Assembly (NCBI GenBank): GCA_028279405.1
Contig: JANQNU010000036.1
Span: 310,001-374,000, forward strand
Length of the DNA stretch: 64,000 nt
From: Phycisphaerae bacterium
Lineage (GTDB): Bacteria; Planctomycetota; Phycisphaerae; UBA1845; Fen-1342
Direction: 5' to 3'
The notes under the pieces were generated by a model. That model had not been told where the DNA came from. It ran no database searches and saw only the letters and a list, made by a program, of their open reading frames with translations. This document shows positions 1 through 64,000 of this stretch, one piece after another. The position numbers were made by a program, and so were the translations under genes. Every line of letters begins with the position of its first letter. Position 1 is the stretch's first letter.

Positions 1-1
1 A

Positions 2-289
2 CTCGAAACCGCCGTCGAAGAAGGAGCGGCGATCCGCAAACCGCTCGAGGGCAGTGTTGTCATCCCGCCGCTCGTCACGCACCTGCTGCACGTTGGCCAG
101 GAGAGCGGTGAGCTTTCGCAGATGCTCGACCAGGTTCGTGGCAGCTACGAGGACGAACTTCGTATCGCCACCCAGCGGTTTCTCGCTGTGCTCGAACCGA
201 CACTGATCGTGATCCTGGCGCTGGTTATCGGCTTCATCGTTTTCGCAACCGTGTTACCCATCCTGGAATCCACGAGGATTGTGCAATGA
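2..289 (+). CDS. gspF: Type II secretion inner-membrane protein GspF, C-terminal part
   Basis: The window opens inside this gene, so only the last 95 residues are present. They show the end of a second T2SSF-type helical domain, including the conserved Gly-Glu-x-Ser-Gly-x-Leu turn (VGQESGELSQML), and one hydrophobic C-terminal membrane helix ending in FATVLPILES. GspF is the polytopic inner-membrane platform protein of type II secretion and related type IV pilus machines. The TGA stop overlaps the next start as ATGA, and the following genes are pseudopilins, which favours GspF over PilC. Confidence 0.85.
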   Translation, partial: LETAVEEGAAIRKPLEGSVVIPPLVTHLLHVGQESGELSQMLDQVRGSYEDELRIATQRFLAVLEPTLIVILALVIGFIVFATVLPILESTRIVQ

Positions 290-711
290 GAGGACGATCA
301 GGCCGGTCCATTCGTCGCGCGATGACGCTCGTTGAGCTAATGGTCGTCGTCGTGATTCTCGGGATCCTCGCGACAACCGTCGTCATCTCGGTTCGCGACT
401 ACCTGGTCACCGGCAAGCAGAGCGCTGCCAAACAAGAAATCGCGCAGTTGGTCTCAGCGCTCGAATTGTTCTACCTCGAAAACGACCGCTACCCGTCGTC
501 GCAGGAGGGGCTCGCGATCCTGCTCGAACGCAGCGAGCAACACCCGGATGGGATTATCCGCAGTGGCGATCTCAACGACCCGTGGGGTAATCCGTATGAG
601 TACGTCCAACCCGGCGTGCACGGCAGCTTCGACATCGTCAGCTACGGTGCCGACGGTCTCGAAGGTGGCAGCGGCGGCAACGTCGACATCACGAGCTGGA
701 CCCAGGAATGA
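286..711 (+). CDS. gspG: Major pseudopilin GspG
   Basis: This 141-residue protein is the expected size for GspG, the main subunit of the periplasmic pseudopilus. A basic leader (residues 1-12) precedes the type IV prepilin hydrophobic helix beginning MTLVE at residue 13, with Glu at the +5 position. The residue before the cleavage point is Ala rather than the usual Gly. The C-terminal half has the GspG hallmarks DPWGNPYEY and SYGADG, a loop that binds calcium in characterised homologues. Translation is probably coupled to gspF through the ATGA overlap. Confidence 0.93.
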   Translation: MRGRSGRSIRRAMTLVELMVVVVILGILATTVVISVRDYLVTGKQSAAKQEIAQLVSALELFYLENDRYPSSQEGLAILLERSEQHPDGIIRSGDLNDPWGNPYEYVQPGVHGSFDIVSYGADGLEGGSGGNVDITSWTQE

Positions 712-715
712 CTCC

Positions 716-1213
716 ATGCGGGCCTTCACGCTGCTGGAACTTCTGATCGTGGTTACGCTGATCGGCCTGCTAGCCGGATTGGCGACGCTCAGTCTAACAT
801 CGCGCACGGATGGCGCACGCTTACGCGGCGCGGCGCTCCAGATCGAACAGACGCTTCGACGGGGCCAGTTCTTTGCGCGGACACGGTTCACGCCGATTTG
901 GCTCGAGTTCGACGTCGGGAGCAACCGGCATCGACTGCGCCGTACGTCGCCTCGAATGCGGGGGCTGGCTGCCGATCCAGAGGAAGGCGCCTGGAAGACA
1001 CTCGTCGGTGTCACCGTCGGGAGTGTTCGGTACATCGACCATCGCGACGGGGCGTCTAATCGCGACCATGTGCGGCTCCGCATCCTGCCTTCTGGCGCAA
1101 CGCTCCCTTGGGAGATCGAGCTTCGCGCGGGGGAGCAGCGACGAATGTATGTGACCGACGGAATCTCGGGCGTGCTGTCGAGAACGGAGCTCATCGGTGA
1201 AACGCAAGCGTAG
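716..1213 (+). CDS. gspH: Minor pseudopilin GspH-like
   Basis: The ATG at 716 lies 4 bases after the gspG stop; it is chosen because it puts the prepilin motif at the very N-terminus (MRA then FTLLELLIVV, Glu at +5). The protein has 165 residues, typical of GspH. The remainder is weakly conserved, as usual for minor pseudopilins, with beta-rich segments such as RHRLRRTSP. It should be part of the GspH-I-J-K tip complex that primes the pseudopilus. The 3' end overlaps gspI by 17 bases. Assignment as H rather than another minor pseudopilin rests mostly on operon position and length. Confidence 0.8.
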   Translation: MRAFTLLELLIVVTLIGLLAGLATLSLTSRTDGARLRGAALQIEQTLRRGQFFARTRFTPIWLEFDVGSNRHRLRRTSPRMRGLAADPEEGAWKTLVGVTVGSVRYIDHRDGASNRDHVRLRILPSGATLPWEIELRAGEQRRMYVTDGISGVLSRTELIGETQA

Positions 1214-1577
1214 CTTTACGTTGCTCGAAGTCGTGGTCGCATTGGCCTTACTTGCATTGCTCGGTGTGCAGCTACTGGACGCGCAGTCCCGCGCCGTTCG
1301 TCAGCTTCGGGCAGCCGAGCAGCGGAAACGGGTCGCTTTGGCGGTCGATAAGCTGCTCGATGAATGGGCGGAGGCGGGCGTCAAGGTGACGCTTCCGGCA
1401 AGCGGTGCTCTCGACGAGCCCGACCTTCGCTGGGTTCGCACAGCGCGCCCGGTTCGTATCGCCCGCGGCGTGCTGCCCAAGCAGGTCACGTTGACCGTGT
1501 TCGATCAACATGACGAAGCAGTCGTGCGCGTCGACTGGTGGGTGCCCGACCGGCAGGATCGCAGGAGCCGCCGATGA
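1197..1577 (+). CDS. gspI: Minor pseudopilin GspI-like
   Basis: This 126-residue protein starts at a GTG inside the end of gspH. The leader MKRKRS is followed by FTLLEVVVALALLALLG, a textbook prepilin helix with Glu at +5; the residue before cleavage is Ser. GspI is the smallest minor pseudopilin, seeding the tip complex with GspJ and GspK, and length and position fit. The stop overlaps the start of gspJ as ATGA. The start is fixed by the prepilin motif, since there is no room for a longer leader in this frame. Confidence 0.82.
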   Translation: MKRKRSFTLLEVVVALALLALLGVQLLDAQSRAVRQLRAAEQRKRVALAVDKLLDEWAEAGVKVTLPASGALDEPDLRWVRTARPVRIARGVLPKQVTLTVFDQHDEAVVRVDWWVPDRQDRRSRR

Positions 1578-2155
1578 AGCGCCGTGGCCTTACTCTAATC
1601 GAGCTGGTCATCGCGCTGGCGCTGGGGGCGCTCATCGCCGTCGCACTGCAGACGTTGGCGGTTCGTGCTTATAGCTCGCACAAGCTGGTCGTCGAGCGCG
1701 ATCGCACCGCACGTCGGGGGGAACTGCCGCGGACCGTCTTCGAGCACGACTGTCGGAACCGCGCCGCCGGCGACGACTTCGAGCTTGCAGGAAACATGCT
1801 ACGGTTCCGCACGCTGATGGCGTTTCAGAGCGAGCGGGCTGCCACGCGGCATGCGGTCGAAGTGCGCTATACGATCGTCCATGAAGACGACGAGACGGTG
1901 CTTCTTCGAGCCGAACGCGAGCTCGGCGACCAAGCGGCATGGTCGTCACCGCTCCGTCTGGGGCAGGCACAAAGGATCGATATCGCAGTATTTGACGGCC
2001 GAATGTGGCATTCGAGCTGGCCGTTGGCCATTCGCCGAAATGCGCATGCGATTCGCCTACGGCTTTCCGGCGGAGACGGTGCTTCGGGTACTCCGCGCTT
2101 TCACGAGAGCCGGGTGCGTGTCCAACCGCCACGTTGGAGGAACCACCGTGAGTAG
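1574..2155 (+). CDS. gspJ: Minor pseudopilin GspJ-like
   Basis: The ATG at 1574 overlaps the gspI stop and gives a 193-residue product whose N-terminus, MKRRG then LTLIELVIALALGALI, is a canonical prepilin signal with Gly before the cleavage site and Glu at +5. An upstream in-frame ATG at 1538 would bury the signal and is rejected. Size and position between gspI and gspK suit GspJ, the wide minor pseudopilin of the tip complex. The body is otherwise weakly conserved. Confidence 0.82.
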   Translation: MKRRGLTLIELVIALALGALIAVALQTLAVRAYSSHKLVVERDRTARRGELPRTVFEHDCRNRAAGDDFELAGNMLRFRTLMAFQSERAATRHAVEVRYTIVHEDDETVLLRAERELGDQAAWSSPLRLGQAQRIDIAVFDGRMWHSSWPLAIRRNAHAIRLRLSGGDGASGTPRFHESRVRVQPPRWRNHRE

Positions 2156-2975
2156 TCGTCGCCGGGCGATGCTACTGGTCCTGACGCTGCTGACGCTGGC
2201 GTTCGCCGCGGCACTCGTGTTGCCTCTGGCGACACTGTCAGGAACAGTAGCGTTGGAGGCGGGGCGCGACGCGCAAACGCTCCAGCATCGCTTGGCCGTT
2301 TGGTCTTTGGTGATGTTGTTGCCCGACCTGCTGGAGAACGACGCGCTGCTCGTGCGCGATCTGGACCGCGACAACTACGCGATTCGCCGCTTCACGATCG
2401 GGGCGGTCGAGCTATTCGTCGCCATCCAGGACGACCAGGCAAAGCTGCCGTTGCGACTGTTCAGCAATGATCGTCTGCAAATCCGGCTTCATGCGGCGTT
2501 GCAGACGATACAGTCGTCGGCGCGCCTGTCGGGCACACTTCGAGTGCCAGCTGAAATCGAGATCACTGGTTGCAACGAGGATGTCTTCGCCGAGTCCTCC
2601 GACACTTCGATTTTCGGTATGCCAGGTATGCCCGGCTGGACCAGATACGTTTCTCCGCTCGGCGCGCAGCTAAGCCTGCAACGAACCGATCGATTCGTGC
2701 TGGAGGCGGCGCTGCAGGACGTTCGACCCGGTCTGGGAGCCCGCATTGCCGCGTTGCGCGGGGCTGAGGACCGTGAAATGGCGCGCATCCTGGATCGGCT
2801 CGACCTGCCTGCAACCGAACGTCGCGCGGTCGAGCAGCGGATCCGCACGACGCCATCGGACCGATACAGCCTGCTGATCCGTACCCAAATCGGCCGCGAT
2901 GTCCGGCAGCACTACATTGTGTGCCGCGCTAGCGACCCGCCCGTCGTGCTCGTTGATTGGGAGGTGGCGCCATGA
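2148..2975 (+). CDS. gspK: Minor pseudopilin GspK-like
   Basis: The GTG at 2148, overlapping gspJ by 8 bases, is chosen because it starts a 275-residue protein with a short basic leader (MSSRRRA) and a hydrophobic helix MLLVLTLLTLAFAAALVLP. This helix lacks the Glu at +5, the known distinguishing feature of GspK, which caps the pseudopilus. The body has the expected alpha-rich domain, for example LDRLDLPATERRAVEQR. It is slightly short for GspK. An ORF open from 1851 would run through gspJ and destroy the leader, so it was not used. Confidence 0.8.
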   Translation: MSSRRRAMLLVLTLLTLAFAAALVLPLATLSGTVALEAGRDAQTLQHRLAVWSLVMLLPDLLENDALLVRDLDRDNYAIRRFTIGAVELFVAIQDDQAKLPLRLFSNDRLQIRLHAALQTIQSSARLSGTLRVPAEIEITGCNEDVFAESSDTSIFGMPGMPGWTRYVSPLGAQLSLQRTDRFVLEAALQDVRPGLGARIAALRGAEDREMARILDRLDLPATERRAVEQRIRTTPSDRYSLLIRTQIGRDVRQHYIVCRASDPPVVLVDWEVAP

Positions 2976-3460
2976 GGAGTCGTTGGTGCTGGTTGGACTT
3001 TGTGGCGGGTGTCGCCGCAGTTGGGTCGCTCGTCATCCTAGCTTCACTGCTCAGGCCGCTCCCCGGCTGGAATCGGCCCGCATCTGACACCCCGGAGTCT
3101 GCGCCGAAAACGGCCGTACCCAGTATTGCTCTCGCTTTGGACGACTATCGCGTGATCTGGCAGCGCGATTGGCGTCAGCCGTTGTTCGATGCACCACCCA
3201 CGGTAGCCGCAGCGCCCGCCCCGTCGCCTCCGCCGTCGGTCGAACTGTTGGGAACGATCATCGAACCGGGTCGGCGATTCGCACTGCTGCGTAACACAGG
3301 CAGGACGCACCTGCTTGCCGAGGGCGACGAGTTCGACGGTTTCTCGGTCTCACGGATCGATCGCGGCAAGGTCCGCCTGACACGAGGTGACGAATCCTAC
3401 GACCTGCTTGTTCGCTGGTACGAGCAGCTTGCGACGCGGGAGGTGGCGGGTGCGCGCTAG
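2972..3460 (+). CDS. gspC: GspC-like type II secretion protein (HR domain)
   Basis: This 162-residue protein starts at an ATG overlapping the gspK stop. It has one N-terminal membrane helix (about residues 9-27), a Pro/Ala-rich linker (about 75-87), and a compact beta domain resembling the GspC homology region/PilP fold: VELLGTIIEPGRRFALLR, then LLAEGDEF and KVRLTRGDESYDLLV. GspC links the inner-membrane platform to the outer-membrane secretin. There is no PDZ domain, so this is the short form. Its place after gspK is unusual, since gspC normally leads the operon. Confidence 0.72.
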   Translation: MRSRWCWLDFVAGVAAVGSLVILASLLRPLPGWNRPASDTPESAPKTAVPSIALALDDYRVIWQRDWRQPLFDAPPTVAAAPAPSPPPSVELLGTIIEPGRRFALLRNTGRTHLLAEGDEFDGFSVSRIDRGKVRLTRGDESYDLLVRWYEQLATREVAGAR

Positions 3461-4715
3461 ACCCATGGTCTGCGTACGTGATCGCACGGTTGTTTGCGGC
3501 GATCGGTCAGTCGAGCTACCGGATTATTCGGGGCGGGTGGCCGCAGAGCGAATAGCCGAAGCGATACGCGCGGTATACATGGAGGCTACCGGCGAGATTA
3601 TGCTCGCCATTCCGCTCTCATGGTGCTACGTTCAAGTGATAACCGTTCCGCAGCGCCGCCCCAAGCACGTCGCTCTCGTGTTCGCACTGGAAGAATTCCT
3701 GCCAATCGAGGCCGAGCGTCTGACCTGCGACTTCGTTCGTATCGCTCCCGGCCGCTTTCTCGGCGTCGCGGTCGAGACCGACCGACTCGTGTCGCTGGTC
3801 GAGCGATTGGCGTTGGAGGGCTTGCAGATCGGCTCCATTGTTCCTGAATCCTTCATCATTGCGAGAGATGCGTCCGGTGATCAGATCGTGTGCGATTGCG
3901 ATCACATGGTCTATGTTCAACTGGACGGTAGTCGTATCGGAGACGTTCGTGGCGTGCGATTGCCCGAGGCCCTCGACGTCGCTGATTGGGCGGAGACGAT
4001 CGTCGCCCAGCTTGGTGATTGCGATCGACCCTTCCAAGTCTATTGTGCTGGTCCGGACTCGTGGCGCATTGGCCTTGCAGAGCGCATAGAGCAGGATGTC
4101 TTGCCCCCGTCGCCGTCCATCGATGGAAGGACGCACAGCGCTGCCGCATGCGATCTGGCGCACGGCGCGCTAGCTCCGGCGGTTCTGAATCGCGCGCGCG
4201 ACCGTTCGAATCAGCGTCTTGCGATTATCCTCTGCGCTGCACTACTGATGATCGCGGGTGGGCTCGGCTGGAAGACGAGCCGAATCGAGTCGCAGCGGGC
4301 GGACATCGCACGTTGGCACAAGACGACTTTTTCCGATGTCTTCCGAGGCGAAGCTGTCCCTCGGGGCATTCGGTTGCGGGTCGCTTCGGAACGCAAGCGG
4401 CTGGAAGCGCTAAAGAATGTAGACCAGGTTGCGCCTGGTTCGCTCGATGCCCTTGAGATCCTACAGCACGTCATCGCAGCACTGCCGGAAGGCGTTCGTG
4501 CAAGATTCGATGAGCTTCGGATTGAGGACGGCCGGATCACGCTGCGGGGGCTCTCGCGGTCCCACGCCGACGCGGATGCGCTCGCGCGCGGGCTGGATGA
4601 GGCCCCGTCGATCCAATGTCCGCCGGCCCGCAGCGATCGCGACCGCAACGCTGGGGTGCGTTTCTTCCTTCAGGCGCGGCTCGCCACCGAGCAGGAGCAT
4701 GCGGATGAATCATGA
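3450..4715 (+). CDS. gspL: GspL-like type II secretion platform protein
   Basis: A GTG at 3450, 6 bases after a GGGAGG ribosome-binding site, gives 421 residues. The N-terminal half is an actin-like cytoplasmic domain of the GspL/PilM type (LEEFLPIEAERLTCDFV; later YVQLDGSRIGDVRGVRL). A single membrane helix lies at about residues 257-275, followed by a small periplasmic ferredoxin-like domain ending FFLQARLATE. This matches GspL, which couples the GspE ATPase to GspM. An ATG at 3465 is an alternative start. The gene overlaps gspC by 11 bases and gspM by 11. Confidence 0.82.
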   Translation: MRARPMVCVRDRTVVCGDRSVELPDYSGRVAAERIAEAIRAVYMEATGEIMLAIPLSWCYVQVITVPQRRPKHVALVFALEEFLPIEAERLTCDFVRIAPGRFLGVAVETDRLVSLVERLALEGLQIGSIVPESFIIARDASGDQIVCDCDHMVYVQLDGSRIGDVRGVRLPEALDVADWAETIVAQLGDCDRPFQVYCAGPDSWRIGLAERIEQDVLPPSPSIDGRTHSAAACDLAHGALAPAVLNRARDRSNQRLAIILCAALLMIAGGLGWKTSRIESQRADIARWHKTTFSDVFRGEAVPRGIRLRVASERKRLEALKNVDQVAPGSLDALEILQHVIAALPEGVRARFDELRIEDGRITLRGLSRSHADADALARGLDEAPSIQCPPARSDRDRNAGVRFFLQARLATEQEHADES

Positions 4716-5235
4716 CGACGTTCAGCGAATTGACCGATCGCTGCAGCGCGTTCGTTTGCTCTGGGCGGCGGTGGTAGCGGCAGCGCTGCTCTGTGTCGTG
4801 TCGTGGCGGCGTGCGGACGCCGCGGCCGGCGCCTTGGTGGCCGATCGCGTTCAGGCCTCTCGCGTCGCGAACGACCTGCGGGCAATCCGACGGCTGCGCG
4901 ATCGCCCGGAACAGGCCGTCGAAGCGCCCATCGAATCGAGCCAACTCCTCAGCACGGTCCAATCGGCAATGCGAGCCTCCGGCGTATCGGAGCGGCAACT
5001 GCTGAGCACGTTGCCCGAGCCGTCCCGCAGAACACGGGGAAGCGATCATGCCGTGGTGAAGATTCGGCTGCAGCTCCAGGGGTTGACCATGAAGCAACTC
5101 GTTCACTTTGGCGTCGCATTGCGAAATGAACATCCTGCATTGCGTCTCGCGGCCTTGAACCTGCGTCCTGAACGCGACGGCGAGGATTGGGACGCCGAAA
5201 TCGTCGTCGCATACTCGGTGTACGCGAGCAGGTAG
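4705..5235 (+). CDS. gspM: GspM-like type II secretion protein
   Basis: The ATG at 4705 is preferred over one at 4699 because an AGGAG lies 7 bases upstream. The 176-residue product has a membrane helix at about residues 17-35, a coiled stretch, and a C-terminal ferredoxin-like domain (VVKIRLQLQGLTMKQLVHFG; AEIVVAYSVYASR), as expected for GspM, the partner of GspL. It is the last gene of the operon: after it comes a 430-base gap and genes on the other strand. No gspN or gspD is visible on this side. Confidence 0.75.
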   Translation: MNHDDVQRIDRSLQRVRLLWAAVVAAALLCVVSWRRADAAAGALVADRVQASRVANDLRAIRRLRDRPEQAVEAPIESSQLLSTVQSAMRASGVSERQLLSTLPEPSRRTRGSDHAVVKIRLQLQGLTMKQLVHFGVALRNEHPALRLAALNLRPERDGEDWDAEIVVAYSVYASR

Positions 5236-5288
5236 CTACAGGCCGCTGGAGGTCTGTCGAGCAAGCGGTTCCCAAAGCAGCAGATCAT

Positions 5289-5362
5289 GAATCCGCAGGT
5301 CAAACCCCATTCCCAGCCCGCCAGGGCCGTTTTTCACGCCCAGTCCAGCCCGCCGACAACCA
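5289..5362 (+). repeat. Dispersed intergenic repeat, copy 1
   Basis: This 74-base segment matches 22459-22531 closely. Shared blocks include GAATCCGCAGGTC, AACCCCA, AGGGCCGTTTT, CCAGCCC or TCAGCCC, and CCGACAACCA, at the same spacing. Both copies lie just downstream of gene ends, outside coding sequence. The first block is also found in the 3' half of tRNA-Arg at 51360. The function is unknown. Confidence 0.75.
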
Positions 5363-5566
5363 GCGGGCGGTACCTGCCACCGATAACCGCGCGCCTCGTC
5401 GGGATTCACTATATAAGGTAAGTGGCTTTGTTGGGCAGAGGAGAGGTTATCAGACGGACGGGAATAGTTCGCACGCAACTGCGAGCGATCGAAGGGGGTC
5501 GTGCAATCTGAACATCGAATATTCAAATCGCAACATCGCGATCTGATAGGTCAGTCCGTGTACACC

Positions 5567-5597
5567 GGTACCCTAGCCCCCAAAGAGCTAGGGTACC
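5567..5597. terminator. Perfect 11-bp inverted repeat, possible bidirectional terminator
   Basis: The arms GGTACCCTAGC (5567-5577) and GCTAGGGTACC (5587-5597) are perfectly complementary around a 9-base loop. The element sits between the convergent ends of gspM (plus) and the dockerin gene (minus), where a terminator is expected. No T-run follows on either strand, so it may instead be an RNA-stabilising hairpin or a protein-binding site. Confidence 0.5.
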
Positions 5598-5665
5598 AGG
5601 TAGTGATGTGAACAGGCGCAACGGCATCAAAACGTCAATTACTTCCCTGTTTGTGGACTCGCCGA

Positions 5666-6478
5666 TCAGCTCCCGCTGAGCATCGCGACGAAGCAGTTGA
5701 TATCATTGACAGTCACCGCTCCGTCGCCGGAGCAATCGGCATTCAGGACGTCGCAATTCGGGAACTGTGCCTCGTACGCTTGTGGATCGGTCAACGCCAG
5801 CACAAACGGATTGACGTCGCCGACCGAAACCACGCCGTCGCAGTTCAGGTCCCCTGGTAGAGATCCCGGCGAATAGATGTACCGGACTGTCACCTCAAGA
5901 TCGACGTCGGCACTGAAGTTATACACACACCCGGTGTTGGAGATCGTGACTTCCTGGATGAAGTCAATGCGGATCGGCACGCTGACTGTTCCACTCCCGA
6001 TGTAAGCATCGAGGACGGTTGGCGTCACGGGACCGGCAGTGGAATTCCGAGCTGGATAGTTGAAGTCCCACACAAGCACCGAAGACGTAAAGCACTCCGT
6101 CCGGTTGAAGAACGCTTCGTGTCCGAACGCAGACGCGCCCGGTGGCGAGTGCTGATACCGCACGCGCATGTTTGCATTTGCCCCGGCGCAGATTCCGGGG
6201 TCGTCCACCACTTCACCGTGCCACGCTGCGTCGGTGTGGGCCGTGACTTCAATCTCGACTGCCTGCAGGAGTCCCATGGATTGGTCGAATTGTGGAACGC
6301 CGAGGCTGCGGTTGGCAGTATTGGTGTCGGTTCTCGAGAACGGCACGAAGCGTGTGGGGAGCACCATGTTTCCGGAGTCGAGAACAGCCGTGTGTTCGAT
6401 CTCTTCCGATCGTGCTCCAATCGCGGTGGCTTCAGCGATACCGATCGCGACGCAGAAAACTTTCCACTTAGTACTCAT
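5666..6478 (-). CDS. Secreted protein with C-terminal dockerin-type domain
   Basis: The 270-residue product has an N-terminal signal peptide (MSTKWKVFCVAIGIAEATAIGA), a beta-sandwich-like middle of unknown function, and a C-terminal pair of dockerin-like EF-hand half repeats: GDLNCDGVVSVGDVNPFVLAL and ADCSGDGAVTVNDINCFVAML. Such endings are common on planctomycete exported proteins and are likely attachment or sorting modules; they resemble what databases call GC-type dockerins (from memory). The start at 6478 is supported by GAGG 8 bases upstream; 6493 is an alternative. The downstream neighbour carries the same ending, so the two may share a location or export route, perhaps the adjacent type II system. 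Confidence 0.78.
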   Translation of the reverse strand: MSTKWKVFCVAIGIAEATAIGARSEEIEHTAVLDSGNMVLPTRFVPFSRTDTNTANRSLGVPQFDQSMGLLQAVEIEVTAHTDAAWHGEVVDDPGICAGANANMRVRYQHSPPGASAFGHEAFFNRTECFTSSVLVWDFNYPARNSTAGPVTPTVLDAYIGSGTVSVPIRIDFIQEVTISNTGCVYNFSADVDLEVTVRYIYSPGSLPGDLNCDGVVSVGDVNPFVLALTDPQAYEAQFPNCDVLNADCSGDGAVTVNDINCFVAMLSGS

Positions 6479-6561
6479 GATAAAGATCCTCATTACTATC
6501 GCGTTACAGTTCTCTGTAGGGGGGCGCGGGCGGGCAATGACGACCCGCGCGCCCCAGGTGC

Positions 6562-8700
6562 TCAATTTCCTTGCAGGAGTGCGACGAACGCTCTTATGTC
6601 CGAGACGGACACGATCCGATCCCGATTGACATCCGCGCAGATCGGATCGCAATTCGGAAACAGCAGGCGATACTGTTTTGGATCGGTTAGCGCGAGAACG
6701 AACGGGTTGATGTCGGCGATCGTGATCGCGCCATCGCAATTCAGATCGCCGAGGACCGATGAACCCTCGGCGCATCGCTCGACGTCACAGACGTCGGGGA
6801 TGCCGTCATCGTCGTCATCCGGGTCCACTGCATCGCAAGTCCCGTCCCCGTCGCAGTCCTCGCCAACGACGGTGATTTCCTGTACAGCCGTGCCGACGTT
6901 TCCACAGGCGTCCGTCGAACTCCACTCGATCGTCGTCACGCCGATCGGGAAGGGATCATCGATACTCAACCCGTCCGAGCGGGAGGCGCTCAGCGTCGTC
7001 GGGCCAGGGCAATCATCTGACGTCGATGCACTACCGACGTCCACGTCTGCGTCGCACCGGCCGGCGTCGGGCTCTGCAACAATGTCCGGCGGGGGAGTAA
7101 TGATCGGTGCGGTCGAGTCGCTGACGTTAATGACCTGCTGACAAGTAGTGAGATTCCCGCAAGGATCGGTGACCCTCCATGTTCGGCTGAGAGTTCCATT
7201 GCAGGCATCGCCTTGGAGGGGACTATCGCCAGTGTGCTCGATGAGCAACTCCTCGGTCCCGCAGTTATCCGTGGCGCTGCCGTTGGTGAAGTCGGGGGCC
7301 GGGATGTCTGCCAGACATCCAACCGACAGTTCCAGCGGACATGTGACGGTCGGGTGTGTGGTGTCGGCAATGCGAATGATCTGGTCGCACGTTCGCGTGT
7401 TGCCGCAGCTGTCCGTGGCACGCCACGTTCGGGTGATCACCCGATCACAAGCGTCTCCGGCCGTTGTGTCGCGCACGTGGACTATGTTGGGAGAGCCGCA
7501 GTTGTCGCTGGCCGTGCCGGTGAACTGCGGCGGCGGGACCTCAGCCGGACACTGCACTGTCATGGGTGACGGGCAGGTGATTGTCGGTCGCGTTGTGTCG
7601 CAGACGACGATGATCTGCGTGCATTCACGGCTATTGCCGCACTGGTCGGTTGCGCGCCATCGCCGTGAGATCGTGCCTCCACACGGGCCACCACTCAGGC
7701 TACTGTCGGAAACCCACTGGAGGTTGACTGGGCCACAGTTATCGCTTGTAGCTCCGCCGCTGAAGCTCGGCGCCGGCACATCCGACAGACACTGGACTGT
7801 CAGGCTTGGAGGACACGTGATCGACGGTCGAACATTGTCGGCCACTGTGATCAATTGCACACAGGTCGCCGCGTTCCCTCTGGCGTCAGTCGCTCGATAG
7901 GTACGTGCGATGGTGCCGCCGCAAGGACCGCCCTGGAGGGGGCCGTCACCAACGTGGACAACTGAAACGGGTCCGCAGCGGTCGTCGATCGCGATGATCG
8001 CCCCGGGATCGGGGGCAGGTACCTGTCCGACGCAGGGAACGCTGATCCCGGCTGGGCAGATGAAATCAGGCGGGGTCGTATCCCGACGCGTTGTTACGAC
8101 GATTCGAAACGCCTTGCAGCGCAACACTCTGTCGTTCGTCCGCCGTTGAATCGAAACTTGGATCGTGTTCACCAGGCCCGGATTGTTGCACCAGTCCGCC
8201 AGATCGGTGATATCGCCGGCGTCACCGAGTCGCCAACCGCAGTTGCCGTTCGAACTTGAGAACGTCTTATTGATTGTCCGATTCCCGGCATCTGAGAGCA
8301 CCCGTGCGCGAATGTTCCCGGTAGACGGGAAGTCATAGCGCGCAAGCACGTCGACCTTGACGCGAACAACGACATGCCCGGCTGGTAACGTGAAACGGGT
8401 GAACCGCGTGGCGACCAGCGGGGTGCTCTGAAAACCAACCCGATTAACTGCATATGTCTCGGGGTTATGGTCGCAGTCGTTGTTCCCGGGCGCACCTTGG
8501 GCTTGTGATTCGAAGTCCCACGAGTTCGGCACCCGCGGCACGTCGCGGGCATAAAGCACAAACTGATCCGCGAAAGCGCTCCCGGTCCCGGCAGTCGCCT
8601 GCAGTACCAGGCACGCCGTTATCCATCGAACTGACCGAAATGTTCCACTACACCACGGAACGCCAATTCCGCTTACTTTATTTGACAAATGGCAATTCAA
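6562..8700 (-). CDS. Secreted multi-domain protein: hyalin-type repeats and C-terminal dockerin
   Basis: A TTG start at 8700, 7 bases after GGAG, is proposed because no ATG precedes the signal peptide (RSVRWITACLVLQATAGTGSAFA). The mature protein (about 670 residues) has an N-terminal beta domain (about 45-190) and then at least four Cys-containing repeats of about 75-80 residues. Each has the pattern PTITCP...V.C...VP.P.F...A.DNCG...R.WRATD.CGN...C.Q.I, as in HYR (hyalin) repeats. These are followed by a further HYR-like unit, an Asp-rich thrombospondin-type-3-like stretch, and a dockerin pair (GDLNCDGAITIADINPFVLAL; ADVNRDRIVSVSDIRAFVALL). It is probably a cell-surface or matrix adhesion protein. 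The start codon is the least certain point. Confidence 0.75.
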   Translation of the reverse strand: MNCHLSNKVSGIGVPWCSGTFRSVRWITACLVLQATAGTGSAFADQFVLYARDVPRVPNSWDFESQAQGAPGNNDCDHNPETYAVNRVGFQSTPLVATRFTRFTLPAGHVVVRVKVDVLARYDFPSTGNIRARVLSDAGNRTINKTFSSSNGNCGWRLGDAGDITDLADWCNNPGLVNTIQVSIQRRTNDRVLRCKAFRIVVTTRRDTTPPDFICPAGISVPCVGQVPAPDPGAIIAIDDRCGPVSVVHVGDGPLQGGPCGGTIARTYRATDARGNAATCVQLITVADNVRPSITCPPSLTVQCLSDVPAPSFSGGATSDNCGPVNLQWVSDSSLSGGPCGGTISRRWRATDQCGNSRECTQIIVVCDTTRPTITCPSPMTVQCPAEVPPPQFTGTASDNCGSPNIVHVRDTTAGDACDRVITRTWRATDSCGNTRTCDQIIRIADTTHPTVTCPLELSVGCLADIPAPDFTNGSATDNCGTEELLIEHTGDSPLQGDACNGTLSRTWRVTDPCGNLTTCQQVINVSDSTAPIITPPPDIVAEPDAGRCDADVDVGSASTSDDCPGPTTLSASRSDGLSIDDPFPIGVTTIEWSSTDACGNVGTAVQEITVVGEDCDGDGTCDAVDPDDDDDGIPDVCDVERCAEGSSVLGDLNCDGAITIADINPFVLALTDPKQYRLLFPNCDPICADVNRDRIVSVSDIRAFVALLQGN

Positions 8701-9269
8701 GATACGTCTCCTTACACAGGGATTCCTAATAGTCTTGCAATGCACGCCACATGTGCGGACCGACAATTCAATTTGCGAGTCTCCGGGAGGCGCGCGAGAC
8801 GACTTTCCCGAGTTGAAACACTTGTAGATGCCTAGAATGACTTGGAACCGGACGGGAGCCGGAGGTCTTCCATGAGTGCGTATGCAATGCTGAGTCGTAG
8901 CTGGGAAGAGTCCCAGTCCTGCGCAGTGATGGAGTCGATCAGGCTGGTTTCCCTCGCCTCTTTGCTGCGGAAAGGCCAAAACATCGTCCCGAATGGGGCA
9001 CTCGAGCCCGGGCCGGAGAATGGCACGGGGACTTGGCCTCATCCCACGTTGTTGACGCATGTCCGACTCCTTCGTCTAGAACAGCACGCGGAAGCGTGCG
9101 CTGGAGCTCGTTCGCTCCCCGACGGGCACCAACGAGAACATGCGCCGATTGAGTGGCTCGCCCTTCACAAGAGTGGGAGAACATTCGGGGTTCTTTGTAA
9201 GTCTGCTCAACTTCTGGGCTTACGGTGATGCCGGAGTTTCGAGAAGCTTTTTCTTTGAGGATCGAGAAC
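8701..9269. other. Intergenic region without recognisable gene
   Basis: Divergent spacer between the hyalin-repeat gene (minus) and the sigma factor gene (plus), so it must hold promoters for both. Open frames here (for example plus 8842-9228) lack ribosome-binding sites and protein-like composition. No convincing promoter, repeat or RNA gene was seen. Confidence 0.5.
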
Positions 9270-9884
9270 ATGTTTGAAGGACGGTGGCCGGCAATCGCGC
9301 AGTTGATAACAGCTAGTCGTGAGGGCGATAGCACGGCCCGTGATCGGTTGATCGATGCTATCTATGAGGACATTCGAACCTTGGCAGCAAAGAAACTCGC
9401 AAACGAGCTGAACCCGGACCAAAGACGGCCAAGTTCCCTTGCGAATGAGTTCGCCCTTCGCTTGTGGAAGTCGGAGCTACCCGATGTAGACGATCAGCGG
9501 CACTTCGTGGCAATTCTGGCTGGCGGCATGAGACAAGTCTTGGTCGACTGGGCCCGAAAGCGGAAAGCCGTCAAGCGTGGAGGGGGGAGGCTGTCCGTCG
9601 AGCTACACGAAAACGTGAGCGCTCCGGCGGACTCCGCTGAAATTACTCTGGCTGTTGATGAAGCCCTTGCGCGGCTGTCCTCTCATGCCAAGAACAAAGA
9701 ACTTGTGCAGTTGATTGAGCTTCGGTTTTTTGCAGACCTCGAAATGAGTGACGTAGCAGAGCAGATGAATGTGAGTATATCGACTGCTGAGCGGCGTTGG
9801 CGGCGTGCAAGAGAGTTTTTGTCGGCATACTTGGGCGAGCATGAGCTGTGGAGTCCACGAGGCCTTCCGAGAGTATCAGAATGA
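9270..9884 (+). CDS. ECF-type RNA polymerase sigma factor (planctomycete TIGR02999-like)
   Basis: This 204-residue protein has the sigma-70 region 2 (ARDRLIDAIYEDIRTLAAKKL; VDDQRHFVAILAGGMRQVLVDWAR) with the basic KRKAVKRGGG linker typical of the ECF group common in planctomycetes, and a region 4 HTH (FFADLEMSDVAEQMNVSISTAERRWRRARE). The ATG at 9270 is preferred because GAGG lies 8 bases upstream; in-frame starts at 9225 and 9228 would add 14-15 residues. The stop overlaps the kinase start as ATGA, so the two are co-translated. Sigma factors of this group are typically encoded beside Ser/Thr kinases and may be controlled by phosphorylation. Confidence 0.9.
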   Translation: MFEGRWPAIAQLITASREGDSTARDRLIDAIYEDIRTLAAKKLANELNPDQRRPSSLANEFALRLWKSELPDVDDQRHFVAILAGGMRQVLVDWARKRKAVKRGGGRLSVELHENVSAPADSAEITLAVDEALARLSSHAKNKELVQLIELRFFADLEMSDVAEQMNVSISTAERRWRRAREFLSAYLGEHELWSPRGLPRVSE

Positions 9885-12739
9885 GCAAAGAAGCTCTCAG
9901 TCTGTTGTCCATGCTTGATGGTCTATATAGTGCCGATCCTTCCGAGCGTGAGGCGGTCATTGGCCAAATTGCACCGAGGATTTCCGGAGGTCGCGCGCTA
10001 CTGGAGCGTATGTTGAGTGTCGACTCCAGTCGCGCGCCGTCGATTCTGGATGATCCTGCAATCGTACACATGGCGCGAGATCTAGCCGGCTTACCCCGTC
10101 GTATTGGGCGATACGAGATTATCGGAGAGCTGGGCAGTGGCGGAATGGGATCAGTGTATCTCGCTTTCGACCGACTGCTTGAACGACAAGTAGCGGTGAA
10201 AACAGTTCTGCCGTTGCAACAGGAAAGCGACTCGATTTCCTGTCGATTCAAGAGAGAAGCAAGAGTGTTGGCTGAGCTCAGGCATCGAGGCATAGCGGCC
10301 GTGCATGACATTGGCCAGAGTGAGCTAGAGACAGCTGACGGTCGCCGATGGCCTCAGACATTTATCGTCATGGAGCATGTTGACGGAATCACTCTCGATG
10401 AGCATCTATCTGATAAGACAGTTTCTCAGCACGAAACGCTAGTCCTTTTTCGAAGACTATGCGACTCTATCGCATATGCGCATAGCAAACAGATCATTCA
10501 TCGTGATCTCAAACCCAGCAATATCTTGGTTGGCAAAGACGGCATCCCTGTCGTAGTTGATTTCGGGATCGCAAAAATTTTAAAGAATGAGTCTGTTTCA
10601 GGAGCGGCCAGGACGCAGGTGGGCGCGCTGCTTGGGACGGTCGGCTATATGAGCCCTGAGATCATTGAGAAGGGGAGCGTCGTCGCGACCAGGTCGTCCG
10701 ACGTCTACTCGCTCGGCGTTATCTTGTACAAGCTGTTGTCCGGCCGACTTCCTATCCAGCCGGAGGCTGCGACGCTTCCAGGGTTTGTCCAACAAGTTTA
10801 TCATCAAGATCCCACGCCGATTGAGAGAATAGCAGCCTGTCCTCGGGACCTCTCGACGATCGTTGGTAAAGCGTTGGCCAAGGAACCTTTTCGCCGATAT
10901 GCGGATGCCCGTGAATTCGCCGACGATATCATCCGCTATCTCGAGCATAAGCCTATCCAAGCGCGCAGGCCAACATTGCAATACCGGGTTCAAAGATGGC
11001 TTGGACGAAACCAGACGATCTCGCTAGTTGTGTTTATCGCGATGATCTTCTTGGGGGGAGCAGCAGGCTTCAGCTTCTCCAAGATGGTTCACGCCAAGCA
11101 AGAAAGAGACCGCGCCAAGGAGGAGACGGTTCGTGCGAATCGCGAAAGAGCTCGTGCGGATCAAGAGAAGGTTCGCGCTAATCTAGAGAATCGTCAACGA
11201 GGCGCTACGCTACAGTTCCTTGAGACGATGTTGGCTGCTGCAGATCGAGGGGCGATGCGCGGTCGGGATGACGTTCCAGTGCGCGAGGTTGTCGAGTGGG
11301 CGGCGCAGCAGCTTGACGAAGGGAGTCTTGCGGGTGAGCCTGTCGTGGAGGCCGCGATTCGCACGACTCTGGGGATCACTTATCATGCGCTGGGGCTTTT
11401 CACGGAGGCCAGAAGACAGCTTCGTTGTGCTGTCGATCTGCGAAGCGCGACTATTGGTTTGGGGGCGCGCGATACCTGGATAGCGCAGAATCGTCTTTCC
11501 ATGGCGCTCGTGGAGCTCGGAGAGATCGACGAAGCTGCCGAAATCTGCGAGGAGATTTGGCGTCAGATGGAACTTGCTGCCGAAACAGAATCGCTGGATG
11601 CCGCCGACGTTCAAAGCCAACTTGGTGTTATCTACATGGAGCAAGGTAGACTCGAAGAGGCGCTCAAGCGTGCTGAACTCGCGGTCGATCTACGCCGTCT
11701 CCATCTCGGAGACGATCACGATGAGGTGGCTTCCGGGTTGATCAACCGGGGTGCAGTACGAACGGCCCTTGATGATCGGCCCGGAGCCGCTGCTGATTTC
11801 AGCGAGGCGCTGCGAATCCGCCGGGCGAGCTTACGCTCCGACGACCCTCGAATCGCGGTCATCATCCATAATCTCGGCGCACTCGCGATGGCGGACGGGC
11901 GCATCGAGGAAGCGGAAGCGCGATTTCGGAAAGCACTCGACGTGCGTGCCCGAATCTTGGGCGAAGACCATCCCGAAACACTTGAAAGCGCTAGCGATTT
12001 GGCGGCTGTGCTGGGCCAACGCCAGGAGTTCGGTGCCGCTGCCGCGCTCTTTGTCAGGACAATAGAGGCGCAGCGGCGCGTGTACGACACGAACCATTCA
12101 TCGCTGGCGCGATCGCTAATGAACTTCGGCGCTCTTCGACGAAGGGAGGACCGATTAGAAGATGCAGACGAACTCCTCACTGAGGCAGTCGCGATTCTGG
12201 AGGCGACCGCGCCACGTAGCACGGACGCTGCAAGCGCTTGTAGTTTGCTAGCGGAGCTTCGCTCGGTGCAAGACCAGCTGGATGAGGCGGAGGAGCTCCA
12301 TAGAAAAAGCCTTCATATCCGTCGAGTGCTGCTCGGAGACACGGCGGCAGTTGTTGGCCTTAGCTGGCGCGACCTGGGAGAGCTACTGCTGCAACGAAAC
12401 AAGCTGACTGAGTCAGAGCATGCCCTGCGCGAATTCCTTGCAATCGCCAGCAAGGGACTATACTCCCGTGCCCTCGTCGCTCACACCGAAGGCGCCCTTG
12501 GGCGCGTCGTATTCAAACAGGGGCGCCGACTCGAGGGTGAAGAGCTGATGCTCGGCGCCCACGCTCAGCTCGAGCAGTTGGCCAATGAGGTCGACCCACT
12601 CTTTCGAAGAATATCCACTCTGCGGCTCTATGCGAGCTACCGCGAGTGGTGCAGAGCAGATCCGACCGAGCTGCGTCGGCGACAGGTCGATGACTGGAAG
12701 GCGGCGCTTCAGGTCTTTGATGCGGCGAACCCACATTAG
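9881..12739 (+). CDS. Membrane Ser/Thr protein kinase with C-terminal TPR array
   Basis: The 952-residue protein has a Hanks-type kinase domain at about 78-355: glycine loop GELGSGGMGSVY (82-93), Lys107, catalytic HRDLKPSN from 207, DFG at 227-229. A membrane helix follows at about 380-400, then a charged coiled coil (401-440) and a long TPR region to the C-terminus (repeated ...A...F..AL..R...LG..HP...). It probably senses a signal through the TPR side and phosphorylates cytoplasmic partners, the co-translated sigma factor being the obvious candidate. A short N-terminal helical region (1-70) precedes the kinase. All catalytic residues are present. Confidence 0.9.
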   Translation: MSKEALSLLSMLDGLYSADPSEREAVIGQIAPRISGGRALLERMLSVDSSRAPSILDDPAIVHMARDLAGLPRRIGRYEIIGELGSGGMGSVYLAFDRLLERQVAVKTVLPLQQESDSISCRFKREARVLAELRHRGIAAVHDIGQSELETADGRRWPQTFIVMEHVDGITLDEHLSDKTVSQHETLVLFRRLCDSIAYAHSKQIIHRDLKPSNILVGKDGIPVVVDFGIAKILKNESVSGAARTQVGALLGTVGYMSPEIIEKGSVVATRSSDVYSLGVILYKLLSGRLPIQPEAATLPGFVQQVYHQDPTPIERIAACPRDLSTIVGKALAKEPFRRYADAREFADDIIRYLEHKPIQARRPTLQYRVQRWLGRNQTISLVVFIAMIFLGGAAGFSFSKMVHAKQERDRAKEETVRANRERARADQEKVRANLENRQRGATLQFLETMLAAADRGAMRGRDDVPVREVVEWAAQQLDEGSLAGEPVVEAAIRTTLGITYHALGLFTEARRQLRCAVDLRSATIGLGARDTWIAQNRLSMALVELGEIDEAAEICEEIWRQMELAAETESLDAADVQSQLGVIYMEQGRLEEALKRAELAVDLRRLHLGDDHDEVASGLINRGAVRTALDDRPGAAADFSEALRIRRASLRSDDPRIAVIIHNLGALAMADGRIEEAEARFRKALDVRARILGEDHPETLESASDLAAVLGQRQEFGAAAALFVRTIEAQRRVYDTNHSSLARSLMNFGALRRREDRLEDADELLTEAVAILEATAPRSTDAASACSLLAELRSVQDQLDEAEELHRKSLHIRRVLLGDTAAVVGLSWRDLGELLLQRNKLTESEHALREFLAIASKGLYSRALVAHTEGALGRVVFKQGRRLEGEELMLGAHAQLEQLANEVDPLFRRISTLRLYASYREWCRADPTELRRRQVDDWKAALQVFDAANPH

Positions 12740-12926
12740 GGCATCGAAGTCCGAGCTGCACGGCCGGCCGCAACGATCAACGCACTCAATGACGCGGTGC
12801 CGCCGAGCGCAACGGCCGTTGTTCTTATGACGTGCCGGCTCGAGCGCTTTGTCAATACTCAACAGACGCCGAATACTCCGAGACAAAGGTCGTTATAATT
12901 ACTGGCTGCTTGACGAGGCATTCTCG

Positions 12927-13586
12927 ATGACACGGCTGATGTTGCTGACCTTCGCGATCGCAATAGCGTTCGCTCTTCCGTTGCTGGTCTTCGGAGACCG
13001 CTTCGATGTTTACTATGGCGGGCCGAATGCGGTCAGCAAACTGCGAACGTGGGGTTCCTGGGCATGGGTCATTGGAGCCGCACTTATTGTTGCGGACCTA
13101 GCCCTGCCGATACCCGCAACGGCTGTCATGGCGGCGCTTGGCGTCATCTATGGTCCGATTGTAGGTGGGTTAGTCTCTGCGGCTGCTTCGGCAGTCGCCG
13201 GGTTGTTAGCGTATGGCATCGCACGATGGATTGGGCCCCGGGCCGCAAGTTGGCTGGTCGGCGATCGGGACATGCGGCGAGCACGACGGTTTTTTCTGCT
13301 TGGCGGTGGTGCCGCCGTCGCTGCAACGCGGCCACTGCCGCTCCTCCCAGAGACGGTTGCGACCATGGCGGGCTTGGCCGAAATGCCTTTCCGTCAGTTC
13401 TGCGTCGCGCTCATCTGTGGGAGCCTCCCAACGGGGTTCATGTATGCGGGTGTCGGCGCGATAGCGCGCATTTGGCCATCGATGTCACTGCTGGCGATGA
13501 TCGTATTGACTGTGCTCCTATGGGCACTCGCACACAAATTGACGGCCCTGGGCGGTCGTAACAGACGCCGTCTTGCAAAGCCTTAA
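12927..13586 (+). CDS. DedA/TVP38-type (VTT domain) membrane protein
   Basis: The ATG at 12927 follows ACGAGG by 8 bases and begins a 219-residue polytopic protein. After an N-terminal helix come the re-entrant-loop segment typical of the SNARE-associated/VTT family (LPIPATAVMAALGVIYGPIVGG), Gly/Ala-rich helices, a conserved Arg-Pro motif (AATRPLPLLPETVATMAG) and a final membrane helix. Members are thought to move lipid carriers or ions across the inner membrane. It is separated from the kinase by 187 bases and may have its own promoter. Confidence 0.8.
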   Translation: MTRLMLLTFAIAIAFALPLLVFGDRFDVYYGGPNAVSKLRTWGSWAWVIGAALIVADLALPIPATAVMAALGVIYGPIVGGLVSAAASAVAGLLAYGIARWIGPRAASWLVGDRDMRRARRFFLLGGGAAVAATRPLPLLPETVATMAGLAEMPFRQFCVALICGSLPTGFMYAGVGAIARIWPSMSLLAMIVLTVLLWALAHKLTALGGRNRRRLAKP

Positions 13587-13615
13587 TCGAGAGTTTTCTG
13601 CTCGTAGGAATTGAA

Positions 13616-13644
13616 TTGACTTTCGAGATTGTGACAGATAAATT
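13616..13644 (+). promoter_or_regulatory. Possible sigma-70-type promoter
   Basis: TTGACT (13616-13621) and TAAATT (13639-13644) are separated by 17 bases in an AT-rich stretch of a 304-base gap upstream of the second sigma factor gene. The match is partial and the distance to the gene is about 250 bases, so this is only suggestive. Confidence 0.25.
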
Positions 13645-13890
13645 ACAGAGTCAATTGATCGATGACGCTTCTATTCTCGCGTGCGTCATAGTTATCTCAA
13701 CAAAGAACGCTGCAGAAGCATCGTGAGCCGGAGCGGAAAGTCATATCGTAGCCAGGTGGCTTTAACCAATCCGGATTGCTAGCGGAACGATTGTTAATCG
13801 AGACACCTTTCTTCGCTAGAATACGACATTCTGAGTGTTGTGATCGCAGTCTGGGACTGTCAAGGGATTCATTATTCTCTTAGTGAGCCG

Positions 13891-14481
13891 ATGATGGCGG
13901 AGAGCCGGGGTGCAGTAACTGCGCTTCTGCAGGCGGTCCGTGACGGTCGACCGGGTGCTTCGGACGAGTTGTTGCACGTTGTCGGGGATGAACTTCGTAA
14001 AATCGCTCGTGGACAGTTGCGAAGATTGCCGGTGACTGACTTGCTGCAGCCGACGGCGTTGTTGCATGAGGCCTATATCAAGCTTTTCGGGGGTGAGCAG
14101 CCTTCTTGGGAAGGGCGCAATCACTTCTTCTGGGCAGCGGCCCGGGCAATGCACGACATCCTCGTCGATCAGGCTCGTCGGCGAGGGGCGCAGAAGCGCG
14201 GTGGCGGACACCGGCGAGTGGCCCTGCATGACGACCTGCCGGAACAGCGACAGTCTCACGAGGTCCTGGCGGTCAGCGAAACGCTTAAACGACTTAGCGA
14301 AGTGCATCCGCGGCCGGCAGAGGTGGTTTTGTTGCGCTTCTTCGGAGGACTCAGTCACGAAGAAGTGGCGCAGACTCTGGAAATCTCATCGGCGACTGCC
14401 CGGCGGGAATGGACATTTGCACGGGCCTGGCTTCGGGATGCGCTCATCGATGAAGATCAGCGTGGAAAAGACGACGCCTAA
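13891..14481 (+). CDS. ECF-type RNA polymerase sigma factor (TIGR02999-like), second copy
   Basis: This 196-residue protein shows region 2 (LLHEAYIKLFGG; NHFFWAAARAMHDILVDQAR), the RRRGAQKRGGG basic linker and a region 4 HTH (FFGGLSHEEVAQTLEISSATARREWTFARAWL). Two consecutive ATGs (13891, 13894) are possible, with GTGAG just upstream; a GTG at 13840 is a longer alternative. It lies 75 bases before a kinase gene, repeating the sigma-kinase arrangement at 9.3 kb. The two sigma factors are clearly paralogous in architecture but only moderately similar. Confidence 0.88.
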   Translation: MMAESRGAVTALLQAVRDGRPGASDELLHVVGDELRKIARGQLRRLPVTDLLQPTALLHEAYIKLFGGEQPSWEGRNHFFWAAARAMHDILVDQARRRGAQKRGGGHRRVALHDDLPEQRQSHEVLAVSETLKRLSEVHPRPAEVVLLRFFGGLSHEEVAQTLEISSATARREWTFARAWLRDALIDEDQRGKDDA

Positions 14482-14556
14482 AAATCGCTGAGCGCAATCA
14501 TCTCCCGTTTTCGGCACTCTATTTGAACGACTCGATGTCCCCGCGGAGTTGGCAGC

Positions 14557-16758
14557 GTGCATGAGGAGAAACAACTACGACGGCTCTTCGACCGGCTGGT
14601 GGAACTGCAGCCGGCCGAGCGAGACGAATACCTGCGCGAGCATTGCCCGGACGAATCACTTCGTGTGCGTGTTCAGCGCCTGCTGGCCCAGCATGAGGCG
14701 ACCGAAGACCTGCTCGACCAACCCGCCGTACAACGGTTCGCCGACTTGATCCTGGCCACGGGGACGGCCGTTGGTGAGTTCAAGATTGTGAAAGAGATTG
14801 GACGTGGGGGGATGGGAGTCGTCTATCTCGCGGATGACACGGTCCTTGGACGCAAGGTCGCGCTGAAGCTGCTCTCGCACCAGTTCACCGCTTCGGAGCG
14901 GGCGCTGGGACGCTTTCGACAGGAGGCCAGGGCGGCCGCGCAACTGGCGCATCCGAACATCGTCTCGGTTTACCGTTACGGGGAGGTGGACGGAACACAC
15001 TACATCGCGATGGAACTTGTCGACGGAGTGACGCTGGGAGGCTGGCTGGAGAGGCTGCAGGCGTCGCAACCGCCTGCGGAATCGCGGGGCGTGACTGGTT
15101 CGACATCCGATACGGTCCTCGCCCTTCCCCGGGGCAAGGGGCACATGTCCGAATGTGCGTCATGGATCAGCCAAGTCGCTGACGCACTCGATTGCGCTCA
15201 CCGGGCTGGCGTCATCCATCGTGATGTCAAGCCCTCGAACATTCTGATCGACCAACAGAGCCAAGCACGACTTGCCGACTTCGGCATTGCCAAGCTTCTT
15301 TCTGAGGAGCCCATAACGCAAACCGGAGACCTCGCCGGAACGTTCTGGTACATGAGCCCCGAGCAAGCTGCGGCGCGCAGTGTACAAATCGACCACCGCT
15401 CCGACATCTTCTCGCTGGGCATCGTGTTGTTCGAGTTGCTCACCTATCAACGACCCTTTGAGGGCTCCTCGCCGCAACAGGTGCTGGACAGTCTTCGTAG
15501 CTGTACGCCCGTTCCAGTTCGCAAGATCAACCCGGCGATTCCGCGCGACCTATCGACAATATGCCATAAGGCGCTGCAAAAGAACCCGGCCGAGCGCTAC
15601 CAGACCGCGGCGCACTTCGCCGCCGATCTGCGTTGCTTTCTTTCCGGCGACCCGATTCTGGCACGCCCCCCATCGATCGTCCGCCGCTGCCGGCATTGGG
15701 TGACGCGTCGGCCCGTTCGGAATCTGTCCATCGTCGCTGCCTCGCTGGCAGTCCTGGTCTCGGCCCTTCTCGGAGCCGACGCTGCGCGTCGGCGAGCCGA
15801 GCGATGCCCGGTCGCAGTGACGTCGACGGTCGATGGTGCGGAGGTCTACGCGCAACGTGTCAATGAGGAAACGCTGATGTTGGGCGCGCCGCTTCTTCTC
15901 GGCGAAGCCCCCTTGAAGGGCATACGCTTGCCCACCGGACAGTATCGCCTGACGGTCGTCCTCAGCACGGAGCGGTTCGCAGAAACGGACATCTATCTGT
16001 TCGAGCGCGGCGTTGGCACCGAAGTCGACATGCCGCTGCCCGAGCCGGGCGAGGACCGCTACAAGGATATGGTTCTCTACGACGTGCCGAAGGGGACGTT
16101 CGGGCGCGCGGGAGCGAAGGGCTTCGAGCGGCGCCGGACGATCTCGGTACCACCGTTCTGGATCGACAAATACGCCGTGTCACAAGGAGAATACAAACAG
16201 TACCTCGACGATACCGGCCGGGAATGGCCAGAACTCTGGCTACGATGCGGCTATCACGAAGCGCTTGCCGACTATCCGGTAGTCGGCGTGAAGCCCGCAG
16301 AAGCCGCCGCCTATGCTCGTTGGGCCAAGAAGCGGCTTCCCACCGTGTTTGAATGGGAGCTTGCCGGCCGTGCACCGGACGGGCGGATACTCCCAAGCTC
16401 CAGCTCGCCACCGACTCGCTATCCGTTTCTCACGTTGCGCGAGTACTACCGTGCCGTTCATCGGACGGAGATTGACAGCTTTGACGAGTATCTTCGCCGT
16501 GTGCTGACGGTTGCGAGCGATCCCTGCCCGTCGGCGCTTGGGATGCATCATCTGATGGGGAATGTTCGGGAGTGGACCTCTACCTTCCGCTTCACACCGA
16601 CGTTTGCCGTTGTCCTCAAGGGGGCGGCCTGGACCGATGACCTCGAGACGGCGAATTTGGCGATGCATCGAACGCTGCCACCCAACATGTATTCGACGAT
16701 CACCGGATTCCGTTGTGCGATTACCGTACGTCATGACAATCTAACATCGGAGAATTAA
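14557..16758 (+). CDS. Ser/Thr kinase fused to PEGA-like and FGE-sulfatase-like domain
   Basis: A GTG start, 8 bases after GGAG, gives 733 residues. The kinase domain (about 74-365) has glycine loop IGRGGMGVVY (81-90), Lys104, HRDVKPSN from 221 and DFG 241-243. A membrane helix lies at about 389-406. Then come a small beta domain of PEGA type (about 417-485) and a C-terminal formylglycine-generating-enzyme-like fold (about 500-733; WIDKYAVSQGEYKQYL, PVVGVKPAEAAAYARWAKKRLPT.FEWE, LMGNVREWTSTF, GAAWTDD, TGFRCA). The outer FGE fold may act as a ligand-binding C-type-lectin-like sensor rather than an enzyme. The next gene begins at the following base. Confidence 0.88.
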   Translation: MHEEKQLRRLFDRLVELQPAERDEYLREHCPDESLRVRVQRLLAQHEATEDLLDQPAVQRFADLILATGTAVGEFKIVKEIGRGGMGVVYLADDTVLGRKVALKLLSHQFTASERALGRFRQEARAAAQLAHPNIVSVYRYGEVDGTHYIAMELVDGVTLGGWLERLQASQPPAESRGVTGSTSDTVLALPRGKGHMSECASWISQVADALDCAHRAGVIHRDVKPSNILIDQQSQARLADFGIAKLLSEEPITQTGDLAGTFWYMSPEQAAARSVQIDHRSDIFSLGIVLFELLTYQRPFEGSSPQQVLDSLRSCTPVPVRKINPAIPRDLSTICHKALQKNPAERYQTAAHFAADLRCFLSGDPILARPPSIVRRCRHWVTRRPVRNLSIVAASLAVLVSALLGADAARRRAERCPVAVTSTVDGAEVYAQRVNEETLMLGAPLLLGEAPLKGIRLPTGQYRLTVVLSTERFAETDIYLFERGVGTEVDMPLPEPGEDRYKDMVLYDVPKGTFGRAGAKGFERRRTISVPPFWIDKYAVSQGEYKQYLDDTGREWPELWLRCGYHEALADYPVVGVKPAEAAAYARWAKKRLPTVFEWELAGRAPDGRILPSSSSPPTRYPFLTLREYYRAVHRTEIDSFDEYLRRVLTVASDPCPSALGMHHLMGNVREWTSTFRFTPTFAVVLKGAAWTDDLETANLAMHRTLPPNMYSTITGFRCAITVRHDNLTSEN

Positions 16759-18453
16759 ATGGGAGCCTATACGGATATTCAAATCTGGTTTGAACTGCGC
16801 GCTGCAAAACCGTCGCATCTTGCCGTCGCATGGGAGAAGTTCAAGGACAGTTATTGGTTCCCGACAACCAACTGGGATTCGATGAGCATTGATGAGAATA
16901 ATCTCGACCCACCTCACGATGTTGTCGCGTTCACTACATGGCTCAACAACATATTTGTAGAAGAGCTCAAAGACGAGTGCCCAGTTGCTGGGACGTGGGA
17001 TGGGATCATGCCTCCGTTTGAATCCAACGCGTGGCAAAACTCAGGCAGTCGACACGAGACGGATGGTCGTCAGATCCAATATGCGCTGGTTGGCAACGTC
17101 GGCTACCCGAACGAGTTCCAGTTTGATTATGAACTGAGATCGCGGAACACCGTGAGGACCTACAGGGCCAGTGTTTACGTAGCGGCGAGTTACATTCCAC
17201 CTCCACGCCTGTTGTCAAGCCGCCAGGCTGATTCCGTGTCCGAAGGAAAGCCGTATACGAAGTTGTTTGACACGCAGCTCGTTGCGCCAGAGGATCTTTC
17301 CGGGTTGGATCGCATTCTGCTTACATTCTACTGGACCCGTACCATCTATGGAAAAGGCCGCCTCCTTATTGGCGATGATGAAATCGATCAGCCTTCAACG
17401 CTGCATGGTGAGAGTGATGAAGATCTTCAAGTGTCATTGCAGCTCCCGATCAATGTCGGTGATTACGCCGGGAATAAAATGCGAGTTCTAGTTCCCTACG
17501 CGGGTGAGCCGCCGGAGCTACTCGATGTCCAGTGGCTCGGGCATAAGATTGTAGAGAAAGCCATTGATACTCGCGCCCGTCGACGATCATGGATCGCTTG
17601 CCGGTCTCAGTCTGCCCAATCGGCGGCTCAACGGTTCTTCCTCGCGCTAGATCTCGAAACCAATTTCACGTTGTTTTTCGACTGGCCTAATCGTCAGAAC
17701 GCGGAGAGGTGTCGGTTATTAGAACGGGTGACTGACGGGCTGGCGGACCGACTGTATCATCGGGCCCGGAGTCGCGCGGACCAGGAAGACGCCATCCCCG
17801 ACACGGCTTCCTACGCCGATGATTTGGCGGCAATTTCCGACTTGATGCAGAAGTTGATTGCGCAACATCTCGGTCCGGAGCCTGAAGCAACAGAAACCGC
17901 ATTTGATAACTTTGCGGCTGGTTGGCTACGACAGCATTGTCGTATAGGGGTCGATGCACTTCGTGCGACGATGACCTGCGATGCGGACTCGGCGCAGATG
18001 TTCCTATTTGCCGAAATGGTATTGGCTGTCTTGGATACGAGTCGAAAAAACCACGACAAAGAGTGGGTGGAACGAACGGCGTTCTGGCGACCAAGATTGA
18101 ATGCCTTTGTTCGAATGCAGAAGATCTACTTGAAGCGATGGAAGGTGCTTACTTGCGACTGCAGTCAATGCGAGTGTTGCATCGAACTGTACAAACAGAT
18201 GAAGGACTTCATTGATCCAAAATGCTTCGACAGTTACGGAGGCGCGATCCCACCACTCCATGGAAACTACTCGTCGCTCATCAAGCCGTTCAGAGCATTA
18301 CAGCCTGCATCCGCGGGACGAGAAGAGCGGGGCCGGGAGGAAGACCTAGAAGAGCACGAACTGCGCAAGCGGATGGTTGCTCACCTTCGGGATGCTGGTG
18401 CGGATAGGCCCGGTTGCTTTGGTGGGCGGGCAACCCCAGCTGTCAATCGATAA
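16759..18453 (+). CDS. Unknown 564-residue protein, Cys-cluster near C-terminus
   Basis: The ATG directly abuts the kinase stop, so the two are surely co-transcribed. No family is recognised. Residues 1-260 look beta-rich and soluble (FTTWLNNIFVEEL, YRASVYVAASY, LLTFYWTR, VSLQLPI), 275-460 are largely helical, and a tight Cys cluster CDCSQCECC (466-474) could bind a metal. The tail is charged (EERGREEDLEEHE). No signal peptide or membrane helix is visible, which suggests a cytoplasmic protein. As the first gene after a sensor kinase it may be a substrate or effector. Confidence 0.75.
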   Translation: MGAYTDIQIWFELRAAKPSHLAVAWEKFKDSYWFPTTNWDSMSIDENNLDPPHDVVAFTTWLNNIFVEELKDECPVAGTWDGIMPPFESNAWQNSGSRHETDGRQIQYALVGNVGYPNEFQFDYELRSRNTVRTYRASVYVAASYIPPPRLLSSRQADSVSEGKPYTKLFDTQLVAPEDLSGLDRILLTFYWTRTIYGKGRLLIGDDEIDQPSTLHGESDEDLQVSLQLPINVGDYAGNKMRVLVPYAGEPPELLDVQWLGHKIVEKAIDTRARRRSWIACRSQSAQSAAQRFFLALDLETNFTLFFDWPNRQNAERCRLLERVTDGLADRLYHRARSRADQEDAIPDTASYADDLAAISDLMQKLIAQHLGPEPEATETAFDNFAAGWLRQHCRIGVDALRATMTCDADSAQMFLFAEMVLAVLDTSRKNHDKEWVERTAFWRPRLNAFVRMQKIYLKRWKVLTCDCSQCECCIELYKQMKDFIDPKCFDSYGGAIPPLHGNYSSLIKPFRALQPASAGREERGREEDLEEHELRKRMVAHLRDAGADRPGCFGGRATPAVNR

Positions 18454-18547
18454 TCAGCGTAGGTGCGCCCGATGATTTGAGCGCATCACTGTTCCAATTA
18501 CGGCTGTCTCTCTTGGGCGAGATTAGTTCACGCACAGGAGAGACAGC

Positions 18548-19246
18548 ATGGCACAACTTCCGGATTCCTTCCACATCTTTCATGGTCGCTACCAGGCGGC
18601 GTTGCTGACGGTCGGTACGGAGCTGCATCGTCCCGGGATGCTCGTCCAATGTCACTGGGAGCCGGGGCGGCACGAGGGGTGTGCCTTCTGCGGCCTCGAT
18701 CCGCAACGGCACGTGCCGGTGACGATCTTCAACGATGGCTATGCCTGGGATCTCGTATCGGACCTGGAGCCGGCGCCGACCCAGCGGATCGACTCGGCAT
18801 TTACGCAGCAGGTGCTCTCGACGAGCTTCGATCTGACGTTTGGCGCCCAGTTGCCGCAGTTCGGTGTCGAGTTTGATGCCGCACTGGGCCTCGACCGCAA
18901 GCTCGAGTTGAGTATTGCCGGCGTGCAGGCGGAGGTCTTCGAGAACAGCGCGACGTGGTACCACCTGCGTTCCCGCCTGGAAGCCACTCAGCGGAGCGAG
19001 CCGGGACTCTGGGAGTCCGTGATCGCCGACGACCTCCTGATCGTCGAGAGCTACTTTGCGCAACGGGTAACGATTGCCTACCAGCGACGCGGGAACGTGA
19101 GTCTCAAGGGGGCGTTCGAGCGCGGCCAGATGAAGGCCCGGGGAAACGTCGACATCAAGTGGCACCATGACGATCGCGTCACCGTCGAAGGCGGTATGAC
19201 TGTGCCGTTCGCGGTCCGCAAATGGCGAATGGTGAACGGCCAGTGA
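18548..19246 (+). CDS. Beta-rich protein, possibly gasdermin-like pore former
   Basis: This 232-residue protein has no signal peptide, and an AGGAGAG precedes its ATG. Residues 92-132 alternate polar and nonpolar side chains as in amphipathic hairpins (FDLTFGAQLPQFGVEFD, KLELSIAGVQAEVF). The C-terminal part (163-227) follows the order seen at the end of gasdermin pore-forming domains: LLIVESYF.QRVTIAYQRRG, then GNVSLKG, GNVDIKW, DRVTVEGGMTVPFAVRKW. Family knowledge puts a similar V-T-I-P-x-G-x-x-x-A-F-R-V ending in gasdermins. The N-terminus does not clearly match and no adjacent protease is seen, so the function is tentative. Confidence 0.6.
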   Translation: MAQLPDSFHIFHGRYQAALLTVGTELHRPGMLVQCHWEPGRHEGCAFCGLDPQRHVPVTIFNDGYAWDLVSDLEPAPTQRIDSAFTQQVLSTSFDLTFGAQLPQFGVEFDAALGLDRKLELSIAGVQAEVFENSATWYHLRSRLEATQRSEPGLWESVIADDLLIVESYFAQRVTIAYQRRGNVSLKGAFERGQMKARGNVDIKWHHDDRVTVEGGMTVPFAVRKWRMVNGQ

Positions 19247-19327
19247 CCGTAGCCCATCGGTAGAGACGAGGACAATCGTCTTCCAGGACTAACCGCACGA
19301 GACTATCAAATACAGACGAGGGCGAAG

Positions 19328-20233
19328 ATGAAGGCGAAACCAAGGCCCATTGCCAGCAGTGGCTTCAAAAATACGAACGTGCACTGCGCCGCGACGGTTA
19401 AGAAGAGGCCCACCGTCAGCATTTTGCTCGTTCCCGTCGCGCTGCTCACAGTTGTTTCGGCCGGATGCCGGCAACTGAACGAGTTGCAGTTGAGCACTCA
19501 TGAGTTCCTGGACACAGCCTCGGTGGGCATGGCGGAGATCTCACGCGTCGGACGAACGGTTCGTGGGCAGTTGCGGGAGAACGAACAAAAGGTCGAGATC
19601 CTCGTGGACCGGGTTCAAGTCCTCTCGGACGAGGCGAGCGAACTGGTCGTCAAGGGTACGGACGTCGCTACAGGTCTCGATTCCCTTGCTCGTAGAATCG
19701 GAAATCTCACGGGCGAGGTCGAGCCGATGAGCGCATTTCTCACGTCGAAAGGGCCGCGGCTGATGGACGACATCCAGCTGGCTGTCCTGGATTTCCGCAA
19801 CCGTACGGACGATGTACGGAATGCCGTCGCCGATGCACGAAGCTGGGTCGCTGACTTTTTTGACGTCCAGGAAGACGCGCCTGCTCGAACGATTGCCGAT
19901 TATGAGGAATCCGTCCGGGGTGTCGCTACGGAGACCAGAGAGAAGCTGGGCGACTACGGCGCGCAACTCAAAGGTTGGCTCGAATACGGCGTAATTGTCT
20001 TTTTGATCGCAGCAGGTACGTCCGTACTGCTCTGGGGCATATTTCTTCGTTGCCTCTTTCGCATGAACCGCCAAAGCGCGCGAGTAATGTCGGTAATCGA
20101 GCAATGGATTCAACAGCAAGGCTCATCGCTCCGTAAGGTCGAGTGTGCCATTGCACGACCAAACGGTGGTGACAGCAGGACGGCTGGCGACATCGATGCG
20201 AAGGAGGAGAAAGAAAAGGAGCCGGAACGATGA
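19328..20233 (+). CDS. Lipoprotein or membrane protein, helical, function unknown
   Basis: The 301-residue product starts at an ATG 6 bases after GAGGG. A hydrophobic stretch ending VVSAGC (about residues 31-47) could be a lipoprotein signal, though the n-region is long. The central part (about 50-210) is helical and coiled-coil-like (HEFLDTASVGMAEISRVGRT; ENEQKVEILVDRVQVLSDEASEL), then a second membrane helix (about 219-240) and a charged tail (KEEKEKEPER). It resembles chemoreceptor or DUF948-like helical membrane proteins in general form only. It overlaps the next gene by 4 bases. Confidence 0.7.
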   Translation: MKAKPRPIASSGFKNTNVHCAATVKKRPTVSILLVPVALLTVVSAGCRQLNELQLSTHEFLDTASVGMAEISRVGRTVRGQLRENEQKVEILVDRVQVLSDEASELVVKGTDVATGLDSLARRIGNLTGEVEPMSAFLTSKGPRLMDDIQLAVLDFRNRTDDVRNAVADARSWVADFFDVQEDAPARTIADYEESVRGVATETREKLGDYGAQLKGWLEYGVIVFLIAAGTSVLLWGIFLRCLFRMNRQSARVMSVIEQWIQQQGSSLRKVECAIARPNGGDSRTAGDIDAKEEKEKEPER

Positions 20234-21339
20234 AAATGACCCTCTTGGCGGTTGGTCTGTTATTCGGTATTTCGGGCTGTGCCGTTCCAGGCAAGGTGGC
20301 CGTTGGCGTTGAGTGGCATGTGGATCTCAGTGCTGCGGCATGGGCCGTGCAGGAGCCCTCCGAGCCACCCTCGCTACGATACGCGCGTCCCGAGCATACC
20401 CCGCGGCGCCGACCGCCATTGGCGTGGCGGGAGGTCGATAGCCAATCGCGGGCGTTCTTCAGACGCGGCAATGCGCGCGGCTCAGCGAAGGTCCGTGCGA
20501 TCGTCGAAAACAGCGGTGCTCGTCGTCGTTCAACCGCGATCGCCCGGGCGAACAAGTCCCGCCGGCAGTCAGTCAATCTTGTCGAATCAGCACTACGCTT
20601 GGAAACGGAAGCGCTTCGCGGTGAAGTGAACCACCGAGTCATATCGGACGCTCACGCGCGCCTGCACTTCGAAGTCGCACCTGGACGGACGATGCGCGTG
20701 ATCGGTGTGACGCGTGCCACGACGGACATGCGAAAAGAGGACGAGCGTGCGGACTGGTCTATCCCGAAAGATGAAAGCGAAGGCCTGTTGGTTGTCTCCG
20801 TCGATGAGCACAACCAGGACCTCGTAACGTACTCACCGTTTTCTTATGAGAAGCTCCGTTTCGAGCAGAAGCGGCTTCCCGGACGCGTACTCGAGCCAGT
20901 CATCCAGGTCGCGTTGTCGGGCCCAGTGTTGAGGAGCGGGAAGGGAACGTTCGTACTAGGCCCCAACATAGAGTCCGAGAGTGGCGAACAGTTTGTCGTC
21001 GTTACCATCCAGGTCCCCTGCGACGGGCAGCCACTCAGCGGCGACATCCAGTTTGACCTCATTACATCGGCCGAATGGGATGTGGATGATCCACTCTTTA
21101 CTGCAAGCCGAACGTATGACGATCAGTTTCACACTTGGTGGCGGTGGCACAGAGCATGGACAAAGAAGGAGCAGAAAGCGCATGCCCGGTCTATGCGCCG
21201 TTCGTTCGATGTGAAGACGGTGTTCTTCCGCGAAGAAAAAGACGGTCAAATAGTCGAGTGTAACAAGCAGGTTTGGGAGAAACTCAATGGCGAGATCATT
21301 CGCTCAAAAGGCTGGATTGCGAACTTGCTGGGGCTATAG
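20230..21339 (+). CDS. Lipoprotein of unknown function
   Basis: The 369-residue protein has a clear lipoprotein signal (MKMTLLAVGLLFGISGC, Cys17). A basic low-complexity region (about 55-115, Arg-rich) is followed by a beta-rich domain (about 135-300; RTMRVIGVTRATTD, ESGEQFVVVTIQVPCDG, DIQFDLITSAEWDVDD) and an acid-base mixed tail ending GWIANLLGL. Its start overlaps the previous stop as ATGA. No family is recognised. Localisation and coupling suggest it works with the preceding membrane protein at the envelope. Confidence 0.7.
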   Translation: MKMTLLAVGLLFGISGCAVPGKVAVGVEWHVDLSAAAWAVQEPSEPPSLRYARPEHTPRRRPPLAWREVDSQSRAFFRRGNARGSAKVRAIVENSGARRRSTAIARANKSRRQSVNLVESALRLETEALRGEVNHRVISDAHARLHFEVAPGRTMRVIGVTRATTDMRKEDERADWSIPKDESEGLLVVSVDEHNQDLVTYSPFSYEKLRFEQKRLPGRVLEPVIQVALSGPVLRSGKGTFVLGPNIESESGEQFVVVTIQVPCDGQPLSGDIQFDLITSAEWDVDDPLFTASRTYDDQFHTWWRWHRAWTKKEQKAHARSMRRSFDVKTVFFREEKDGQIVECNKQVWEKLNGEIIRSKGWIANLLGL

Positions 21340-22420
21340 GTTCGTTCTGGCAATCCTGATGAGTTGTGTGTATGTCGAGGCGGGCACGGAAGACATCAAC
21401 TGGCGGAACATAGGCGAGGTACCCGAATGGACCGTGACTATTGATGCTTGCGGGGCTGCGAACGTGCCAGCGATATATGACACCATCTGCGAATATTTCG
21501 GTGTTCACGATCGCCTCCATGCGTCGATCAAGCAACGGGATCCGAATCGCATCCTGGTCAGTATTCGTGAGAGTGAACGTGACCGCATTCAGGCGAAACT
21601 CGACCGTGTGCTTGGAGCCCTCGACGAGAAGATTGAGGTGTCGTGGCATCGCCCCGGGCCTCCCGGCACCGCCCCAACATCGTGCGAGCCGGCCGTTCCG
21701 AGCGATCCCTCGCCCTCTTCATCAGAGGTGGCTGAATCTGAGACAAAAAAGCCACAGTCGCCCAGCATGTTGATACTCACTACTTGGCACGAGGCAAGTG
21801 GGGCGCTCAATCGTCTTCATGCGCGCCTTGTCGCGGCGCAATGTTTGATCCGCACACCGGTCCCAAAGAACTTGGTCGCCGACATCTTTCAATTAAGTGG
21901 CGAGTGGGCGGCTAAGTCACGTAATCGCCCGGCTCAGACGACCGGCGCGGATGAACTCATAGCGAGAACGCAATGCGCGTTGGATCTTGCGAGCGCAATC
22001 GGCCTAGGGACTCCTAGCGTGCAAGAGGCGCTCAATTCTTTCAAGGAGGGCGCTTCTAATGCAGGAGTGATTGCCAGCCGCCTTACAAAGCTAGGTCACA
22101 CCGCACTTCAGCGCAATGATTTCACGCGCATGCTTGAGCGGTATTCAGAAATACTCCAAACGACTGGGAGAGTGCGACTGCTTATGGCCGGCCTTGGTAG
22201 CAAACTGCACGGCGACACCCAGCCGCCCAAGCGGCGCGGGACGAGCGAAACGATCCCGACTCAGTCTACCTCGCCGGCAACGTCACCCGTCTGGATCGAC
22301 GTCGCGTTTGTAATATTGTCCACGGACAACGCGAATCACGAGGCCACGCTGGCCTCAAAAAGTGAATGCATTCCCGAGCTCAAGGTAGCGCGCTTCCGAG
22401 CAGAGCGCCCTAGCGATTGA
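21287..22420 (+). CDS. Exported protein of unknown function
   Basis: This 377-residue protein overlaps the previous gene by 53 bases. The start at 21287 provides a signal-like N-terminus (basic RSFAQKAGLRTC, then YRFVLAILMSCVYVEA). The mature part begins with a small alpha/beta domain (WTVTIDACGAANVPAIYDTIC; RILVSIRESERDRIQAKLDRVLGAL), a Pro/Ser-rich linker (about 123-158), and a helical C-terminal half. The role is unknown. It is the last gene of the run that starts with the second sigma factor; 1.2 kb without a plausible gene follows. Confidence 0.65.
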   Translation: MARSFAQKAGLRTCWGYRFVLAILMSCVYVEAGTEDINWRNIGEVPEWTVTIDACGAANVPAIYDTICEYFGVHDRLHASIKQRDPNRILVSIRESERDRIQAKLDRVLGALDEKIEVSWHRPGPPGTAPTSCEPAVPSDPSPSSSEVAESETKKPQSPSMLILTTWHEASGALNRLHARLVAAQCLIRTPVPKNLVADIFQLSGEWAAKSRNRPAQTTGADELIARTQCALDLASAIGLGTPSVQEALNSFKEGASNAGVIASRLTKLGHTALQRNDFTRMLERYSEILQTTGRVRLLMAGLGSKLHGDTQPPKRRGTSETIPTQSTSPATSPVWIDVAFVILSTDNANHEATLASKSECIPELKVARFRAERPSD

Positions 22421-22458
22421 TCCCCCTGGTCGGGCGCGACCCTTGACCGCTGGATCGC

Positions 22459-22531
22459 GAATCCGCAGGTCGAACCCCACTCACAGGTCGCTAGGGCCGT
22501 TTTGACGCTCAGTTCAGCCCACCGACAACCA
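22459..22531 (+). repeat. Dispersed intergenic repeat, copy 2
   Basis: Seventy-three bases aligning with 5289-5362 through conserved blocks from GAATCCGCAGGTCG to CCGACAACCA. It begins 38 bases after the stop of the preceding gene, as copy 1 begins 53 bases after gspM. The similarity ends sharply after CCGACAACCA, as for a defined element. Confidence 0.75.
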
Positions 22532-22936
22532 CGACAACCGCGGGCGATAGGCCCGATAGACGGCGGTGTACGACGACTACCGTTGACAAGATGGTGTCGG
22601 TTTTTCTTGAGGGCTAGCAAAAGTAGTGATCCGCGCAGCGTTGATCTGGCAGCAGCCGATGGCGTGTGACGGGAACCGGCCGTGGGGCGGGTATTCTGAA
22701 GATTCGAGGTGTTCGTGGAGATCCGTCGCGGAGCGGAAAAAAGACCACGAATCGGCTGGGATGGTGCTGAACCGGCTGTCGCGCCACGGCGCCTTGCGGG
22801 AGACTCGCGACTGGGAATGTTGATATCGAGTTCACGCAATTGAGACATCAGACTTGTTAAGGCACGACGTCCAATCCGGCAGGCTGACGATCGTCGCGGC
22901 CGAAGCGCAGCCTTGGATGCCGCGCTTCTTAGACTC

Positions 22937-22979
22937 GAATCCGGGGGGGCAGATCCCATTCCCAATCCGCGCCCGTTTT
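22937..22979 (+). repeat. Degenerate relative of the dispersed repeat
   Basis: GAATCCG, then CAGATCCCATTCCCA and CCCGTTTTG, keep the order and approximate spacing of the first half of the repeat, with changes between. This could be an old copy. Confidence 0.35.
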
Positions 22980-23477
22980 GCAGATATGAGGGTCGCCTCA
23001 CTGAGCTAAGAATTGGCGTGGCGAATTGGTGACCACGCCGACTAGACGATGTTGTCGCAAGTATCATTAGGTTACAACAGACTGTGCAAAATTTTCGTAT
23101 CTATGCATCGCGCAGCCTTGCTTATCGAATCGCCAGATTGCTTGTCGGTTTGAAAACCTTGGAAGCATATGGTAGATGAAGCAGCCGTGGTGCACAAATG
23201 TCTTAGCAGATTAGTTGTTACGTGGCATCCCGCGCAGTAACGCAAAGAATCGCAGAGTTCCATAGAAGCAGGTGCTCGCCACAGATACCTTGCATGCAAG
23301 ATAATAAGTAGATTCTAAACACTGGATCAAGTAGTCTTACATTCCTCAAATCCGGTCACTAGTGCTCTAACATCGGTAGGCGTCCGAAGACGGTGCGGGC
23401 GGTGACAGACCGGGCCCACAGCAGGGATCGGCTCGCCAAGGCCGGCAGGTGGGTGGCGCGTTGCTCGGCGATTCGCC

Positions 23478-23522
23478 AATCCGTAGGTCAAGTCCATCTC
23501 GTGGCCTCCAAACGCCGTTTTT
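23478..23522 (+). repeat. Degenerate relative of the dispersed repeat
   Basis: AATCCGTAGGTCAAGTCCATCTC followed by CGCCGTTTTTC matches the order of blocks in copies 1 and 2 with several substitutions. Together with the element at 22937 it suggests that this gap has accumulated several copies. Confidence 0.4.
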
Positions 23523-23627
23523 CTAGGGCTCGATCGAGTCGAAGACCGGGACGACAAATGGCGCTCGCCGGGGCCATCAGAAGGCACGCTCAAGTGCTCG
23601 GAGTACGCCACACGGAGACGGCGGTCG

Positions 23628-24110
23628 TCACTGTCGGACATCCTTCTCGTGGAGGTCAAGGGGGGGGCCTACATCCCGTTGCATCCACACGACGGCGTCG
23701 CCCCTCGTCCAGCCCGCGGCGCGCAACAATCCAAGAATCGCAATGTTGTCTGGCTTGGCCAACGCAACGACACGCAATCCTCCGGCCACCTGTTGACGAG
23801 CGCGGGCAATCGTCAGTTCAAGAAGGCGATTGCCGATTCTCTGTCTGCGCCACTCGACATCAACTCGTAGATTCTCAATATGGAGTTTTCGTACCGCTTT
23901 GTGTAGGTGCGCCAGGCACACGCCGACCACGTCATCTCCTCGCAACGCACCGTAGCATGGGTCGTCGGATTCGACCCAATCGACTATCTCTTGTGCGTGC
24001 CATACCGACATTTCGCTGGGGCTAACGCGAAACGACCCTTCCCTGGCCACGATGCGATGCACTTTTTCCGCGTCGCGCTTTTGCAATCGACGAAACTCAA
24101 AGTTGTTCAC
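23628..24110 (-). CDS. GNAT-family N-acetyltransferase
   Basis: A GTG start at 24110, 6 bases after GAGGG, gives 160 residues. The GNAT fold is recognisable: N-terminal FRRLQKRDAEKVHRI, the central strand GDDVVGVCLAHLH, motif A (IENLRVDVEWRRQRIGNRLLELTIARAR, with the acetyl-CoA-binding R-R-Q-R-I-G loop) and motif B (VALAKPDNIAILGLLRAAGW). It resembles RimI-type enzymes, but the substrate cannot be told. The gene stands alone between two intergenic gaps. Confidence 0.85.
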   Translation of the reverse strand: MNNFEFRRLQKRDAEKVHRIVAREGSFRVSPSEMSVWHAQEIVDWVESDDPCYGALRGDDVVGVCLAHLHKAVRKLHIENLRVDVEWRRQRIGNRLLELTIARARQQVAGGLRVVALAKPDNIAILGLLRAAGWTRGDAVVWMQRDVGPPLDLHEKDVRQ

Positions 24111-24487
24111 AAATCACCCTCGGCTATCGACTCATCTGCCTGCTGGACCATGCACGCCGACTGCCAACTGACCTCTACGACGAATGATGTGGAAGCACCG
24201 AACATGGGATTCCCAAGGAAGGAATGGTAGTCCGTTCACTACGACATCGGCGGTCTCGAATTTCGCAATCTCGCCGTCTCGCAGTGTTGAACCTGCCCTA
24301 GTGGCTGTGCGCGGCATCCCAGGTGACCGCCGAGGGCACATCCTGTTCACATCCCTAAGCAGGGCAGGCTCGTTATCTCTCTGAGAACCAGAATCACCTT
24401 GATCCGGGCACTCGCAACATCCGCCACACCGCAGGCACTCCCTGCTGTTGCCCTACGAGTCGGCCCCTCCCGTAATGCATCGGGAGA
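24111..24487. other. Intergenic region, nothing recognised
   Basis: About 380 bases between the acetyltransferase and radical SAM genes, both on the minus strand. It must contain the acetyltransferase promoter. No repeat, RNA gene or credible open frame was seen. Confidence 0.4.
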
Positions 24488-25480
24488 TCAAAAGACAAGA
24501 CCGATCAACTCCTCCGATAGACCTAAATATGCGGACAGCTCTTCCATTTCCGCCCATTCACGACAGTGCTCGCATAGTGTATTGACAGCAAACTGACCCT
24601 GAAGATGACTTGCCCGCAGTTGCTGTAGCTGCAGTGAATGCCAGACTTGATCGACGCCCTGCTCCACGACGTTTCCAAGCGAGAACGAGTAACTCCAATT
24701 ATGACAGCACAGCAGCACGTCGCCCTTCCAGTTCACCACCATCTTAAACCACAAGTCAGCGCACGGTACTCGCTTGTGCCGATCGTATGGGGCGCCATGA
24801 ACTGACAGCCTTGCCAGTGCAGGGAATTGGCCTGCCCAAGTGCTTACCCAGCCGACCAACGGCACGGCGCCCCGTGAGCGCCAGTACGACTTGAACGCCT
24901 CCTCTTCCTCGGCGGTCATTCGAATGCCGAGCCCTTTGACGATTACCATCGGGCGCTCGGCGTTTCCCCGACACCTGAGCAGTTGCTCCGCACTCCGTAC
25001 GCTTTCGTCGAACGAGGCGCCAATTCTGATGCGCTCGTAAGCCGTCTTTTCCCAGCGATCGATGCAACAGATGACTACATCTACGTCCCGTCGCAGGAGA
25101 CTGTCGATCGTGTGATCATCCATTTTCGTCAGATTCGAGCTCAACACCAACTTTCCGCGAACCTCTTCTCTCATGATTCGCAGAAGCTCGTCGAGCTGCG
25201 GGTGCAGCAGTGGCTCGCCCATAAAGTAGCACATCACCAGTTCGGCTGTCGGGCCGATCGAGGCGGCGATTCGACGGGCGTTCTCCAATGTCATGTCTCC
25301 TAGATCCTCAGGAGACAGTTGATGGTTCGGGCACATGATGCACTGAATATTGCAGCGGCTTGTGGGCTCGACAACAAACACCGACGGGAGGAAATCGCCC
25401 GTGATGCATCCTCCGCGATAGGCGGCGCGGACGCGGGATACATTGGTCGCGTTCACGAGCGATTCAGTCGGAGGAGGCAT
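24488..25480 (-). CDS. Radical SAM protein with SPASM-like C-terminal domain
   Basis: The 330-residue protein has the radical SAM cluster motif CNIQCIMC (Cys43, 47, 50) on the first strand of the barrel, then the GEPLLHP motif that binds SAM. A C-terminal Cys-rich region (VPCADLW; DVLLCCHNW; CEHCREW) is typical of SPASM domains that hold extra iron-sulfur clusters. Such proteins modify peptides or sugars; no peptide precursor is visible nearby, so the substrate is unknown. The ATG at 25480 follows AGGAG; a longer start at 25525 is possible but would overlap the upstream gene further. Confidence 0.88.
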   Translation of the reverse strand: MPPPTESLVNATNVSRVRAAYRGGCITGDFLPSVFVVEPTSRCNIQCIMCPNHQLSPEDLGDMTLENARRIAASIGPTAELVMCYFMGEPLLHPQLDELLRIMREEVRGKLVLSSNLTKMDDHTIDSLLRRDVDVVICCIDRWEKTAYERIRIGASFDESVRSAEQLLRCRGNAERPMVIVKGLGIRMTAEEEEAFKSYWRSRGAVPLVGWVSTWAGQFPALARLSVHGAPYDRHKRVPCADLWFKMVVNWKGDVLLCCHNWSYSFSLGNVVEQGVDQVWHSLQLQQLRASHLQGQFAVNTLCEHCREWAEMEELSAYLGLSEELIGLVF

Positions 25481-25745
25481 AGTTTCTCGTCTCCTCGCTG
25501 TCTCGCGAAGCCCACCACTTGTCATAGTGCCAAACCGACAACATAAAAAGCCACGATATTGCCAGACAGCTGATCACGCCTTCGTGGTACTTCTTGGGGC
25601 AGGCCCGGCTGAACCAAGCGAGCCCACCGTGCAGTACGATCATTCCGCTCATCAGCGTGATGTACAGGTGATATCGCTTTCGACGCTTGTAGTCCTCAAC
25701 ATGTGGGAGGATAGCAATGTCCCAAACAATATACGCAGCCAGCAC
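25464..25745 (-). CDS. Small membrane protein, unknown
   Basis: A GTG-started frame of 93 residues overlaps the start of the radical SAM gene by 17 bases. It has three hydrophobic segments (LAAYIVWDIAILP; YITLMSGMIVLHGGLAWF; GVISCLAISWLFMLSVWHY) separated by charged loops, a plausible small membrane protein. There is no clear ribosome-binding site and an in-frame stop lies a few codons upstream, so the N-terminus may be incomplete. If real, it forms an operon with the radical SAM gene. Confidence 0.45.
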   Translation of the reverse strand: MLAAYIVWDIAILPHVEDYKRRKRYHLYITLMSGMIVLHGGLAWFSRACPKKYHEGVISCLAISWLFMLSVWHYDKWWASRDSEETRNYASSD

Positions 25746-25977
25746 TAGGCAGGAGGAGACGCAGTACTATCGGCGAGTCCGGTACGGCTGAGCAAGATAG
25801 CGCGTCGTAAAGTCTATTGCGGTCGGATTCACTTGTCCGACGGCAGCCAGCTATAAAAAGGCTGCCGAGCACGGCACAGGTGTGACGTTCATTCGTCACT
25901 CGTCAGAGCGCATGCTGGTTTGTTCGCGACTGTCTTCGAGCGCAACATTTAAATAGTCCGGCTCCCTCAATAGCGCC

Positions 25978-27228
25978 ATGACTTCGACCAATCTCAGCAC
26001 GGGAGCACGATGCGCCGCCGAGGCATGGACCAAAGATAGTCCTCGCCCGGTAGGGGCATCGAACAAAAAGGTTCCAGTCCACGGCAACACGCCACGTCGG
26101 TTCAGTACTTATGTAGGGACCGCGCTTCCACTCGGCGTGAAGCTGAGGGATCGATACTTGCAGAGTAAAGAGAAGTTGCTGGCCGACGAGGAGATCTGCG
26201 CGGCGAACCGCAGGCTCTTCGAGCGGTTCTTTGAATTCCAGGAGTACAAGCTCAAACGGATCAACGGCCTGCAAGCGCTGGACGATCCAACATACAAGAC
26301 CCTTTGCGTCTACGTCTCACGACTGCGTACTGTGAACCGCTGGTTTGCGAACAAGCCCTGGGAGGGTCTGACCGAACAGGACATCAAAGACGTGTATGAC
26401 GACATCGAGGATGGCCGGATCGTAACGATGCGCGGGACGCCGTTCGTCGACCGCGGCACGTACTACCGCAAGATCTTGCTCGGCAAGCCGTTTGAACTGG
26501 CCGGGAAGAAGGAGATCGTGAAGCGCGTGATGGCCTTCGGCGCCGGATCGCCCCGCAATGAGGTCCGGTTCATTCGGGAGGAGACTTTCCGCCGACTGAT
26601 TGCGACGATCGGGAACCCCGACCACCGAACGCTTTTCTGGCTCGCTTGGGATATCGGTGAAAATGTCAGCTCATTGCTGCAGCTGCGCAAACGCGATTTA
26701 CGTCGGACAGTCAACGAGCACTCTCACCCCCCGGAGTACGAGATCAACCTCAGACGCGAAGTGCTGAAGCGGAGCCGGATCCCGCGGACGGAGGTAACGA
26801 ACTACCCCGAGACCGTTGACCTGCTCGACGATCTGCTACCCAGCCGCTTCGACGACGAGCCGCTGTTCCGGTTCGGAACCAGAATGGCCGCCAAGGCCCT
26901 GGCACGTGCCGTCCGGCTTACCGGCGCGACCTGCATTCCGAACGGCGAACCGGTTTCCCTCAAAGACCTGCGCAGTTCGATGGCCTGCGATCTACTGAGC
27001 AAGGGCTGGACCACCGACGAGGTCAATCAGCGCCTCGGCCATCGCCCTAGTTCTCGTGAGATCGACAAGTACGTCAATTGGCTCGCCCTCGACCGCAACC
27101 GTCCGCGTCGCCGCCTGCGTGACAGCCAGTTTGAAGCGCTCAATCGCGAACTCCAAGAGGCCAAGGATCGCGAACGACTCCTCCAGCAGCGACTGCGACT
27201 TATCCAGGAACAGCATGGCGGAATGTGA
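25978..27228 (+). CDS. Divergent tyrosine recombinase/integrase
   Basis: The 416-residue protein has an N-terminal SAM-like DNA-binding region (about 60-190) and a C-terminal catalytic domain. The end has the recombinase pattern LKDLRSSMACDLLSKGWTT, LGHRPSSREIDKYVNW, with Arg, His (in LGH) and the Tyr nucleophile (DKYVNW). At the first catalytic arginine position (usually G-L-R-x-x-E) it reads IGENVSSLLQLRKRDL, so Arg I appears replaced. A coiled tail (ELQEAKDRERLLQQRLRLIQEQ) follows. It marks the left edge of the accessory region. Confidence 0.78.
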   Translation: MTSTNLSTGARCAAEAWTKDSPRPVGASNKKVPVHGNTPRRFSTYVGTALPLGVKLRDRYLQSKEKLLADEEICAANRRLFERFFEFQEYKLKRINGLQALDDPTYKTLCVYVSRLRTVNRWFANKPWEGLTEQDIKDVYDDIEDGRIVTMRGTPFVDRGTYYRKILLGKPFELAGKKEIVKRVMAFGAGSPRNEVRFIREETFRRLIATIGNPDHRTLFWLAWDIGENVSSLLQLRKRDLRRTVNEHSHPPEYEINLRREVLKRSRIPRTEVTNYPETVDLLDDLLPSRFDDEPLFRFGTRMAAKALARAVRLTGATCIPNGEPVSLKDLRSSMACDLLSKGWTTDEVNQRLGHRPSSREIDKYVNWLALDRNRPRRRLRDSQFEALNRELQEAKDRERLLQQRLRLIQEQHGGM

Positions 27229-27270
27229 CTGGACGATTCGAACGCTAAAGCATGACTGCGCAATGGCGCT

Positions 27271-28167
27271 CTAGTCGTCATCGTACCACCTAGATGGCAG
27301 CTCCGATTCGTCGGCAATTACAAAGACCATCGCGCACCCACTGTATGGGATCACGACGTAGAATTCTTGGACGTCGATAGGCTCACACTCACCATCAAGC
27401 CACTGCTGCGCTCTACCCCAGCCGGTTCCCTCGCGAAACTTCGAGTAGGATGTGTCAAAACCGAGGAACTTGGAGGCGTCGACACTGCTGGGCGCTACCG
27501 AACGCTTTGTCTTCCACAGCCCGTATCGCCGAAATACGTCAGACGCAAAACCCCACTGAATCAAGCCTCCCCGAATACACAGCGTGGCACATGGAAAGTG
27601 CGACAGCTGAGTCCAACGAACCATCATGCTTGTGAGGCTGACATCAAAATCGCGCGCGGTCATTTTGATGACATCGAGCGTTGCCTCCGGCTCGCAATTG
27701 ACGCATTCCCCAAGAAGATAATTCGGCATCAGTAGTCCCGTTGCGAACGCATCTGCCTCCCGCTCTACCTGTTTGCTTGAATCGAACTCGACGAACGACT
27801 CAATCGGCTCTTGCCGGGTGACCAAGAACTCACGATGCTCGTCCAAGTAATAGTGCCCGAGCTCGTGGGCAATTGTGAAGCGGATCTTGGGATGGTGGTT
27901 GCTGTTCCGTGGCCATCGGTTGTAACAGGTGTTGAAGATCAGAAGGAAACACCCATCGTGGTAGCTCAATCGACCGTCGAAGCTATCACGGAAGTCATCA
28001 CCTTCGGCGTGGATTATACCACCTTCGGACTCGATTACCCGAAAAGGGTCAACTGGGCCGGTGACGAATCCGTTAAGGCGAGCAATCTCTTCTCCCTTCG
28101 CAAGGGCGACATCGCGTGCTCGTTGTTCACGTCTCCATTGCTGATCAGCCACGATCAGACTCCTCAT
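27271..28167 (-). CDS. ImmA/IrrE-family metallopeptidase
   Basis: This 298-residue protein contains the zinc motif HELGHYYLDEH (HExxH) and the downstream EREADAFATGLLMP, the paired signature of ImmA/IrrE peptidases. These cleave repressors or anti-sigma factors, as ImmA does for ImmR and IrrE for DdrO. The C-terminal 120 residues form an extra domain of unknown role. GAGG lies 5 bases before the ATG, which overlaps the preceding gene by 23 bases. The three-gene operon (sigma-like, small protein, peptidase) suggests the small protein is the target. It lies divergent from the CBASS operon. Confidence 0.88.
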   Translation of the reverse strand: MRSLIVADQQWRREQRARDVALAKGEEIARLNGFVTGPVDPFRVIESEGGIIHAEGDDFRDSFDGRLSYHDGCFLLIFNTCYNRWPRNSNHHPKIRFTIAHELGHYYLDEHREFLVTRQEPIESFVEFDSSKQVEREADAFATGLLMPNYLLGECVNCEPEATLDVIKMTARDFDVSLTSMMVRWTQLSHFPCATLCIRGGLIQWGFASDVFRRYGLWKTKRSVAPSSVDASKFLGFDTSYSKFREGTGWGRAQQWLDGECEPIDVQEFYVVIPYSGCAMVFVIADESELPSRWYDDD

Positions 28168-28513
28168 CCGACCTCAGTTTCTTGGCTGCTCGCTCTTCCA
28201 TCTGCTTGACCTTAGCCGCAAGATCAGGCGGCAGTGGCTTGCCCTGAGCACGATGCAGCGTTACTAGCTCACGTTCGTACGCGGTGAGTTCTGAATTCTC
28301 GACGGGTGCGACGTACGAGCGGTCAGGAAACACCGGCTCCAAACCCGAAATCTTGCGAAGCATCCGCTTCTCTTTCTCGATATCAATCGGCTCAGAATCG
28401 ATGGCATCAAGCATTTTCTCAATGTCCTCATCTCTAGTTGGCCTGTACCCCTTGGGGACTAGGGCCCGGTGAAGCAGAGCGTCGAGTCGCATGTATGCGG
28501 GCCGGTCATTCAT
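28145..28513 (-). CDS. Small protein, possible anti-sigma or peptidase substrate
   Basis: The ATG at 28513 overlaps the sigma gene stop by 8 bases, giving 122 residues rich in charged helices (DEDIEKMLDAIDSEPIDIEKEKRML; ELTAYERELVTLHRAQGKPLPPDLAAKVKQMEER). No family is recognised. Its place between a sigma-like gene and an ImmA/IrrE peptidase, with overlaps on both sides, fits a soluble inhibitor destroyed by the peptidase. That role is inferred from position only. Confidence 0.7.
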   Translation of the reverse strand: MNDRPAYMRLDALLHRALVPKGYRPTRDEDIEKMLDAIDSEPIDIEKEKRMLRKISGLEPVFPDRSYVAPVENSELTAYERELVTLHRAQGKPLPPDLAAKVKQMEERAAKKLRSDEESDRG

Positions 28514-29216
28514 TGGTGTACCCCAGAGCGTTGAGATCAAACCCCTTTTTTCTCATGCATTTGTCTAGCAGGTCCCACGCACGTGACTTGTTGGTGCGAA
28601 TCGTTCCAGCAGGAATCGGTACGCCGTTTTTGTGCTTGTTTCCCAGATCCCTGCCGACGACGGATGCGTCGAGTGAATTTGCGCGAGCACTTCCATATGA
28701 AAACAGAATATCCTGCTGCAACGCGGATAGCGCGTCAAAACACTCAGCCAGGGCGGATTGTACTGGTGATTTCTCAGCGCCGACGTCATCCGGAGGTTCT
28801 TCATCTGGCTCGTTGACTTCGATTCTTGCAAAGAACTCCGCATCGTGGCCATGCTCCTTGAGCATTGCTTTCTGCCATGCGTACCGTCCCGTAGCGCGCT
28901 CGGACGCAACACCAACTGCTATTTTGTAGAGCAGTGTGCCGATCGTACCCAGCGCTGGATCGTATATTTCCCGGTAGTACTGCCAAAAACGTGCGATGGC
29001 CTCGGCAACGACATCCTCTCGGTCATGCTCGCTTAGGCGTGGATATCGCTTCCCAATCGCGCGCAAGATCTTCCCTCCCCAAGCGCGAAGCAAGTCGCCC
29101 TTTGCCGAATCATCCCCCTCCCACAACCTGAGGGTCAAGTCATCCTGATCTGCAGGTTGCACTTGTTTCCTGCCAGTTTCGAGTCCTGATGACTGCCATA
29201 CCTGAGTGTCTGGCAT
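28506..29216 (-). CDS. Sigma-70-family RNA polymerase sigma factor
   Basis: The 236-residue protein has a region-2-like segment (HDREDVVAEAIARFWQYYREIYDPALGTIGTLLYKIAVGVASE) resembling ECF sigma factors, and a C-terminal region-4-like helix pair (ALAECFDALSALQQDILF...IRTNKSRAWDLLDKCMRKKG) with a longer loop than usual. The start at 29216 has a TATAAC -10-like box a few bases upstream, so the message may be nearly leaderless. It heads the operon with the small protein and ImmA/IrrE peptidase, and its promoter region faces the CBASS operon across 571 bases. Confidence 0.75.
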   Translation of the reverse strand: MPDTQVWQSSGLETGRKQVQPADQDDLTLRLWEGDDSAKGDLLRAWGGKILRAIGKRYPRLSEHDREDVVAEAIARFWQYYREIYDPALGTIGTLLYKIAVGVASERATGRYAWQKAMLKEHGHDAEFFARIEVNEPDEEPPDDVGAEKSPVQSALAECFDALSALQQDILFSYGSARANSLDASVVGRDLGNKHKNGVPIPAGTIRTNKSRAWDLLDKCMRKKGFDLNALGYTNE

Positions 29217-29787
29217 ACTAGGTTATACGATTTGCCGTTACACCGACACGATACGCCTCCCATAGGCGCGGGAACTGACCAGCAAGGCTGGCTCGTGTAA
29301 CGCGCTTTCGTATAACAGAGTAGAAGGCAGCGATGCGACGCTGTGGTCCGCGTGATGCTACCGTGTGTGGCCGTGCGCGCATTAGGGCATCGGATTTTGA
29401 AGACGTTATTGTCGGGAGCGTGGCAGTTGATTACACGATTATCGTCGCCAAGTCGCAAATCGGTGCGCGATGACGCGAGGCGGTGTCCGGTGGGCGATCA
29501 TGGTGGCTCTGGCTTCATCTGCCGGTCCGAGAGTAGATGGGCACGTCGACCGTGCTATCCACGCATTGGGACGCTCACATCCAACACGTTGTATCGATTA
29601 AGCACTCGCACTACCACATGTGCCACATTGGCAGCCTTTGAGTCCGATAATACCAATGCGGCAGCTTTGAATTACGTAGAATCCGTTCTAGAAGGCTCGG
29701 ACGCGTTGTCGCAGAATGGCACTCGAAATGCCTCATCGGCATCCTTAGGAGCCGTTCGCAGGTTCATGTTAGCAGTGGGGATCTCAA
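29217..29787. other. Divergent intergenic region between sigma module and CBASS
   Basis: About 570 bases that should hold promoters for both operons. Sequence 29600-29790 has some protein-like composition in the frame open from 29343, but no ribosome-binding site supports a gene. No clear operator repeat was found by eye. Confidence 0.4.
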
Positions 29788-30969
29788 ATGCCTCGTCTCC
29801 ATCCAGAACTTAATTTGCTCAAGCCTCGTCAACGTCACCGCCTTGATGAGCATCTCGACGACGTAGCCGCCGTGCTTAGGCTCGACGAGGACCGACGTGC
29901 GCTTGCGGAACACGCGGCGGGGGAACTCCGCGATTGGATCGAATCGGCGCCGGAGTTGCGGCTCTTACGTCCGGTTCTTTATCCACAGGGCTCATTCCTT
30001 ATCCGGACGACCGTTCGGCCTCGGAAGCAAGGGCGCGATGTGGACGAGTTCGACCTGGATATCGTGATCGAATTTATAGAAGGATGGAGCGGCTCTCCAG
30101 ACCAATTGTTCGAGCTGCTTTGGCGTCGTATTCGAGCCCATCCCGAGTACGGAGTTTACGCAGAGCGGAAGCGTCGCTGCATTCGCGTGAATTTTCCCGG
30201 CGAGTTTCATCTGGATGTCCTTCCTGCACGTCCTGATGAGCACAGACGTCGAGCTGGCCATCTGACAGCAATCGAAGTCCCCGATCGCCGACTGCACGAG
30301 TGGAAAGAATCAGATCCAATGGGATTTGCGGGATGGTTCGACAACCAATCGAAAATTCGCGTTCGCGAAAAACTGTCGTTCGCTGATCAACGCTTGCTCC
30401 CACAGGATGACGATGCGGCGCTTGACGCACTCCGAAAGTGTGTACAGCTTACGAAGCGCCACCGGGACGTTGTATTCAATGGCGACAACGACTCGCCTCG
30501 TTCAATCGTGTTAACAACTCTCCATGGAGTTCATTACGTTGGCGTACAGTCCATTTACGTTGCGCTTCTTGGCGGCGTCAGTCGCATCCTCGAGTGGTCA
30601 GAGGAGGCGAATGGTGTACCGGTGGTGCTCAATCCAGTGAACGAGGAGGAGAATTTCGCCGAAGCGTGGAATGACGAGTCGTTCAACGTCTTTCGTACTT
30701 TCGTTGAGAGCTTTCAACATAAGCTCGTTGATCTGGGCGAGGCCTATAGGCCAAGCGAACTCAAGGGTCGCCTAGCGGAACTGTTCGATGAGCGCATTGC
30801 GAGCCAGGCCATGGAGCGGTTCGGCGAGCGGATGAAGCGGGCCCAAGGTCAAAGAGAGATGATGTACGAGCCAAAGAAAAAGGGAATGATCGTCGTGTCG
30901 ACTGTGACCGGCCGCGGGCCAACCGATACTGCTCGACCAATCCCTCGTGGCACCAACTATGGTAGCTAG
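29788..30969 (+). CDS. cdnX: CBASS cyclic-oligonucleotide synthase (CD-NTase)
   Basis: The 393-residue protein has the cGAS/DncV-type nucleotidyltransferase signature: QGSF (G68-S69) on the phosphate-binding loop, then DEFDLDIVIEF with metal ligands Asp89 and Asp91, and a third Asp at 143 (FHLDVLPA). The C-terminal helical lobe fits the CD-NTase fold. On phage infection such enzymes make a cyclic nucleotide that activates the effector. It is followed by an E2-like protein and a patatin phospholipase, completing a type II-short CBASS. The protein ends TNYGS, a flexible tail of the kind joined to targets by the E2 in this system class. The product nucleotide cannot be predicted. Confidence 0.9.
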   Translation: MPRLHPELNLLKPRQRHRLDEHLDDVAAVLRLDEDRRALAEHAAGELRDWIESAPELRLLRPVLYPQGSFLIRTTVRPRKQGRDVDEFDLDIVIEFIEGWSGSPDQLFELLWRRIRAHPEYGVYAERKRRCIRVNFPGEFHLDVLPARPDEHRRRAGHLTAIEVPDRRLHEWKESDPMGFAGWFDNQSKIRVREKLSFADQRLLPQDDDAALDALRKCVQLTKRHRDVVFNGDNDSPRSIVLTTLHGVHYVGVQSIYVALLGGVSRILEWSEEANGVPVVLNPVNEEENFAEAWNDESFNVFRTFVESFQHKLVDLGEAYRPSELKGRLAELFDERIASQAMERFGERMKRAQGQREMMYEPKKKGMIVVSTVTGRGPTDTARPIPRGTNYGS

Positions 30970-31456
30970 AGGTTATTGGCCGAAAATCCTCAGTGTTCGA
31001 GAACAGCGTGCTCGATTTACGTGGTTTTGGCCTACCTGGAAGACATCGCTCAGTCCTCGCCCGTGGTCCGCTTCCAAGCAGGTTTTTGTAGCGGTCGGAG
31101 AGCTTCGCCCGTTCGAGCGGGGTGCTGTGTATGTCACTCGAATCGAGTATGACGGGCTCGTTGTGCCGAGGATCTGGGTTGAGTCGCCGGAGCTTGTACG
31201 CCGCTCCGACGATGAGGAGATCCCGCACATGTACGATCAAGAGCGCATCTGCTGTTTTATGCCGAGAGAGGACTGGAGTGGCGACATGACGATTGCCCGC
31301 TACATTCCTCCGCGCGCCTCTCAATGGCTCTTTTGGTACGAGCTCTGGCATGCTACGGGTATATGGTATGGTGGAGGTGTGCATCCTAAGCGGTCCGCTC
31401 CGCTACAACGCGGTACTAAGGCGAGTAAAGATGATCTTGGGGTGTCGCGTGACTAG
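30959..31456 (+). CDS. CBASS E2-like ubiquitin-transfer protein
   Basis: This 165-residue protein overlaps the cyclase gene by 11 bases (ATG 30959; GTG 30947 is an alternative). It matches the bacterial E2 fold of short type II CBASS: RIWVESPELV, PHMYDQERICCF with the expected catalytic Cys at 98, a following Trp (EDW), and the C-terminal hallmark WLFWYELWHATGIWYGGGVHP. In such systems the E2 alone, without an E1 (Cap2) or peptidase (Cap3), accepts the cyclase C-terminus as a thioester and conjugates it, which primes the cyclase. Neither E1 nor Cap3 is present here. Confidence 0.85.
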   Translation: MVARGYWPKILSVREQRARFTWFWPTWKTSLSPRPWSASKQVFVAVGELRPFERGAVYVTRIEYDGLVVPRIWVESPELVRRSDDEEIPHMYDQERICCFMPREDWSGDMTIARYIPPRASQWLFWYELWHATGIWYGGGVHPKRSAPLQRGTKASKDDLGVSRD

Positions 31457-32447
31457 CGATCGACGCCCTCGTCCTTGCAGAGTGTTGGCTTTAGACGGGG
31501 GAGGGATTAAGGGGGCTTTCACCGCCTCAGTTCTGCACGAGCTAGAGATTATGACCGGGCGGTCGATAGCGAGATCTTTCGATCTCGTTGTTGGCACATC
31601 GACGGGGGGAATTATGGCACTGGGAATCGGCCTTGGACTCGATCTGCAGGACATTGTCAGTCTGTACACAGAAAAAGGAAGTAAGATCTTCCCGCCAAGT
31701 CCGCGACTGATGTTCGCCGGGTGTCTTCGTGGACTGTTCAGGGCGAAGTTCCGGCCGGCCGGCCTTCAGACGGAGCTTGAGGCCGCGTTCGGAGCTCGCT
31801 TGCTGGGTGAATCGCGATGTCGCCTCGTGGTTACGGCATTCAATGCGGATGATGGAGACGTCAAGCTGTTCAAGACGGCCCATCATGAGCGCTTCCGGCG
31901 CGACTACAAGCTACGGGTCTTAGATGTTGCTCTCGCCACCAGCGCGGCACCGACATACTTTCCTGCACATCAGATTGAAGGGGATCTCGCACTTGTTGAT
32001 GGAGGCGTTTGGGCAAACTGCCCTGCACTGGTAGGAGTCGTTGAAGCAATCACTATTCTCGGCTTCGATCGCACCGATATTGATGTCCTAAGCATCGGGA
32101 CAACGGACGAACCGTTCGATATTCCGCGAGAGCTGCGAGTGGGCGGTAAGTTACGATGGGCTTGTCGTGCGCCCACCACCTTAATGAGGGCGAGCGAAGT
32201 CGCGTCTGTGGCCCAGGCTGAACTTCTTACACGAAGAACGCAACGAGGTGACGGACTCCTACGACTGAATCCTCCTACTCGTCCTAAACGGTTTCAGATG
32301 GATTCACCGGCTGAGGTAAGTGGTCTTGTTGCACTCGGCAGAAAGACCGCTGAGCATCGAGCTGAAGAGATCGCCCAACGTTTCATGTGTGAGCCTACCA
32401 AACCGTTTTCTCCAGCTCACCGGTTGTTCGCGACTGAGAAACAATAG
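31431..32447 (+). CDS. capV: Patatin-like phospholipase, CBASS effector CapV
   Basis: The 338-residue protein has all patatin motifs: the oxyanion glycines DGGGIKG (22-28), nucleophile elbow GTSTGG with Ser57, and catalytic Asp in DGGVWANCP (Asp190). In CBASS, CapV degrades the inner membrane when bound by the cyclic nucleotide and kills the infected cell. The start at 31431 overlaps the E2 gene by 26 bases; a GTG at 31449 is an alternative. CapV is often encoded first in these operons, whereas here it is last. Confidence 0.9.
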   Translation: MILGCRVTSDRRPRPCRVLALDGGGIKGAFTASVLHELEIMTGRSIARSFDLVVGTSTGGIMALGIGLGLDLQDIVSLYTEKGSKIFPPSPRLMFAGCLRGLFRAKFRPAGLQTELEAAFGARLLGESRCRLVVTAFNADDGDVKLFKTAHHERFRRDYKLRVLDVALATSAAPTYFPAHQIEGDLALVDGGVWANCPALVGVVEAITILGFDRTDIDVLSIGTTDEPFDIPRELRVGGKLRWACRAPTTLMRASEVASVAQAELLTRRTQRGDGLLRLNPPTRPKRFQMDSPAEVSGLVALGRKTAEHRAEEIAQRFMCEPTKPFSPAHRLFATEKQ

Positions 32448-32499
32448 TAGTGCACCCGCATCTAGCGCAGCGGCGACGATGGCCCGATCTCCGGCGCCA

Positions 32500-32730
32500 T
32501 CACGGAATCCGACGCGCCAGCCTCCTTATCTGCTCGTCGGCTCCGGAAGCGTAGGCACTGAGGCAGGTTTCGCTGCAAAATGGGATCGGGTCGGCGAGGT
32601 CCACAAGGCCGCGCGGTCCCATCACGCTCGGCTGCAGTTGCAAACAGTCCTCGCCCATCTGGATCGCACGATCGCATTGCCGGCATCTTGGGGCGGCTTC
32701 GTTTTCGTTCAGTTGTTCAGGTTCATTCAT
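32500..32730 (-). CDS. Small Cys-rich, probably zinc-binding protein
   Basis: This 76-residue protein has two Cys pairs (CRQCDRA; CSETCLSAY) suited to one zinc ion. A strong AGGAGG lies 9 bases before the ATG, which supports a real gene despite its size. No family is recognised. It is antisense to its neighbours, between capV and the HerA-nuclease gene, and could be a small regulator. Confidence 0.6.
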   Translation of the reverse strand: MNEPEQLNENEAAPRCRQCDRAIQMGEDCLQLQPSVMGPRGLVDLADPIPFCSETCLSAYASGADEQIRRLARRIP

Positions 32731-32870
32731 GTTCGTCGTTTCCTCCTTTCATCTTCTGATACCGGTGGCGATCGCTATTAACCCTTGAACCGATATGGCT
32801 GGCTTCCCGAGCGGTCGAGGACGGGGTTAATCGGTCGAACGCTTAGGAACGCACCACGCTTTCCGGGCAC

Positions 32871-34832
32871 ATGGACATCACGACACTGCTCCGCAAGCTG
32901 CACCCGCTTATTCCGAAAGAAGTGGAGCGATGGAGAGCGACGCTGCCGTTCCTCAATGTGGAATCTCGATCGCTCCTGGAGCAGGAGATCAAGCTGACCG
33001 CCGAGCGCGTGCTGGGGAACTATTGGAACAAGGTGCTGCTGACGTTGCCGCCGAAAAAGGCGTTGTCCGGCCCGTTCCAACTCGGAACGGTTCAGTACGA
33101 AACGCCGAAACACGAAGCGGGATGGAAGCCGAGCGAATTGTTACAGCACACCGCGATCTTCGGTCGCTCGGGGGCAGGCAAGTCGAACGTCGTCTTTCTG
33201 TTGATCGAGCAGCTCTCGAACGCCGGCATTCCGTGGCTATTCCTCGACTGGAAACGCACCGCACGTGAGATGCTGCCGCTGCTCAAGGAGCGCGTGCAGG
33301 TCTTCACACCGGGGCGATCATTATCGCCCATGGCGTTCAATCCGTTCCTGGTTCCACCCGGACTGGATGCAAGTGTCTACGTCACGCAACTCGTGGACGT
33401 TCTCGCGGAGTCCTTCACGCTGGGCGATGGCGCCCGCAGCGTTCTGCAGAAAGCCCTTGCCGTCTGCTATGCACAGCAAGACGCCCCGACGTTGCTCGAC
33501 GTCATTCGCGCTGTCGAAACATTGCCCGCCACGCAACGCGTGCACGGCTGGAAGATCACGGCGTTGCGCGCACTCGAAAGCCTGCGATTCGGAAATGTTC
33601 TACCGGTCGACCGCGACGAACAGGCGGGTCATACACGAACCCTGTTGAAGCAAAGCACAATCGTCGAGTTGGACGCACTCTCGCAAGGGGCGAAGGCGTT
33701 TCTCGTTCCGATGCTCTGCCTCTGGCTCTACTACGTGCAGTTCGCGACGCGGAAACGCGAGCAACTGCGATACGTCATCGTGATCGAGGAAGCTCACCAC
33801 GTTTTGTATCGCGGCACGACACGCCGACACGAAACCGTGATGAACATGCTGCTGCGACAGTGCCGTGAGCTGGGAATCGGGATCATCGTCGTCGATCAGC
33901 ACCCGCACCTGATCTCTGCCGCCGCCCTCGGCAATGCGTACACGACGATCTGCCTCAACCTCAAGGATCCCGCCGACCTCACGCGGGCCGCCGGCCTGCT
34001 GCAGCTCGACGATGGCGAGCGGCGGCACCTGAGCAGCCTCGAGGTCGGTCGCGGGATCTGCCGCAAGCAGAACGGCCACGGCCCGTTCCTCGTCCGCTTC
34101 CCGCTCGGCCCGGTCCGCAAGGGCTCGGTCACGGACGAGCGGCTTGTCGCGTTGCTTCGCGGCCACGAGCCGCGTTCCGCGTGGAAGGCCGACCTGACCC
34201 GCGAATCCACGCACGTTTCGCGGATTTCCAGCTTGGATCGTTCGTTGGATGAACCGACATTACGGTTCCTCCAGGACGTCATCGACCATCCCGACGACCC
34301 CATCCGCACCCGCCATCGGCGCGTTGGTATTAGTGTCCGCCTCGGACAACGCATTAAGGACCACCTCATCCAGCGAGGCTGGCTCGACGCGGCGTTGATC
34401 CCGATCGGGAACACACGAAAGCTCGTGTTACGCGTGACGCCGCAAGGGCGCGCGTTTCTCGGGCTCTCCGACGCAGATATTGCATCATCGGAACAGCGAC
34501 GTGAGTCGGTCGCGCATGCCTATTGGAAGCAGTTCTATGCAGATCAATTTCGAGCGATGGGCTATCGCGTGGAGATGGAGCGTGCGCGCACTGGCGGCCA
34601 TATCGATGTGCTCGCGGTGAACGATAGCGAGCGCATCGGCATCGAGATCGAGACCGGGCAAAGCGATGTCGTCCGGAACGTGCGGAACGGCTTACGTTCC
34701 GGGTTTGACCGCATGTTGGTAGTTGCGACCGATGAGGCTGCTATGCAACGCGTTGCCCGGCAACTCGGGCGGAGTGGGCTGCTCATTCCCAGCCGGGTGG
34801 AGCTTGTGTTGCGCGATCGCACCACCGCTTGA
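32871..34832 (+). CDS. HerA/VirB4-type ATPase with wHTH and PD-(D/E)XK-like nuclease
   Basis: The 653-residue protein has a FtsK/HerA-type ATPase core with Walker A FGRSGAGKS (97-105) and Walker B YVIVIEEAHH (301-310). A winged-helix-like segment at about 462-535 (FLQDVIDHP...RIKDHLIQRGWL...TPQGRAFL) precedes a C-terminal domain of restriction-nuclease type (about 550-650): GYRVEMER, GGHIDVLA (Asp579), IGIEIETGQ (Glu592, Glu594) and RMLVVAT. The usual E-x-K is E-x-E here, as in several active members. It probably translocates or processes DNA. The parts recur as separate genes at 42.9-45.2 kb. Confidence 0.82.
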   Translation: MDITTLLRKLHPLIPKEVERWRATLPFLNVESRSLLEQEIKLTAERVLGNYWNKVLLTLPPKKALSGPFQLGTVQYETPKHEAGWKPSELLQHTAIFGRSGAGKSNVVFLLIEQLSNAGIPWLFLDWKRTAREMLPLLKERVQVFTPGRSLSPMAFNPFLVPPGLDASVYVTQLVDVLAESFTLGDGARSVLQKALAVCYAQQDAPTLLDVIRAVETLPATQRVHGWKITALRALESLRFGNVLPVDRDEQAGHTRTLLKQSTIVELDALSQGAKAFLVPMLCLWLYYVQFATRKREQLRYVIVIEEAHHVLYRGTTRRHETVMNMLLRQCRELGIGIIVVDQHPHLISAAALGNAYTTICLNLKDPADLTRAAGLLQLDDGERRHLSSLEVGRGICRKQNGHGPFLVRFPLGPVRKGSVTDERLVALLRGHEPRSAWKADLTRESTHVSRISSLDRSLDEPTLRFLQDVIDHPDDPIRTRHRRVGISVRLGQRIKDHLIQRGWLDAALIPIGNTRKLVLRVTPQGRAFLGLSDADIASSEQRRESVAHAYWKQFYADQFRAMGYRVEMERARTGGHIDVLAVNDSERIGIEIETGQSDVVRNVRNGLRSGFDRMLVVATDEAAMQRVARQLGRSGLLIPSRVELVLRDRTTA

Positions 34833-34985
34833 GCCACGTCACATACTTGTAAATACATCTTTTCAAGAAATACAAGGAATAATCGGAATCCTCCGTTGAC
34901 TTCACCAGACGAGAACGCCCTGATGCAACGAGACGCACCGAACGGCGTGTGCGTCGAGCGACGTTCTCGATGCGAAGGAGCGACG

Positions 34986-35531
34986 ATGAAAAAGAGTGAT
35001 GTGAAGGTCGGCCGCATGTACACCGCCAAGGTGAGCGATCGGATCGTGACAATCCGGATCGACAGCGTTCACAGCAAGCAGGGCTGGACGGCGACGAACA
35101 CTGCGACCGGCAAGCGGGTTCATATCAAACGCCCCCAGCGACTCCGCGGCCCCGCGCGCAGAGCATCGTCGCCGGACAAGGAATCCAAGGAAGCCAAGCA
35201 AGGCAAGGAGGCGACGATTCCGCCGAAGACCACGAAGGCTACGGCCCAGCCGGCCATACCGCCGCAGGCTGATAAGCCGAAACGCCTGAGCGCTCTCGAC
35301 GCTGCCGCCGAGGTGCTGAAGGAGACTGGGAAGGCAATGAACTGCAAGGTGCTCGTCGCTGAGATGGCGAAGCGCGACCTCTGGACCAGTCCACAAGGTA
35401 GGACGCCGCACGCTACCCTTTCATCCGGCATCATGCGGGAGATCCGTGCGAAGGGCAGCAAAGCACGGTTCGAGAAGGCTGACCGCGGGCAGTACCGGTA
35501 TCGCAACGAAGCCGCCGCCGACTACGTGTAA
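34986..35531 (+). CDS. HARE-HTH domain protein
   Basis: The ATG at 34986 is chosen because AAGGAG lies 5 bases upstream; a frame open from 34896 lacks this. The 181-residue protein has an N-terminal small beta domain (about 1-50; VKVGRMYTAKVSDRIVTIRIDSV), a Lys/Ala/Pro linker, and a C-terminal HARE-HTH winged helix (LSALDAAAEVLKETGKAMNCKVLVAEMAKRDLW...TLSSGIMREI...FEKADRGQYRY). In other bacteria this domain is linked with restriction and DNA-modification genes, and here a methyltransferase follows. It probably recognises DNA or the methyltransferase complex. Confidence 0.8.
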   Translation: MKKSDVKVGRMYTAKVSDRIVTIRIDSVHSKQGWTATNTATGKRVHIKRPQRLRGPARRASSPDKESKEAKQGKEATIPPKTTKATAQPAIPPQADKPKRLSALDAAAEVLKETGKAMNCKVLVAEMAKRDLWTSPQGRTPHATLSSGIMREIRAKGSKARFEKADRGQYRYRNEAAADYV

Positions 35532-35560
35532 TCGCTTCACTACATCTCTGACCCTGTCCG

Positions 35561-35585
35561 ACACCCTGGCGTTTCACCGGGGTGT
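35561..35585. terminator. Hairpin between HARE-HTH and methyltransferase genes
   Basis: ACACCCTGG (35561-35569) pairs with CCGGGGTGT (35577-35585) over 9 positions including one G-U, with a 7-base loop. It lies 30 bases after the HARE-HTH stop. No T-run follows, so termination is uncertain. Confidence 0.4.
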
Positions 35586-35702
35586 TGCTCGTGTGTCAGC
35601 AATTCTCTCTCAAGCAGCCTTCCCGTTCTCGTTTGCTCGCACACCCGATCGCCTGCACCAATTCAGTTCAAACGTTTAAGACCCGCGCTGCCTCGGGCAG
35701 GT

Positions 35703-37010
35703 ATGACTGATGCGCTCGCCCGATTCCGCAACAAGATCATCGTGACCGACGTATTGAACGGGCTTGCCAAGCTGCCCGACAACTCAATCGATTGCGTGAT
35801 GACGTCGCCGCCGTACTGGGGCCTGCGCGATTACGGCATCCCGCCAACCGTGTGGGACGGCGATCCCGGTTGCCGTCACAAGTGGAAGCCAGCGACAGTC
35901 AACTCTGCTCGTGAGAAGCGTAACGCCGCGACCAAGAAGGCCGGCGGATCCGCGGTCCGAAACAACCAACTCGGCGCCGAGCTTGGAGCAAGAGATTTCG
36001 GGCAGTTCTGCGTTCATTGCGATGCATGGCGAGGATGCCTCGGCCTTGAACCCACGATCGACCTTTTTCTCAAGCACATGCTCGCTGTCTTCGACGAGGT
36101 GAAGCGCGTTATGAAGCCGACCGGCACCTGCTGGGTCAATCTCGGCGACAGCTACGCCGGCGGCTGGGGCATGAAGCGTGTAGGGCGACCGTCGAGTGGC
36201 CAAGCTAACGCGATTCGCGTACGGTCAAAATCGCTCTGCCTTGTGCCGCATCGGTTCGTCATTGCAATGTCGGAGCGAGGTTGGATCGTTCGCAACCACA
36301 TCGTCTGGTACAAGCCGAACCACATGCCGAGTTCGACGCGTGACCGGTTCGCGAACTCGTGGGACCATGTGTTCCTGATGACGAAGCAGCGACGCTACTA
36401 CTTCGACCTCGACGCGGTCCGCGTGCCGCACCGCTCGCTACCGCGACAATCCGCCAACGCCCGCTCCAAGACGCGCGAAGGCGATCTTAGCCGTGACGTC
36501 GGGGCGGACGGAGCAACCGCGTTCCACCCCAACGGCAAGAATCCTGGTGACTGCTGGACTATTGCCACCCGCCCGGCCGCATTCGCTCACTTCGCGACTT
36601 TCCCGGAGAAGCTGGTCGAAACGCCGATCAAAGCGGGCTGCCCGCGCCTCGTCTGCAAGCAGTGTGGCGCTCCAAAGCGCGACATCCGCTACCGTCCGCC
36701 GAACCCAAACGCCTTCGCAATGAACTACCGCGACGCCCAAGCCGGCAAGCATCTCCCCGGCAAGAAGCGTCTGCGGCCCGACGAAGTTAAGCGCTACGAC
36801 GACCGCGCCTACTCATCTAAAGGCGGTACCTATACCGTCGCCCCTGGCTGCCCATGCAACCGTGGCTACGTGCCCGGTATCGTCCTCGATCCCTTCGCTG
36901 GCACCGCTACTACGTGCGTTGTCGCCAAACGACTGAGACGGAATTATGTCGGCTTCGAAATCAATCAAAGACACGCTGTTCTCGCTGACGATCGATTACT
37001 CAACGTTTAG
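35703..37010 (+). CDS. DNA methyltransferase (N4-cytosine or N6-adenine, beta type)
   Basis: The 435-residue protein has the catalytic motif IV TSPPYWGLRDYG (from residue 34) near the N-terminus and the SAM-binding motif I DPFAGTATTCVVAKRL near the C-terminus, the beta-class order. The S-P-P-Y form is commonest in N4-cytosine enzymes but occurs in some adenine enzymes. The insertions between the motifs contain paired Cys (CVHCDAW; CKQCGAP; GCPCNRGY) that could bind zinc. No matching restriction endonuclease lies directly beside it; the HerA-nuclease gene and HARE-HTH gene upstream are possible partners. Confidence 0.87.
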   Translation: MTDALARFRNKIIVTDVLNGLAKLPDNSIDCVMTSPPYWGLRDYGIPPTVWDGDPGCRHKWKPATVNSAREKRNAATKKAGGSAVRNNQLGAELGARDFGQFCVHCDAWRGCLGLEPTIDLFLKHMLAVFDEVKRVMKPTGTCWVNLGDSYAGGWGMKRVGRPSSGQANAIRVRSKSLCLVPHRFVIAMSERGWIVRNHIVWYKPNHMPSSTRDRFANSWDHVFLMTKQRRYYFDLDAVRVPHRSLPRQSANARSKTREGDLSRDVGADGATAFHPNGKNPGDCWTIATRPAAFAHFATFPEKLVETPIKAGCPRLVCKQCGAPKRDIRYRPPNPNAFAMNYRDAQAGKHLPGKKRLRPDEVKRYDDRAYSSKGGTYTVAPGCPCNRGYVPGIVLDPFAGTATTCVVAKRLRRNYVGFEINQRHAVLADDRLLNV

Positions 37011-37121
37011 TTGAGCATTTTCGTAAGGCAGCCCATCCTCCTCATCAGCCATTGCACGAATGCGTCGATCCCGGTACATCTAAGCAACGATATGATGTAG
37101 GCTATATTAGGGAGGCGATAC

Positions 37122-39035
37122 ATGTCGTCAGCAACTCTTACAAGCTTAGCAATGTTGAAAGTAGCTGTCGACAAGGGGGGTGATTACCTCGACTATTTAC
37201 GTCCGTTTGTGCTACAGGTACTTGTAGATGACAGACCCGATCCTATCCGGGACGACGCGGTCAGAGAGTCGATCAAGCGTCAGTACGGATTGGATATCCC
37301 TCCGCGCGCTGTTCAGATTGTCTTAAAACGTCTGTCCAAGACTCATGCGATAAAAAGGGAGATGGGAACTTTTCACATAACGGGGGGCCTCCCTGACCCA
37401 GGGATATCTGTACGAAGAGCGGCGGCGCAGCGACACATCCGCGCAGTTGTTGATGCGTTGCTGGAATTTACGAAAAACACGCCTAAGCCGATTCAGTCAT
37501 TTGATGAGGGTGTCGACGCCATCTGCGCCTTTTTGTCCGAATTCGTCGTGGACTGCCTTCGAGCATATGTACAGGGAACTGCTATACCCAAGATTTCCGG
37601 AAAGAAAAACAGTGACATCATTTTGGTTAGCGAATTTGTCATTCACCTGCAAGATAGTGCACCGGAAAGGTTTGATAGCTTTAACATACTCGTTCAAGGA
37701 CACATGGTTGCAAATGCACTGCTCTGTCCGGATCTGAACGATGCGCCAAATAACTACAAACGGTTAACGTTCTACTTTGACACTCCTTTGCTTGTTCGTT
37801 TGCTTGGACTGGAGGGCGACGCCGAAAGGCGCGCCGTGGCTGAACTGGCGAAACTAATTCAAAGGCTGAAGGGAAGGATTGCTGCCTTTTCACACTCGCG
37901 CGAGGAACTGGAGCGTGTTCTTAAGGGGGCCGCGGCGCACATTGAGGCGCTTGACGGCCGGGGCGCGATTGTAATGGAGGCGCGGCGACGAGGGACAACC
38001 CAATCCGATTTGCTCCTACTAGCAGGCCGCCTTGATGATGAACTCGCCAGTTGCGGAATTTCCATTATGCCGACTCCAAGATACATTGAAGAGTTCCAGA
38101 TCGATGAGAGAGTATTTGATAAAGTTCTTGAAGATGAATTATTTTACTATAACCCGCGGGCGAAAGAGTATGACATTAACTCGGTTCGCAGCATTTATGT
38201 ACTGCGCTCAGGAACATCGCCCACAACGGTCGAAAAATGCAAGGCGATCCTTGTAAGCAGCAACGCCGCCTTTGCGCGCGCTGCCTTTCGGTACGGGCAA
38301 CAACACGAAGAATCTCGGGAGGTCTCAAGCGTTATTGCCGATTTCAGCCTTGCGAACGTCTCATGGCTCAAGGCTCCGTTGGGAGCGCCGTTCTTGCCGA
38401 CCGCTGAAGTTCTTGCCTTTTCATACGCCGCGCTTCAGCCGTCGACTGCGTTGATGAGTCAGTATCTTCGAGAAATCGACAAACTCCTTAAGAATGGAAG
38501 GGTTTCGGCCAACGACCACCAACTTCTACGAAGTAATGTACTTGCACACGACGAGCTCGTGCGTCTCACGCTGGGAGATGATGAGGCATTGTCGGAAGAG
38601 CTCATTACCGAAACGTTGAGGCGAGTGTCGGACGAAATCAAAAAAGAAGAAGCAGACAAGTTAGACAAGGAAAAGACTGAACATAAAAAAACAAGAGAGC
38701 GCCTAGGCCGAGAGCGATCGGAAAAGATGCTGTTCCGGCAACGCCTTTATTGGCGCCTCCGGCGGCGCGCCAAGGTGTTCTCTTGGATCATTGCCGGCGT
38801 TCTGGGCGTCATGTTGGTCATAGGGGTTGTTGCCGGAGCCGGGTTGGTATCCACCAACCCGGTCGTGGGCTGGGGCCTTGCAGCTCTGTCCGGCCTGGCT
38901 ACGCTCGCGGGTGTTGTGGACCTAATACTTGATTTCTCCGTGAGACAGATGAGAGTCCGCCTAGAAGAATGGTTGCTTGCTCGGGCCATTCAGCGAGAAC
39001 TAGCGGCGGGAATCGACCTAACGGAAGTTAGCTAG
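37122..39035 (+). CDS. Putative wHTH-PIN-like protein with two C-terminal membrane helices
   Basis: GGGAGG lies 6 bases before the ATG of this 637-residue protein. It begins with a winged-helix-like region (about 40-90; RESIKRQYGLDIPPRAVQIVLKRLSKTHAIKREMGTFHI). The centre has a PIN-like order: a strand with Asp (LTFYFDTPLLVRLLG), a helix with Glu (HSREELERVL), then a strand ILVSSNAAFARAA where PIN domains carry their fourth element. A coiled coil (about 510-545) and two membrane helices (about 563-583 and 590-610) end the protein. Membrane anchoring of a possible RNase fits an abortive-infection effector, but this is inference. Confidence 0.7.
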   Translation: MSSATLTSLAMLKVAVDKGGDYLDYLRPFVLQVLVDDRPDPIRDDAVRESIKRQYGLDIPPRAVQIVLKRLSKTHAIKREMGTFHITGGLPDPGISVRRAAAQRHIRAVVDALLEFTKNTPKPIQSFDEGVDAICAFLSEFVVDCLRAYVQGTAIPKISGKKNSDIILVSEFVIHLQDSAPERFDSFNILVQGHMVANALLCPDLNDAPNNYKRLTFYFDTPLLVRLLGLEGDAERRAVAELAKLIQRLKGRIAAFSHSREELERVLKGAAAHIEALDGRGAIVMEARRRGTTQSDLLLLAGRLDDELASCGISIMPTPRYIEEFQIDERVFDKVLEDELFYYNPRAKEYDINSVRSIYVLRSGTSPTTVEKCKAILVSSNAAFARAAFRYGQQHEESREVSSVIADFSLANVSWLKAPLGAPFLPTAEVLAFSYAALQPSTALMSQYLREIDKLLKNGRVSANDHQLLRSNVLAHDELVRLTLGDDEALSEELITETLRRVSDEIKKEEADKLDKEKTEHKKTRERLGRERSEKMLFRQRLYWRLRRRAKVFSWIIAGVLGVMLVIGVVAGAGLVSTNPVVGWGLAALSGLATLAGVVDLILDFSVRQMRVRLEEWLLARAIQRELAAGIDLTEVS

Positions 39036-41022
39036 CGTCGGCCAATCGTGCGTATGGCGCCGGATGCCAATATGCAAGGTGATTGTCGGACGTGTACAGG
39101 GTAATCCAAAGCCGGAGGCGGACGGCAAGGGTCGGCTCGGCTGGGTGGCTTGGCAGTGGGCTGTTCGCTTCGAATGGAAGCGAGGAACTGGCTTTCATCA
39201 GCAACTCGAAAACACGGGCGGCACGTATCTTCAGAAGGGCGCTCTTTAATGCACATGGGCGAATACCCAACTGCGAGATGGCGAACGCGTCAGCCGACAT
39301 CTCGTAGCCGAAGCTGTTCTCTAGGGTGCCGGCGAACCCGCTCCCGAAGAGCGTGATCCGGCCCAGCAGGTGGAGGATGTTGTGCCGGTGGCAGTGCCGC
39401 AGTACGTGATGCGCCAGTTCGTGTGATACGACAGCGTCGAGTTCATCCGGATGGAGCACCTCTAGCGTACCTTCGGAGATTTCGATGTAGCGACGCGAAC
39501 CGCCCAGCCCGAACACATGGGCGGCGGCCCGACAGTCGTTGCTCGGGACAACGGCCAACAGCACGGAAGCTGCATCGAGTTGGTGCAATGTCGCTTCACG
39601 CAACCGGGAGCGAACAATCCGACACGCATCGTTCTCCACATTCTTAAAGATGGTTCTCGCAACCCGACGGCGACACAACACGTAGTGCGAGATGGAACAA
39701 ATCGGTAAACCGATGGCTAGTACGCCGGCGGATCCAAGCGCGACCCGAGCAATCACCGTCCACCAGATCGGATGACCGCCGATCAGGAATGCGACAGCGC
39801 GGCCAACACCTTCTGCAACGCTGGTATCTCGGAGAGCTATGAGGCTCCCGTCGACGATAGCGTCAAGCCCGATTAGCAACACGCCTATGATCCCAATCCA
39901 TACAAGAATACCGAAGCCGATCCACGTTATGGTTAGCGCGGCTTGGAGGCTGCGAAGGAAACGCGCCCCAGACACCGCACGCTGCGTACTTACCGCGGCT
40001 GCGTCTCTCTGCAGCCGAAGACAGGATCGCATAAAGAGATCGACTTGCCGGAGACTGAGGAGCAACATCGCGATCCCGAGCACCAGCGATAGAACGGTTC
40101 CGCCCATAAACACGAACACAAGAACTCGTATTTGCGCGACTTCGTCGGCGTTAGAGCCGTGAGGGGTTGCCAGTGACTCCCAGGCGAACTGCGGAATAGT
40201 CCCTAATCGGTACAGCGGCAAGAATGCTGTGAGCATGAAGAGCAGGCCCAGCACGCTCGTGATCGCCGAGGCTGCCGGCGAGAGCCTCTCCACCACGCCG
40301 GGCCGTCGGAAGCTCAACGCGATCAGAAAGCACAGCGATGCACCGACGGCGAGTAGGATCAGGACCACGAAGGCGCCGAATACGCGGGCAGGCGTCACAG
40401 CGAGATCCAACTCGCTAGCCGTCGCCACGAATCCGCCAATGAGCAGCGCGCCATAGAGGCCAATCAACATCACGCCCGCAAACGTCGACCGCACGCGCTG
40501 CCCAAACGGTTCGCGCGCAAGCAGCTGGTCGTGTTCGTTGATCCGATCAGCTATTTCGTCGAGAAGCAGCGTAGCAAGCCGACTCCCCCGTAGAATTAGC
40601 AGCTCGCAGGAAACAAGGGAGAGCGCGATGCCGACAACCGCCACCGCTAGCATGTCCCCGGAGATACTGGCTGATTGAGCAAAACGGATAAGCGTTCCAT
40701 GGACGCCATATGCGAACAGCACGGCAGCAATGACGACGACCGCGAAAAGCATCCATCGCCCGGGCCGAGCATATCGCATGTCGAAGCGAACAGACGTCCT
40801 CTCGACGGGTGTATCGCGGCGGACATCCCAACTGAAGTCGTGCCGTAGCCCGAATCGATCGAGGACTTTCGCAACGCCTCGGATGCGGGATGGCGATCTC
40901 TCCGTTGTGGCGCTGGCACCGGTCTCTCGTAGAACCACGTCAGTAATCAGTTCGACGAGCGCTTCCGGCTCCATCTTCTCTACGGAATACAGGCTGCCCC
41001 AGGATCGGGATGAGGTGTGCAT
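39028..41022 (-). CDS. M48-family membrane metalloprotease
   Basis: A start at 41022 (preceded by GGAG 9 bases upstream; 41037 is an alternative) gives 664 residues with about nine or ten hydrophobic helices. The C-terminal soluble domain has the zinc motif SHELAHHVLRH (HExxH) and the third-ligand region GYEMSADAFAISQ, the M48 pattern of HtpX/Ste24-like enzymes. The preceding YIEISEGTLEVL with LHPDELDAVV is also typical. It may degrade damaged membrane proteins or act in a defence response. It ends 8 bases inside the convergent wHTH-PIN gene and is divergent from the next gene. Confidence 0.85.
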   Translation of the reverse strand: MHTSSRSWGSLYSVEKMEPEALVELITDVVLRETGASATTERSPSRIRGVAKVLDRFGLRHDFSWDVRRDTPVERTSVRFDMRYARPGRWMLFAVVVIAAVLFAYGVHGTLIRFAQSASISGDMLAVAVVGIALSLVSCELLILRGSRLATLLLDEIADRINEHDQLLAREPFGQRVRSTFAGVMLIGLYGALLIGGFVATASELDLAVTPARVFGAFVVLILLAVGASLCFLIALSFRRPGVVERLSPAASAITSVLGLLFMLTAFLPLYRLGTIPQFAWESLATPHGSNADEVAQIRVLVFVFMGGTVLSLVLGIAMLLLSLRQVDLFMRSCLRLQRDAAAVSTQRAVSGARFLRSLQAALTITWIGFGILVWIGIIGVLLIGLDAIVDGSLIALRDTSVAEGVGRAVAFLIGGHPIWWTVIARVALGSAGVLAIGLPICSISHYVLCRRRVARTIFKNVENDACRIVRSRLREATLHQLDAASVLLAVVPSNDCRAAAHVFGLGGSRRYIEISEGTLEVLHPDELDAVVSHELAHHVLRHCHRHNILHLLGRITLFGSGFAGTLENSFGYEMSADAFAISQLGIRPCALKSALLKIRAARVFELLMKASSSLPFEANSPLPSHPAEPTLAVRLRLWITLYTSDNHLAYWHPAPYARLADAS

Positions 41023-41115
41023 CCGTTCCGACTCCATCGGCGTTGGTACGGTAGCAATGACTCGGTGCGAATTGTACCATTGCTAAACGCCCCGGTCGCA
41101 TCGTGGAGGATGGCA

Positions 41116-42015
41116 GTGGCCCAACTCGATCAAAACAACATACCGGCAATAACACTCCGGATCGTCGAGGCGTTCATTACCAAACATCGTCCCGATGAGA
41201 CGTTCCTACTGTCGTCGTTGCCGCGATTCATCGGACGGCTGAGCGCTGGTGAGGCAGACTCGTCCGGACGCGCCGTGACAGACTTCGGGCTGCCGGTGGA
41301 TGGTGGTACCGGCGGACCGCGGATTGCGACGCCATATGCCACGATGACAGTCTGGGCAGTTCTCCAGGAGCTACGACAACTCGGTCTGGAGCCGACGCGG
41401 GACAAGGTCGAATCGGTCGTGCGGCACGCGGCGCAGCAGTTCGGCGCGACAAAGCCACTGATCGAGGAACTCGCTATGCATCTCACCGCACAACTCATGG
41501 CGGAATTTGGTAGCCCGACACCGCCAACGGAAGAAATCGGGTCCGAAACGTACATCGTCGAGTGGTTCGACCGGCGATGTGGTCCGATGGAAGAGCCGAC
41601 GCCCGAACAGGGTTCCTTCGGCGAACCGGATGTCGAGTCGAGATTCCGCAAGAAACGAAGTCAGTTTGATCTCTTCGTGGATGAACCGCGATTGGCGATT
41701 TATATCGCCGGCTCCAAGGAGAATCGGTGGCCACTGCTCGAGCCGCAACAGTGTCGTTTCCTGTTCCAGGTGCTCCAGGCGTTCAAGCGGCGGTTCCTTC
41801 CATACGACATGATCGAGCCCAACAACGATCGCCTCCCGGAAAAGGGCCGGTCGCGTACAAAGAGCGAGCTCAACAATCACCTCGGGGGCATCCTCAACTC
41901 GATCGTCAAGGCCAAGAAGGGTGCGGAACGCTACAGCGTTGAAGGGCAATTTCCGTACTGCTGGATTCGCCGATCGAATGAGCCTTCATTGCTGGCTGCT
42001 GAACGAAGTAGTTAA
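41116..42015 (+). CDS. Unknown protein with possible C-terminal winged helix
   Basis: A GTG at 41116 is chosen because GGAGG lies 6 bases upstream, while the in-frame ATG at 41110 touches it. The 299-residue product has a helical N-terminal third (ITLRIVEAFITKHRPDETFLLSSLPRF; ELRQLGLEPTRDKVESVVRHAA), an acidic middle, and a C-terminal segment (LLEPQQCRFLFQVLQAF...KSELNNHLGGILNSIVKAK) that resembles the winged helix at the end of some bacterial regulators. It is divergent from the M48 protease gene with a 93-base gap, so it may regulate that gene. Confidence 0.65.
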   Translation: MAQLDQNNIPAITLRIVEAFITKHRPDETFLLSSLPRFIGRLSAGEADSSGRAVTDFGLPVDGGTGGPRIATPYATMTVWAVLQELRQLGLEPTRDKVESVVRHAAQQFGATKPLIEELAMHLTAQLMAEFGSPTPPTEEIGSETYIVEWFDRRCGPMEEPTPEQGSFGEPDVESRFRKKRSQFDLFVDEPRLAIYIAGSKENRWPLLEPQQCRFLFQVLQAFKRRFLPYDMIEPNNDRLPEKGRSRTKSELNNHLGGILNSIVKAKKGAERYSVEGQFPYCWIRRSNEPSLLAAERSS

Positions 42016-42311
42016 GGGAGCGGCGGGGGCCGGCAGCAGCAAGCACCACGACATCAGTTCACCTCGTCCAGCGTCAGCTTGTGGTGTCGCGACTTGTCTG
42101 CGCGATCTTCACGTCAGTTCACGTCCCAGCCACGATCACATACTAGTACTGTGTATTGATCTTCGGTGACTGACGGGTTCGGACACGCCGCCTGAAGAAT
42201 CCGCAATAAAGACATTTCCCCGAAACTTACCCGAGCGTTGACCGAAACATCGTTCCGAAAATCACGGCCGTCCAAGTCGTACTTGATCTCGAATCAAAAA
42301 GGAACGCCGTG
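42016..42311. other. Spacer before the HerA-Hsp70 operon
   Basis: Nearly 300 bases without a gene. It must carry the promoter of the operon that begins at 42312. No convincing hexamers, repeats or hairpins were recognised. Confidence 0.35.
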
Positions 42312-42491
42312 ATGAACCCGTGGACGTTGAACGCTCTTCGATTGCTGCAGGACCTGATCCGCTTCGCGTTGTGGGCGGCGTTGATCATCAACGCCGGCAT
42401 GGCCGCGATCTTTTCCATCTGGTTCGTCGGCCATTTCCTCTGGTCGCTTTCCGGATGGGCGCAGCGAGTCCTCTTCTCCAACCCGTGGTGA
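42312..42491 (+). CDS. Small membrane protein, first gene of HerA-Hsp70 operon
   Basis: The ATG follows AAGGA by 8 bases. The 59-residue product has two hydrophobic helices (FALWAALIINAGMAAIF and FVGHFLWSLSGW), probably one hairpin in the inner membrane. No family is recognised. Only 4 bases separate it from the next gene, so it belongs to the operon and could anchor the complex at the membrane, as two other products of the operon also carry membrane helices. Confidence 0.62.
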   Translation: MNPWTLNALRLLQDLIRFALWAALIINAGMAAIFSIWFVGHFLWSLSGWAQRVLFSNPW

Positions 42492-42495
42492 AACG

Positions 42496-42900
42496 ATGCA
42501 ACCGATCCGAAGTGAACGAACGCGGAAGGTGGCTTCGTCGTCGTGGGACGCGAGCGACCACCCCGTTCAACAGGACGACACCGACCACACACTATCGCAG
42601 GCCGGTGCGATCGAATCCGACCGCACGACGCAACAGATGGCCTGCCACTGCGGTTGCCTGCGACCGCCGGCCGGGTTCTGTGCCGAATGCAATCAGCTGA
42701 TTTGCGAAGTGTGCTATGCCCGCTGTTCAGGCTGCAACAAGCCGATCGGCCCGTGCCACTACGTCAAATCGCAAGACCGCACCGGCCGCGTGCTTGTCGA
42801 GTGCCGGTCGTGCAACGGCGCCCGCAAACGCAAGTCACTCATCACCGGTCTGTGGCGTGGGATCGCCTCACTTGTGATCGACTTCGAGGATGAACGATGA
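42496..42900 (+). CDS. Cys-rich zinc-binding protein
   Basis: The 134-residue protein has a disordered N-terminal half and a Cys cluster in the second half: CHCGCLRPPAGFCAECNQLICEVC, then CSGCNKPIGPCHY and CRSCNGA, enough ligands for two or three zinc ions in a treble-clef or B-box-like arrangement. A hydrophobic segment (LITGLWRGIASLVIDF) lies near the end. Its stop overlaps the HerA gene start as ATGA, so the products are probably made in equal amounts and may interact. Confidence 0.68.
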   Translation: MQPIRSERTRKVASSSWDASDHPVQQDDTDHTLSQAGAIESDRTTQQMACHCGCLRPPAGFCAECNQLICEVCYARCSGCNKPIGPCHYVKSQDRTGRVLVECRSCNGARKRKSLITGLWRGIASLVIDFEDER

Positions 42901-44678
42901 ACGCACGTCACGATGACATTCCTGATCTGCTGCATGACATCGTCTATGCCGAGCAGAACCAGTTGATGGAGGACGCACCAGCGCAGGCAATGATGCGGGC
43001 CATCCGGTTTGGCGTCGGCGACGGCCTGCCGATCGCGGAGTTGCAGAAGCGTGTCCGCGACCACAAGCAGGACCGCTTCCGCGAGGGCGTTTTCTTGGCC
43101 GCCCAGCTCGCCCGCGGCGAAATCGTCCTTGGCGGTGGCCAAAATGGGCGCGAGCTCCGCATCCCGCTACAGACGCTCAATCACCATACGCTGACGGTCG
43201 CGGGCACCGGCTCGGGGAAGACCAACCGAGCACAACTCGTTGCCCTGCAAGTCGCACCGCGCGTCCGCGGCCTTTGGCTTATGGACTGCCGCAAGGCCGA
43301 GTTCGCGAAACTGAAGCAGGCACTCGAACGGATCGGCGTCCAACTCGCAATCGTTCGCGCCCGGTCGATGCGCTTCAATCCGTTACAGGTGCCGGTCGGC
43401 GTTGAACCCGCCGAGTGGATTCCGCGCCTCGCCGACATGCTCGTGATGGTGCTGACGCTTCCGCCGCGAGCGTCGAAGGTCCTGCAGATCGTCCTGCGTC
43501 GACTCTACGACGGTGCCGGGATCTTCGCTGGCGGCAAGCAATTCCCGACGCTGTTCGACCTGTTCGACGTCGTGAAAGCGGACAAGCAGCTCAACCCACC
43601 GGCCCGGTCGGCGATTCTCGACAACCTCGAATCGCTGTTCGCGTCGCTCGGCCCCGACGTGCTCGGCTACCGCCGCGGCTGGACGACGCACGACCTCGCC
43701 CGCCTGCCAATCAACTTCGTCCTCGGCGGCGTCTCCGAAGTCGCCCAGAACCTGATCATCAACTGGCTCCTGCTGGCGGAATTCAACAGCCGCGTCGCCC
43801 GCGGCGTCTCGAACCGCCCGCTCGACCTCTTCGTCGCGATCGACGAGGGCCAACGCCTTCTCGCCGCGTCGTCCGCCCAGAACAACGCCCTGGCCGACCT
43901 GTGGCCGCTTGTCCGCGGCACAGGGATCGGAGTCGACGTCGCGGTCCCGACCGGCCACGGCCTGATGCCCGCTGCAATGTCGTTCAGTGCGACGAAGTTC
44001 ATGGGTCGTTGCGGGAGCGCGTCCGACTACGAACTGATAGGACGGTCGATGGGGCTTTCGCGCGAACAGCTCGACTGGGTCTTCCATCACACGCGTCCCG
44101 GACGCTTCGTCGCGCAGGTCGGCGATGGACCGTGGCGATACCCATTTGTGCTCGACGTCCCGATGCTGCAGTTGCGGTCAGTGACCGATCTTGATCGAGA
44201 GGACCTCGGGCCACTGGCCGGCCTCGAAGTCGTGTCGGCGACGTCGGAAGGCGCGACCGAAACCGTGTCGGCGACCGATCCGGCGAGGCTAGCGTTGACC
44301 ACGCCGGGAACGAGTTCCACGGCATCGCCAATTACATCTACTAATGGTCCCGCAACCGGGCACGATCTCGCGGGCGCACATGATCCCATAACCGCACACG
44401 AGGCGACCCTCGGCGACGAACGTGACTACCGTTTTCTGAAGACGGTGGTCGACCACCCGCTGCTGCGGTCGAGTGCATATCCGAAGCTGGCCGGGGTTGG
44501 GCCGCAGACGGCGATCAGGATCCGCCATCGACTGATCGCGGGAGGCCTGTTGCGCGAGCACCGGGTCGAGTCGGCCGGCCGCGGTCGCAGTGCGATCGTG
44601 CTCGAAGCGACCCCGACCGGCGTCGTCGCCGTCGCCCAACATCAACATAAGGAGGAAGGGGGTCCGTCATGTTCGTGA
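42897..44678 (+). CDS. HerA/FtsK-type ATPase with C-terminal wHTH
   Basis: The 593-residue protein has Walker A AGTGSGKT (102-109), a LWLMDCRK strand after it, and Walker B LDLFVAIDEGQ (309-319), as in HerA/VirB4 DNA translocases. After a Thr/Ser-rich linker (about 450-500), a winged-helix-like segment (FLKTVVDHP...RIRHRLIAGGLL...TPTGVVAV) corresponds to that in the ATPase at 32871. It lacks the C-terminal nuclease domain of that protein; a similar nuclease is encoded by the next gene, which overlaps by 10 bases. Confidence 0.82.
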   Translation: MNARHDDIPDLLHDIVYAEQNQLMEDAPAQAMMRAIRFGVGDGLPIAELQKRVRDHKQDRFREGVFLAAQLARGEIVLGGGQNGRELRIPLQTLNHHTLTVAGTGSGKTNRAQLVALQVAPRVRGLWLMDCRKAEFAKLKQALERIGVQLAIVRARSMRFNPLQVPVGVEPAEWIPRLADMLVMVLTLPPRASKVLQIVLRRLYDGAGIFAGGKQFPTLFDLFDVVKADKQLNPPARSAILDNLESLFASLGPDVLGYRRGWTTHDLARLPINFVLGGVSEVAQNLIINWLLLAEFNSRVARGVSNRPLDLFVAIDEGQRLLAASSAQNNALADLWPLVRGTGIGVDVAVPTGHGLMPAAMSFSATKFMGRCGSASDYELIGRSMGLSREQLDWVFHHTRPGRFVAQVGDGPWRYPFVLDVPMLQLRSVTDLDREDLGPLAGLEVVSATSEGATETVSATDPARLALTTPGTSSTASPITSTNGPATGHDLAGAHDPITAHEATLGDERDYRFLKTVVDHPLLRSSAYPKLAGVGPQTAIRIRHRLIAGGLLREHRVESAGRGRSAIVLEATPTGVVAVAQHQHKEEGGPSCS

Positions 44679-45151
44679 TCGCGGCCCTCTTCGTCGGTAC
44701 CGTCCTGCTCCAACTCCTCCACATGCGCGGCGGCGCTTTCCACAACCTGCTCGTGGCCGAGGCTGTCAGCGTCTTCGATCGACACGGCTTCGAAACCGTT
44801 CCCGAATGTCCGGTCCGTTTGCCCGATGGTCGGACGGACTTCGTCGACCTGCTCGCCACCCGCGACACGACCGTGATCGCGTGCGAGATCGAAACGACTC
44901 CGCGGAACGCGCTCTTCAACATCCGCCGAGCGGACGCGGCACGGCTGCCGCTGTTCGTGATCGTGCCGACCCGAGCGGTCCGCGCGACCGTTTGCCGACA
45001 AGTCGCGAGCGTAGTGGTAACGAGCGAGTCCGGGCGGAAAAAGGGTGGCGTCGAGCGGATTTGGATTCTGTTGCCGGACGAGTTGCCGCAGGCACTTACG
45101 AATTGTTTTCCCTTGATTTCCCCGGCGAATGGCGCCGCGAAAACGAAATAA
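44669..45151 (+). CDS. Membrane-anchored PD-(D/E)XK-like nuclease
   Basis: AAGGAGG precedes this 160-residue gene. An N-terminal hydrophobic helix (FVIAALFVGTVLLQLL) is followed by a compact alpha/beta domain: HGFETVPECPV, DGRTDFVDLLA (Asp57/Asp60), VIACEIETT (Glu73, Glu75) and LPLFVIVPT. The order and the E-x-E variant match the C-terminal domain of the fused HerA protein at 32871 (GGHIDVLA, IGIEIETGQ, RMLVVAT). It therefore looks like the split-off nuclease subunit of the HerA ATPase just upstream, tethered to the membrane. Catalysis is not proven. Confidence 0.72.
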   Translation: MFVIAALFVGTVLLQLLHMRGGAFHNLLVAEAVSVFDRHGFETVPECPVRLPDGRTDFVDLLATRDTTVIACEIETTPRNALFNIRRADAARLPLFVIVPTRAVRATVCRQVASVVVTSESGRKKGGVERIWILLPDELPQALTNCFPLISPANGAAKTK

Positions 45152-45174
45152 AAACCCCGAAAAGGAGACATGAC

Positions 45175-45408
45175 ATGCGCATCAAGTGGGATCGGCTGAT
45201 CGCGCTCGTCCTCGTCACGACGGCGGCGGTCCTGCTGATCGGCAACCGCAACGAAGTGGTCGGCTTCCTCACGACCATGAAACACGTCGGCCCCGGCCAC
45301 TCGCCGGAGCAACTGACGATCGGCCTGATGGCGTTTGGCCTCAGCGTCGTCGCGATCCTCGCCGCCCTGAAAATCGCCCTCAACGCCAACGACAAGGACC
45401 AGCCATGA
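45175..45408 (+). CDS. Small two-helix membrane protein
   Basis: AAAGGAG lies 7 bases before the ATG; a longer upstream frame is out of keeping with this site. The 77-residue protein has two membrane helices (LIALVLVTTAAVLLIG and IGLMAFGLSVVAILAALKIAL) joined by a short polar loop. Its stop overlaps the GrpE gene as ATGA. It may fix the chaperone or nuclease part of the complex to the membrane. Confidence 0.65.
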   Translation: MRIKWDRLIALVLVTTAAVLLIGNRNEVVGFLTTMKHVGPGHSPEQLTIGLMAFGLSVVAILAALKIALNANDKDQP

Positions 45409-46043
45409 ATCCGAACGACCCCCAACTCACGCTCGACGAACCCCTGGAGCGGACGCTCCCCGGCCACTCGCCGGCTACACCTGAGACCGCGACGGACGCC
45501 GATAGCGACGCGTTCGCCGATGTTGCCCGACGGCTCGAAGACCTGACCGAGATGCAGGCCGCTTTGCTGATCGAGATCCAGGAATTGAAGGCCCAGGACC
45601 GCGTGCTGACGGACCTGCAGGATCAGTGCCAACGGTACCGCGAGAGCGCGCACCAGCGCGATATTGTTCAGCCGCTCGTGCACGCCTTGATCGGATTGGC
45701 CGATCGCGTCCGTAACGACCTTCAGCGACTTCGACAGTTTATCACGAAGGCGGCCCCCGGATCGTTGAACATCGTGGCGGCCCACTACGTTGAAATGCGG
45801 CAGGCGGATCTCGCGGAGATCGAGGCCCAACTCCACACGCTCGGCGTCGAGCCGTTCGAAAGTGCGAGCGACCGCTTCGACGCGGCCCGGCAGACCTGTC
45901 GGCAACGTATCGCGGCACCGTCGGCCGACCTGCACGGCTGCATCGCCGACCGGCTGCTCCCCGGCTACCAGCGGGACAACCGCGTCGTCCGCCGGGAGCA
46001 GGTCCAGGTTTACGTCACCACTACCACTACTAATGGAGATTAA
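45405..46043 (+). CDS. grpE: GrpE-like nucleotide exchange factor
   Basis: The ATG at 45405, overlapping the previous stop, begins a 212-residue protein. An acidic N-terminus precedes a coiled coil (VARRLEDLTEMQAALLIEIQELKAQDRVLTDL), then the GrpE four-helix region (DIVQPLVHALIGLADRVRNDLQRL) and the C-terminal beta domain with the family pattern LGVEPFE...DRFDA...RQ and LPGYQRDNRVVRREQVQVYV. GrpE releases ADP from Hsp70; an Hsp70 gene follows after 2 bases. This is a dedicated, divergent copy rather than the housekeeping gene, judging by its company. Confidence 0.82.
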   Translation: MNPNDPQLTLDEPLERTLPGHSPATPETATDADSDAFADVARRLEDLTEMQAALLIEIQELKAQDRVLTDLQDQCQRYRESAHQRDIVQPLVHALIGLADRVRNDLQRLRQFITKAAPGSLNIVAAHYVEMRQADLAEIEAQLHTLGVEPFESASDRFDAARQTCRQRIAAPSADLHGCIADRLLPGYQRDNRVVRREQVQVYVTTTTTNGD

Positions 46044-46045
46044 CG

Positions 46046-47542
46046 ATGAGTCTCACCATCGCGATCGATTTTGGCACGACCCAGACCAAGGCGGCATACG
46101 TCGACCAGTCGGGCAAGCCGGTCATCATCCCCAATGCCCGCGGCGAGGATGTCACGCCGACGGTGCTGTACTGCCCCGCGTCGGGTCCGCCGATGATCGG
46201 CACCGACGCCGTCGAACAGGGCGTGCTCGACCCCGACCGCGTCATGCGACATTTCAAGTTGAAGCTCGGTACCGGTGACAACCTGCTGCCGGGCGGCGGC
46301 TCGCCTATGACGGCGCGCGAGGCGGTCACGCTGTTCATCAAGGAATGGAAGGCGTCGGCGGAGGCGTTTCTCGACTTCCCGATCACGGAGGCCGTCGTCA
46401 CCTGCCCGGCGGACTTCCGCGACGACCAGAAGCAGGGCCTGATCGATGGCTTCGCGGCGGCCGGCATCAAGGTCGCCCGCCTGGTCGCGGAACCGACGGC
46501 GGCCGGCCTGGCGTACGCCTTGGAGAAGTCGACGAGCAACGCCCGCATCATGGTCTACGACCTCGGCGGCGGAACATTCGATGTCTCAATCCTGGAAGTG
46601 CGCGGCGCTCAGATCGACGTCATTGCCACCGCCGGAGTTCGCGAGCTGGGCGGCATCCACTTCAGCGCGGCCCTCCGCGAACTCGTAATGCCGTCGCTCA
46701 ACGGCAAGGGCGACCTGTCCGACCCGCTCTCTCAATTTGACCTCGCCCAGCGGATCGAACGGGCAAAGGTCTCGCTCTCGTCGCAACGCGAAGTGCCGAT
46801 CATCGTCAACCAGACGGTCGTCAAGATCACGCAGGAGCAATTCCACAAAGCGGTCGACCCGCTGATCCGCCAGACGCTCGACGCATGTGACCGTGCGATT
46901 GCCGAAGCAGGTCTCACCTACGACAAGATCGACCGCGCCATCCTCGTCGGTGGTGCCGCCCGGCCGGCGTACATCCAGAAGTGCGTCGCCGACCACACCG
47001 GGCTCGTACCGAAGACCGACATCGACCCCGAGCGCGCGATTGCGTTCGGCGGAGCGCAGGCAGCGCTCGTGCAGATGGCAAAACAGGGTCGGACGGCGAC
47101 GCTCCGCGGTCAGGTGATACCCGCACCGGAGGTTTTCATCCGCGAGATCACCGCGCACGGCGTCGGCTGTGCGGTCGCCGAAAAGAACGGTACGCGTTCG
47201 CGGCTGGTCAACGCGGTGATCATTCCAAAGGGCACGCCGATCCCGTGCAAGCGGCTCGACACGTTTCGGCTCGAAGACGAAGCCCAGACCGCCGCCCGCG
47301 TCGAGATCCTGCAAGGGGATGCCGACGCCGACCGCGACGACTGCCTGCTCATCGGCGAGATCGTGCTCGACAACCTGCCGACGGAGGCGAAGCGCAGCGA
47401 ACGCATCCAGGTCGAGTACGTCATCGACGACAACGGCATGGTCGCCGCGACGATCACCGACACCGTCAGCAGTCGCAAGGAATCGACATCCATCGACTAC
47501 CGCAAGGGCATCAAGCCGACCAACAAGCCGGCGTGCGTTTGA
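46046..47542 (+). CDS. Hsp70/DnaK-type chaperone, lidless
   Basis: The 498-residue protein has the complete Hsp70 ATPase domain: phosphate-1 IAIDFGTTQTKAAY, LVAEPTAAGLAYAL, phosphate-2 YDLGGGTFDVSIL, and adenosine motif ILVGGAARPAYIQ. A substrate-binding beta domain follows (about 385-490; VGCAVAEKNG, VNAVIIPKGTPIPCK, DDNGMVAATITD). It ends there, so the helical lid and EEVD-like tail of DnaK are missing. It is about 140 residues shorter than DnaK. It sits between grpE and a vWA gene, with no dnaJ nearby. It probably remodels a specific complex of this operon rather than folding proteins in general. Confidence 0.88.
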   Translation: MSLTIAIDFGTTQTKAAYVDQSGKPVIIPNARGEDVTPTVLYCPASGPPMIGTDAVEQGVLDPDRVMRHFKLKLGTGDNLLPGGGSPMTAREAVTLFIKEWKASAEAFLDFPITEAVVTCPADFRDDQKQGLIDGFAAAGIKVARLVAEPTAAGLAYALEKSTSNARIMVYDLGGGTFDVSILEVRGAQIDVIATAGVRELGGIHFSAALRELVMPSLNGKGDLSDPLSQFDLAQRIERAKVSLSSQREVPIIVNQTVVKITQEQFHKAVDPLIRQTLDACDRAIAEAGLTYDKIDRAILVGGAARPAYIQKCVADHTGLVPKTDIDPERAIAFGGAQAALVQMAKQGRTATLRGQVIPAPEVFIREITAHGVGCAVAEKNGTRSRLVNAVIIPKGTPIPCKRLDTFRLEDEAQTAARVEILQGDADADRDDCLLIGEIVLDNLPTEAKRSERIQVEYVIDDNGMVAATITDTVSSRKESTSIDYRKGIKPTNKPACV

Positions 47543-47582
47543 ACTGAGGACGGCAACTGAATCCCTAACCGGAGGACTAGTG

Positions 47583-48233
47583 ATGCATACCATGATGGAC
47601 CGCGTTGCTCGCTGGATGGCGGGCGCCCCTGCGCCGTCGGCGGCTGTCGAAGTCGCAACACTGCAGCCATATCGCGACGCGATCATTGTCATCGATGTCT
47701 CGGCCTCGATGGACGAGACCGACTATGAGCCTACGCGGCTCGCTGCGGCCCAAGCGTCGGCACGCACCTACGTCGAGCGTCTTGAACAGGAAGAGCCGGA
47801 GGCCACAGTCTCGATCGTCACCTTCAGCAATTACGGCCACATCGCGTGCCCGCCGACGCGTGTCGGGGATTCGGTGCCGATCCTGAATGCGATCGACGAA
47901 CTGGAGACCATCTACTCGACCAACCTGACGGCCGGGCTGTGCAAGGCCCTCGATATCCTCAAGCAACTTGGATCCAACAATGGACAGGTCATCGTGCTGT
48001 CCGACGGACACCATAACGGCCCGCGACGGCCACGTCGTGTCGCCGAGAAGCTGCGCAACCGCGGCATCGTCGAGTGCGTCGGCATCGGCGGCAGCCCCAT
48101 GGACGTTGACGAAAAACTGCTGCGGGTGGTCGCGTCGTCGAAACCCGACGGCGGCAAACGCTACCGCTGGATCGGCGATCGCGAACAACTCGTCCAGCAT
48201 TACCGTCAGCTGGCCGGGCGTATCACTCGTTAG
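47583..48233 (+). CDS. vWA-domain protein (TerY-like)
   Basis: GGAGG lies 9 bases before this ATG (a GTG 3 bases upstream is possible). The 216-residue protein is nearly all von Willebrand A domain with an intact metal site: IIVIDVSASMDE (D-x-S-x-S), STNLTAG (Thr) and VIVLSDGHHN (Asp). It resembles stand-alone TerY-type vWA proteins, which act as metal-dependent adaptors with kinases, phosphatases or ATPases in stress and anti-phage operons. Here it follows a Hsp70 gene, and the vWA may recruit a client. Confidence 0.85.
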   Translation: MHTMMDRVARWMAGAPAPSAAVEVATLQPYRDAIIVIDVSASMDETDYEPTRLAAAQASARTYVERLEQEEPEATVSIVTFSNYGHIACPPTRVGDSVPILNAIDELETIYSTNLTAGLCKALDILKQLGSNNGQVIVLSDGHHNGPRRPRRVAEKLRNRGIVECVGIGGSPMDVDEKLLRVVASSKPDGGKRYRWIGDREQLVQHYRQLAGRITR

Positions 48234-48253
48234 TAATTGACGCGGAAGTGACC

Positions 48254-48640
48254 ATGAGTCAGCAGCGTAAGACGGACAATCGTCACGATCAGCGCTCGGT
48301 GCCAGGGGAGCCGAGCCTGGTCGCGCTGCTTGCGCGGATTGAAGCGCATCTCGACGCGATCAGGAACGCTCACGAAACCGCCAATCACGAATGGCTGACC
48401 GTCGCCGAAGTAGCGGCAGAACTCCGCGTCAGCCGGGCGACCGTCGAACGACTCATCCACGCCGGCCACCTCCAGGCGGCGACCATCACCACGTCCCAGG
48501 GCCGCGGCAGCCGGCACAGGTTCCGAGTCCGCCGGGCTTGGATCGACGCCTTCCTCGAAAGCCAATCAACGCCGAAACCCCACGCCCAACGCCCCCGCCG
48601 CCCGCGATACGACGGTCCGGACTACCTCGAAGGGCTGTAG
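48254..48640 (+). CDS. Excisionase/MerR-type helix-turn-helix protein
   Basis: The 128-residue protein has a central helix-turn-helix of the DNA-binding excisionase family (WLTVAEVAAELRVSRATVERLIHAGHL, then a wing ending RFRVRRAWIDAFLE) between a disordered N-terminus and a Pro/Arg-rich tail. It could regulate the operon or act as a directionality factor for the integrase gene 0.9 kb further on. GGAAG precedes the ATG at 48254; a GTG at 48248 is the alternative. Confidence 0.78.
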   Translation: MSQQRKTDNRHDQRSVPGEPSLVALLARIEAHLDAIRNAHETANHEWLTVAEVAAELRVSRATVERLIHAGHLQAATITTSQGRGSRHRFRVRRAWIDAFLESQSTPKPHAQRPRRPRYDGPDYLEGL

Positions 48641-48737
48641 GTCTACATCGCCGTTCTGCCTAGCGCTGAATTTTTGTCTTTTCTTTCTCATTTTATTGTT
48701 GTAATTTTTGGCGAGGAGCTTTGAGAAGGAGGCATTT

Positions 48738-49559
48738 ATGCCGAAAAAGGGTAGCAAGATCCATATCCAAGAAAGCGTGGTTGGCAAGGAAGTCGAGGAA
48801 TGGCTCGAGCACAAGTACGCCCTCGAACTCATCAACCGCAGTAACATCAACAAGTGGCTCTGGGCCGCACTTATAGCCTTGGTGGCATCTGGAGGGTTCT
48901 CCATACGTTCATGGGTGGTTGCCGGCGCAGCCGAGCACAAGATCGAGTCCGTTGAACGGGAACTCGAATCGGTCAACGAGCAAGCGCAGGCGATAAGAGA
49001 GCGAGAACGGCAGCAGGCAGAGCTGGACCGCTACTACGGCAGAATCGAGAGGGATATCCGTAAAGGCTTTGCCCTTTGGATCGACGGGAATCTCGATCGG
49101 ATCATGCACCAATCGATCACCGAAGTGCTTAGCAAGGATGAGATTGAGGCAGTACGCCGAGAAAAAGCGGCGGATTCCTATCGGGTGGTCGCAGCAGGGA
49201 TTCGAGCGAAGATAGACTGGCTGGCTGAGCATCTTAAGTCTGAGTTCAACGGCGTACTGAGAGCGGAGATTGCAATGACAGGCAACCTTCCGCCTTTCGC
49301 CCGAAATGTCTTTAGGGAGTGGCTCGATCCAGACACGGGCAAGAGCAAGCTGGTTGAAGACACGATAGCCGATGCCCTGGCTACTCGAACGCTCGTGGAC
49401 GCGGCCATTTCCTTTATTCGCAAGGACAGGAACTCCAATTGGGAAGACGCCCAACGCGATGAGTTTATTGATTTGCTCAAGGCCAAGCTGCAATACAGTC
49501 TCAACCGTGGCCGGTATGAGGTGGAGAGCATCTGGCGCGAGCAAAACGCAAGTGAGTAG
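48738..49559 (+). CDS. Membrane-anchored coiled-coil protein, unknown
   Basis: AAGGAGG lies 5 bases before the ATG at 48738. The 273-residue product has a basic N-terminus, a membrane helix (about 48-66; WLWAALIALVASGGFSI), a coiled coil (about 75-105; AEHKIESVERELESVNEQAQAIRERERQQ) and a soluble, mostly helical domain (110-273). No family is recognised. It is preceded by AT-rich sequence and is convergent with the integrase gene, 13 bases apart. Confidence 0.68.
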   Translation: MPKKGSKIHIQESVVGKEVEEWLEHKYALELINRSNINKWLWAALIALVASGGFSIRSWVVAGAAEHKIESVERELESVNEQAQAIRERERQQAELDRYYGRIERDIRKGFALWIDGNLDRIMHQSITEVLSKDEIEAVRREKAADSYRVVAAGIRAKIDWLAEHLKSEFNGVLRAEIAMTGNLPPFARNVFREWLDPDTGKSKLVEDTIADALATRTLVDAAISFIRKDRNSNWEDAQRDEFIDLLKAKLQYSLNRGRYEVESIWREQNASE

Positions 49560-49572
49560 CCAGACCAAGGGC

Positions 49573-50970
49573 CTAAAGGGCCGGTCTGTTGAGTCCGGCA
49601 CCTGACTCGAAAATCCGCCCGTGCACATGATCGACGACCGCACGGAGGCGGTCGAAGCCGATTTCCTCGATGTAGTGGCCGGCCATGCCTTCGATCGCGT
49701 GGCCCATGATGACGCTGACGGCATGGTTGTCGCGGACTTCGTCGGCGAAGGTGCGGAAGACGTGACGGAGCGTGTAGAAGCCCCGCTGCGGCTTCTTGAG
49801 GTCGGTTCGGACGAGGAGGTCCTGGAACCACTTGCCGAGGCGGTCGACGTAGGTCACGCGTTTGATGACGCCGTTCCCGGAGTGCTTGACCAGGTCGCGC
49901 ACGAGCGGTCGGCCGGACTCGGTGCGGAACACCAGATTCTCGGCGTCACCATCGATCGCCGGTCGGCGTTTGGATAGCAGGGCTTCCAGGGCCGCGACGG
50001 TCTCGTCCCATAGCGGTACGACGCGGAGTACGGCGGTCTTCGGCCGCTCGAAGGTAATTCGAGGGCCGTTCCTCGCAGAACCGTTCGTGTAGTTGAGGCC
50101 GCGATCCGTAGGGATACCACGATCAGTATGGCCTGGGATACCCCGATTCGAATCGCCAGGGAGACCACGATCAGTATCGCCTGGGATAGCACGATCAATA
50201 CTGCCACCGACGCCGCCATCCAGGTCCAGCGCCGCGATTGGTAGGGCGGCGCAGTCGGTGTTGCCAAAGCCGCCGTTGATGCCGAGGAGGATTGCGGCCT
50301 GGAGCTTCAGGTCGGCGGCGCCTAACAGCATGCGGATCTCGGCGGGCGTCAGCAGGTTCTTGCCGTGCTCGCGTTCGCGTTTGGCCCGGCTGCGACGACG
50401 GTCAGCAGCCGTCGGTTTGGCCAGGGCTTCGCCCCAGCGCGGGACGCGGTCGATCAGGCCGGTGCTCTCCGCCCAGAAGTAGGCCATGCGGAGGATCGTC
50501 AGCGTGCGGCCGAGGGCATGGACGCCGAGCCCCTTGCGCCCGGTCAGTCCATGCCGCACGAGATGTGCCCGATATCGAATGAGTTCGTCCGCCGTCACGT
50601 GTTCGGCGGCGCGGGACGGGCTGACGTGCTGGGCGAAGTGTCGCAGTACTCGGCGGTAATCCTCGAACGACCGCGCGTGGATCTGACCGGCGGCGACGCG
50701 ATCGCTCTGGTACTTCAGGAATCGATTGGCGAGTTCCTTGACGGTACAATACTGCGCGCCCTCGGCGGTGCGGGGCACGCGGCCGGCACGAATGTCGGCG
50801 ACGCGCTCCTCGTACCGGGCCAGGGCGGCGTGCGGATCGTCCCACGCGCCGAAGTGATAGAGCTTGCCGCGGATCTTCTTGACCCACTGACCGTTGGGAT
50901 GCGGGGTCAGCGGAAAGGATGGATACGGCTTGATCGGTTTGGCCCGACGGCCACGACTGACGCTCGGCAT
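49573..50970 (-). CDS. Tyrosine recombinase/integrase with tandem-repeat insertion
   Basis: The ATG at 50970, 8 bases after GGAGG, gives 465 residues: an N-terminal arm-binding region, a SAM-like core-binding domain (about 90-180; YCTVKELANRFLKYQ) and a catalytic domain. Visible catalytic parts are RPKTAVLRVVPL (Lys), YTLRHVFRTF (Arg), MGHA (His) and HYIEEIGF (Tyr). At the first Arg site it reads NGGFGNTDCAALP, without Arg. Between this site and the Lys hairpin lies an insertion of about 45 residues made largely of 8-residue repeats (GDTDRGLP, GDSNRGIP, GHTDRGIP). It probably integrates into the adjacent tRNA-Arg gene. Confidence 0.85.
   Translation of the reverse strand: MPSVSRGRRAKPIKPYPSFPLTPHPNGQWVKKIRGKLYHFGAWDDPHAALARYEERVADIRAGRVPRTAEGAQYCTVKELANRFLKYQSDRVAAGQIHARSFEDYRRVLRHFAQHVSPSRAAEHVTADELIRYRAHLVRHGLTGRKGLGVHALGRTLTILRMAYFWAESTGLIDRVPRWGEALAKPTAADRRRSRAKREREHGKNLLTPAEIRMLLGAADLKLQAAILLGINGGFGNTDCAALPIAALDLDGGVGGSIDRAIPGDTDRGLPGDSNRGIPGHTDRGIPTDRGLNYTNGSARNGPRITFERPKTAVLRVVPLWDETVAALEALLSKRRPAIDGDAENLVFRTESGRPLVRDLVKHSGNGVIKRVTYVDRLGKWFQDLLVRTDLKKPQRGFYTLRHVFRTFADEVRDNHAVSVIMGHAIEGMAGHYIEEIGFDRLRAVVDHVHGRIFESGAGLNRPAL
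50112..50207. repeat. Four 24-bp tandem repeats inside the integrase gene
   Basis: Units at 50112, 50136, 50160 and 50184 share the pattern GGATACCACGATCAGTAT.GCCTG with a few changes. As 24 is a multiple of 3 they keep the integrase frame and encode 8-residue units. The second unit holds a perfect 12-bp palindrome CGATTCGAATCG. Confidence 0.85.
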
Positions 50971-51322
50971 CGTGACAACCTCCACGAGGGGTGGCGCGGT
51001 TCCGTCTGAGCATAGCACGCTGCTAGCGTGCACGGCTCGTTCACGAGCGCGTTTTTTATCAAACGCGCGGGCCGGCGATTTGTTTATTGCGCGCGCCGCG
51101 AAATCGCCGCGCACCGGCCGTTTGTTTTTCGGCCGCGAAACATCGCGCGAATCGCGTGGTCGGCGGGCGATGGCGATCGCCACCGCCGCAATCCGACCTG
51201 TGGATTCCGGGTTCGCCGGTCGTGTTGGAAGGATAGCGCCTGGGTGCGGTTGTCGGAACGGTTGTCGGGCCGCAAACGCGGTGTTTGAAAAAGAATTATA
51301 AACCGTTTTTTGATAAACGGTT
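50971..51322. other. Hairpin-rich gap between integrase and tRNA-Arg
   Basis: This 352-base gap carries inverted repeats GGCGATTT (51074-51081)/AAATCGCC (51101-51108) and CGGCCG (51115-51120)/CGGCCG (51130-51135) around a T-rich loop. It must contain the integrase promoter and may contain integrase arm-binding sites. No gene was recognised. Confidence 0.5.
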
Positions 51323-51396
51323 GCGCCCGTAGCTCAGTTGGATAGAGCAGCGGACTTCTAATCCGCAGGTCGCAGGTTCGAATCCTGCCGGGCGCG
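51323..51396 (+). tRNA. trnR-UCU: tRNA-Arg (anticodon UCU)
   Basis: The cloverleaf folds fully: acceptor GCGCCCG (51323-51329) with CGGGCGC (51389-51395), D stem GCTC/GAGC, anticodon stem GCGGA/TCCGC around CTTCTAA with anticodon TCT at 51357-51359, and T arm GCAGG-TTCGAAT-CCTGC. The discriminator is G and CCA is not encoded. The 3' part is repeated at 52648-52690. Confidence 0.95.
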
Positions 51397-51398
51397 TT
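51356..51398 (+). repeat. Attachment-site-like repeat within tRNA-Arg 3' half
   Basis: The 43 bases from the anticodon to two bases past the tRNA end are identical to 52648-52690. A tRNA 3' half duplicated directly downstream is the usual trace of tyrosine-recombinase integration. Confidence 0.85.
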
Positions 51399-51665
51399 AC
51401 TAAAACCCCTAAAAAACAAGAACGAAACGGCCTTGCGGGTGTCCCGGCGAAAGAGCGGGTTGATCGCTCGGTCCCGTTGTGGTCCAATAGAGTCAGGGAA
51501 GCGAGCGGCGGATAACAGATCCGAAGCGCTATCGCTCGCCGCCCGTTCGGCCGACCGCCCAACGGCTTGGGCGGCTCCTTCGGAAGACTCGATCTCGCTC
51601 CACAGTTCGTCGGAAAGCAATGTGAACGCCATGATCTCGCCTCCATGCTCGTCGTGGCGATCCTT

Positions 51666-52343
51666 TCATCGGAAATCCTCGGGGTTTCGAAGCAGCCTCT
51701 TACGATTGGCAGCAAGTCTTTTTGCCAAATCAACTGCGTCGGATTCAGCCTTCTCGCGGGACATGCGATGTCGGTCGTCGCGAAATTCCTGGTACTCAAC
51801 ATGAATAGAATGTGATTCCGTCACGCCGAGATAATGCGCAATAGACTCGATGTGACCGTCCAAGTGGTTCATGTGTTCACGCACGCCGCCGGGTTGGAAT
51901 CCGAATTCACCTTTTGACGTCAGCGTTACCAGCATCTTGCCATCTAAAATCGGTTCAAGCGGAAAGTCACCGCGGTCGAGGTCAAAGCTAAAGGTCTTGC
52001 CAATACGCACAACTTGGTCAAACCAAGCCTTCAGAGACGCGGGCATACCATAATTGTACATCGGCGTGCCAAGGACAATGACATCTGCTGACTCAAGTTC
52101 TGCGATTAGTGCATCTGAAAGTGCAAGTATCGCATGTTGTTCCGCCGTCCGTTCGTTTTCGGCAGCAAAACAAGCAGCAATCCACTCCTGCGAAACGAAT
52201 GTTGGAGGATGCAAGCCTACATCCCGCCTGACGACCGCATCGCGCGGTCGTTCAGCGAGCCATGTCTTCACGAAACTCTCCGAGAGTGCCCGAGTAATCG
52301 AGCGTTCGACTCGAGCACTCGCGTCGATGTGTAACAACTTCAT
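51666..52343 (-). CDS. azoR: FMN-dependent NADH azoreductase (AzoR/AcpD family)
   Basis: This 225-residue flavodoxin-fold protein begins MKLLHIDASARVERSITRALS, with the phosphate-binding Ser-x-x-Ser region. It has the FMN signature LGTPMYNYGMPASLKAWFDQVVRIGKTF and the later TSKGEFG turn. AzoR reduces quinones and azo compounds with NADH and protects against electrophile stress. The gene is enclosed by the 43-bp tRNA repeats. A 19-bp inverted repeat lies 27 bases upstream of its start and may control it. AAGGAG precedes the ATG on the minus strand. Confidence 0.9.
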   Translation of the reverse strand: MKLLHIDASARVERSITRALSESFVKTWLAERPRDAVVRRDVGLHPPTFVSQEWIAACFAAENERTAEQHAILALSDALIAELESADVIVLGTPMYNYGMPASLKAWFDQVVRIGKTFSFDLDRGDFPLEPILDGKMLVTLTSKGEFGFQPGGVREHMNHLDGHIESIAHYLGVTESHSIHVEYQEFRDDRHRMSREKAESDAVDLAKRLAANRKRLLRNPEDFR

Positions 52344-52369
52344 ATTGTCTCCTTTTGCGTTTGTCGCTT

Positions 52370-52495
52370 AGTACGACAACGCGGGTTAGCAAGATACCGC
52401 CAAACGAGAGCGGTTCGACCTTGTGAAAACCGCGATTCGGCGATCAAAACTCAAATGCTTCGTGACACCGCAAGCATAACCCGCGTTGTCGTACT
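52370..52495. promoter_or_regulatory. Widely spaced perfect 19-bp inverted repeat upstream of azoR
   Basis: AGTACGACAACGCGGGTTA (52370-52388) is the exact reverse complement of 52477-52495, with 88 bases between. It lies upstream of azoR within the tRNA-flanked segment. It could be paired operator sites for a regulator (looping) or the ends of a vanished small element. Confidence 0.55.
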
Positions 52496-52647
52496 GGAGG
52501 GAGTCGGAAAGGCTCGCACTTGGACGAGTATATCGGTCCAGTTTCGGTCCTGTGGAGCGTTGTGGTGGGTGGTTTTTTGTACGGGTTACTTTCGGGTCGG
52601 GCCCCCCTGACGTGCTCAGAATCGACCCTGCGACCTAGCACTCAGGA

Positions 52648-52690
52648 TTCTAATCCGCAGGTCGCAGGTTCGAATCCTGCCGGGCGCGTT
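52648..52690 (+). repeat. Second copy of tRNA-Arg 3' end (attachment-site-like)
   Basis: Forty-three bases identical to 51356-51398. The 5' half of the tRNA is absent, so this is not a gene. With the tRNA copy it bounds a 1.29-kb segment holding azoR. Confidence 0.9.
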
Positions 52691-52708
52691 CCGCGAGAAT
52701 TCGCCGAC

Positions 52709-53377
52709 TCAGCGGCGGTTGCGCATTTCCGCGCCGCATGCCCGGCTGCCGCGCACGTGCCTACCCACCATCAGCGACAGCCCGACGAGTAGAACCGCCG
52801 CGCTCGGTTCGGGGAGCGGCGTGAATTGCATGTCGTCATACCAGATGAAACCGTCAATGAGCCCGTTACCGTCGATTTCCAGGCGATGGATCGGCGCGTC
52901 GAACGACCACCCGTTCCACGTCCATGTGTTGTTGCCGTGTACTACGTGTAGCACATCCTCAGCGACGATCTGATCGTCAATGTCGAAGAATGTCACCAAT
53001 GCATCGTCCACGCCGCTGTTGTTGGCGAAGTAGCCGCCAAAGCGTGCGGGCGGTTCGTGGAAGATCCACTCGGCAATTCCAAGTTGCCCGCCCATCTTGG
53101 AGCCCGAGCGCGGAAAGACGAGCGTCCCACCCAGCGTGGAATTGGGCTCCACTTTCAACGAGCCGTCCGGCGTCAAGTTGTTGATCGTCGCTGCGCCGCC
53201 GAACACTTCGAGGCTTGGATGGGAACCCAAGGGGAAGCTTTCAAAGCCCTCGGCGCGCGCGCCGATAAATGGCCCAGAATCCTCGATGGTGGCCGAAGCC
53301 GCGGGTCCGACGACAAACGAGAGTCCAAGCGGCAGTACCGCGCACCAGGCATGACGAGAACCAAGAAACATCACCAT
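52709..53377 (-). CDS. PEP-CTERM sorting-domain protein
   Basis: The 222-residue protein has a signal peptide (about 1-29; WCAVLPLGLSFVVGPAASA), a beta-sandwich body (about 30-185; GTLVFPRSGSKMGGQLGI, FFDIDDQIVAEDVLHVVHG) and a C-terminal PEP-CTERM signal: LPEPSAAVLLVGLSLMVG followed by Arg-rich residues. Such proteins are cut by an exosortase and released or attached to exopolysaccharide. AGGAGG precedes the ATG. No exosortase is encoded in the window. Confidence 0.85.
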   Translation of the reverse strand: MVMFLGSRHAWCAVLPLGLSFVVGPAASATIEDSGPFIGARAEGFESFPLGSHPSLEVFGGAATINNLTPDGSLKVEPNSTLGGTLVFPRSGSKMGGQLGIAEWIFHEPPARFGGYFANNSGVDDALVTFFDIDDQIVAEDVLHVVHGNNTWTWNGWSFDAPIHRLEIDGNGLIDGFIWYDDMQFTPLPEPSAAVLLVGLSLMVGRHVRGSRACGAEMRNRR

Positions 53378-53547
53378 TCACCTCCTCATCTTGTTTGGAG
53401 TACGTCGTTAACCTCAACAGATAATACCTAGCAGTAATAGGTATATCAACAAAAAAGCACCGCCTCCAGTGAAGCCGCCGTCGGCGCATGCTCAGTCGAC
53501 GAGCGGAGTTCAGGGGTGGCGCGACGATAGAAGGGTCAAAGAGGGGC

Positions 53548-54231
53548 TTAGCCGGCGCGCGCGGACGTCAGTCGTACGATATGTCGGCGGGTCCAGGCAA
53601 ACGCGCCGAAAACTGCAATTGGCGCGATCAATCGAACCTCGTCGATGCCGAACCGGTTCATGAAAAACACGCTCCCGCTGGCAGGGCAGAGCACGAGCCA
53701 AGTCTTCACGAGGCCGGCAAGGCTCAACGTGCAGCAGGCGTACAGCGGCCACCGGAGATCGCACCGATGGCGATTCGCTAGCGCGCAGAACGCAATCGCC
53801 AACGTAGGGGTAGTGCCACAACCGAACAGCTGGTACGCCCCGAGGAAGACCCGGCGAAGTGTCGGATCGGTCCGCGGGACGTGCAGAACTTGTGTCGCGC
53901 CGAGCAGGATCCCGTATTCGATCAACGAGAACAGCCCGATCGCGAGCGCGACCAGAATGCACGGCCCCACGATGAAAGCAAGCACAGGCTGCCGACGAGC
54001 CAATGGGCGTAGCGTAGGCCGTGCGAGCACCTCGTTCGCGATCGAATCGGCGTCCCCCAGATCTCCAAGAGCCCGTCGCGCAGCTTCCGCGGGTGGCAGT
54101 GAGCGGCGGTGCCGCGCATAGGAAGATTGGTAGTGATCCTCTAGTTCGCCGGCCAGTCGCTGGACATACCCGGCGTCGATCCCGCGCGCGACGAGGCGCC
54201 GGCGCAGCCGATCAAGCCAGTCCCGGTTCAT
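53548..54231 (-). CDS. Membrane protein with HAAS-like N-terminal domain, PadR partner
   Basis: The 227-residue protein starts with a helical domain resembling the HAAS/DUF1700 or permease-prefix type (WLDRLRRRLVARGIDAGYVQRLAGELEDHY...ALGDLGDADSIANEVLARP), then about four membrane helices (VLAFIVGPCILVALAIGLF to IAPIAVFGAFAW). Such genes regularly sit beside a PadR regulator. It overlaps the PadR gene by 20 bases, so the two are co-regulated. Confidence 0.75.
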   Translation of the reverse strand: MNRDWLDRLRRRLVARGIDAGYVQRLAGELEDHYQSSYARHRRSLPPAEAARRALGDLGDADSIANEVLARPTLRPLARRQPVLAFIVGPCILVALAIGLFSLIEYGILLGATQVLHVPRTDPTLRRVFLGAYQLFGCGTTPTLAIAFCALANRHRCDLRWPLYACCTLSLAGLVKTWLVLCPASGSVFFMNRFGIDEVRLIAPIAVFGAFAWTRRHIVRLTSARAG

Positions 54232-54568
54232 TACGCCGTCCTTCCAGCACTTTCTCCACGGCCCTCACGACGTGACGCCAATCAGCGATCGATGCGTCCA
54301 GACGCCGCGCGCCCTTCCGCGTGAGCGCGTAGTAGACGCGCCGGCGTCCGCTAACGTCGCAGCGCCTGGTCTTGAGCAGCCCTTCGCTCTCCAGCGCGTG
54401 CAGCAACGGATAGATGACACCTTCGGCGAACTCGAGGGACTTTCCGGATGACTCGTAGATCGCCTGCGTTAGTTCGTAGCCGTACATCTCGCGCTCGGAC
54501 AAGAGCTGTAGAACCAGCAACTCGGGGATGCCATTTCGGAATCTGGATCGGTCAGCGCTACGCGGCAT
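54212..54568 (-). CDS. PadR-family transcriptional regulator
   Basis: The 118-residue protein has the PadR winged helix: LLVLQLLSEREMYGYELTQAIYE, EGVIYPLLHALESEGLLKTR, GRRRVYYALTRKGARRLDAS, and a C-terminal dimer helix. The start at 54568 is preferred; 54580 is possible. It most likely represses its own operon with the HAAS-like membrane protein, through the inverted repeat just upstream. Confidence 0.88.
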   Translation of the reverse strand: MPRSADRSRFRNGIPELLVLQLLSEREMYGYELTQAIYESSGKSLEFAEGVIYPLLHALESEGLLKTRRCDVSGRRRVYYALTRKGARRLDASIADWRHVVRAVEKVLEGRRNEPGLA

Positions 54569-54571
54569 ACC

Positions 54572-54589
54572 GCATATCATACCATATGC
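54572..54589. promoter_or_regulatory. Candidate PadR operator
   Basis: GCATAT-6 bases-ATATGC is a perfect inverted repeat at the start of the padR gene, in AT-rich sequence that contrasts with its surroundings. PadR proteins bind AT-rich dyads of this kind near their own promoters. Confidence 0.45.
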
Positions 54590-54696
54590 TGATAGGTATT
54601 ATGGCAATTGAGGCAATAAATTCGACCTTGTCGCGGCGGTCCGCTGCCGGCCGGCCAGGCTTCGCTCGGCTCGACGTCGACGGCGGATATCCCCGC

Positions 54697-56481
54697 TCAC
54701 TCCGCCCGCTGCCGCCAGAGTCCGCGCGATGCCGTGCTCTGTTCGAAGTGGATCATCAGGTCGTATTCATCGGGAATCGTGTGGGGTGAAAATTCGTAGG
54801 ACATCTCCAGGGCGCCGATGGATCGCATGAGCAGTTGTTTGGTGAGCCACTCCGAGCCGGGATCGCTTGCGCGCGCCGGACGCAGGTCCAGCACAAACCG
54901 CTCCAGTCCGCTCTTTCGAAAGAAATGCTCGATGCTGCCTGTAGCCGGTGAATCCAGGACCAAGTCGCTGCGCAAGCCGCCTTTGCGGGCGCGCGCGGTG
55001 TACGTTCCCGCGGATGACGTGAAGCCGACCACGAGATAGTCCTTGCCGAAGCGATCGGCCAACACGCGTCCCATCGAAGGCGCCATCCCCAGGTTGCCGC
55101 GGGCGACGTGCCCGTTATGTGCCCAGAGAACAATCCGCGTGCCCGGCGGCGCCTGTTCGAGGATCCACTCCACATTCCGAGCCATACACGTGTCGCGCTG
55201 CATCCGGCCCGCTTTCATCTCGAAGCACTGCTGCGCGACCCGTGCATGCTGAATCGCGGCCGCAACTTCGGCCGCAGTTCGTTGTTGGCGATACTGTTCC
55301 GCCCGGCTTTCTATCGTCTTGACGATTCGGACGCACCGATCTGCGGCGACGCGATCCGCTGCCGGATCCTGCACGTTGGTCAGCTGCGACACCATCCGCA
55401 GGCTGCGATCGCCTTCCTTGGCGACGTCCGCATCGGTCGCGACGCTGTAGCCGATGCCGCCGCAGTGGAAACCGCGCGGCGTTTCTTCTTCGAAACCAAC
55501 TCCAAACAGCGCGTTCGCGTCATACGGCTTGCCGTCGAGTTCGATTCGCAGACCGTCGAACCACGCCTTGCCAACCCCGGTGTGAAGGATGCCGAAGTTG
55601 ATGTTGACCGTCTCGTTCGGAATGGTGAGCTCGAGCACGTACTCCCGCCAATCGCGTGTTCCACGGATCGCCTGTCGTTGCATGTTGTCGAATGCAAGTG
55701 CGCCCTCGGGGCCATCGCAGCGCCACCATAGGCCCGCAAAACCCTGCTCGAGCGCCTCGGTTCGAATCCACCCGCTATAGCGCAACTTGCGGCCTCGAGC
55801 GGCCTCGACCGGAAACGTGGCAGTGGCGACGCCAAAGCGACGCCGCGGTTCGGCGGCCTTCCGCAGTGCTGCATACTGCTTGTCGACCTCCTCGGCGTAC
55901 TCCGGATCGCATTCACCGAGAAAGGCCACAACGTTGTCCATCGCGGACGGCGCGAACTGCATGTCGAAACCCGTGAACTCGATCCGCCCACGCCCCGACG
56001 CGTTGTAGGCGCGCATCCACTCGACCATTGCCAGCACTTCCTCGGTGTTCCACGTCCAGAAGTGCATACCGGCAATCAGGGCCCGAGGATCCCCACGCCC
56101 GTGCAACACGTAGTCGTTGAGCCGATAGGCCTCAGGCAGGTTGGCCTCGATCGAGAAGATCGTGAAACCCAGCTCTTCGGCGAGCAGCCGGACGAGGCGG
56201 TGCTTCATCTGAAAGAACTCACGCGTTCCGTGCGTGCCCTCGCCGAGCGCAACGATTCGCGCGTCGCCGATCGCTGCCTTGAGCGACAGGAGGTCATCAA
56301 GCGATCCAGCCGGGTCGGCAGATCGAAAGGGGAGGGCGTGCTCGCGGATCCACTGCAACTGGGCGGGTGTCGGGTCGCCTGCCCAGGCCGCATGCCCGGC
56401 GAGTAACACCATCAGGGTCCAACAGGCCGTGGTCGCGGCCAGTCGAGACGGATGCGCGGGGGGACGCGAGACGGGTGCCAT
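54697..56481 (-). CDS. Exported erythromycin-esterase-family protein with inserted beta domain
   Basis: AAGGAGG precedes the ATG at 56481. The 594-residue protein has a signal peptide (LAATTACWTLMVLLAGHAAWA) and the Ere fold split in two: the first half has GEGTHGTREFFQMKHRLVRLL and FSIEANLPEAY, the second LWAHNGHVARG and YLVVGFTSS. His and Glu residues used by Ere hydrolases are present. Between the halves lies an inserted beta domain (about 200-330) like a carbohydrate-binding module (SGWIRTEALEQGFAGLWWRCDG; LELTIPNETVNINFGILHTG; WFDGLRIELDG). The substrate is unknown, and resistance should not be assumed. Confidence 0.82.
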   Translation of the reverse strand: MAPVSRPPAHPSRLAATTACWTLMVLLAGHAAWAGDPTPAQLQWIREHALPFRSADPAGSLDDLLSLKAAIGDARIVALGEGTHGTREFFQMKHRLVRLLAEELGFTIFSIEANLPEAYRLNDYVLHGRGDPRALIAGMHFWTWNTEEVLAMVEWMRAYNASGRGRIEFTGFDMQFAPSAMDNVVAFLGECDPEYAEEVDKQYAALRKAAEPRRRFGVATATFPVEAARGRKLRYSGWIRTEALEQGFAGLWWRCDGPEGALAFDNMQRQAIRGTRDWREYVLELTIPNETVNINFGILHTGVGKAWFDGLRIELDGKPYDANALFGVGFEEETPRGFHCGGIGYSVATDADVAKEGDRSLRMVSQLTNVQDPAADRVAADRCVRIVKTIESRAEQYRQQRTAAEVAAAIQHARVAQQCFEMKAGRMQRDTCMARNVEWILEQAPPGTRIVLWAHNGHVARGNLGMAPSMGRVLADRFGKDYLVVGFTSSAGTYTARARKGGLRSDLVLDSPATGSIEHFFRKSGLERFVLDLRPARASDPGSEWLTKQLLMRSIGALEMSYEFSPHTIPDEYDLMIHFEQSTASRGLWRQRAE

Positions 56482-56709
56482 GTCGGCCTCCTTCGCTCTG
56501 TGGCGCGCACGGATTGCGCCGTAAGGTAGCTGGTCAAGAACCGCGACAGTGCGACAGACGCTGTGGATCGCTGTACCAAGGGAATAGACGAGTGCCGGGT
56601 CGCGACCCCGCAAAAAAAGTCTCGCGATCCGGGTGGAGAATCGCGACGGGCCACCAGGTACGCGATCATCGTAAGGTCGCCGCTGCGCCGCTGGAGTAGA
56701 CGCAGCAGT
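56482..56709. other. Gap between esterase and HYExAFE genes
   Basis: Both flanking genes are on the minus strand, so this region should contain the esterase promoter. No credible gene, repeat or hairpin was recognised. Confidence 0.3.
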
Positions 56710-57234
56710 CTAGGTGAGCAGCAGTTCGAACGGCTCGACGCGCTCGGCGAAGTCGCGCGTGGGAACGTTGACGGTTCCCCACTTAGGACTTCGAACACGC
56801 GCGTTCTCGCGATAATCATCTGCCGGGATACCTGCAAAGAGATACTGCGCACCACGGTAGACGTGTACCAGCTCGGGCGGCGGGGCCCACCCATCGGTCT
56901 GCAAGCACGCCTCATCCAGCCAGTACGCGAACACGAGCAGTGCGCGGAAGCCGTCTCCGAAGATCCGCTGCCACTGCAGCAGCCCGTCGAGATCGTCCTG
57001 TGTGACCCAATTCTCGAGTGCCGGACGGCGTGCCCCCTTGCGTCGGGTCCAGCGCCGACCCTTGATGTCGGTAAGCCAATTGGCTTGGCTGGCTGCGTAG
57101 ACGATGAAGTCGAAACTCTTCAGCTTCGCGTCGCGAAAGCTCGCTTTCTTGGCTTCATCCACGGCGACATACGGAACGCAGCTCTGCTGCAGGTAGTCCT
57201 GAAAAGCCATCTCATAATGAACGTGTCGTTTCAT
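56710..57234 (-). CDS. HYExAFE-family protein
   Basis: The 174-residue protein begins MKRHVHYEMAFQDYL, matching the HYExAFE motif that names a planctomycete family (here with Gln in place of the final Glu). The body has DFIVYAASQANWLTDIKGRRW, whose Asp-x-Lys following a hydrophobic strand recalls nuclease-like folds, and ALLVFAYWL. The function is unknown. It lies 47 bases downstream of the aspartate kinase gene on the same strand and is probably co-transcribed with it. Confidence 0.8.
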   Translation of the reverse strand: MKRHVHYEMAFQDYLQQSCVPYVAVDEAKKASFRDAKLKSFDFIVYAASQANWLTDIKGRRWTRRKGARRPALENWVTQDDLDGLLQWQRIFGDGFRALLVFAYWLDEACLQTDGWAPPPELVHVYRGAQYLFAGIPADDYRENARVRSPKWGTVNVPTRDFAERVEPFELLLT

Positions 57235-57281
57235 CGAACCCCCATGATAGCGCGTGACGACTCTGTCGCAACGCTTCCGGT

Positions 57282-58529
57282 TCAGGGCGCCGGTGCGTCA
57301 CCGAGTGCGAACGCCTCGTGTACTGCGCGCAGCGCCGTTTCGGCATCGTCCGTGCTGACCAGGACGCTGATGACAATCTCGCTCGTAGCGATGTTTTCGA
57401 TGTTGACCCGCGCTCCGGCGAGCGCCTGGAACATCGTGGCCGCGACGCCGCGGTGGCTGCGCATGCCGACACCGATCACGCTGACCCGCGCCAGTTGCGG
57501 ATTGACGTCCGCGTCCGAGAGATCAAACGACGAGCGCAACTGCTCGACGGCTTCTCGGATCTCGTGTTCCTCGGCTCCTTCCACCGTGAAGCCGAGAGTG
57601 GCGCGCTCGGCGTGGTCGGCGTGCGATCCGGTCAGCACGACGTTTTGAATGATGTCGTCAACGAAGAGGCCGCGCCGGGCAATCTCCTCGAAAATCGCGG
57701 CGGTGATTCCCGGTTGGTTCGGCAGCCCCGCCAGCGTGACCCGTGTGATACCGCGCTTCAACGTGGCGCCCTGAACGGCGACTTCTTCCATCCCCGGTGT
57801 TGCGGCCATGATGATCGTCCCTGGCTTGTCCGTGAAACTGCTTCGTACGTGGATTGGAACGCCGTATTTCTTGCCGAGCTCGATGGCACGCCCGTGCATG
57901 ACGCCGGCGCCGAGGCTGGCCATCTCGAGCATCTCGTCGTAGCTGATCCGCTCGAGCTTGCGCGCTTGCTCGACAATTCGCGGGTCGGTCGTGTAGATCC
58001 CGTCGACGTCAGTGAGGATTTCACAGGTCTCGGCTTGCAGCGCCGCCGCCAGTGCGACCGCGGTCGTGTCGCTTCCGCCGCGTCCGAGGGTCGTGATGTT
58101 CCGCTCGGCATCGATCCCTTGAAAACCCGCCACGATCGCGATCTGTCCGTCGCGTAGTGCCGCTTCGATCCGCTCGGCGTCGATCGAGTGGATCCGGGCT
58201 CGGGTGTGCTCACTGTCCGTGACCATCCCGACCTGCCCGCCGGTGAAGCTGATGGCGCTCCCGCCGGCCTCGTGGATGGCCATCGCGACCAGCGCAATGC
58301 TAACTTGCTCCCCGGTCGAGAGCAGCATGTCGAGTTCACGACGAGGCGGTTTGGGCGAGACTTGTCGAGCGAGGTCGACCAGTCGATCCGTTTCGTGGCC
58401 CATTGCTGAGACGACCAGAACGACGTGCTTGCCCGCGGCCTGTGTTCGTAGTGCGCGCGCCGCCGCGTTTCGGATGCGTTCCGCATCCGCGACGCTGGTC
58501 CCGCCGAATTTCTGCACGACGATCGGCAT
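57282..58529 (-). CDS. lysC: Aspartate kinase
   Basis: The 415-residue enzyme starts MPIVVQKFGGTSVADAERI, with the catalytic KFGGTS motif at the N-terminus, and has GFQGIDAERNITTLGRGGSDTTAVALAAAL and LTDVDGIYTTDPRIV. Two C-terminal ACT domains (about 265-415; VTLAGLPNQPGITAAIFEEIARRG; VSVIGVGMRSHRGVAATMFQALA) give feedback control by lysine and/or threonine. It makes aspartyl phosphate for the Lys, Thr, Met and diaminopimelate pathways. The frame stays open far upstream, but the motif fixes the start at 58529. Confidence 0.96.
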   Translation of the reverse strand: MPIVVQKFGGTSVADAERIRNAAARALRTQAAGKHVVLVVSAMGHETDRLVDLARQVSPKPPRRELDMLLSTGEQVSIALVAMAIHEAGGSAISFTGGQVGMVTDSEHTRARIHSIDAERIEAALRDGQIAIVAGFQGIDAERNITTLGRGGSDTTAVALAAALQAETCEILTDVDGIYTTDPRIVEQARKLERISYDEMLEMASLGAGVMHGRAIELGKKYGVPIHVRSSFTDKPGTIIMAATPGMEEVAVQGATLKRGITRVTLAGLPNQPGITAAIFEEIARRGLFVDDIIQNVVLTGSHADHAERATLGFTVEGAEEHEIREAVEQLRSSFDLSDADVNPQLARVSVIGVGMRSHRGVAATMFQALAGARVNIENIATSEIVISVLVSTDDAETALRAVHEAFALGDAPAP

Positions 58530-58784
58530 CGGCCGTTGATTCCTCCGAAAACGGCGATTGTGGCGAGACGGCGCGGCTTTGGTCAAGCAGTCAAACGGTC
58601 GGCGGCCCGAATCTGCCCCTCCGCTCAGCCCGGCCTTTCCCGTGACAGATCGAGGGCAACCGCCGCCAAACAAGTAGTGGGCCCGGTGCATCCGTGACGT
58701 TCGGGCGTTTGGGGGTTGGCCGGTATCTGGGGATTTTGTACGATGAAGGGACTGTCGGCTGATGTACGGGAGGAGGAACACCGA

Positions 58785-59330
58785 ATGAGCACGACGACGC
58801 AACCGGTCGCCGAATTCTTCGCGGAGTTGGATCAGTACGAAGAGCGTATCCCGCTCGAGCGGTTGACGGACCTGCTTCGCGAGCTGGCGATCACCCGTAG
58901 CGACATCGAGCGATTCGCGAAATTCAGCGCCCGTAGCTACCAGCGCAACCTGATGCGCGAGGGGCCGGCGTACCAGGCATTGATTCTTTGCTGGCGCAGC
59001 GGCCAGCGCAGTCCATTGCATGACCATCGCGGTTCGTCGTGCGGCGTACGGGTTCTCGACGGCGCGCTGACCGAGACGGTCTTCGAGCGGACCCATGCCG
59101 GCCACGTCTACGCCACCCACACCCGTCATCTTCCCGAGGGCGGCGTTTGCGGTTCCCAGGATGCCGATATCCACCAGGTCTCGAACCTGCAGGACGAGGG
59201 GCAGGATCTGGTTACGCTGCACGTATACTCGCCGCCCCTGATGTGCATGGGAATGTACTCTCTCGAGACCACGCGGATTCGCGACTTCGTCGACCCTGTG
59301 GTCGACTTCCAGGACGGCGGCGGCATCTAG
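58785..59330 (+). CDS. cdo: Cysteine dioxygenase
   Basis: GGGAGGAGG lies 8 bases before the ATG at 58785. The 181-residue cupin has the iron site of cysteine dioxygenase: SPLHDHRGSSCGVRVLDGAL (two His, and Cys near the crosslink position), and the third ligand His in DIHQVSN. The enzyme oxidises cysteine to cysteine sulfinate. The C-terminal HVYSPPLMCMGMY is also family-typical. It is divergent from aspartate kinase with a 255-base gap and lies 65 bases before kdsA. Confidence 0.9.
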   Translation: MSTTTQPVAEFFAELDQYEERIPLERLTDLLRELAITRSDIERFAKFSARSYQRNLMREGPAYQALILCWRSGQRSPLHDHRGSSCGVRVLDGALTETVFERTHAGHVYATHTRHLPEGGVCGSQDADIHQVSNLQDEGQDLVTLHVYSPPLMCMGMYSLETTRIRDFVDPVVDFQDGGGI

Positions 59331-59395
59331 GCGCGGTGCGATCCGTTCCGATCGGGGCCATTACGGTTGGCGGCGGTTCGCCTTACAATCGAGAA

Positions 59396-60217
59396 ATGGA
59401 TAGCGTTGAGACCGTATCGCTGGGACCGTACACGGTCGGGCCCGGGCAGCCATTGCTGCTGATCGCCGGACCGTGTGTGATCGAGACGCGCGAACATACC
59501 CTGCGGATGGCGGAATCAATCGCCGCCGTCGCGCGTCGACTGGAACTACCGTTCGTTTTCAAAGCGAGCTACGACAAAGCGAACCGTTCGAGCGTGCACT
59601 CGTTTCGCGGACCCGGGCTCGAAGAGGGCCTCGAGATCCTCCGCACTGTCCGCGACACCGTCGGTGTTCCTGTATTATCGGACGTCCATGAGCCGGGGCA
59701 GGCTGGTCCTGCCGGTGAGGTGCTCGATTGTCTGCAGGTGCCGGCGTTTCTCTGTCGTCAGACGGATTTGCTGGTTGCCTGCGGGCGGACGCGCAAGTGC
59801 GTTAACATCAAGAAGGGACAGTTTCTCGCGCCGGAGAAAATCGGCCTGGCGGTTGAGAAGGTTCGAGAGACGGGCAACGCGAACGTACTGGTTACCGATC
59901 GCGGCACGACCTTCGGCTACGAGCGATTGATCAACGATTTTCCGGGCTTGCAGATCATGCGCCGGTTCGCGCCGGCGATCTTTGATGCGACCCATTCGGT
60001 CCAGCATCCGGGTAGTGGCGGCAACGTCACCGGGGGGCATCGCGAGTTTCTGCCGCTGCTGGCGCGCGCCGCGGTCGCTGCGGGCATCGACGGCCTGTTC
60101 ATGGAAGTGCATGACGATCCGGACAACGCCAAGAGCGATGCCGCGACGGTCTGGCCGCTTGATCAGCTCGAAGGGCTGTTGCAGACACTCATCCGAATCC
60201 GCGCCGCGCTCGCCTAG
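59396..60217 (+). CDS. kdsA: 3-deoxy-D-manno-octulosonate-8-phosphate synthase
   Basis: The 273-residue enzyme has LIAGPCVIETREHTL, FVFKASYDKANRSSVHSFRGPG, VPVLSDVHEPGQ, LVTDRGTTFGYERLI, DATHSVQHPG and FMEVHDDPDNAKSDAA, all KdsA signatures. It condenses arabinose-5-phosphate with phosphoenolpyruvate to make Kdo-8-phosphate for lipopolysaccharide. The Cys in GPC at the start suggests the metal-dependent class; a metal-ligand His (VHEP) and Asp are also in place. It ends 4 bases inside the convergent peptidase gene. Confidence 0.96.
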   Translation: MDSVETVSLGPYTVGPGQPLLLIAGPCVIETREHTLRMAESIAAVARRLELPFVFKASYDKANRSSVHSFRGPGLEEGLEILRTVRDTVGVPVLSDVHEPGQAGPAGEVLDCLQVPAFLCRQTDLLVACGRTRKCVNIKKGQFLAPEKIGLAVEKVRETGNANVLVTDRGTTFGYERLINDFPGLQIMRRFAPAIFDATHSVQHPGSGGNVTGGHREFLPLLARAAVAAGIDGLFMEVHDDPDNAKSDAATVWPLDQLEGLLQTLIRIRAALA

Positions 60218-62289
60218 CGCGCCTTTGCGTGCTTACCCTTAAGGGCATTGTTGATGCCGGGGATGTCGTCGGCCCCGGCGTGCACCTCGATCGACGAGCC
60301 GTCGAAATCATCGCCGATCGGTTCGGCACGGCCGCCGAGGTGTGCGGCGAGGAAGCCTTCGGTCACGGCCCAGAACGCGAGGCTGTTTTCGGGCCGCGCA
60401 AAGCCGTGTCCCTCGTCAGGAAACAGCACGTACGTCACCGGGATCTGCTTCTCGCGCATCTCGCGGACGATCTGGTCGGACTCGGCCTGTTTGACCCGCG
60501 GGTCGTTGGCGCCTTGTCCGATCAGCAGCGGGCAGCGGATCTGATTGACATAGGTCAGTGGGGATCGTTCGTGCAGCAGCTTGCGACCCTCCTCCGTGCG
60601 CGGATCGCCGACGCGTTGCGCGAACATGTCGAGCATCGGCTTCCAGTAAGGCGGAATCGAGTCGATCAGCGTGGCGAGGTTGGACGGGCCGACGATATCG
60701 ACGCCACAGCAGAAGATCTCGGGCGTATTGGTGACGCCCCACAGGGTCGCGTATCCGCCGTAACTGCCGCCCATGATCGCCACCCTTTTTGGGTCGGCGA
60801 TCTTCTGCTCGATTGCCCATGCGACGCCGTCCAGTAGATCGTCGTGCATCGACCGGCCCCACTGACGGTCGGCTGCGTTGATGAATGCCTTGCCGAATCC
60901 GGTCGAGCCCCGGAAGTTCACGCTCAGCACGGCGTAGCCGCGGTTTGTCAGCCACTGGTGCAGCGAATCGTATCCCCAATCGTCCCGTGCCCAGGGGCCG
61001 CCATGGACCAGCAGCACCATCGGGAGCGGCTTGTCTGGCCGGCCCGTGCGGTCCGCGTCGCTGCCCGGCGGCAACGAGAGGTAGCTGACCAACTTCTGCC
61101 CGTCGCGGGCATTCAGGACACGTGGGTGCATCGTCGCGAGTTGCCGGCCCTCGAGCGCCGGCCGGTTGGTGAACAGGAAGCTGCCGTCCTTTTTCTGCCG
61201 ATCGTAGTAGTAGTACCGCACCGGGCCGTCGTCGACGACGTACTCGACGATCCAGTAACGGTCGTCGAGAGAACGGTCCTCGACCGAGAAATCTCCGTTA
61301 CAGAGTGTCTTGAGACGCTCGAGGTCGGCTTCGATCGATGGATCGACAGTTTTCCAGACGGCGCGCTGGTAGTCGAACCGTACCGCCTCGACGGCGCGCG
61401 TCCGCGGATGCCGCATCGTACTCCCGGCATCCGCCCGCTCGTCCTCGGCGAGCACCTTGCGGCTTCCGTTGGCGAGGTCGATTGCGATGCAGGCCGCGGT
61501 GTTCCGATCCCGGCTGTCGATCATGTAGAGGGTCGTGCCGGCTTCGTCCAGACCGATTGGATGGGTCGTGAGCGCATCCTCGTGCGGGATCGAGAGGAAC
61601 GGCTCGAACGCCTCTTCTGCGGTATGGCGCATCAGGTCCATTCCGCCGTCCGGTCGCATTCGCGAAGCAAACCGGACGCGATAGTCGCTGTCGGCCAGGA
61701 AGTCCAGAAATCCGGGGTTCTCGATCAAACGAGTGCGTGCCCCGGTGCGGATGTCGACGCGGTAGAGGTCGTGCAGGTTCGGATCGCGGTCATTCATCGC
61801 GATCAGGATCTCGTTCGGGAACCGCTGGCTCACCTGCTCGACCCGTGCCTGGATGCTCTTCAGGGGCGTCAGGTCACGACTCTCGCGGGTCTCGACATTG
61901 ACCGCGTACACGTGCCAGTTTTCGTCGCCGCCGACGTCCTGAAGGTATAGCACATGCTCGTTGTCCCAGGCCCAGAAGTAGCGACGAATGCCGCGATCGC
62001 GGTCACTGGTAACCGGTTTTGCCCGAGCCGGATCGTCCGCCGGACCGACCCAGACGTTTAGCACGCCGGCGTCCGGCGCCAGGAAGCTGACCCGTTTTCC
62101 GTCGGGGCTCACCTGGGCAGCGGCCCGTTCGGGGTTGCCGAAGAGGATCTGGCGCGGGATCAGCGGTTGCGTCGTGTTCATGAGATTCTCGGCGTTCGCG
62201 GGTATCGACAAGCCTGTACACCAAGCTGCGGCCAGGTAGACGAGGCCGCGGGCCGGACCGGAGCGCCGGTCCGCTACGTCTGAATTCAT
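60214..62289 (-). CDS. Exported S9-family prolyl oligopeptidase
   Basis: The 691-residue protein has an N-terminal signal (GLVYLAAAWCTGLSIPANA), a beta-propeller (about 45-400; VSPDGKRVSFLAPDAG, WAWDNEHVLYLQD) and an alpha/beta-hydrolase domain (about 410-660) with nucleophile motif GGSYGGY, Asp in GANDPRV and His in DEGHGFARPEN. These are the S9 triad. GGAG lies 6 bases before the ATG. A tail of about 35 residues follows the hydrolase. It probably digests peptides in the periplasm. Confidence 0.93.
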   Translation of the reverse strand: MNSDVADRRSGPARGLVYLAAAWCTGLSIPANAENLMNTTQPLIPRQILFGNPERAAAQVSPDGKRVSFLAPDAGVLNVWVGPADDPARAKPVTSDRDRGIRRYFWAWDNEHVLYLQDVGGDENWHVYAVNVETRESRDLTPLKSIQARVEQVSQRFPNEILIAMNDRDPNLHDLYRVDIRTGARTRLIENPGFLDFLADSDYRVRFASRMRPDGGMDLMRHTAEEAFEPFLSIPHEDALTTHPIGLDEAGTTLYMIDSRDRNTAACIAIDLANGSRKVLAEDERADAGSTMRHPRTRAVEAVRFDYQRAVWKTVDPSIEADLERLKTLCNGDFSVEDRSLDDRYWIVEYVVDDGPVRYYYYDRQKKDGSFLFTNRPALEGRQLATMHPRVLNARDGQKLVSYLSLPPGSDADRTGRPDKPLPMVLLVHGGPWARDDWGYDSLHQWLTNRGYAVLSVNFRGSTGFGKAFINAADRQWGRSMHDDLLDGVAWAIEQKIADPKRVAIMGGSYGGYATLWGVTNTPEIFCCGVDIVGPSNLATLIDSIPPYWKPMLDMFAQRVGDPRTEEGRKLLHERSPLTYVNQIRCPLLIGQGANDPRVKQAESDQIVREMREKQIPVTYVLFPDEGHGFARPENSLAFWAVTEGFLAAHLGGRAEPIGDDFDGSSIEVHAGADDIPGINNALKGKHAKAR

Positions 62290-62596
62290 CCTGATCTCCT
62301 TAATCCGGTCGAGATGATGATCGGTCGCGGCCCGGAAAAGTCAAATCCGGCGACCCCCCATTTGTCCGCGATGCCAATGAGAGAGACAACGCTGTCGACG
62401 CGAACCTGTCAGAATCGCCGATTGTCACGATCGAACCTCTCGACAGACCTGCCCGCCAGGCCCGGGGGGGGGGCGGAGGCCGGCGGTTGTTGACAGGCAC
62501 GCGGTTTGTGGGTTGTCTATGACGGGGTTGCGTCCGATGATCGTCTTGGATGGTCGCGGGACGGGATCGGTCTTTATTGCAGGCGGAAGGATCAGC
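62290..62596. other. Divergent gap before the MoxR gene
   Basis: About 300 bases between the peptidase and MoxR genes. A TTGACA at about 62488 could be part of a promoter for the MoxR gene, but no good -10 box stands 17 bases on. An in-frame start for MoxR at 62513 is possible but less likely than 62597. A G-run of nine bases occurs at 62465. Confidence 0.35.
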
Positions 62597-63595
62597 ATGG
62601 CCGCGACTCATGTGGAAGTGCAGCAGATTGGCGAACTCGTCCGCAGTCAGGCGGAGCATTTCGAGAGGCTCCTGACCGAGATGCGCCGCGTCATCGTTGG
62701 GCAGGAGGCGCTACTTCGCAAGCTTCTGATCGGGCTGCTGTCGGACGGGCACATTCTGTTGGAGGGCGTTCCCGGGCTCGCCAAGACGACTGCCGTCGCG
62801 ACGTTGGCCCGCGCGATCAAGACCACTTTTCGGCGAATCCAGTTCACGCCCGACCTGCTCCCGGCGGACATCCTCGGAACCCAGATCTTTCAGCCTGCCA
62901 CGGCCACATTCAAGGTCAAGCGCGGGCCGGTCTTTGCCAACATCGTGCTCGCGGATGAGATCAACCGAGCACCCGCCAAGGTTCAGAGCGCGATGCTCGA
63001 GGCGATGCAGGAGAGGCAGGTGACGATCGGCGAGGAGACCTTCGCATTGGAGCAGCCGTTCCTGGTGCTCGCGACGCAGAATCCGATCGAGCAGGAGGGC
63101 ACCTACCCGCTCCCGGAGGCGCAGGTCGACCGCTTCATGCTCAAGGTCGTGATCGACTATCCGACGCAGGAAGAGGAGCGACGGATTCTCGATCGGATGG
63201 CCACCGTTCGGCGGGCGCCTGAGATCCAGCCGGTAATCGAGCCCCAGCAGATCCTCGATGCCCGTCGGGTGGTCGACGAGATCTTCATGGACGACAAGGT
63301 CAAGGACTACATCGTCGCGCTCGTGCATGCCACGCGCACGCCGCGCGATCTCGGGCTCGACGTTGCCGACTGGATCGAGTTCGGCGCCTCCCCCCGGGCC
63401 ACGATCTACCTCGCACTTGGAGCGCGGGCAGCGGCGTTCCTGGCCGGTCGCGGCTACGTGACGCCGCAGGACGTGAAGGACATCGCACCCGACGTGCTCC
63501 GTCACCGGGTGATCATCAGCTACGAAGCCGAGGCCATGGAAAAGACCAGCGACGACGTCATACGGCACATCCTGGATCACGTCGAAGTGCCGTAA
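62597..63595 (+). CDS. MoxR-type AAA+ ATPase
   Basis: AAGGA lies 6 bases before the ATG at 62597. The 332-residue protein has Walker A LEGVPGLAKTT, Walker B VLADEINRAPAKVQSAMLEAMQE, sensor 1 LATQNPIEQEGTYPLPEAQVDRF and the C-terminal lid (GASPRATIYLALGARAAA). MoxR ATPases act with vWA-domain partners to activate or assemble protein complexes; these usually follow the gene, but here a purF gene on the other strand comes next, so no partner is seen within the window. Confidence 0.92.
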   Translation: MAATHVEVQQIGELVRSQAEHFERLLTEMRRVIVGQEALLRKLLIGLLSDGHILLEGVPGLAKTTAVATLARAIKTTFRRIQFTPDLLPADILGTQIFQPATATFKVKRGPVFANIVLADEINRAPAKVQSAMLEAMQERQVTIGEETFALEQPFLVLATQNPIEQEGTYPLPEAQVDRFMLKVVIDYPTQEEERRILDRMATVRRAPEIQPVIEPQQILDARRVVDEIFMDDKVKDYIVALVHATRTPRDLGLDVADWIEFGASPRATIYLALGARAAAFLAGRGYVTPQDVKDIAPDVLRHRVIISYEAEAMEKTSDDVIRHILDHVEVP

Positions 63596-63614
63596 TCTGT
63601 CGCCAATACAACGG

Positions 63615-64000
63615 TTATGCCCCGTTCTTGCCGTTGCCGGGCTGCGGTTGCGGCTGCGGTTCGAAGAAGCGCAGCTGATTGCGCTCGAACACGTCCTTCT
63701 GGAACGAGGGGTCGATCGGGATGGGGTACTGACCCGAGAAGCATGCCGTGCAGTAGTGCTCCCGTTTCCCCTGTACACAGGACAGCATTCCATCCTGAGA
63801 CAAATAGGCCAGTGAATCGACACCCAGATACTTACGGATTTCGTCGACCGTGCGTTTGCTGGCGATCAACTCGTCCCGACTGGGAAAATCAATTCCGTAG
63901 TAACAGGGGTGCATGATGGGCGGACTTGCGACCCGCAGGTGAATCTCGCGCGCGCCGGCGCGACGCAAGGCGTCCATTTTCCCACGCGTGGTCGTTCCTC
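63615..64000 (-). CDS. purF: Amidophosphoribosyltransferase, C-terminal part
   Basis: The gene runs off the right edge; about 128 residues are visible. They begin GTTTRGKMDALRRAGA, the PRPP-loop region of PurF, then REIHLRVASPPIMHPCYYGIDFP, DEIRKYLGVDSLAYLS and the Cys-containing HYCTACFSGQYPIP. It ends in a Pro/Gln-rich tail (PQPQPQPGNGKNGA). PurF makes phosphoribosylamine, the first step of purine synthesis. It converges with the MoxR gene, 19 bases apart. Confidence 0.93.
   Translation of the reverse strand, partial: GTTTRGKMDALRRAGAREIHLRVASPPIMHPCYYGIDFPSRDELIASKRTVDEIRKYLGVDSLAYLSQDGMLSCVQGKREHYCTACFSGQYPIPIDPSFQKDVFERNQLRFFEPQPQPQPGNGKNGA

Follow-up and report, generated by a model that had tools for sequence, protein, structure and literature searches.

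A pump-nuclease operon with a GrpE-Hsp70-vWA cassette as the probable backbone of tRNA-integrating elements in Planctomycetota

What might a DNA-pump ATPase, a nuclease, a chaperone pair and a vWA protein be doing together in one operon beside an integrase? The question is raised by positions 42312-48640 of the window, the 64,000-nucleotide stretch of a Phycisphaerae genome analysed here, in which ORF reading confirms nine genes, all on the + strand and joined by ATGA junctions or short overlaps. A sequence-only reading had proposed a defence system, with a membrane-anchored nuclease and a HerA-type ATPase under a private Hsp70-vWA switch. The nine-gene, one-strand operon and its gene identities had been read correctly, as judged from ORFs, Pfam/TIGR matches and models. 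The operon begins with smTM, a 59-aa single-TM protein (42312..42491, +) kept in 22 loci, and a Cys-rich, probably Zn-binding protein (42496..42900, +) whose Cys pattern is kept in 23 loci. These are followed by HerA1, an FtsK/HerA-class DNA pump ATPase with a C-terminal wHTH (42897..44678, +), by a PD-(D/E)XK nuclease (44669..45151, +) and by 2TM, a 77-aa two-TM protein kept in 19 loci (45175..45408, +). The next product, GrpE (45405..46043, +), matches at 2e-5 as a single sequence, and its family profile matches PDB GrpE at 8e-10. The Hsp70 (46046..47542, +; PF00012, 1e-74) consists of NBD and SBD-beta, and the suspected absence of a lid holds, since its profile can be aligned with DnaK no further than where SBD-beta ends (DnaK residues ~480-512) and complete homologues are 498-505 aa long. 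The last two genes encode a vWA protein whose DxSxS and DG motifs are conserved (47583..48233, +; PF13519 (vWA_2), 2e-18) and an excisionase-type HTH protein that adjoins the integrase in relatives (48254..48640, +; HTH_17, 1.6e-12; excise TIGR01764, 6.6e-9).

By its AF2 model (pLDDT 83.5), HerA1 is a member of the FtsK/HerA superfamily. The model has a RecA-like motor with conserved GxGxGKT and DE motifs and matches DndH-C (VIA Z 32.9), VirB4 (29.6), SsoHerA (27.1, over 324 residues) and TrwB (25.9). The superfamily assignment and the wHTH thus stand, but the N-terminal HAS beta-barrel of true HerA is absent, residues 1-63 being modelled as helices, and HerA1 has no HAS-barrel or DUF87 match in Pfam. 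Its partner, the product of 44669..45151, is a predicted PD-(D/E)XK nuclease rather than a NurA-family protein: the model (pLDDT 80; Z 9.7 to AF1548, 9.2 to Can2 and 7.3 to BamHI) shows an alpha-beta3-alpha-beta core, and in the alignment the acidic site is conserved, with D60 and E75 kept in 24/24, E73 in 23/24 and E46 in 22/24. The third active-site residue is E (ExE), as is also the case in BamHI. The expected membrane anchor, however, is unusual, as an N-terminal membrane helix occurs in only three homologues and most start at MRG. Searches of plasmids with the nuclease, and of plasmids, phages and IMG/VR with HerA1, gave no matches.

It had been predicted that these genes would be found together elsewhere, and indeed the set is present, in this order, in other genera, with identities of about 30-55%. 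Within Phycisphaerae the module occupies dozens of loci, and its distribution is sparser in the rest of the phylum; a tighter alignment used for the homologue search yielded 13 loci. The conserved unit proved larger than the nine genes: homologues of HerA2, a second FtsK/HerA-class ATPase (32871..34829, +; Pfam DUF87, 3.5e-8; PADLOC mad8, 2e-14, and DndH, 1e-7), lie upstream of the module in 12 loci, a membrane M48 metallopeptidase (39028..41037, -; PF01435, 1.9e-8) in eight, and wH, a protein of ~330 aa that looks wHTH-like by eye and has no Pfam match (41017..42015, +), upstream of smTM in 12.

Only smTM, the Cys-rich protein, the ATPase and the nuclease form a near-constant part of the module. 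In this operon an Hsp70-vWA unit does accompany the pump-nuclease, as had been proposed, but GrpE-Hsp70-vWA is an exchangeable cassette that has been lost or exchanged repeatedly as one unit. In its place stand a TerY-P triad (vWA-PP2C-kinase) in G142, G160 and G483 (Pfam-confirmed in G142, and for PP2C and kinase in G483), an FHA/Tubulin_2/RuvB-like set, or nothing, as in G673 and L089; each alternative switch centres on a vWA or vWA-like protein. Conversely, one locus (G071) keeps 2TM-GrpE-Hsp70-vWA-HTH-integrase without the pump. A trio of core genes is also seen with a divergent HerA and a recombinase, and with a TraD-like ATPase and a Replic_Relax-like protein (L184/L190/L177), the last two calls resting on below-cut-off Pfam scores plus context. 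Replic_Relax was considered as a universal partner and rejected, as it is absent from most genomes tested.

The module typically lies at one end of islands, between the cargo and xis/int, and of the 19 loci whose contig continues for at least 5 kb downstream, 18 have a recombinase within ~7 kb on that side, the remaining informative locus (G375) having one upstream only. Even if 30 recombinases per 5 Mb are assumed, the binomial p for this linkage is about 1e-18. The linked enzymes are of the tyrosine type, mostly with an HTH, or of the unrelated large serine type. Four elements, the window's included, carry paired tRNA repeats; paired att sites were found at tRNA-Asp (112.8 kb), tRNA-Glu (56.8 kb) and tRNA-Arg (47.5 kb), and att-delimited elements measure about 47-113 kb. 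tRNA genes adjoin the integrase in further loci, and no att repeats were found for G083, G265, G142, G160, G176 and G204 within the sequence examined around them. In the window, a tyrosine integrase (49573..51183, -; PF00589, 0.0013, below the cut-off, with R/H motifs recognised by eye) sits between the module and tRNA-Arg(TCT) (51322..51397, +), a reconstituted attachment site with its crossover TTCTAA at 51356-51361 in the anticodon loop. The element splits a tRNA-Arg gene: an exact 45-bp 5' half lies at C57:293237-293281 and the displaced 43-bp 3' half (52648..52690, +) at the distal end of a second, small insertion, and the two rejoin into an exact intact tRNA.

We therefore suggest that the operon is probably a conserved backbone of mobile elements that integrate at tRNA genes in Planctomycetota, above all in Phycisphaerae. 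Whether its purpose is DNA transfer or movement seems to us about evenly balanced. As the best overall explanation, which we regard as just on the probable side, the module would be the backbone of integrative elements without a T4SS, combining a double-stranded DNA pump and nuclease with a vWA-centred switch. Against this explanation stand the upstream-only recombinase of G375, the pump-less G071 locus, related integrases on elements lacking the module, and the defence use of HerA/DndH-class pumps with nucleases and of vWA/TerY-P signalling. We speculate that the ATPase forms a hexamer which smTM and 2TM tether to the membrane and the wHTH guides. It would drive double-stranded element DNA after excision, either during partition or, with no type IV secretion system, into another cell, while the nuclease might process DNA ends or an origin. 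The partner pair of the vWA protein (Hsp70/GrpE or kinase/phosphatase) could assemble or disassemble the pump, and the switch may thereby couple mobility to host stress. A conventional T4SS-type ICE was not found: VirB4 (PF03135) is present in one of 24 genomes and MOBP relaxase (PF03432, the only relaxase family searched) in two of 24, neither of them ever on a module contig. Upstream of the module, a search for TraB-like clt repeats returned just chance-level repeats.

By analogy, the module appears closest in logic to Thermus thermophilus ICETh1/TdtA (transjugation), in which a tRNA-inserted element carries a XerC-type integrase beside a compact FtsK/HerA-class pump and nuclease operon needed for DNA donation, with a DNA methylase nearby (PMC5365140, PMC7767461). 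The likeness extends to integration at tRNA genes with direct repeats and an integrase beside the pump operon. However, the ICETh1 nuclease is of the NurA family, no Hsp70, GrpE, vWA, smTM or Cys-rich protein is described there, and that element is about 15 kb long. A second parallel is with the small actinomycete ICEs, which use TraB/FtsK-type double-stranded DNA conjugation and likewise have int/xis next to one DNA-pump ATPase and to small membrane proteins, with no T4SS. Their TraB is FtsK-type with another membrane part, and they are not known to carry a nuclease-chaperone-vWA set. That the elements are self-transmissible without a T4SS, their FtsK/HerA-class pumps gated by interchangeable vWA-centred switches including a lidless Hsp70 with its own GrpE, is a tentative extension that we consider possible but on the unlikely side; if it were true, it would introduce a new principle of regulation, the control of DNA mobility through a chaperone cycle. 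To our knowledge, there are few descriptions of how Planctomycetota exchange genes or conjugate. If the module is transfer or maintenance machinery, it would explain the movement of defence-laden islands in this phylum and offer a genomic signature by which to locate them, and one DNA pump would carry a switch of modular make-up, based on Hsp70-GrpE, kinase-phosphatase or a tubulin-type set. The set had been suspected to be uncatalogued; it is absent from the PADLOC library and we found no paper describing it; the element family and its module appear previously undescribed.

The strongest rival, which we think rather unlikely, is element-borne defence or superinfection exclusion, in which the pump-nuclease would degrade incoming phage or plasmid DNA while the vWA cassette senses and triggers. 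A HerA/DndH-class pump with a nuclease is also a defence architecture; DndH is the closest fold to HerA1, and SIR2-HerA, DUF4297-HerA and HerA-NurA complexes score well too. The window's island carries defence cargo (CBASS cyclase, patatin, capP), and Dnd/Ssp-like genes were seen by eye in the G673 island. Moreover, conflict systems often use vWA/TerY-P signalling (PMC11090510), and their signalling cassettes are typically swapped on a fixed effector, a pattern that the cassette swapping here fits (PMC11090510, PMC7159879). TerY-P triads have so far been associated with restriction or CoCoNuT systems (PMC11090510), but the window's own cassette has vWA, Hsp70 and GrpE with no kinase or phosphatase. 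GAP1-N2 GTPase conflict systems also have HSP70 and GrpE together in an operon of several genes (PMC7159879), yet are built around a TRAFAC GTPase and FNIII/DnaJ proteins, and the window's operon has none of these. DndFGH, SIR2-HerA and DUF4297-HerA share the ATPase fold class of HerA1 but have other partners, and HerA1 is modelled without the HAS barrel. PADLOC returned no full system, nothing beyond weak mad8/HerA and mad1 similarity; MADS membership was dropped, as these two weak matches were accompanied by no other MADS gene. Further points against defence are the module's steady location, flanked by cargo and by xis/int whose recombinases belong to two unrelated families, and its rarity outside integrative elements. 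The defence half of the original proposal is less supported than the joint unit, because the cassette is optional and exchangeable, the core lies beside a recombinase, often with a tRNA, and the trio also pairs with TraD/VirD4-like ATPases. As the probable conserved core of a tRNA-inserting element family, the module points to element-borne DNA movement as more likely than a stand-alone antiviral system. Were it defence after all, it would still be an uncatalogued pump-nuclease system.

Alternatively, the pump and nuclease might act on the element inside the cell, in excision, replication or segregation, with no intercellular transfer. FtsK-class pumps partition DNA, a xis-like HTH and integrase adjoin the module, and the nuclease fold resembles XisH-family proteins (2okf, Z 8.1; 2inb, Z 7.4), which are annotated as fdxN-element excision controlling factors. 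We nevertheless consider this role improbable: the XisH match is no better than those to many other PD-(D/E)XK folds, the small membrane proteins hint at a role in the envelope, and related integrases of the same family occur on elements without the module, which is therefore not required for integration. Finally, islands do collect unrelated operons, but chance packing near an integrase is scarcely credible and, on comparative grounds, already refuted by synteny, since the same gene order recurs in many genera, the cassette is swapped or lost as a unit, and ATPase and partner proteins co-vary (Mantel r 0.83-0.92, p 0.0005), as strongly co-inherited genes would.

We favor the nine-gene module (window 42312-48640) as a DNA-mobility backbone, because a pump, a nuclease, a small membrane protein, a Cys-rich protein and a recombinase are constant across loci, no VirB4 or MOBP relaxase accompanies it, and an analogue is known. 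The best analogue is ICETh1 of Thermus, a tRNA-inserted element: DNA donation there depends on the HerA-class pump and the NurA-like nuclease that it encodes (PMC5365140, PMC7767461). The module's putative roles are transfer, excision and DNA cleavage, with a vWA-centred switch that would gate the pump. Defence is kept as the main rival function, since similar pump-nuclease pairs and vWA/TerY-P signalling are known in conflict systems (PMC11090510 for vWA/TerY-P) and since these islands carry defence genes, including CBASS. In the window, the latter comprises a cyclase (29788-30966), a patatin phospholipase effector (31293-32444) and a capP-like M78 protease (27271-28167, minus strand), and capH (28145-28540) is perhaps part of the same operon (27271-32444). 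Straight after HerA2 (a second FtsK/HerA-class ATPase), a HARE-HTH protein and a type II-like DNA methyltransferase (34896-37007) possibly form a separate restriction-like set.

By our own tally, 19 loci have 5 kb or more of downstream contig, and in 18 of these a site-specific recombinase lies at most ~7 kb downstream of the module. It is a tyrosine integrase in most loci, usually preceded by an excisionase-type HTH; large serine recombinases occur in genomes G107 and G176 (Pfam-confirmed) and, judged by eye, in G088 and G743. tRNA genes adjoin the integrase in several loci, and paired repeats of the tRNA end delimit elements of 112.8 kb at tRNA-Asp (genome G018), 56.8 kb at tRNA-Glu (G005) and 47.5 kb at tRNA-Arg (G673). 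On the window's own contig, C57, the 5' half (293237-293281) and 3' half (362648-362690, ending at window 52690) of a tRNA-Arg share a TTCTAA overlap in the anticodon loop, and joined they give exactly the sequence of the intact tRNA-Arg (361322-361397) adjoining the integrase. This arrangement implies two neighbouring insertions, a ~68-kb one that contains the module and a remnant of 1.3 kb. The larger insertion's left border is placed with less certainty, since genes at the far left resemble host genes by eye and the presumed left part holds a pair of Ser/Thr kinase proteins (TPR and FGE-sulfatase fusions; window 9848-16755), with T2SS-like genes (by eye) further to the left. The remnant, from the intact tRNA-Arg to the displaced 3' half (window 51398-52690), contains a quinone-oxidoreductase/azoreductase-like gene (by eye). 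The integrase ORF has an in-frame 24-nt tandem repeat of 3.6 copies (window 50111-50197), which looks like a repeat inserted into the protein. The elements of G005 and G673 carry relatives of a second tyrosine-recombinase-like gene of the window (25978-27225), and HerA2 is present in them as well.

The related integrase family also occurs on elements that lack the module, so the module is optional for these elements and not required for integration. At loci L160, L165 and L167, on other elements, related HTH-integrase pairs are accompanied not by the pump module but, as judged by eye, by primase/ParB-like or ERCC4-like genes.

All nine tightly packed same-strand ORFs of the sequence-only reading were found as described, and family scans upheld its Hsp70, vWA and excisionase-type HTH. 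GrpE was marginal as a single sequence (2e-5) and clear as a family profile against PDB GrpE (8e-10). The Hsp70 is indeed lidless, as proposed: its DnaK match ends where the beta-sandwich substrate domain ends, and every full-length relative is ~500 aa long. A PADLOC scan of the module gave only weak similarities, to mad8/HerA and mad1.

The supposed HerA-type ATPase (593 aa; model pLDDT 83.5) belongs by its model to the FtsK/HerA superfamily but is not a canonical HerA, since its predicted fold matches DndH-C (Z 32.9), VirB4 (29.6), Sulfolobus HerA (27.1) and TrwB (25.9), the expected winged helix is modelled at residues 508-571, and the N-terminus is helical in the model, with no HAS barrel. 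Its 160-aa neighbour retains the suggested PD-(D/E)XK fold by model (pLDDT 80, best Z 9.7), with D60 and E75 in 24/24 homologues, E73 in 23/24 and E46 in 22/24, but membrane anchoring does not generalize, as just three homologues have a membrane helix.

The GrpE-Hsp70-vWA cassette is exchangeable. Its place is taken by the vWA-PP2C-kinase triad TerY-P in genome G142 (likewise, by eye, in G160), by PP2C and kinase in G483, and in G318 by FHA, Tubulin_2 and RuvB-like proteins, the first with an N-terminus that looks vWA-like by eye; the G375 cassette resembles this set by eye. The cassette is missing from G673 and locus L089. At locus L045 (2852-8395), FHA, Tubulin_2 and RuvB-like AAA ATPase genes follow the pump-nuclease pair in the cassette position. 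The trio also occurs elsewhere with very divergent HerA ATPases and a recombinase. At loci L177, L184, L186 and L190 it adjoins a ~800-aa protein, which in the two examined (L184, L190) reads as a multi-TM ATPase of TraD/VirD4 appearance, followed in L177 and L184 by a Replic_Relax-like protein, both with scores below cut-off and supportive only; no integrase was found within the stretch examined at L177, L184 and L186.

Integrative elements with HerA-class pumps are already known, and we rate the module as a variant within this kind. Text searches of open-licence literature found no paper combining its parts, and there is a fair chance that a chaperone-gated pump is new in principle. The ATPase has matches at E <= 1e-3 in 50 of the 397 genomes of the class, about two dozen of them close, and in four more genomes of the phylum; nearly all named loci are from Phycisphaerae metagenome assemblies. 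The predicted synteny recurs, with the order smTM (59 aa, single-TM), Cys-rich protein, ATPase, nuclease, 2TM (77 aa, two-TM), GrpE, Hsp70 and vWA found again in other loci. ATPase distances correlate with those of other module proteins at r 0.83-0.92, versus 0.59 for the integrase. Upstream, recurrent genes encode a second HerA ATPase (12 loci), a wHTH-like protein (12) and an M48 peptidase (8).
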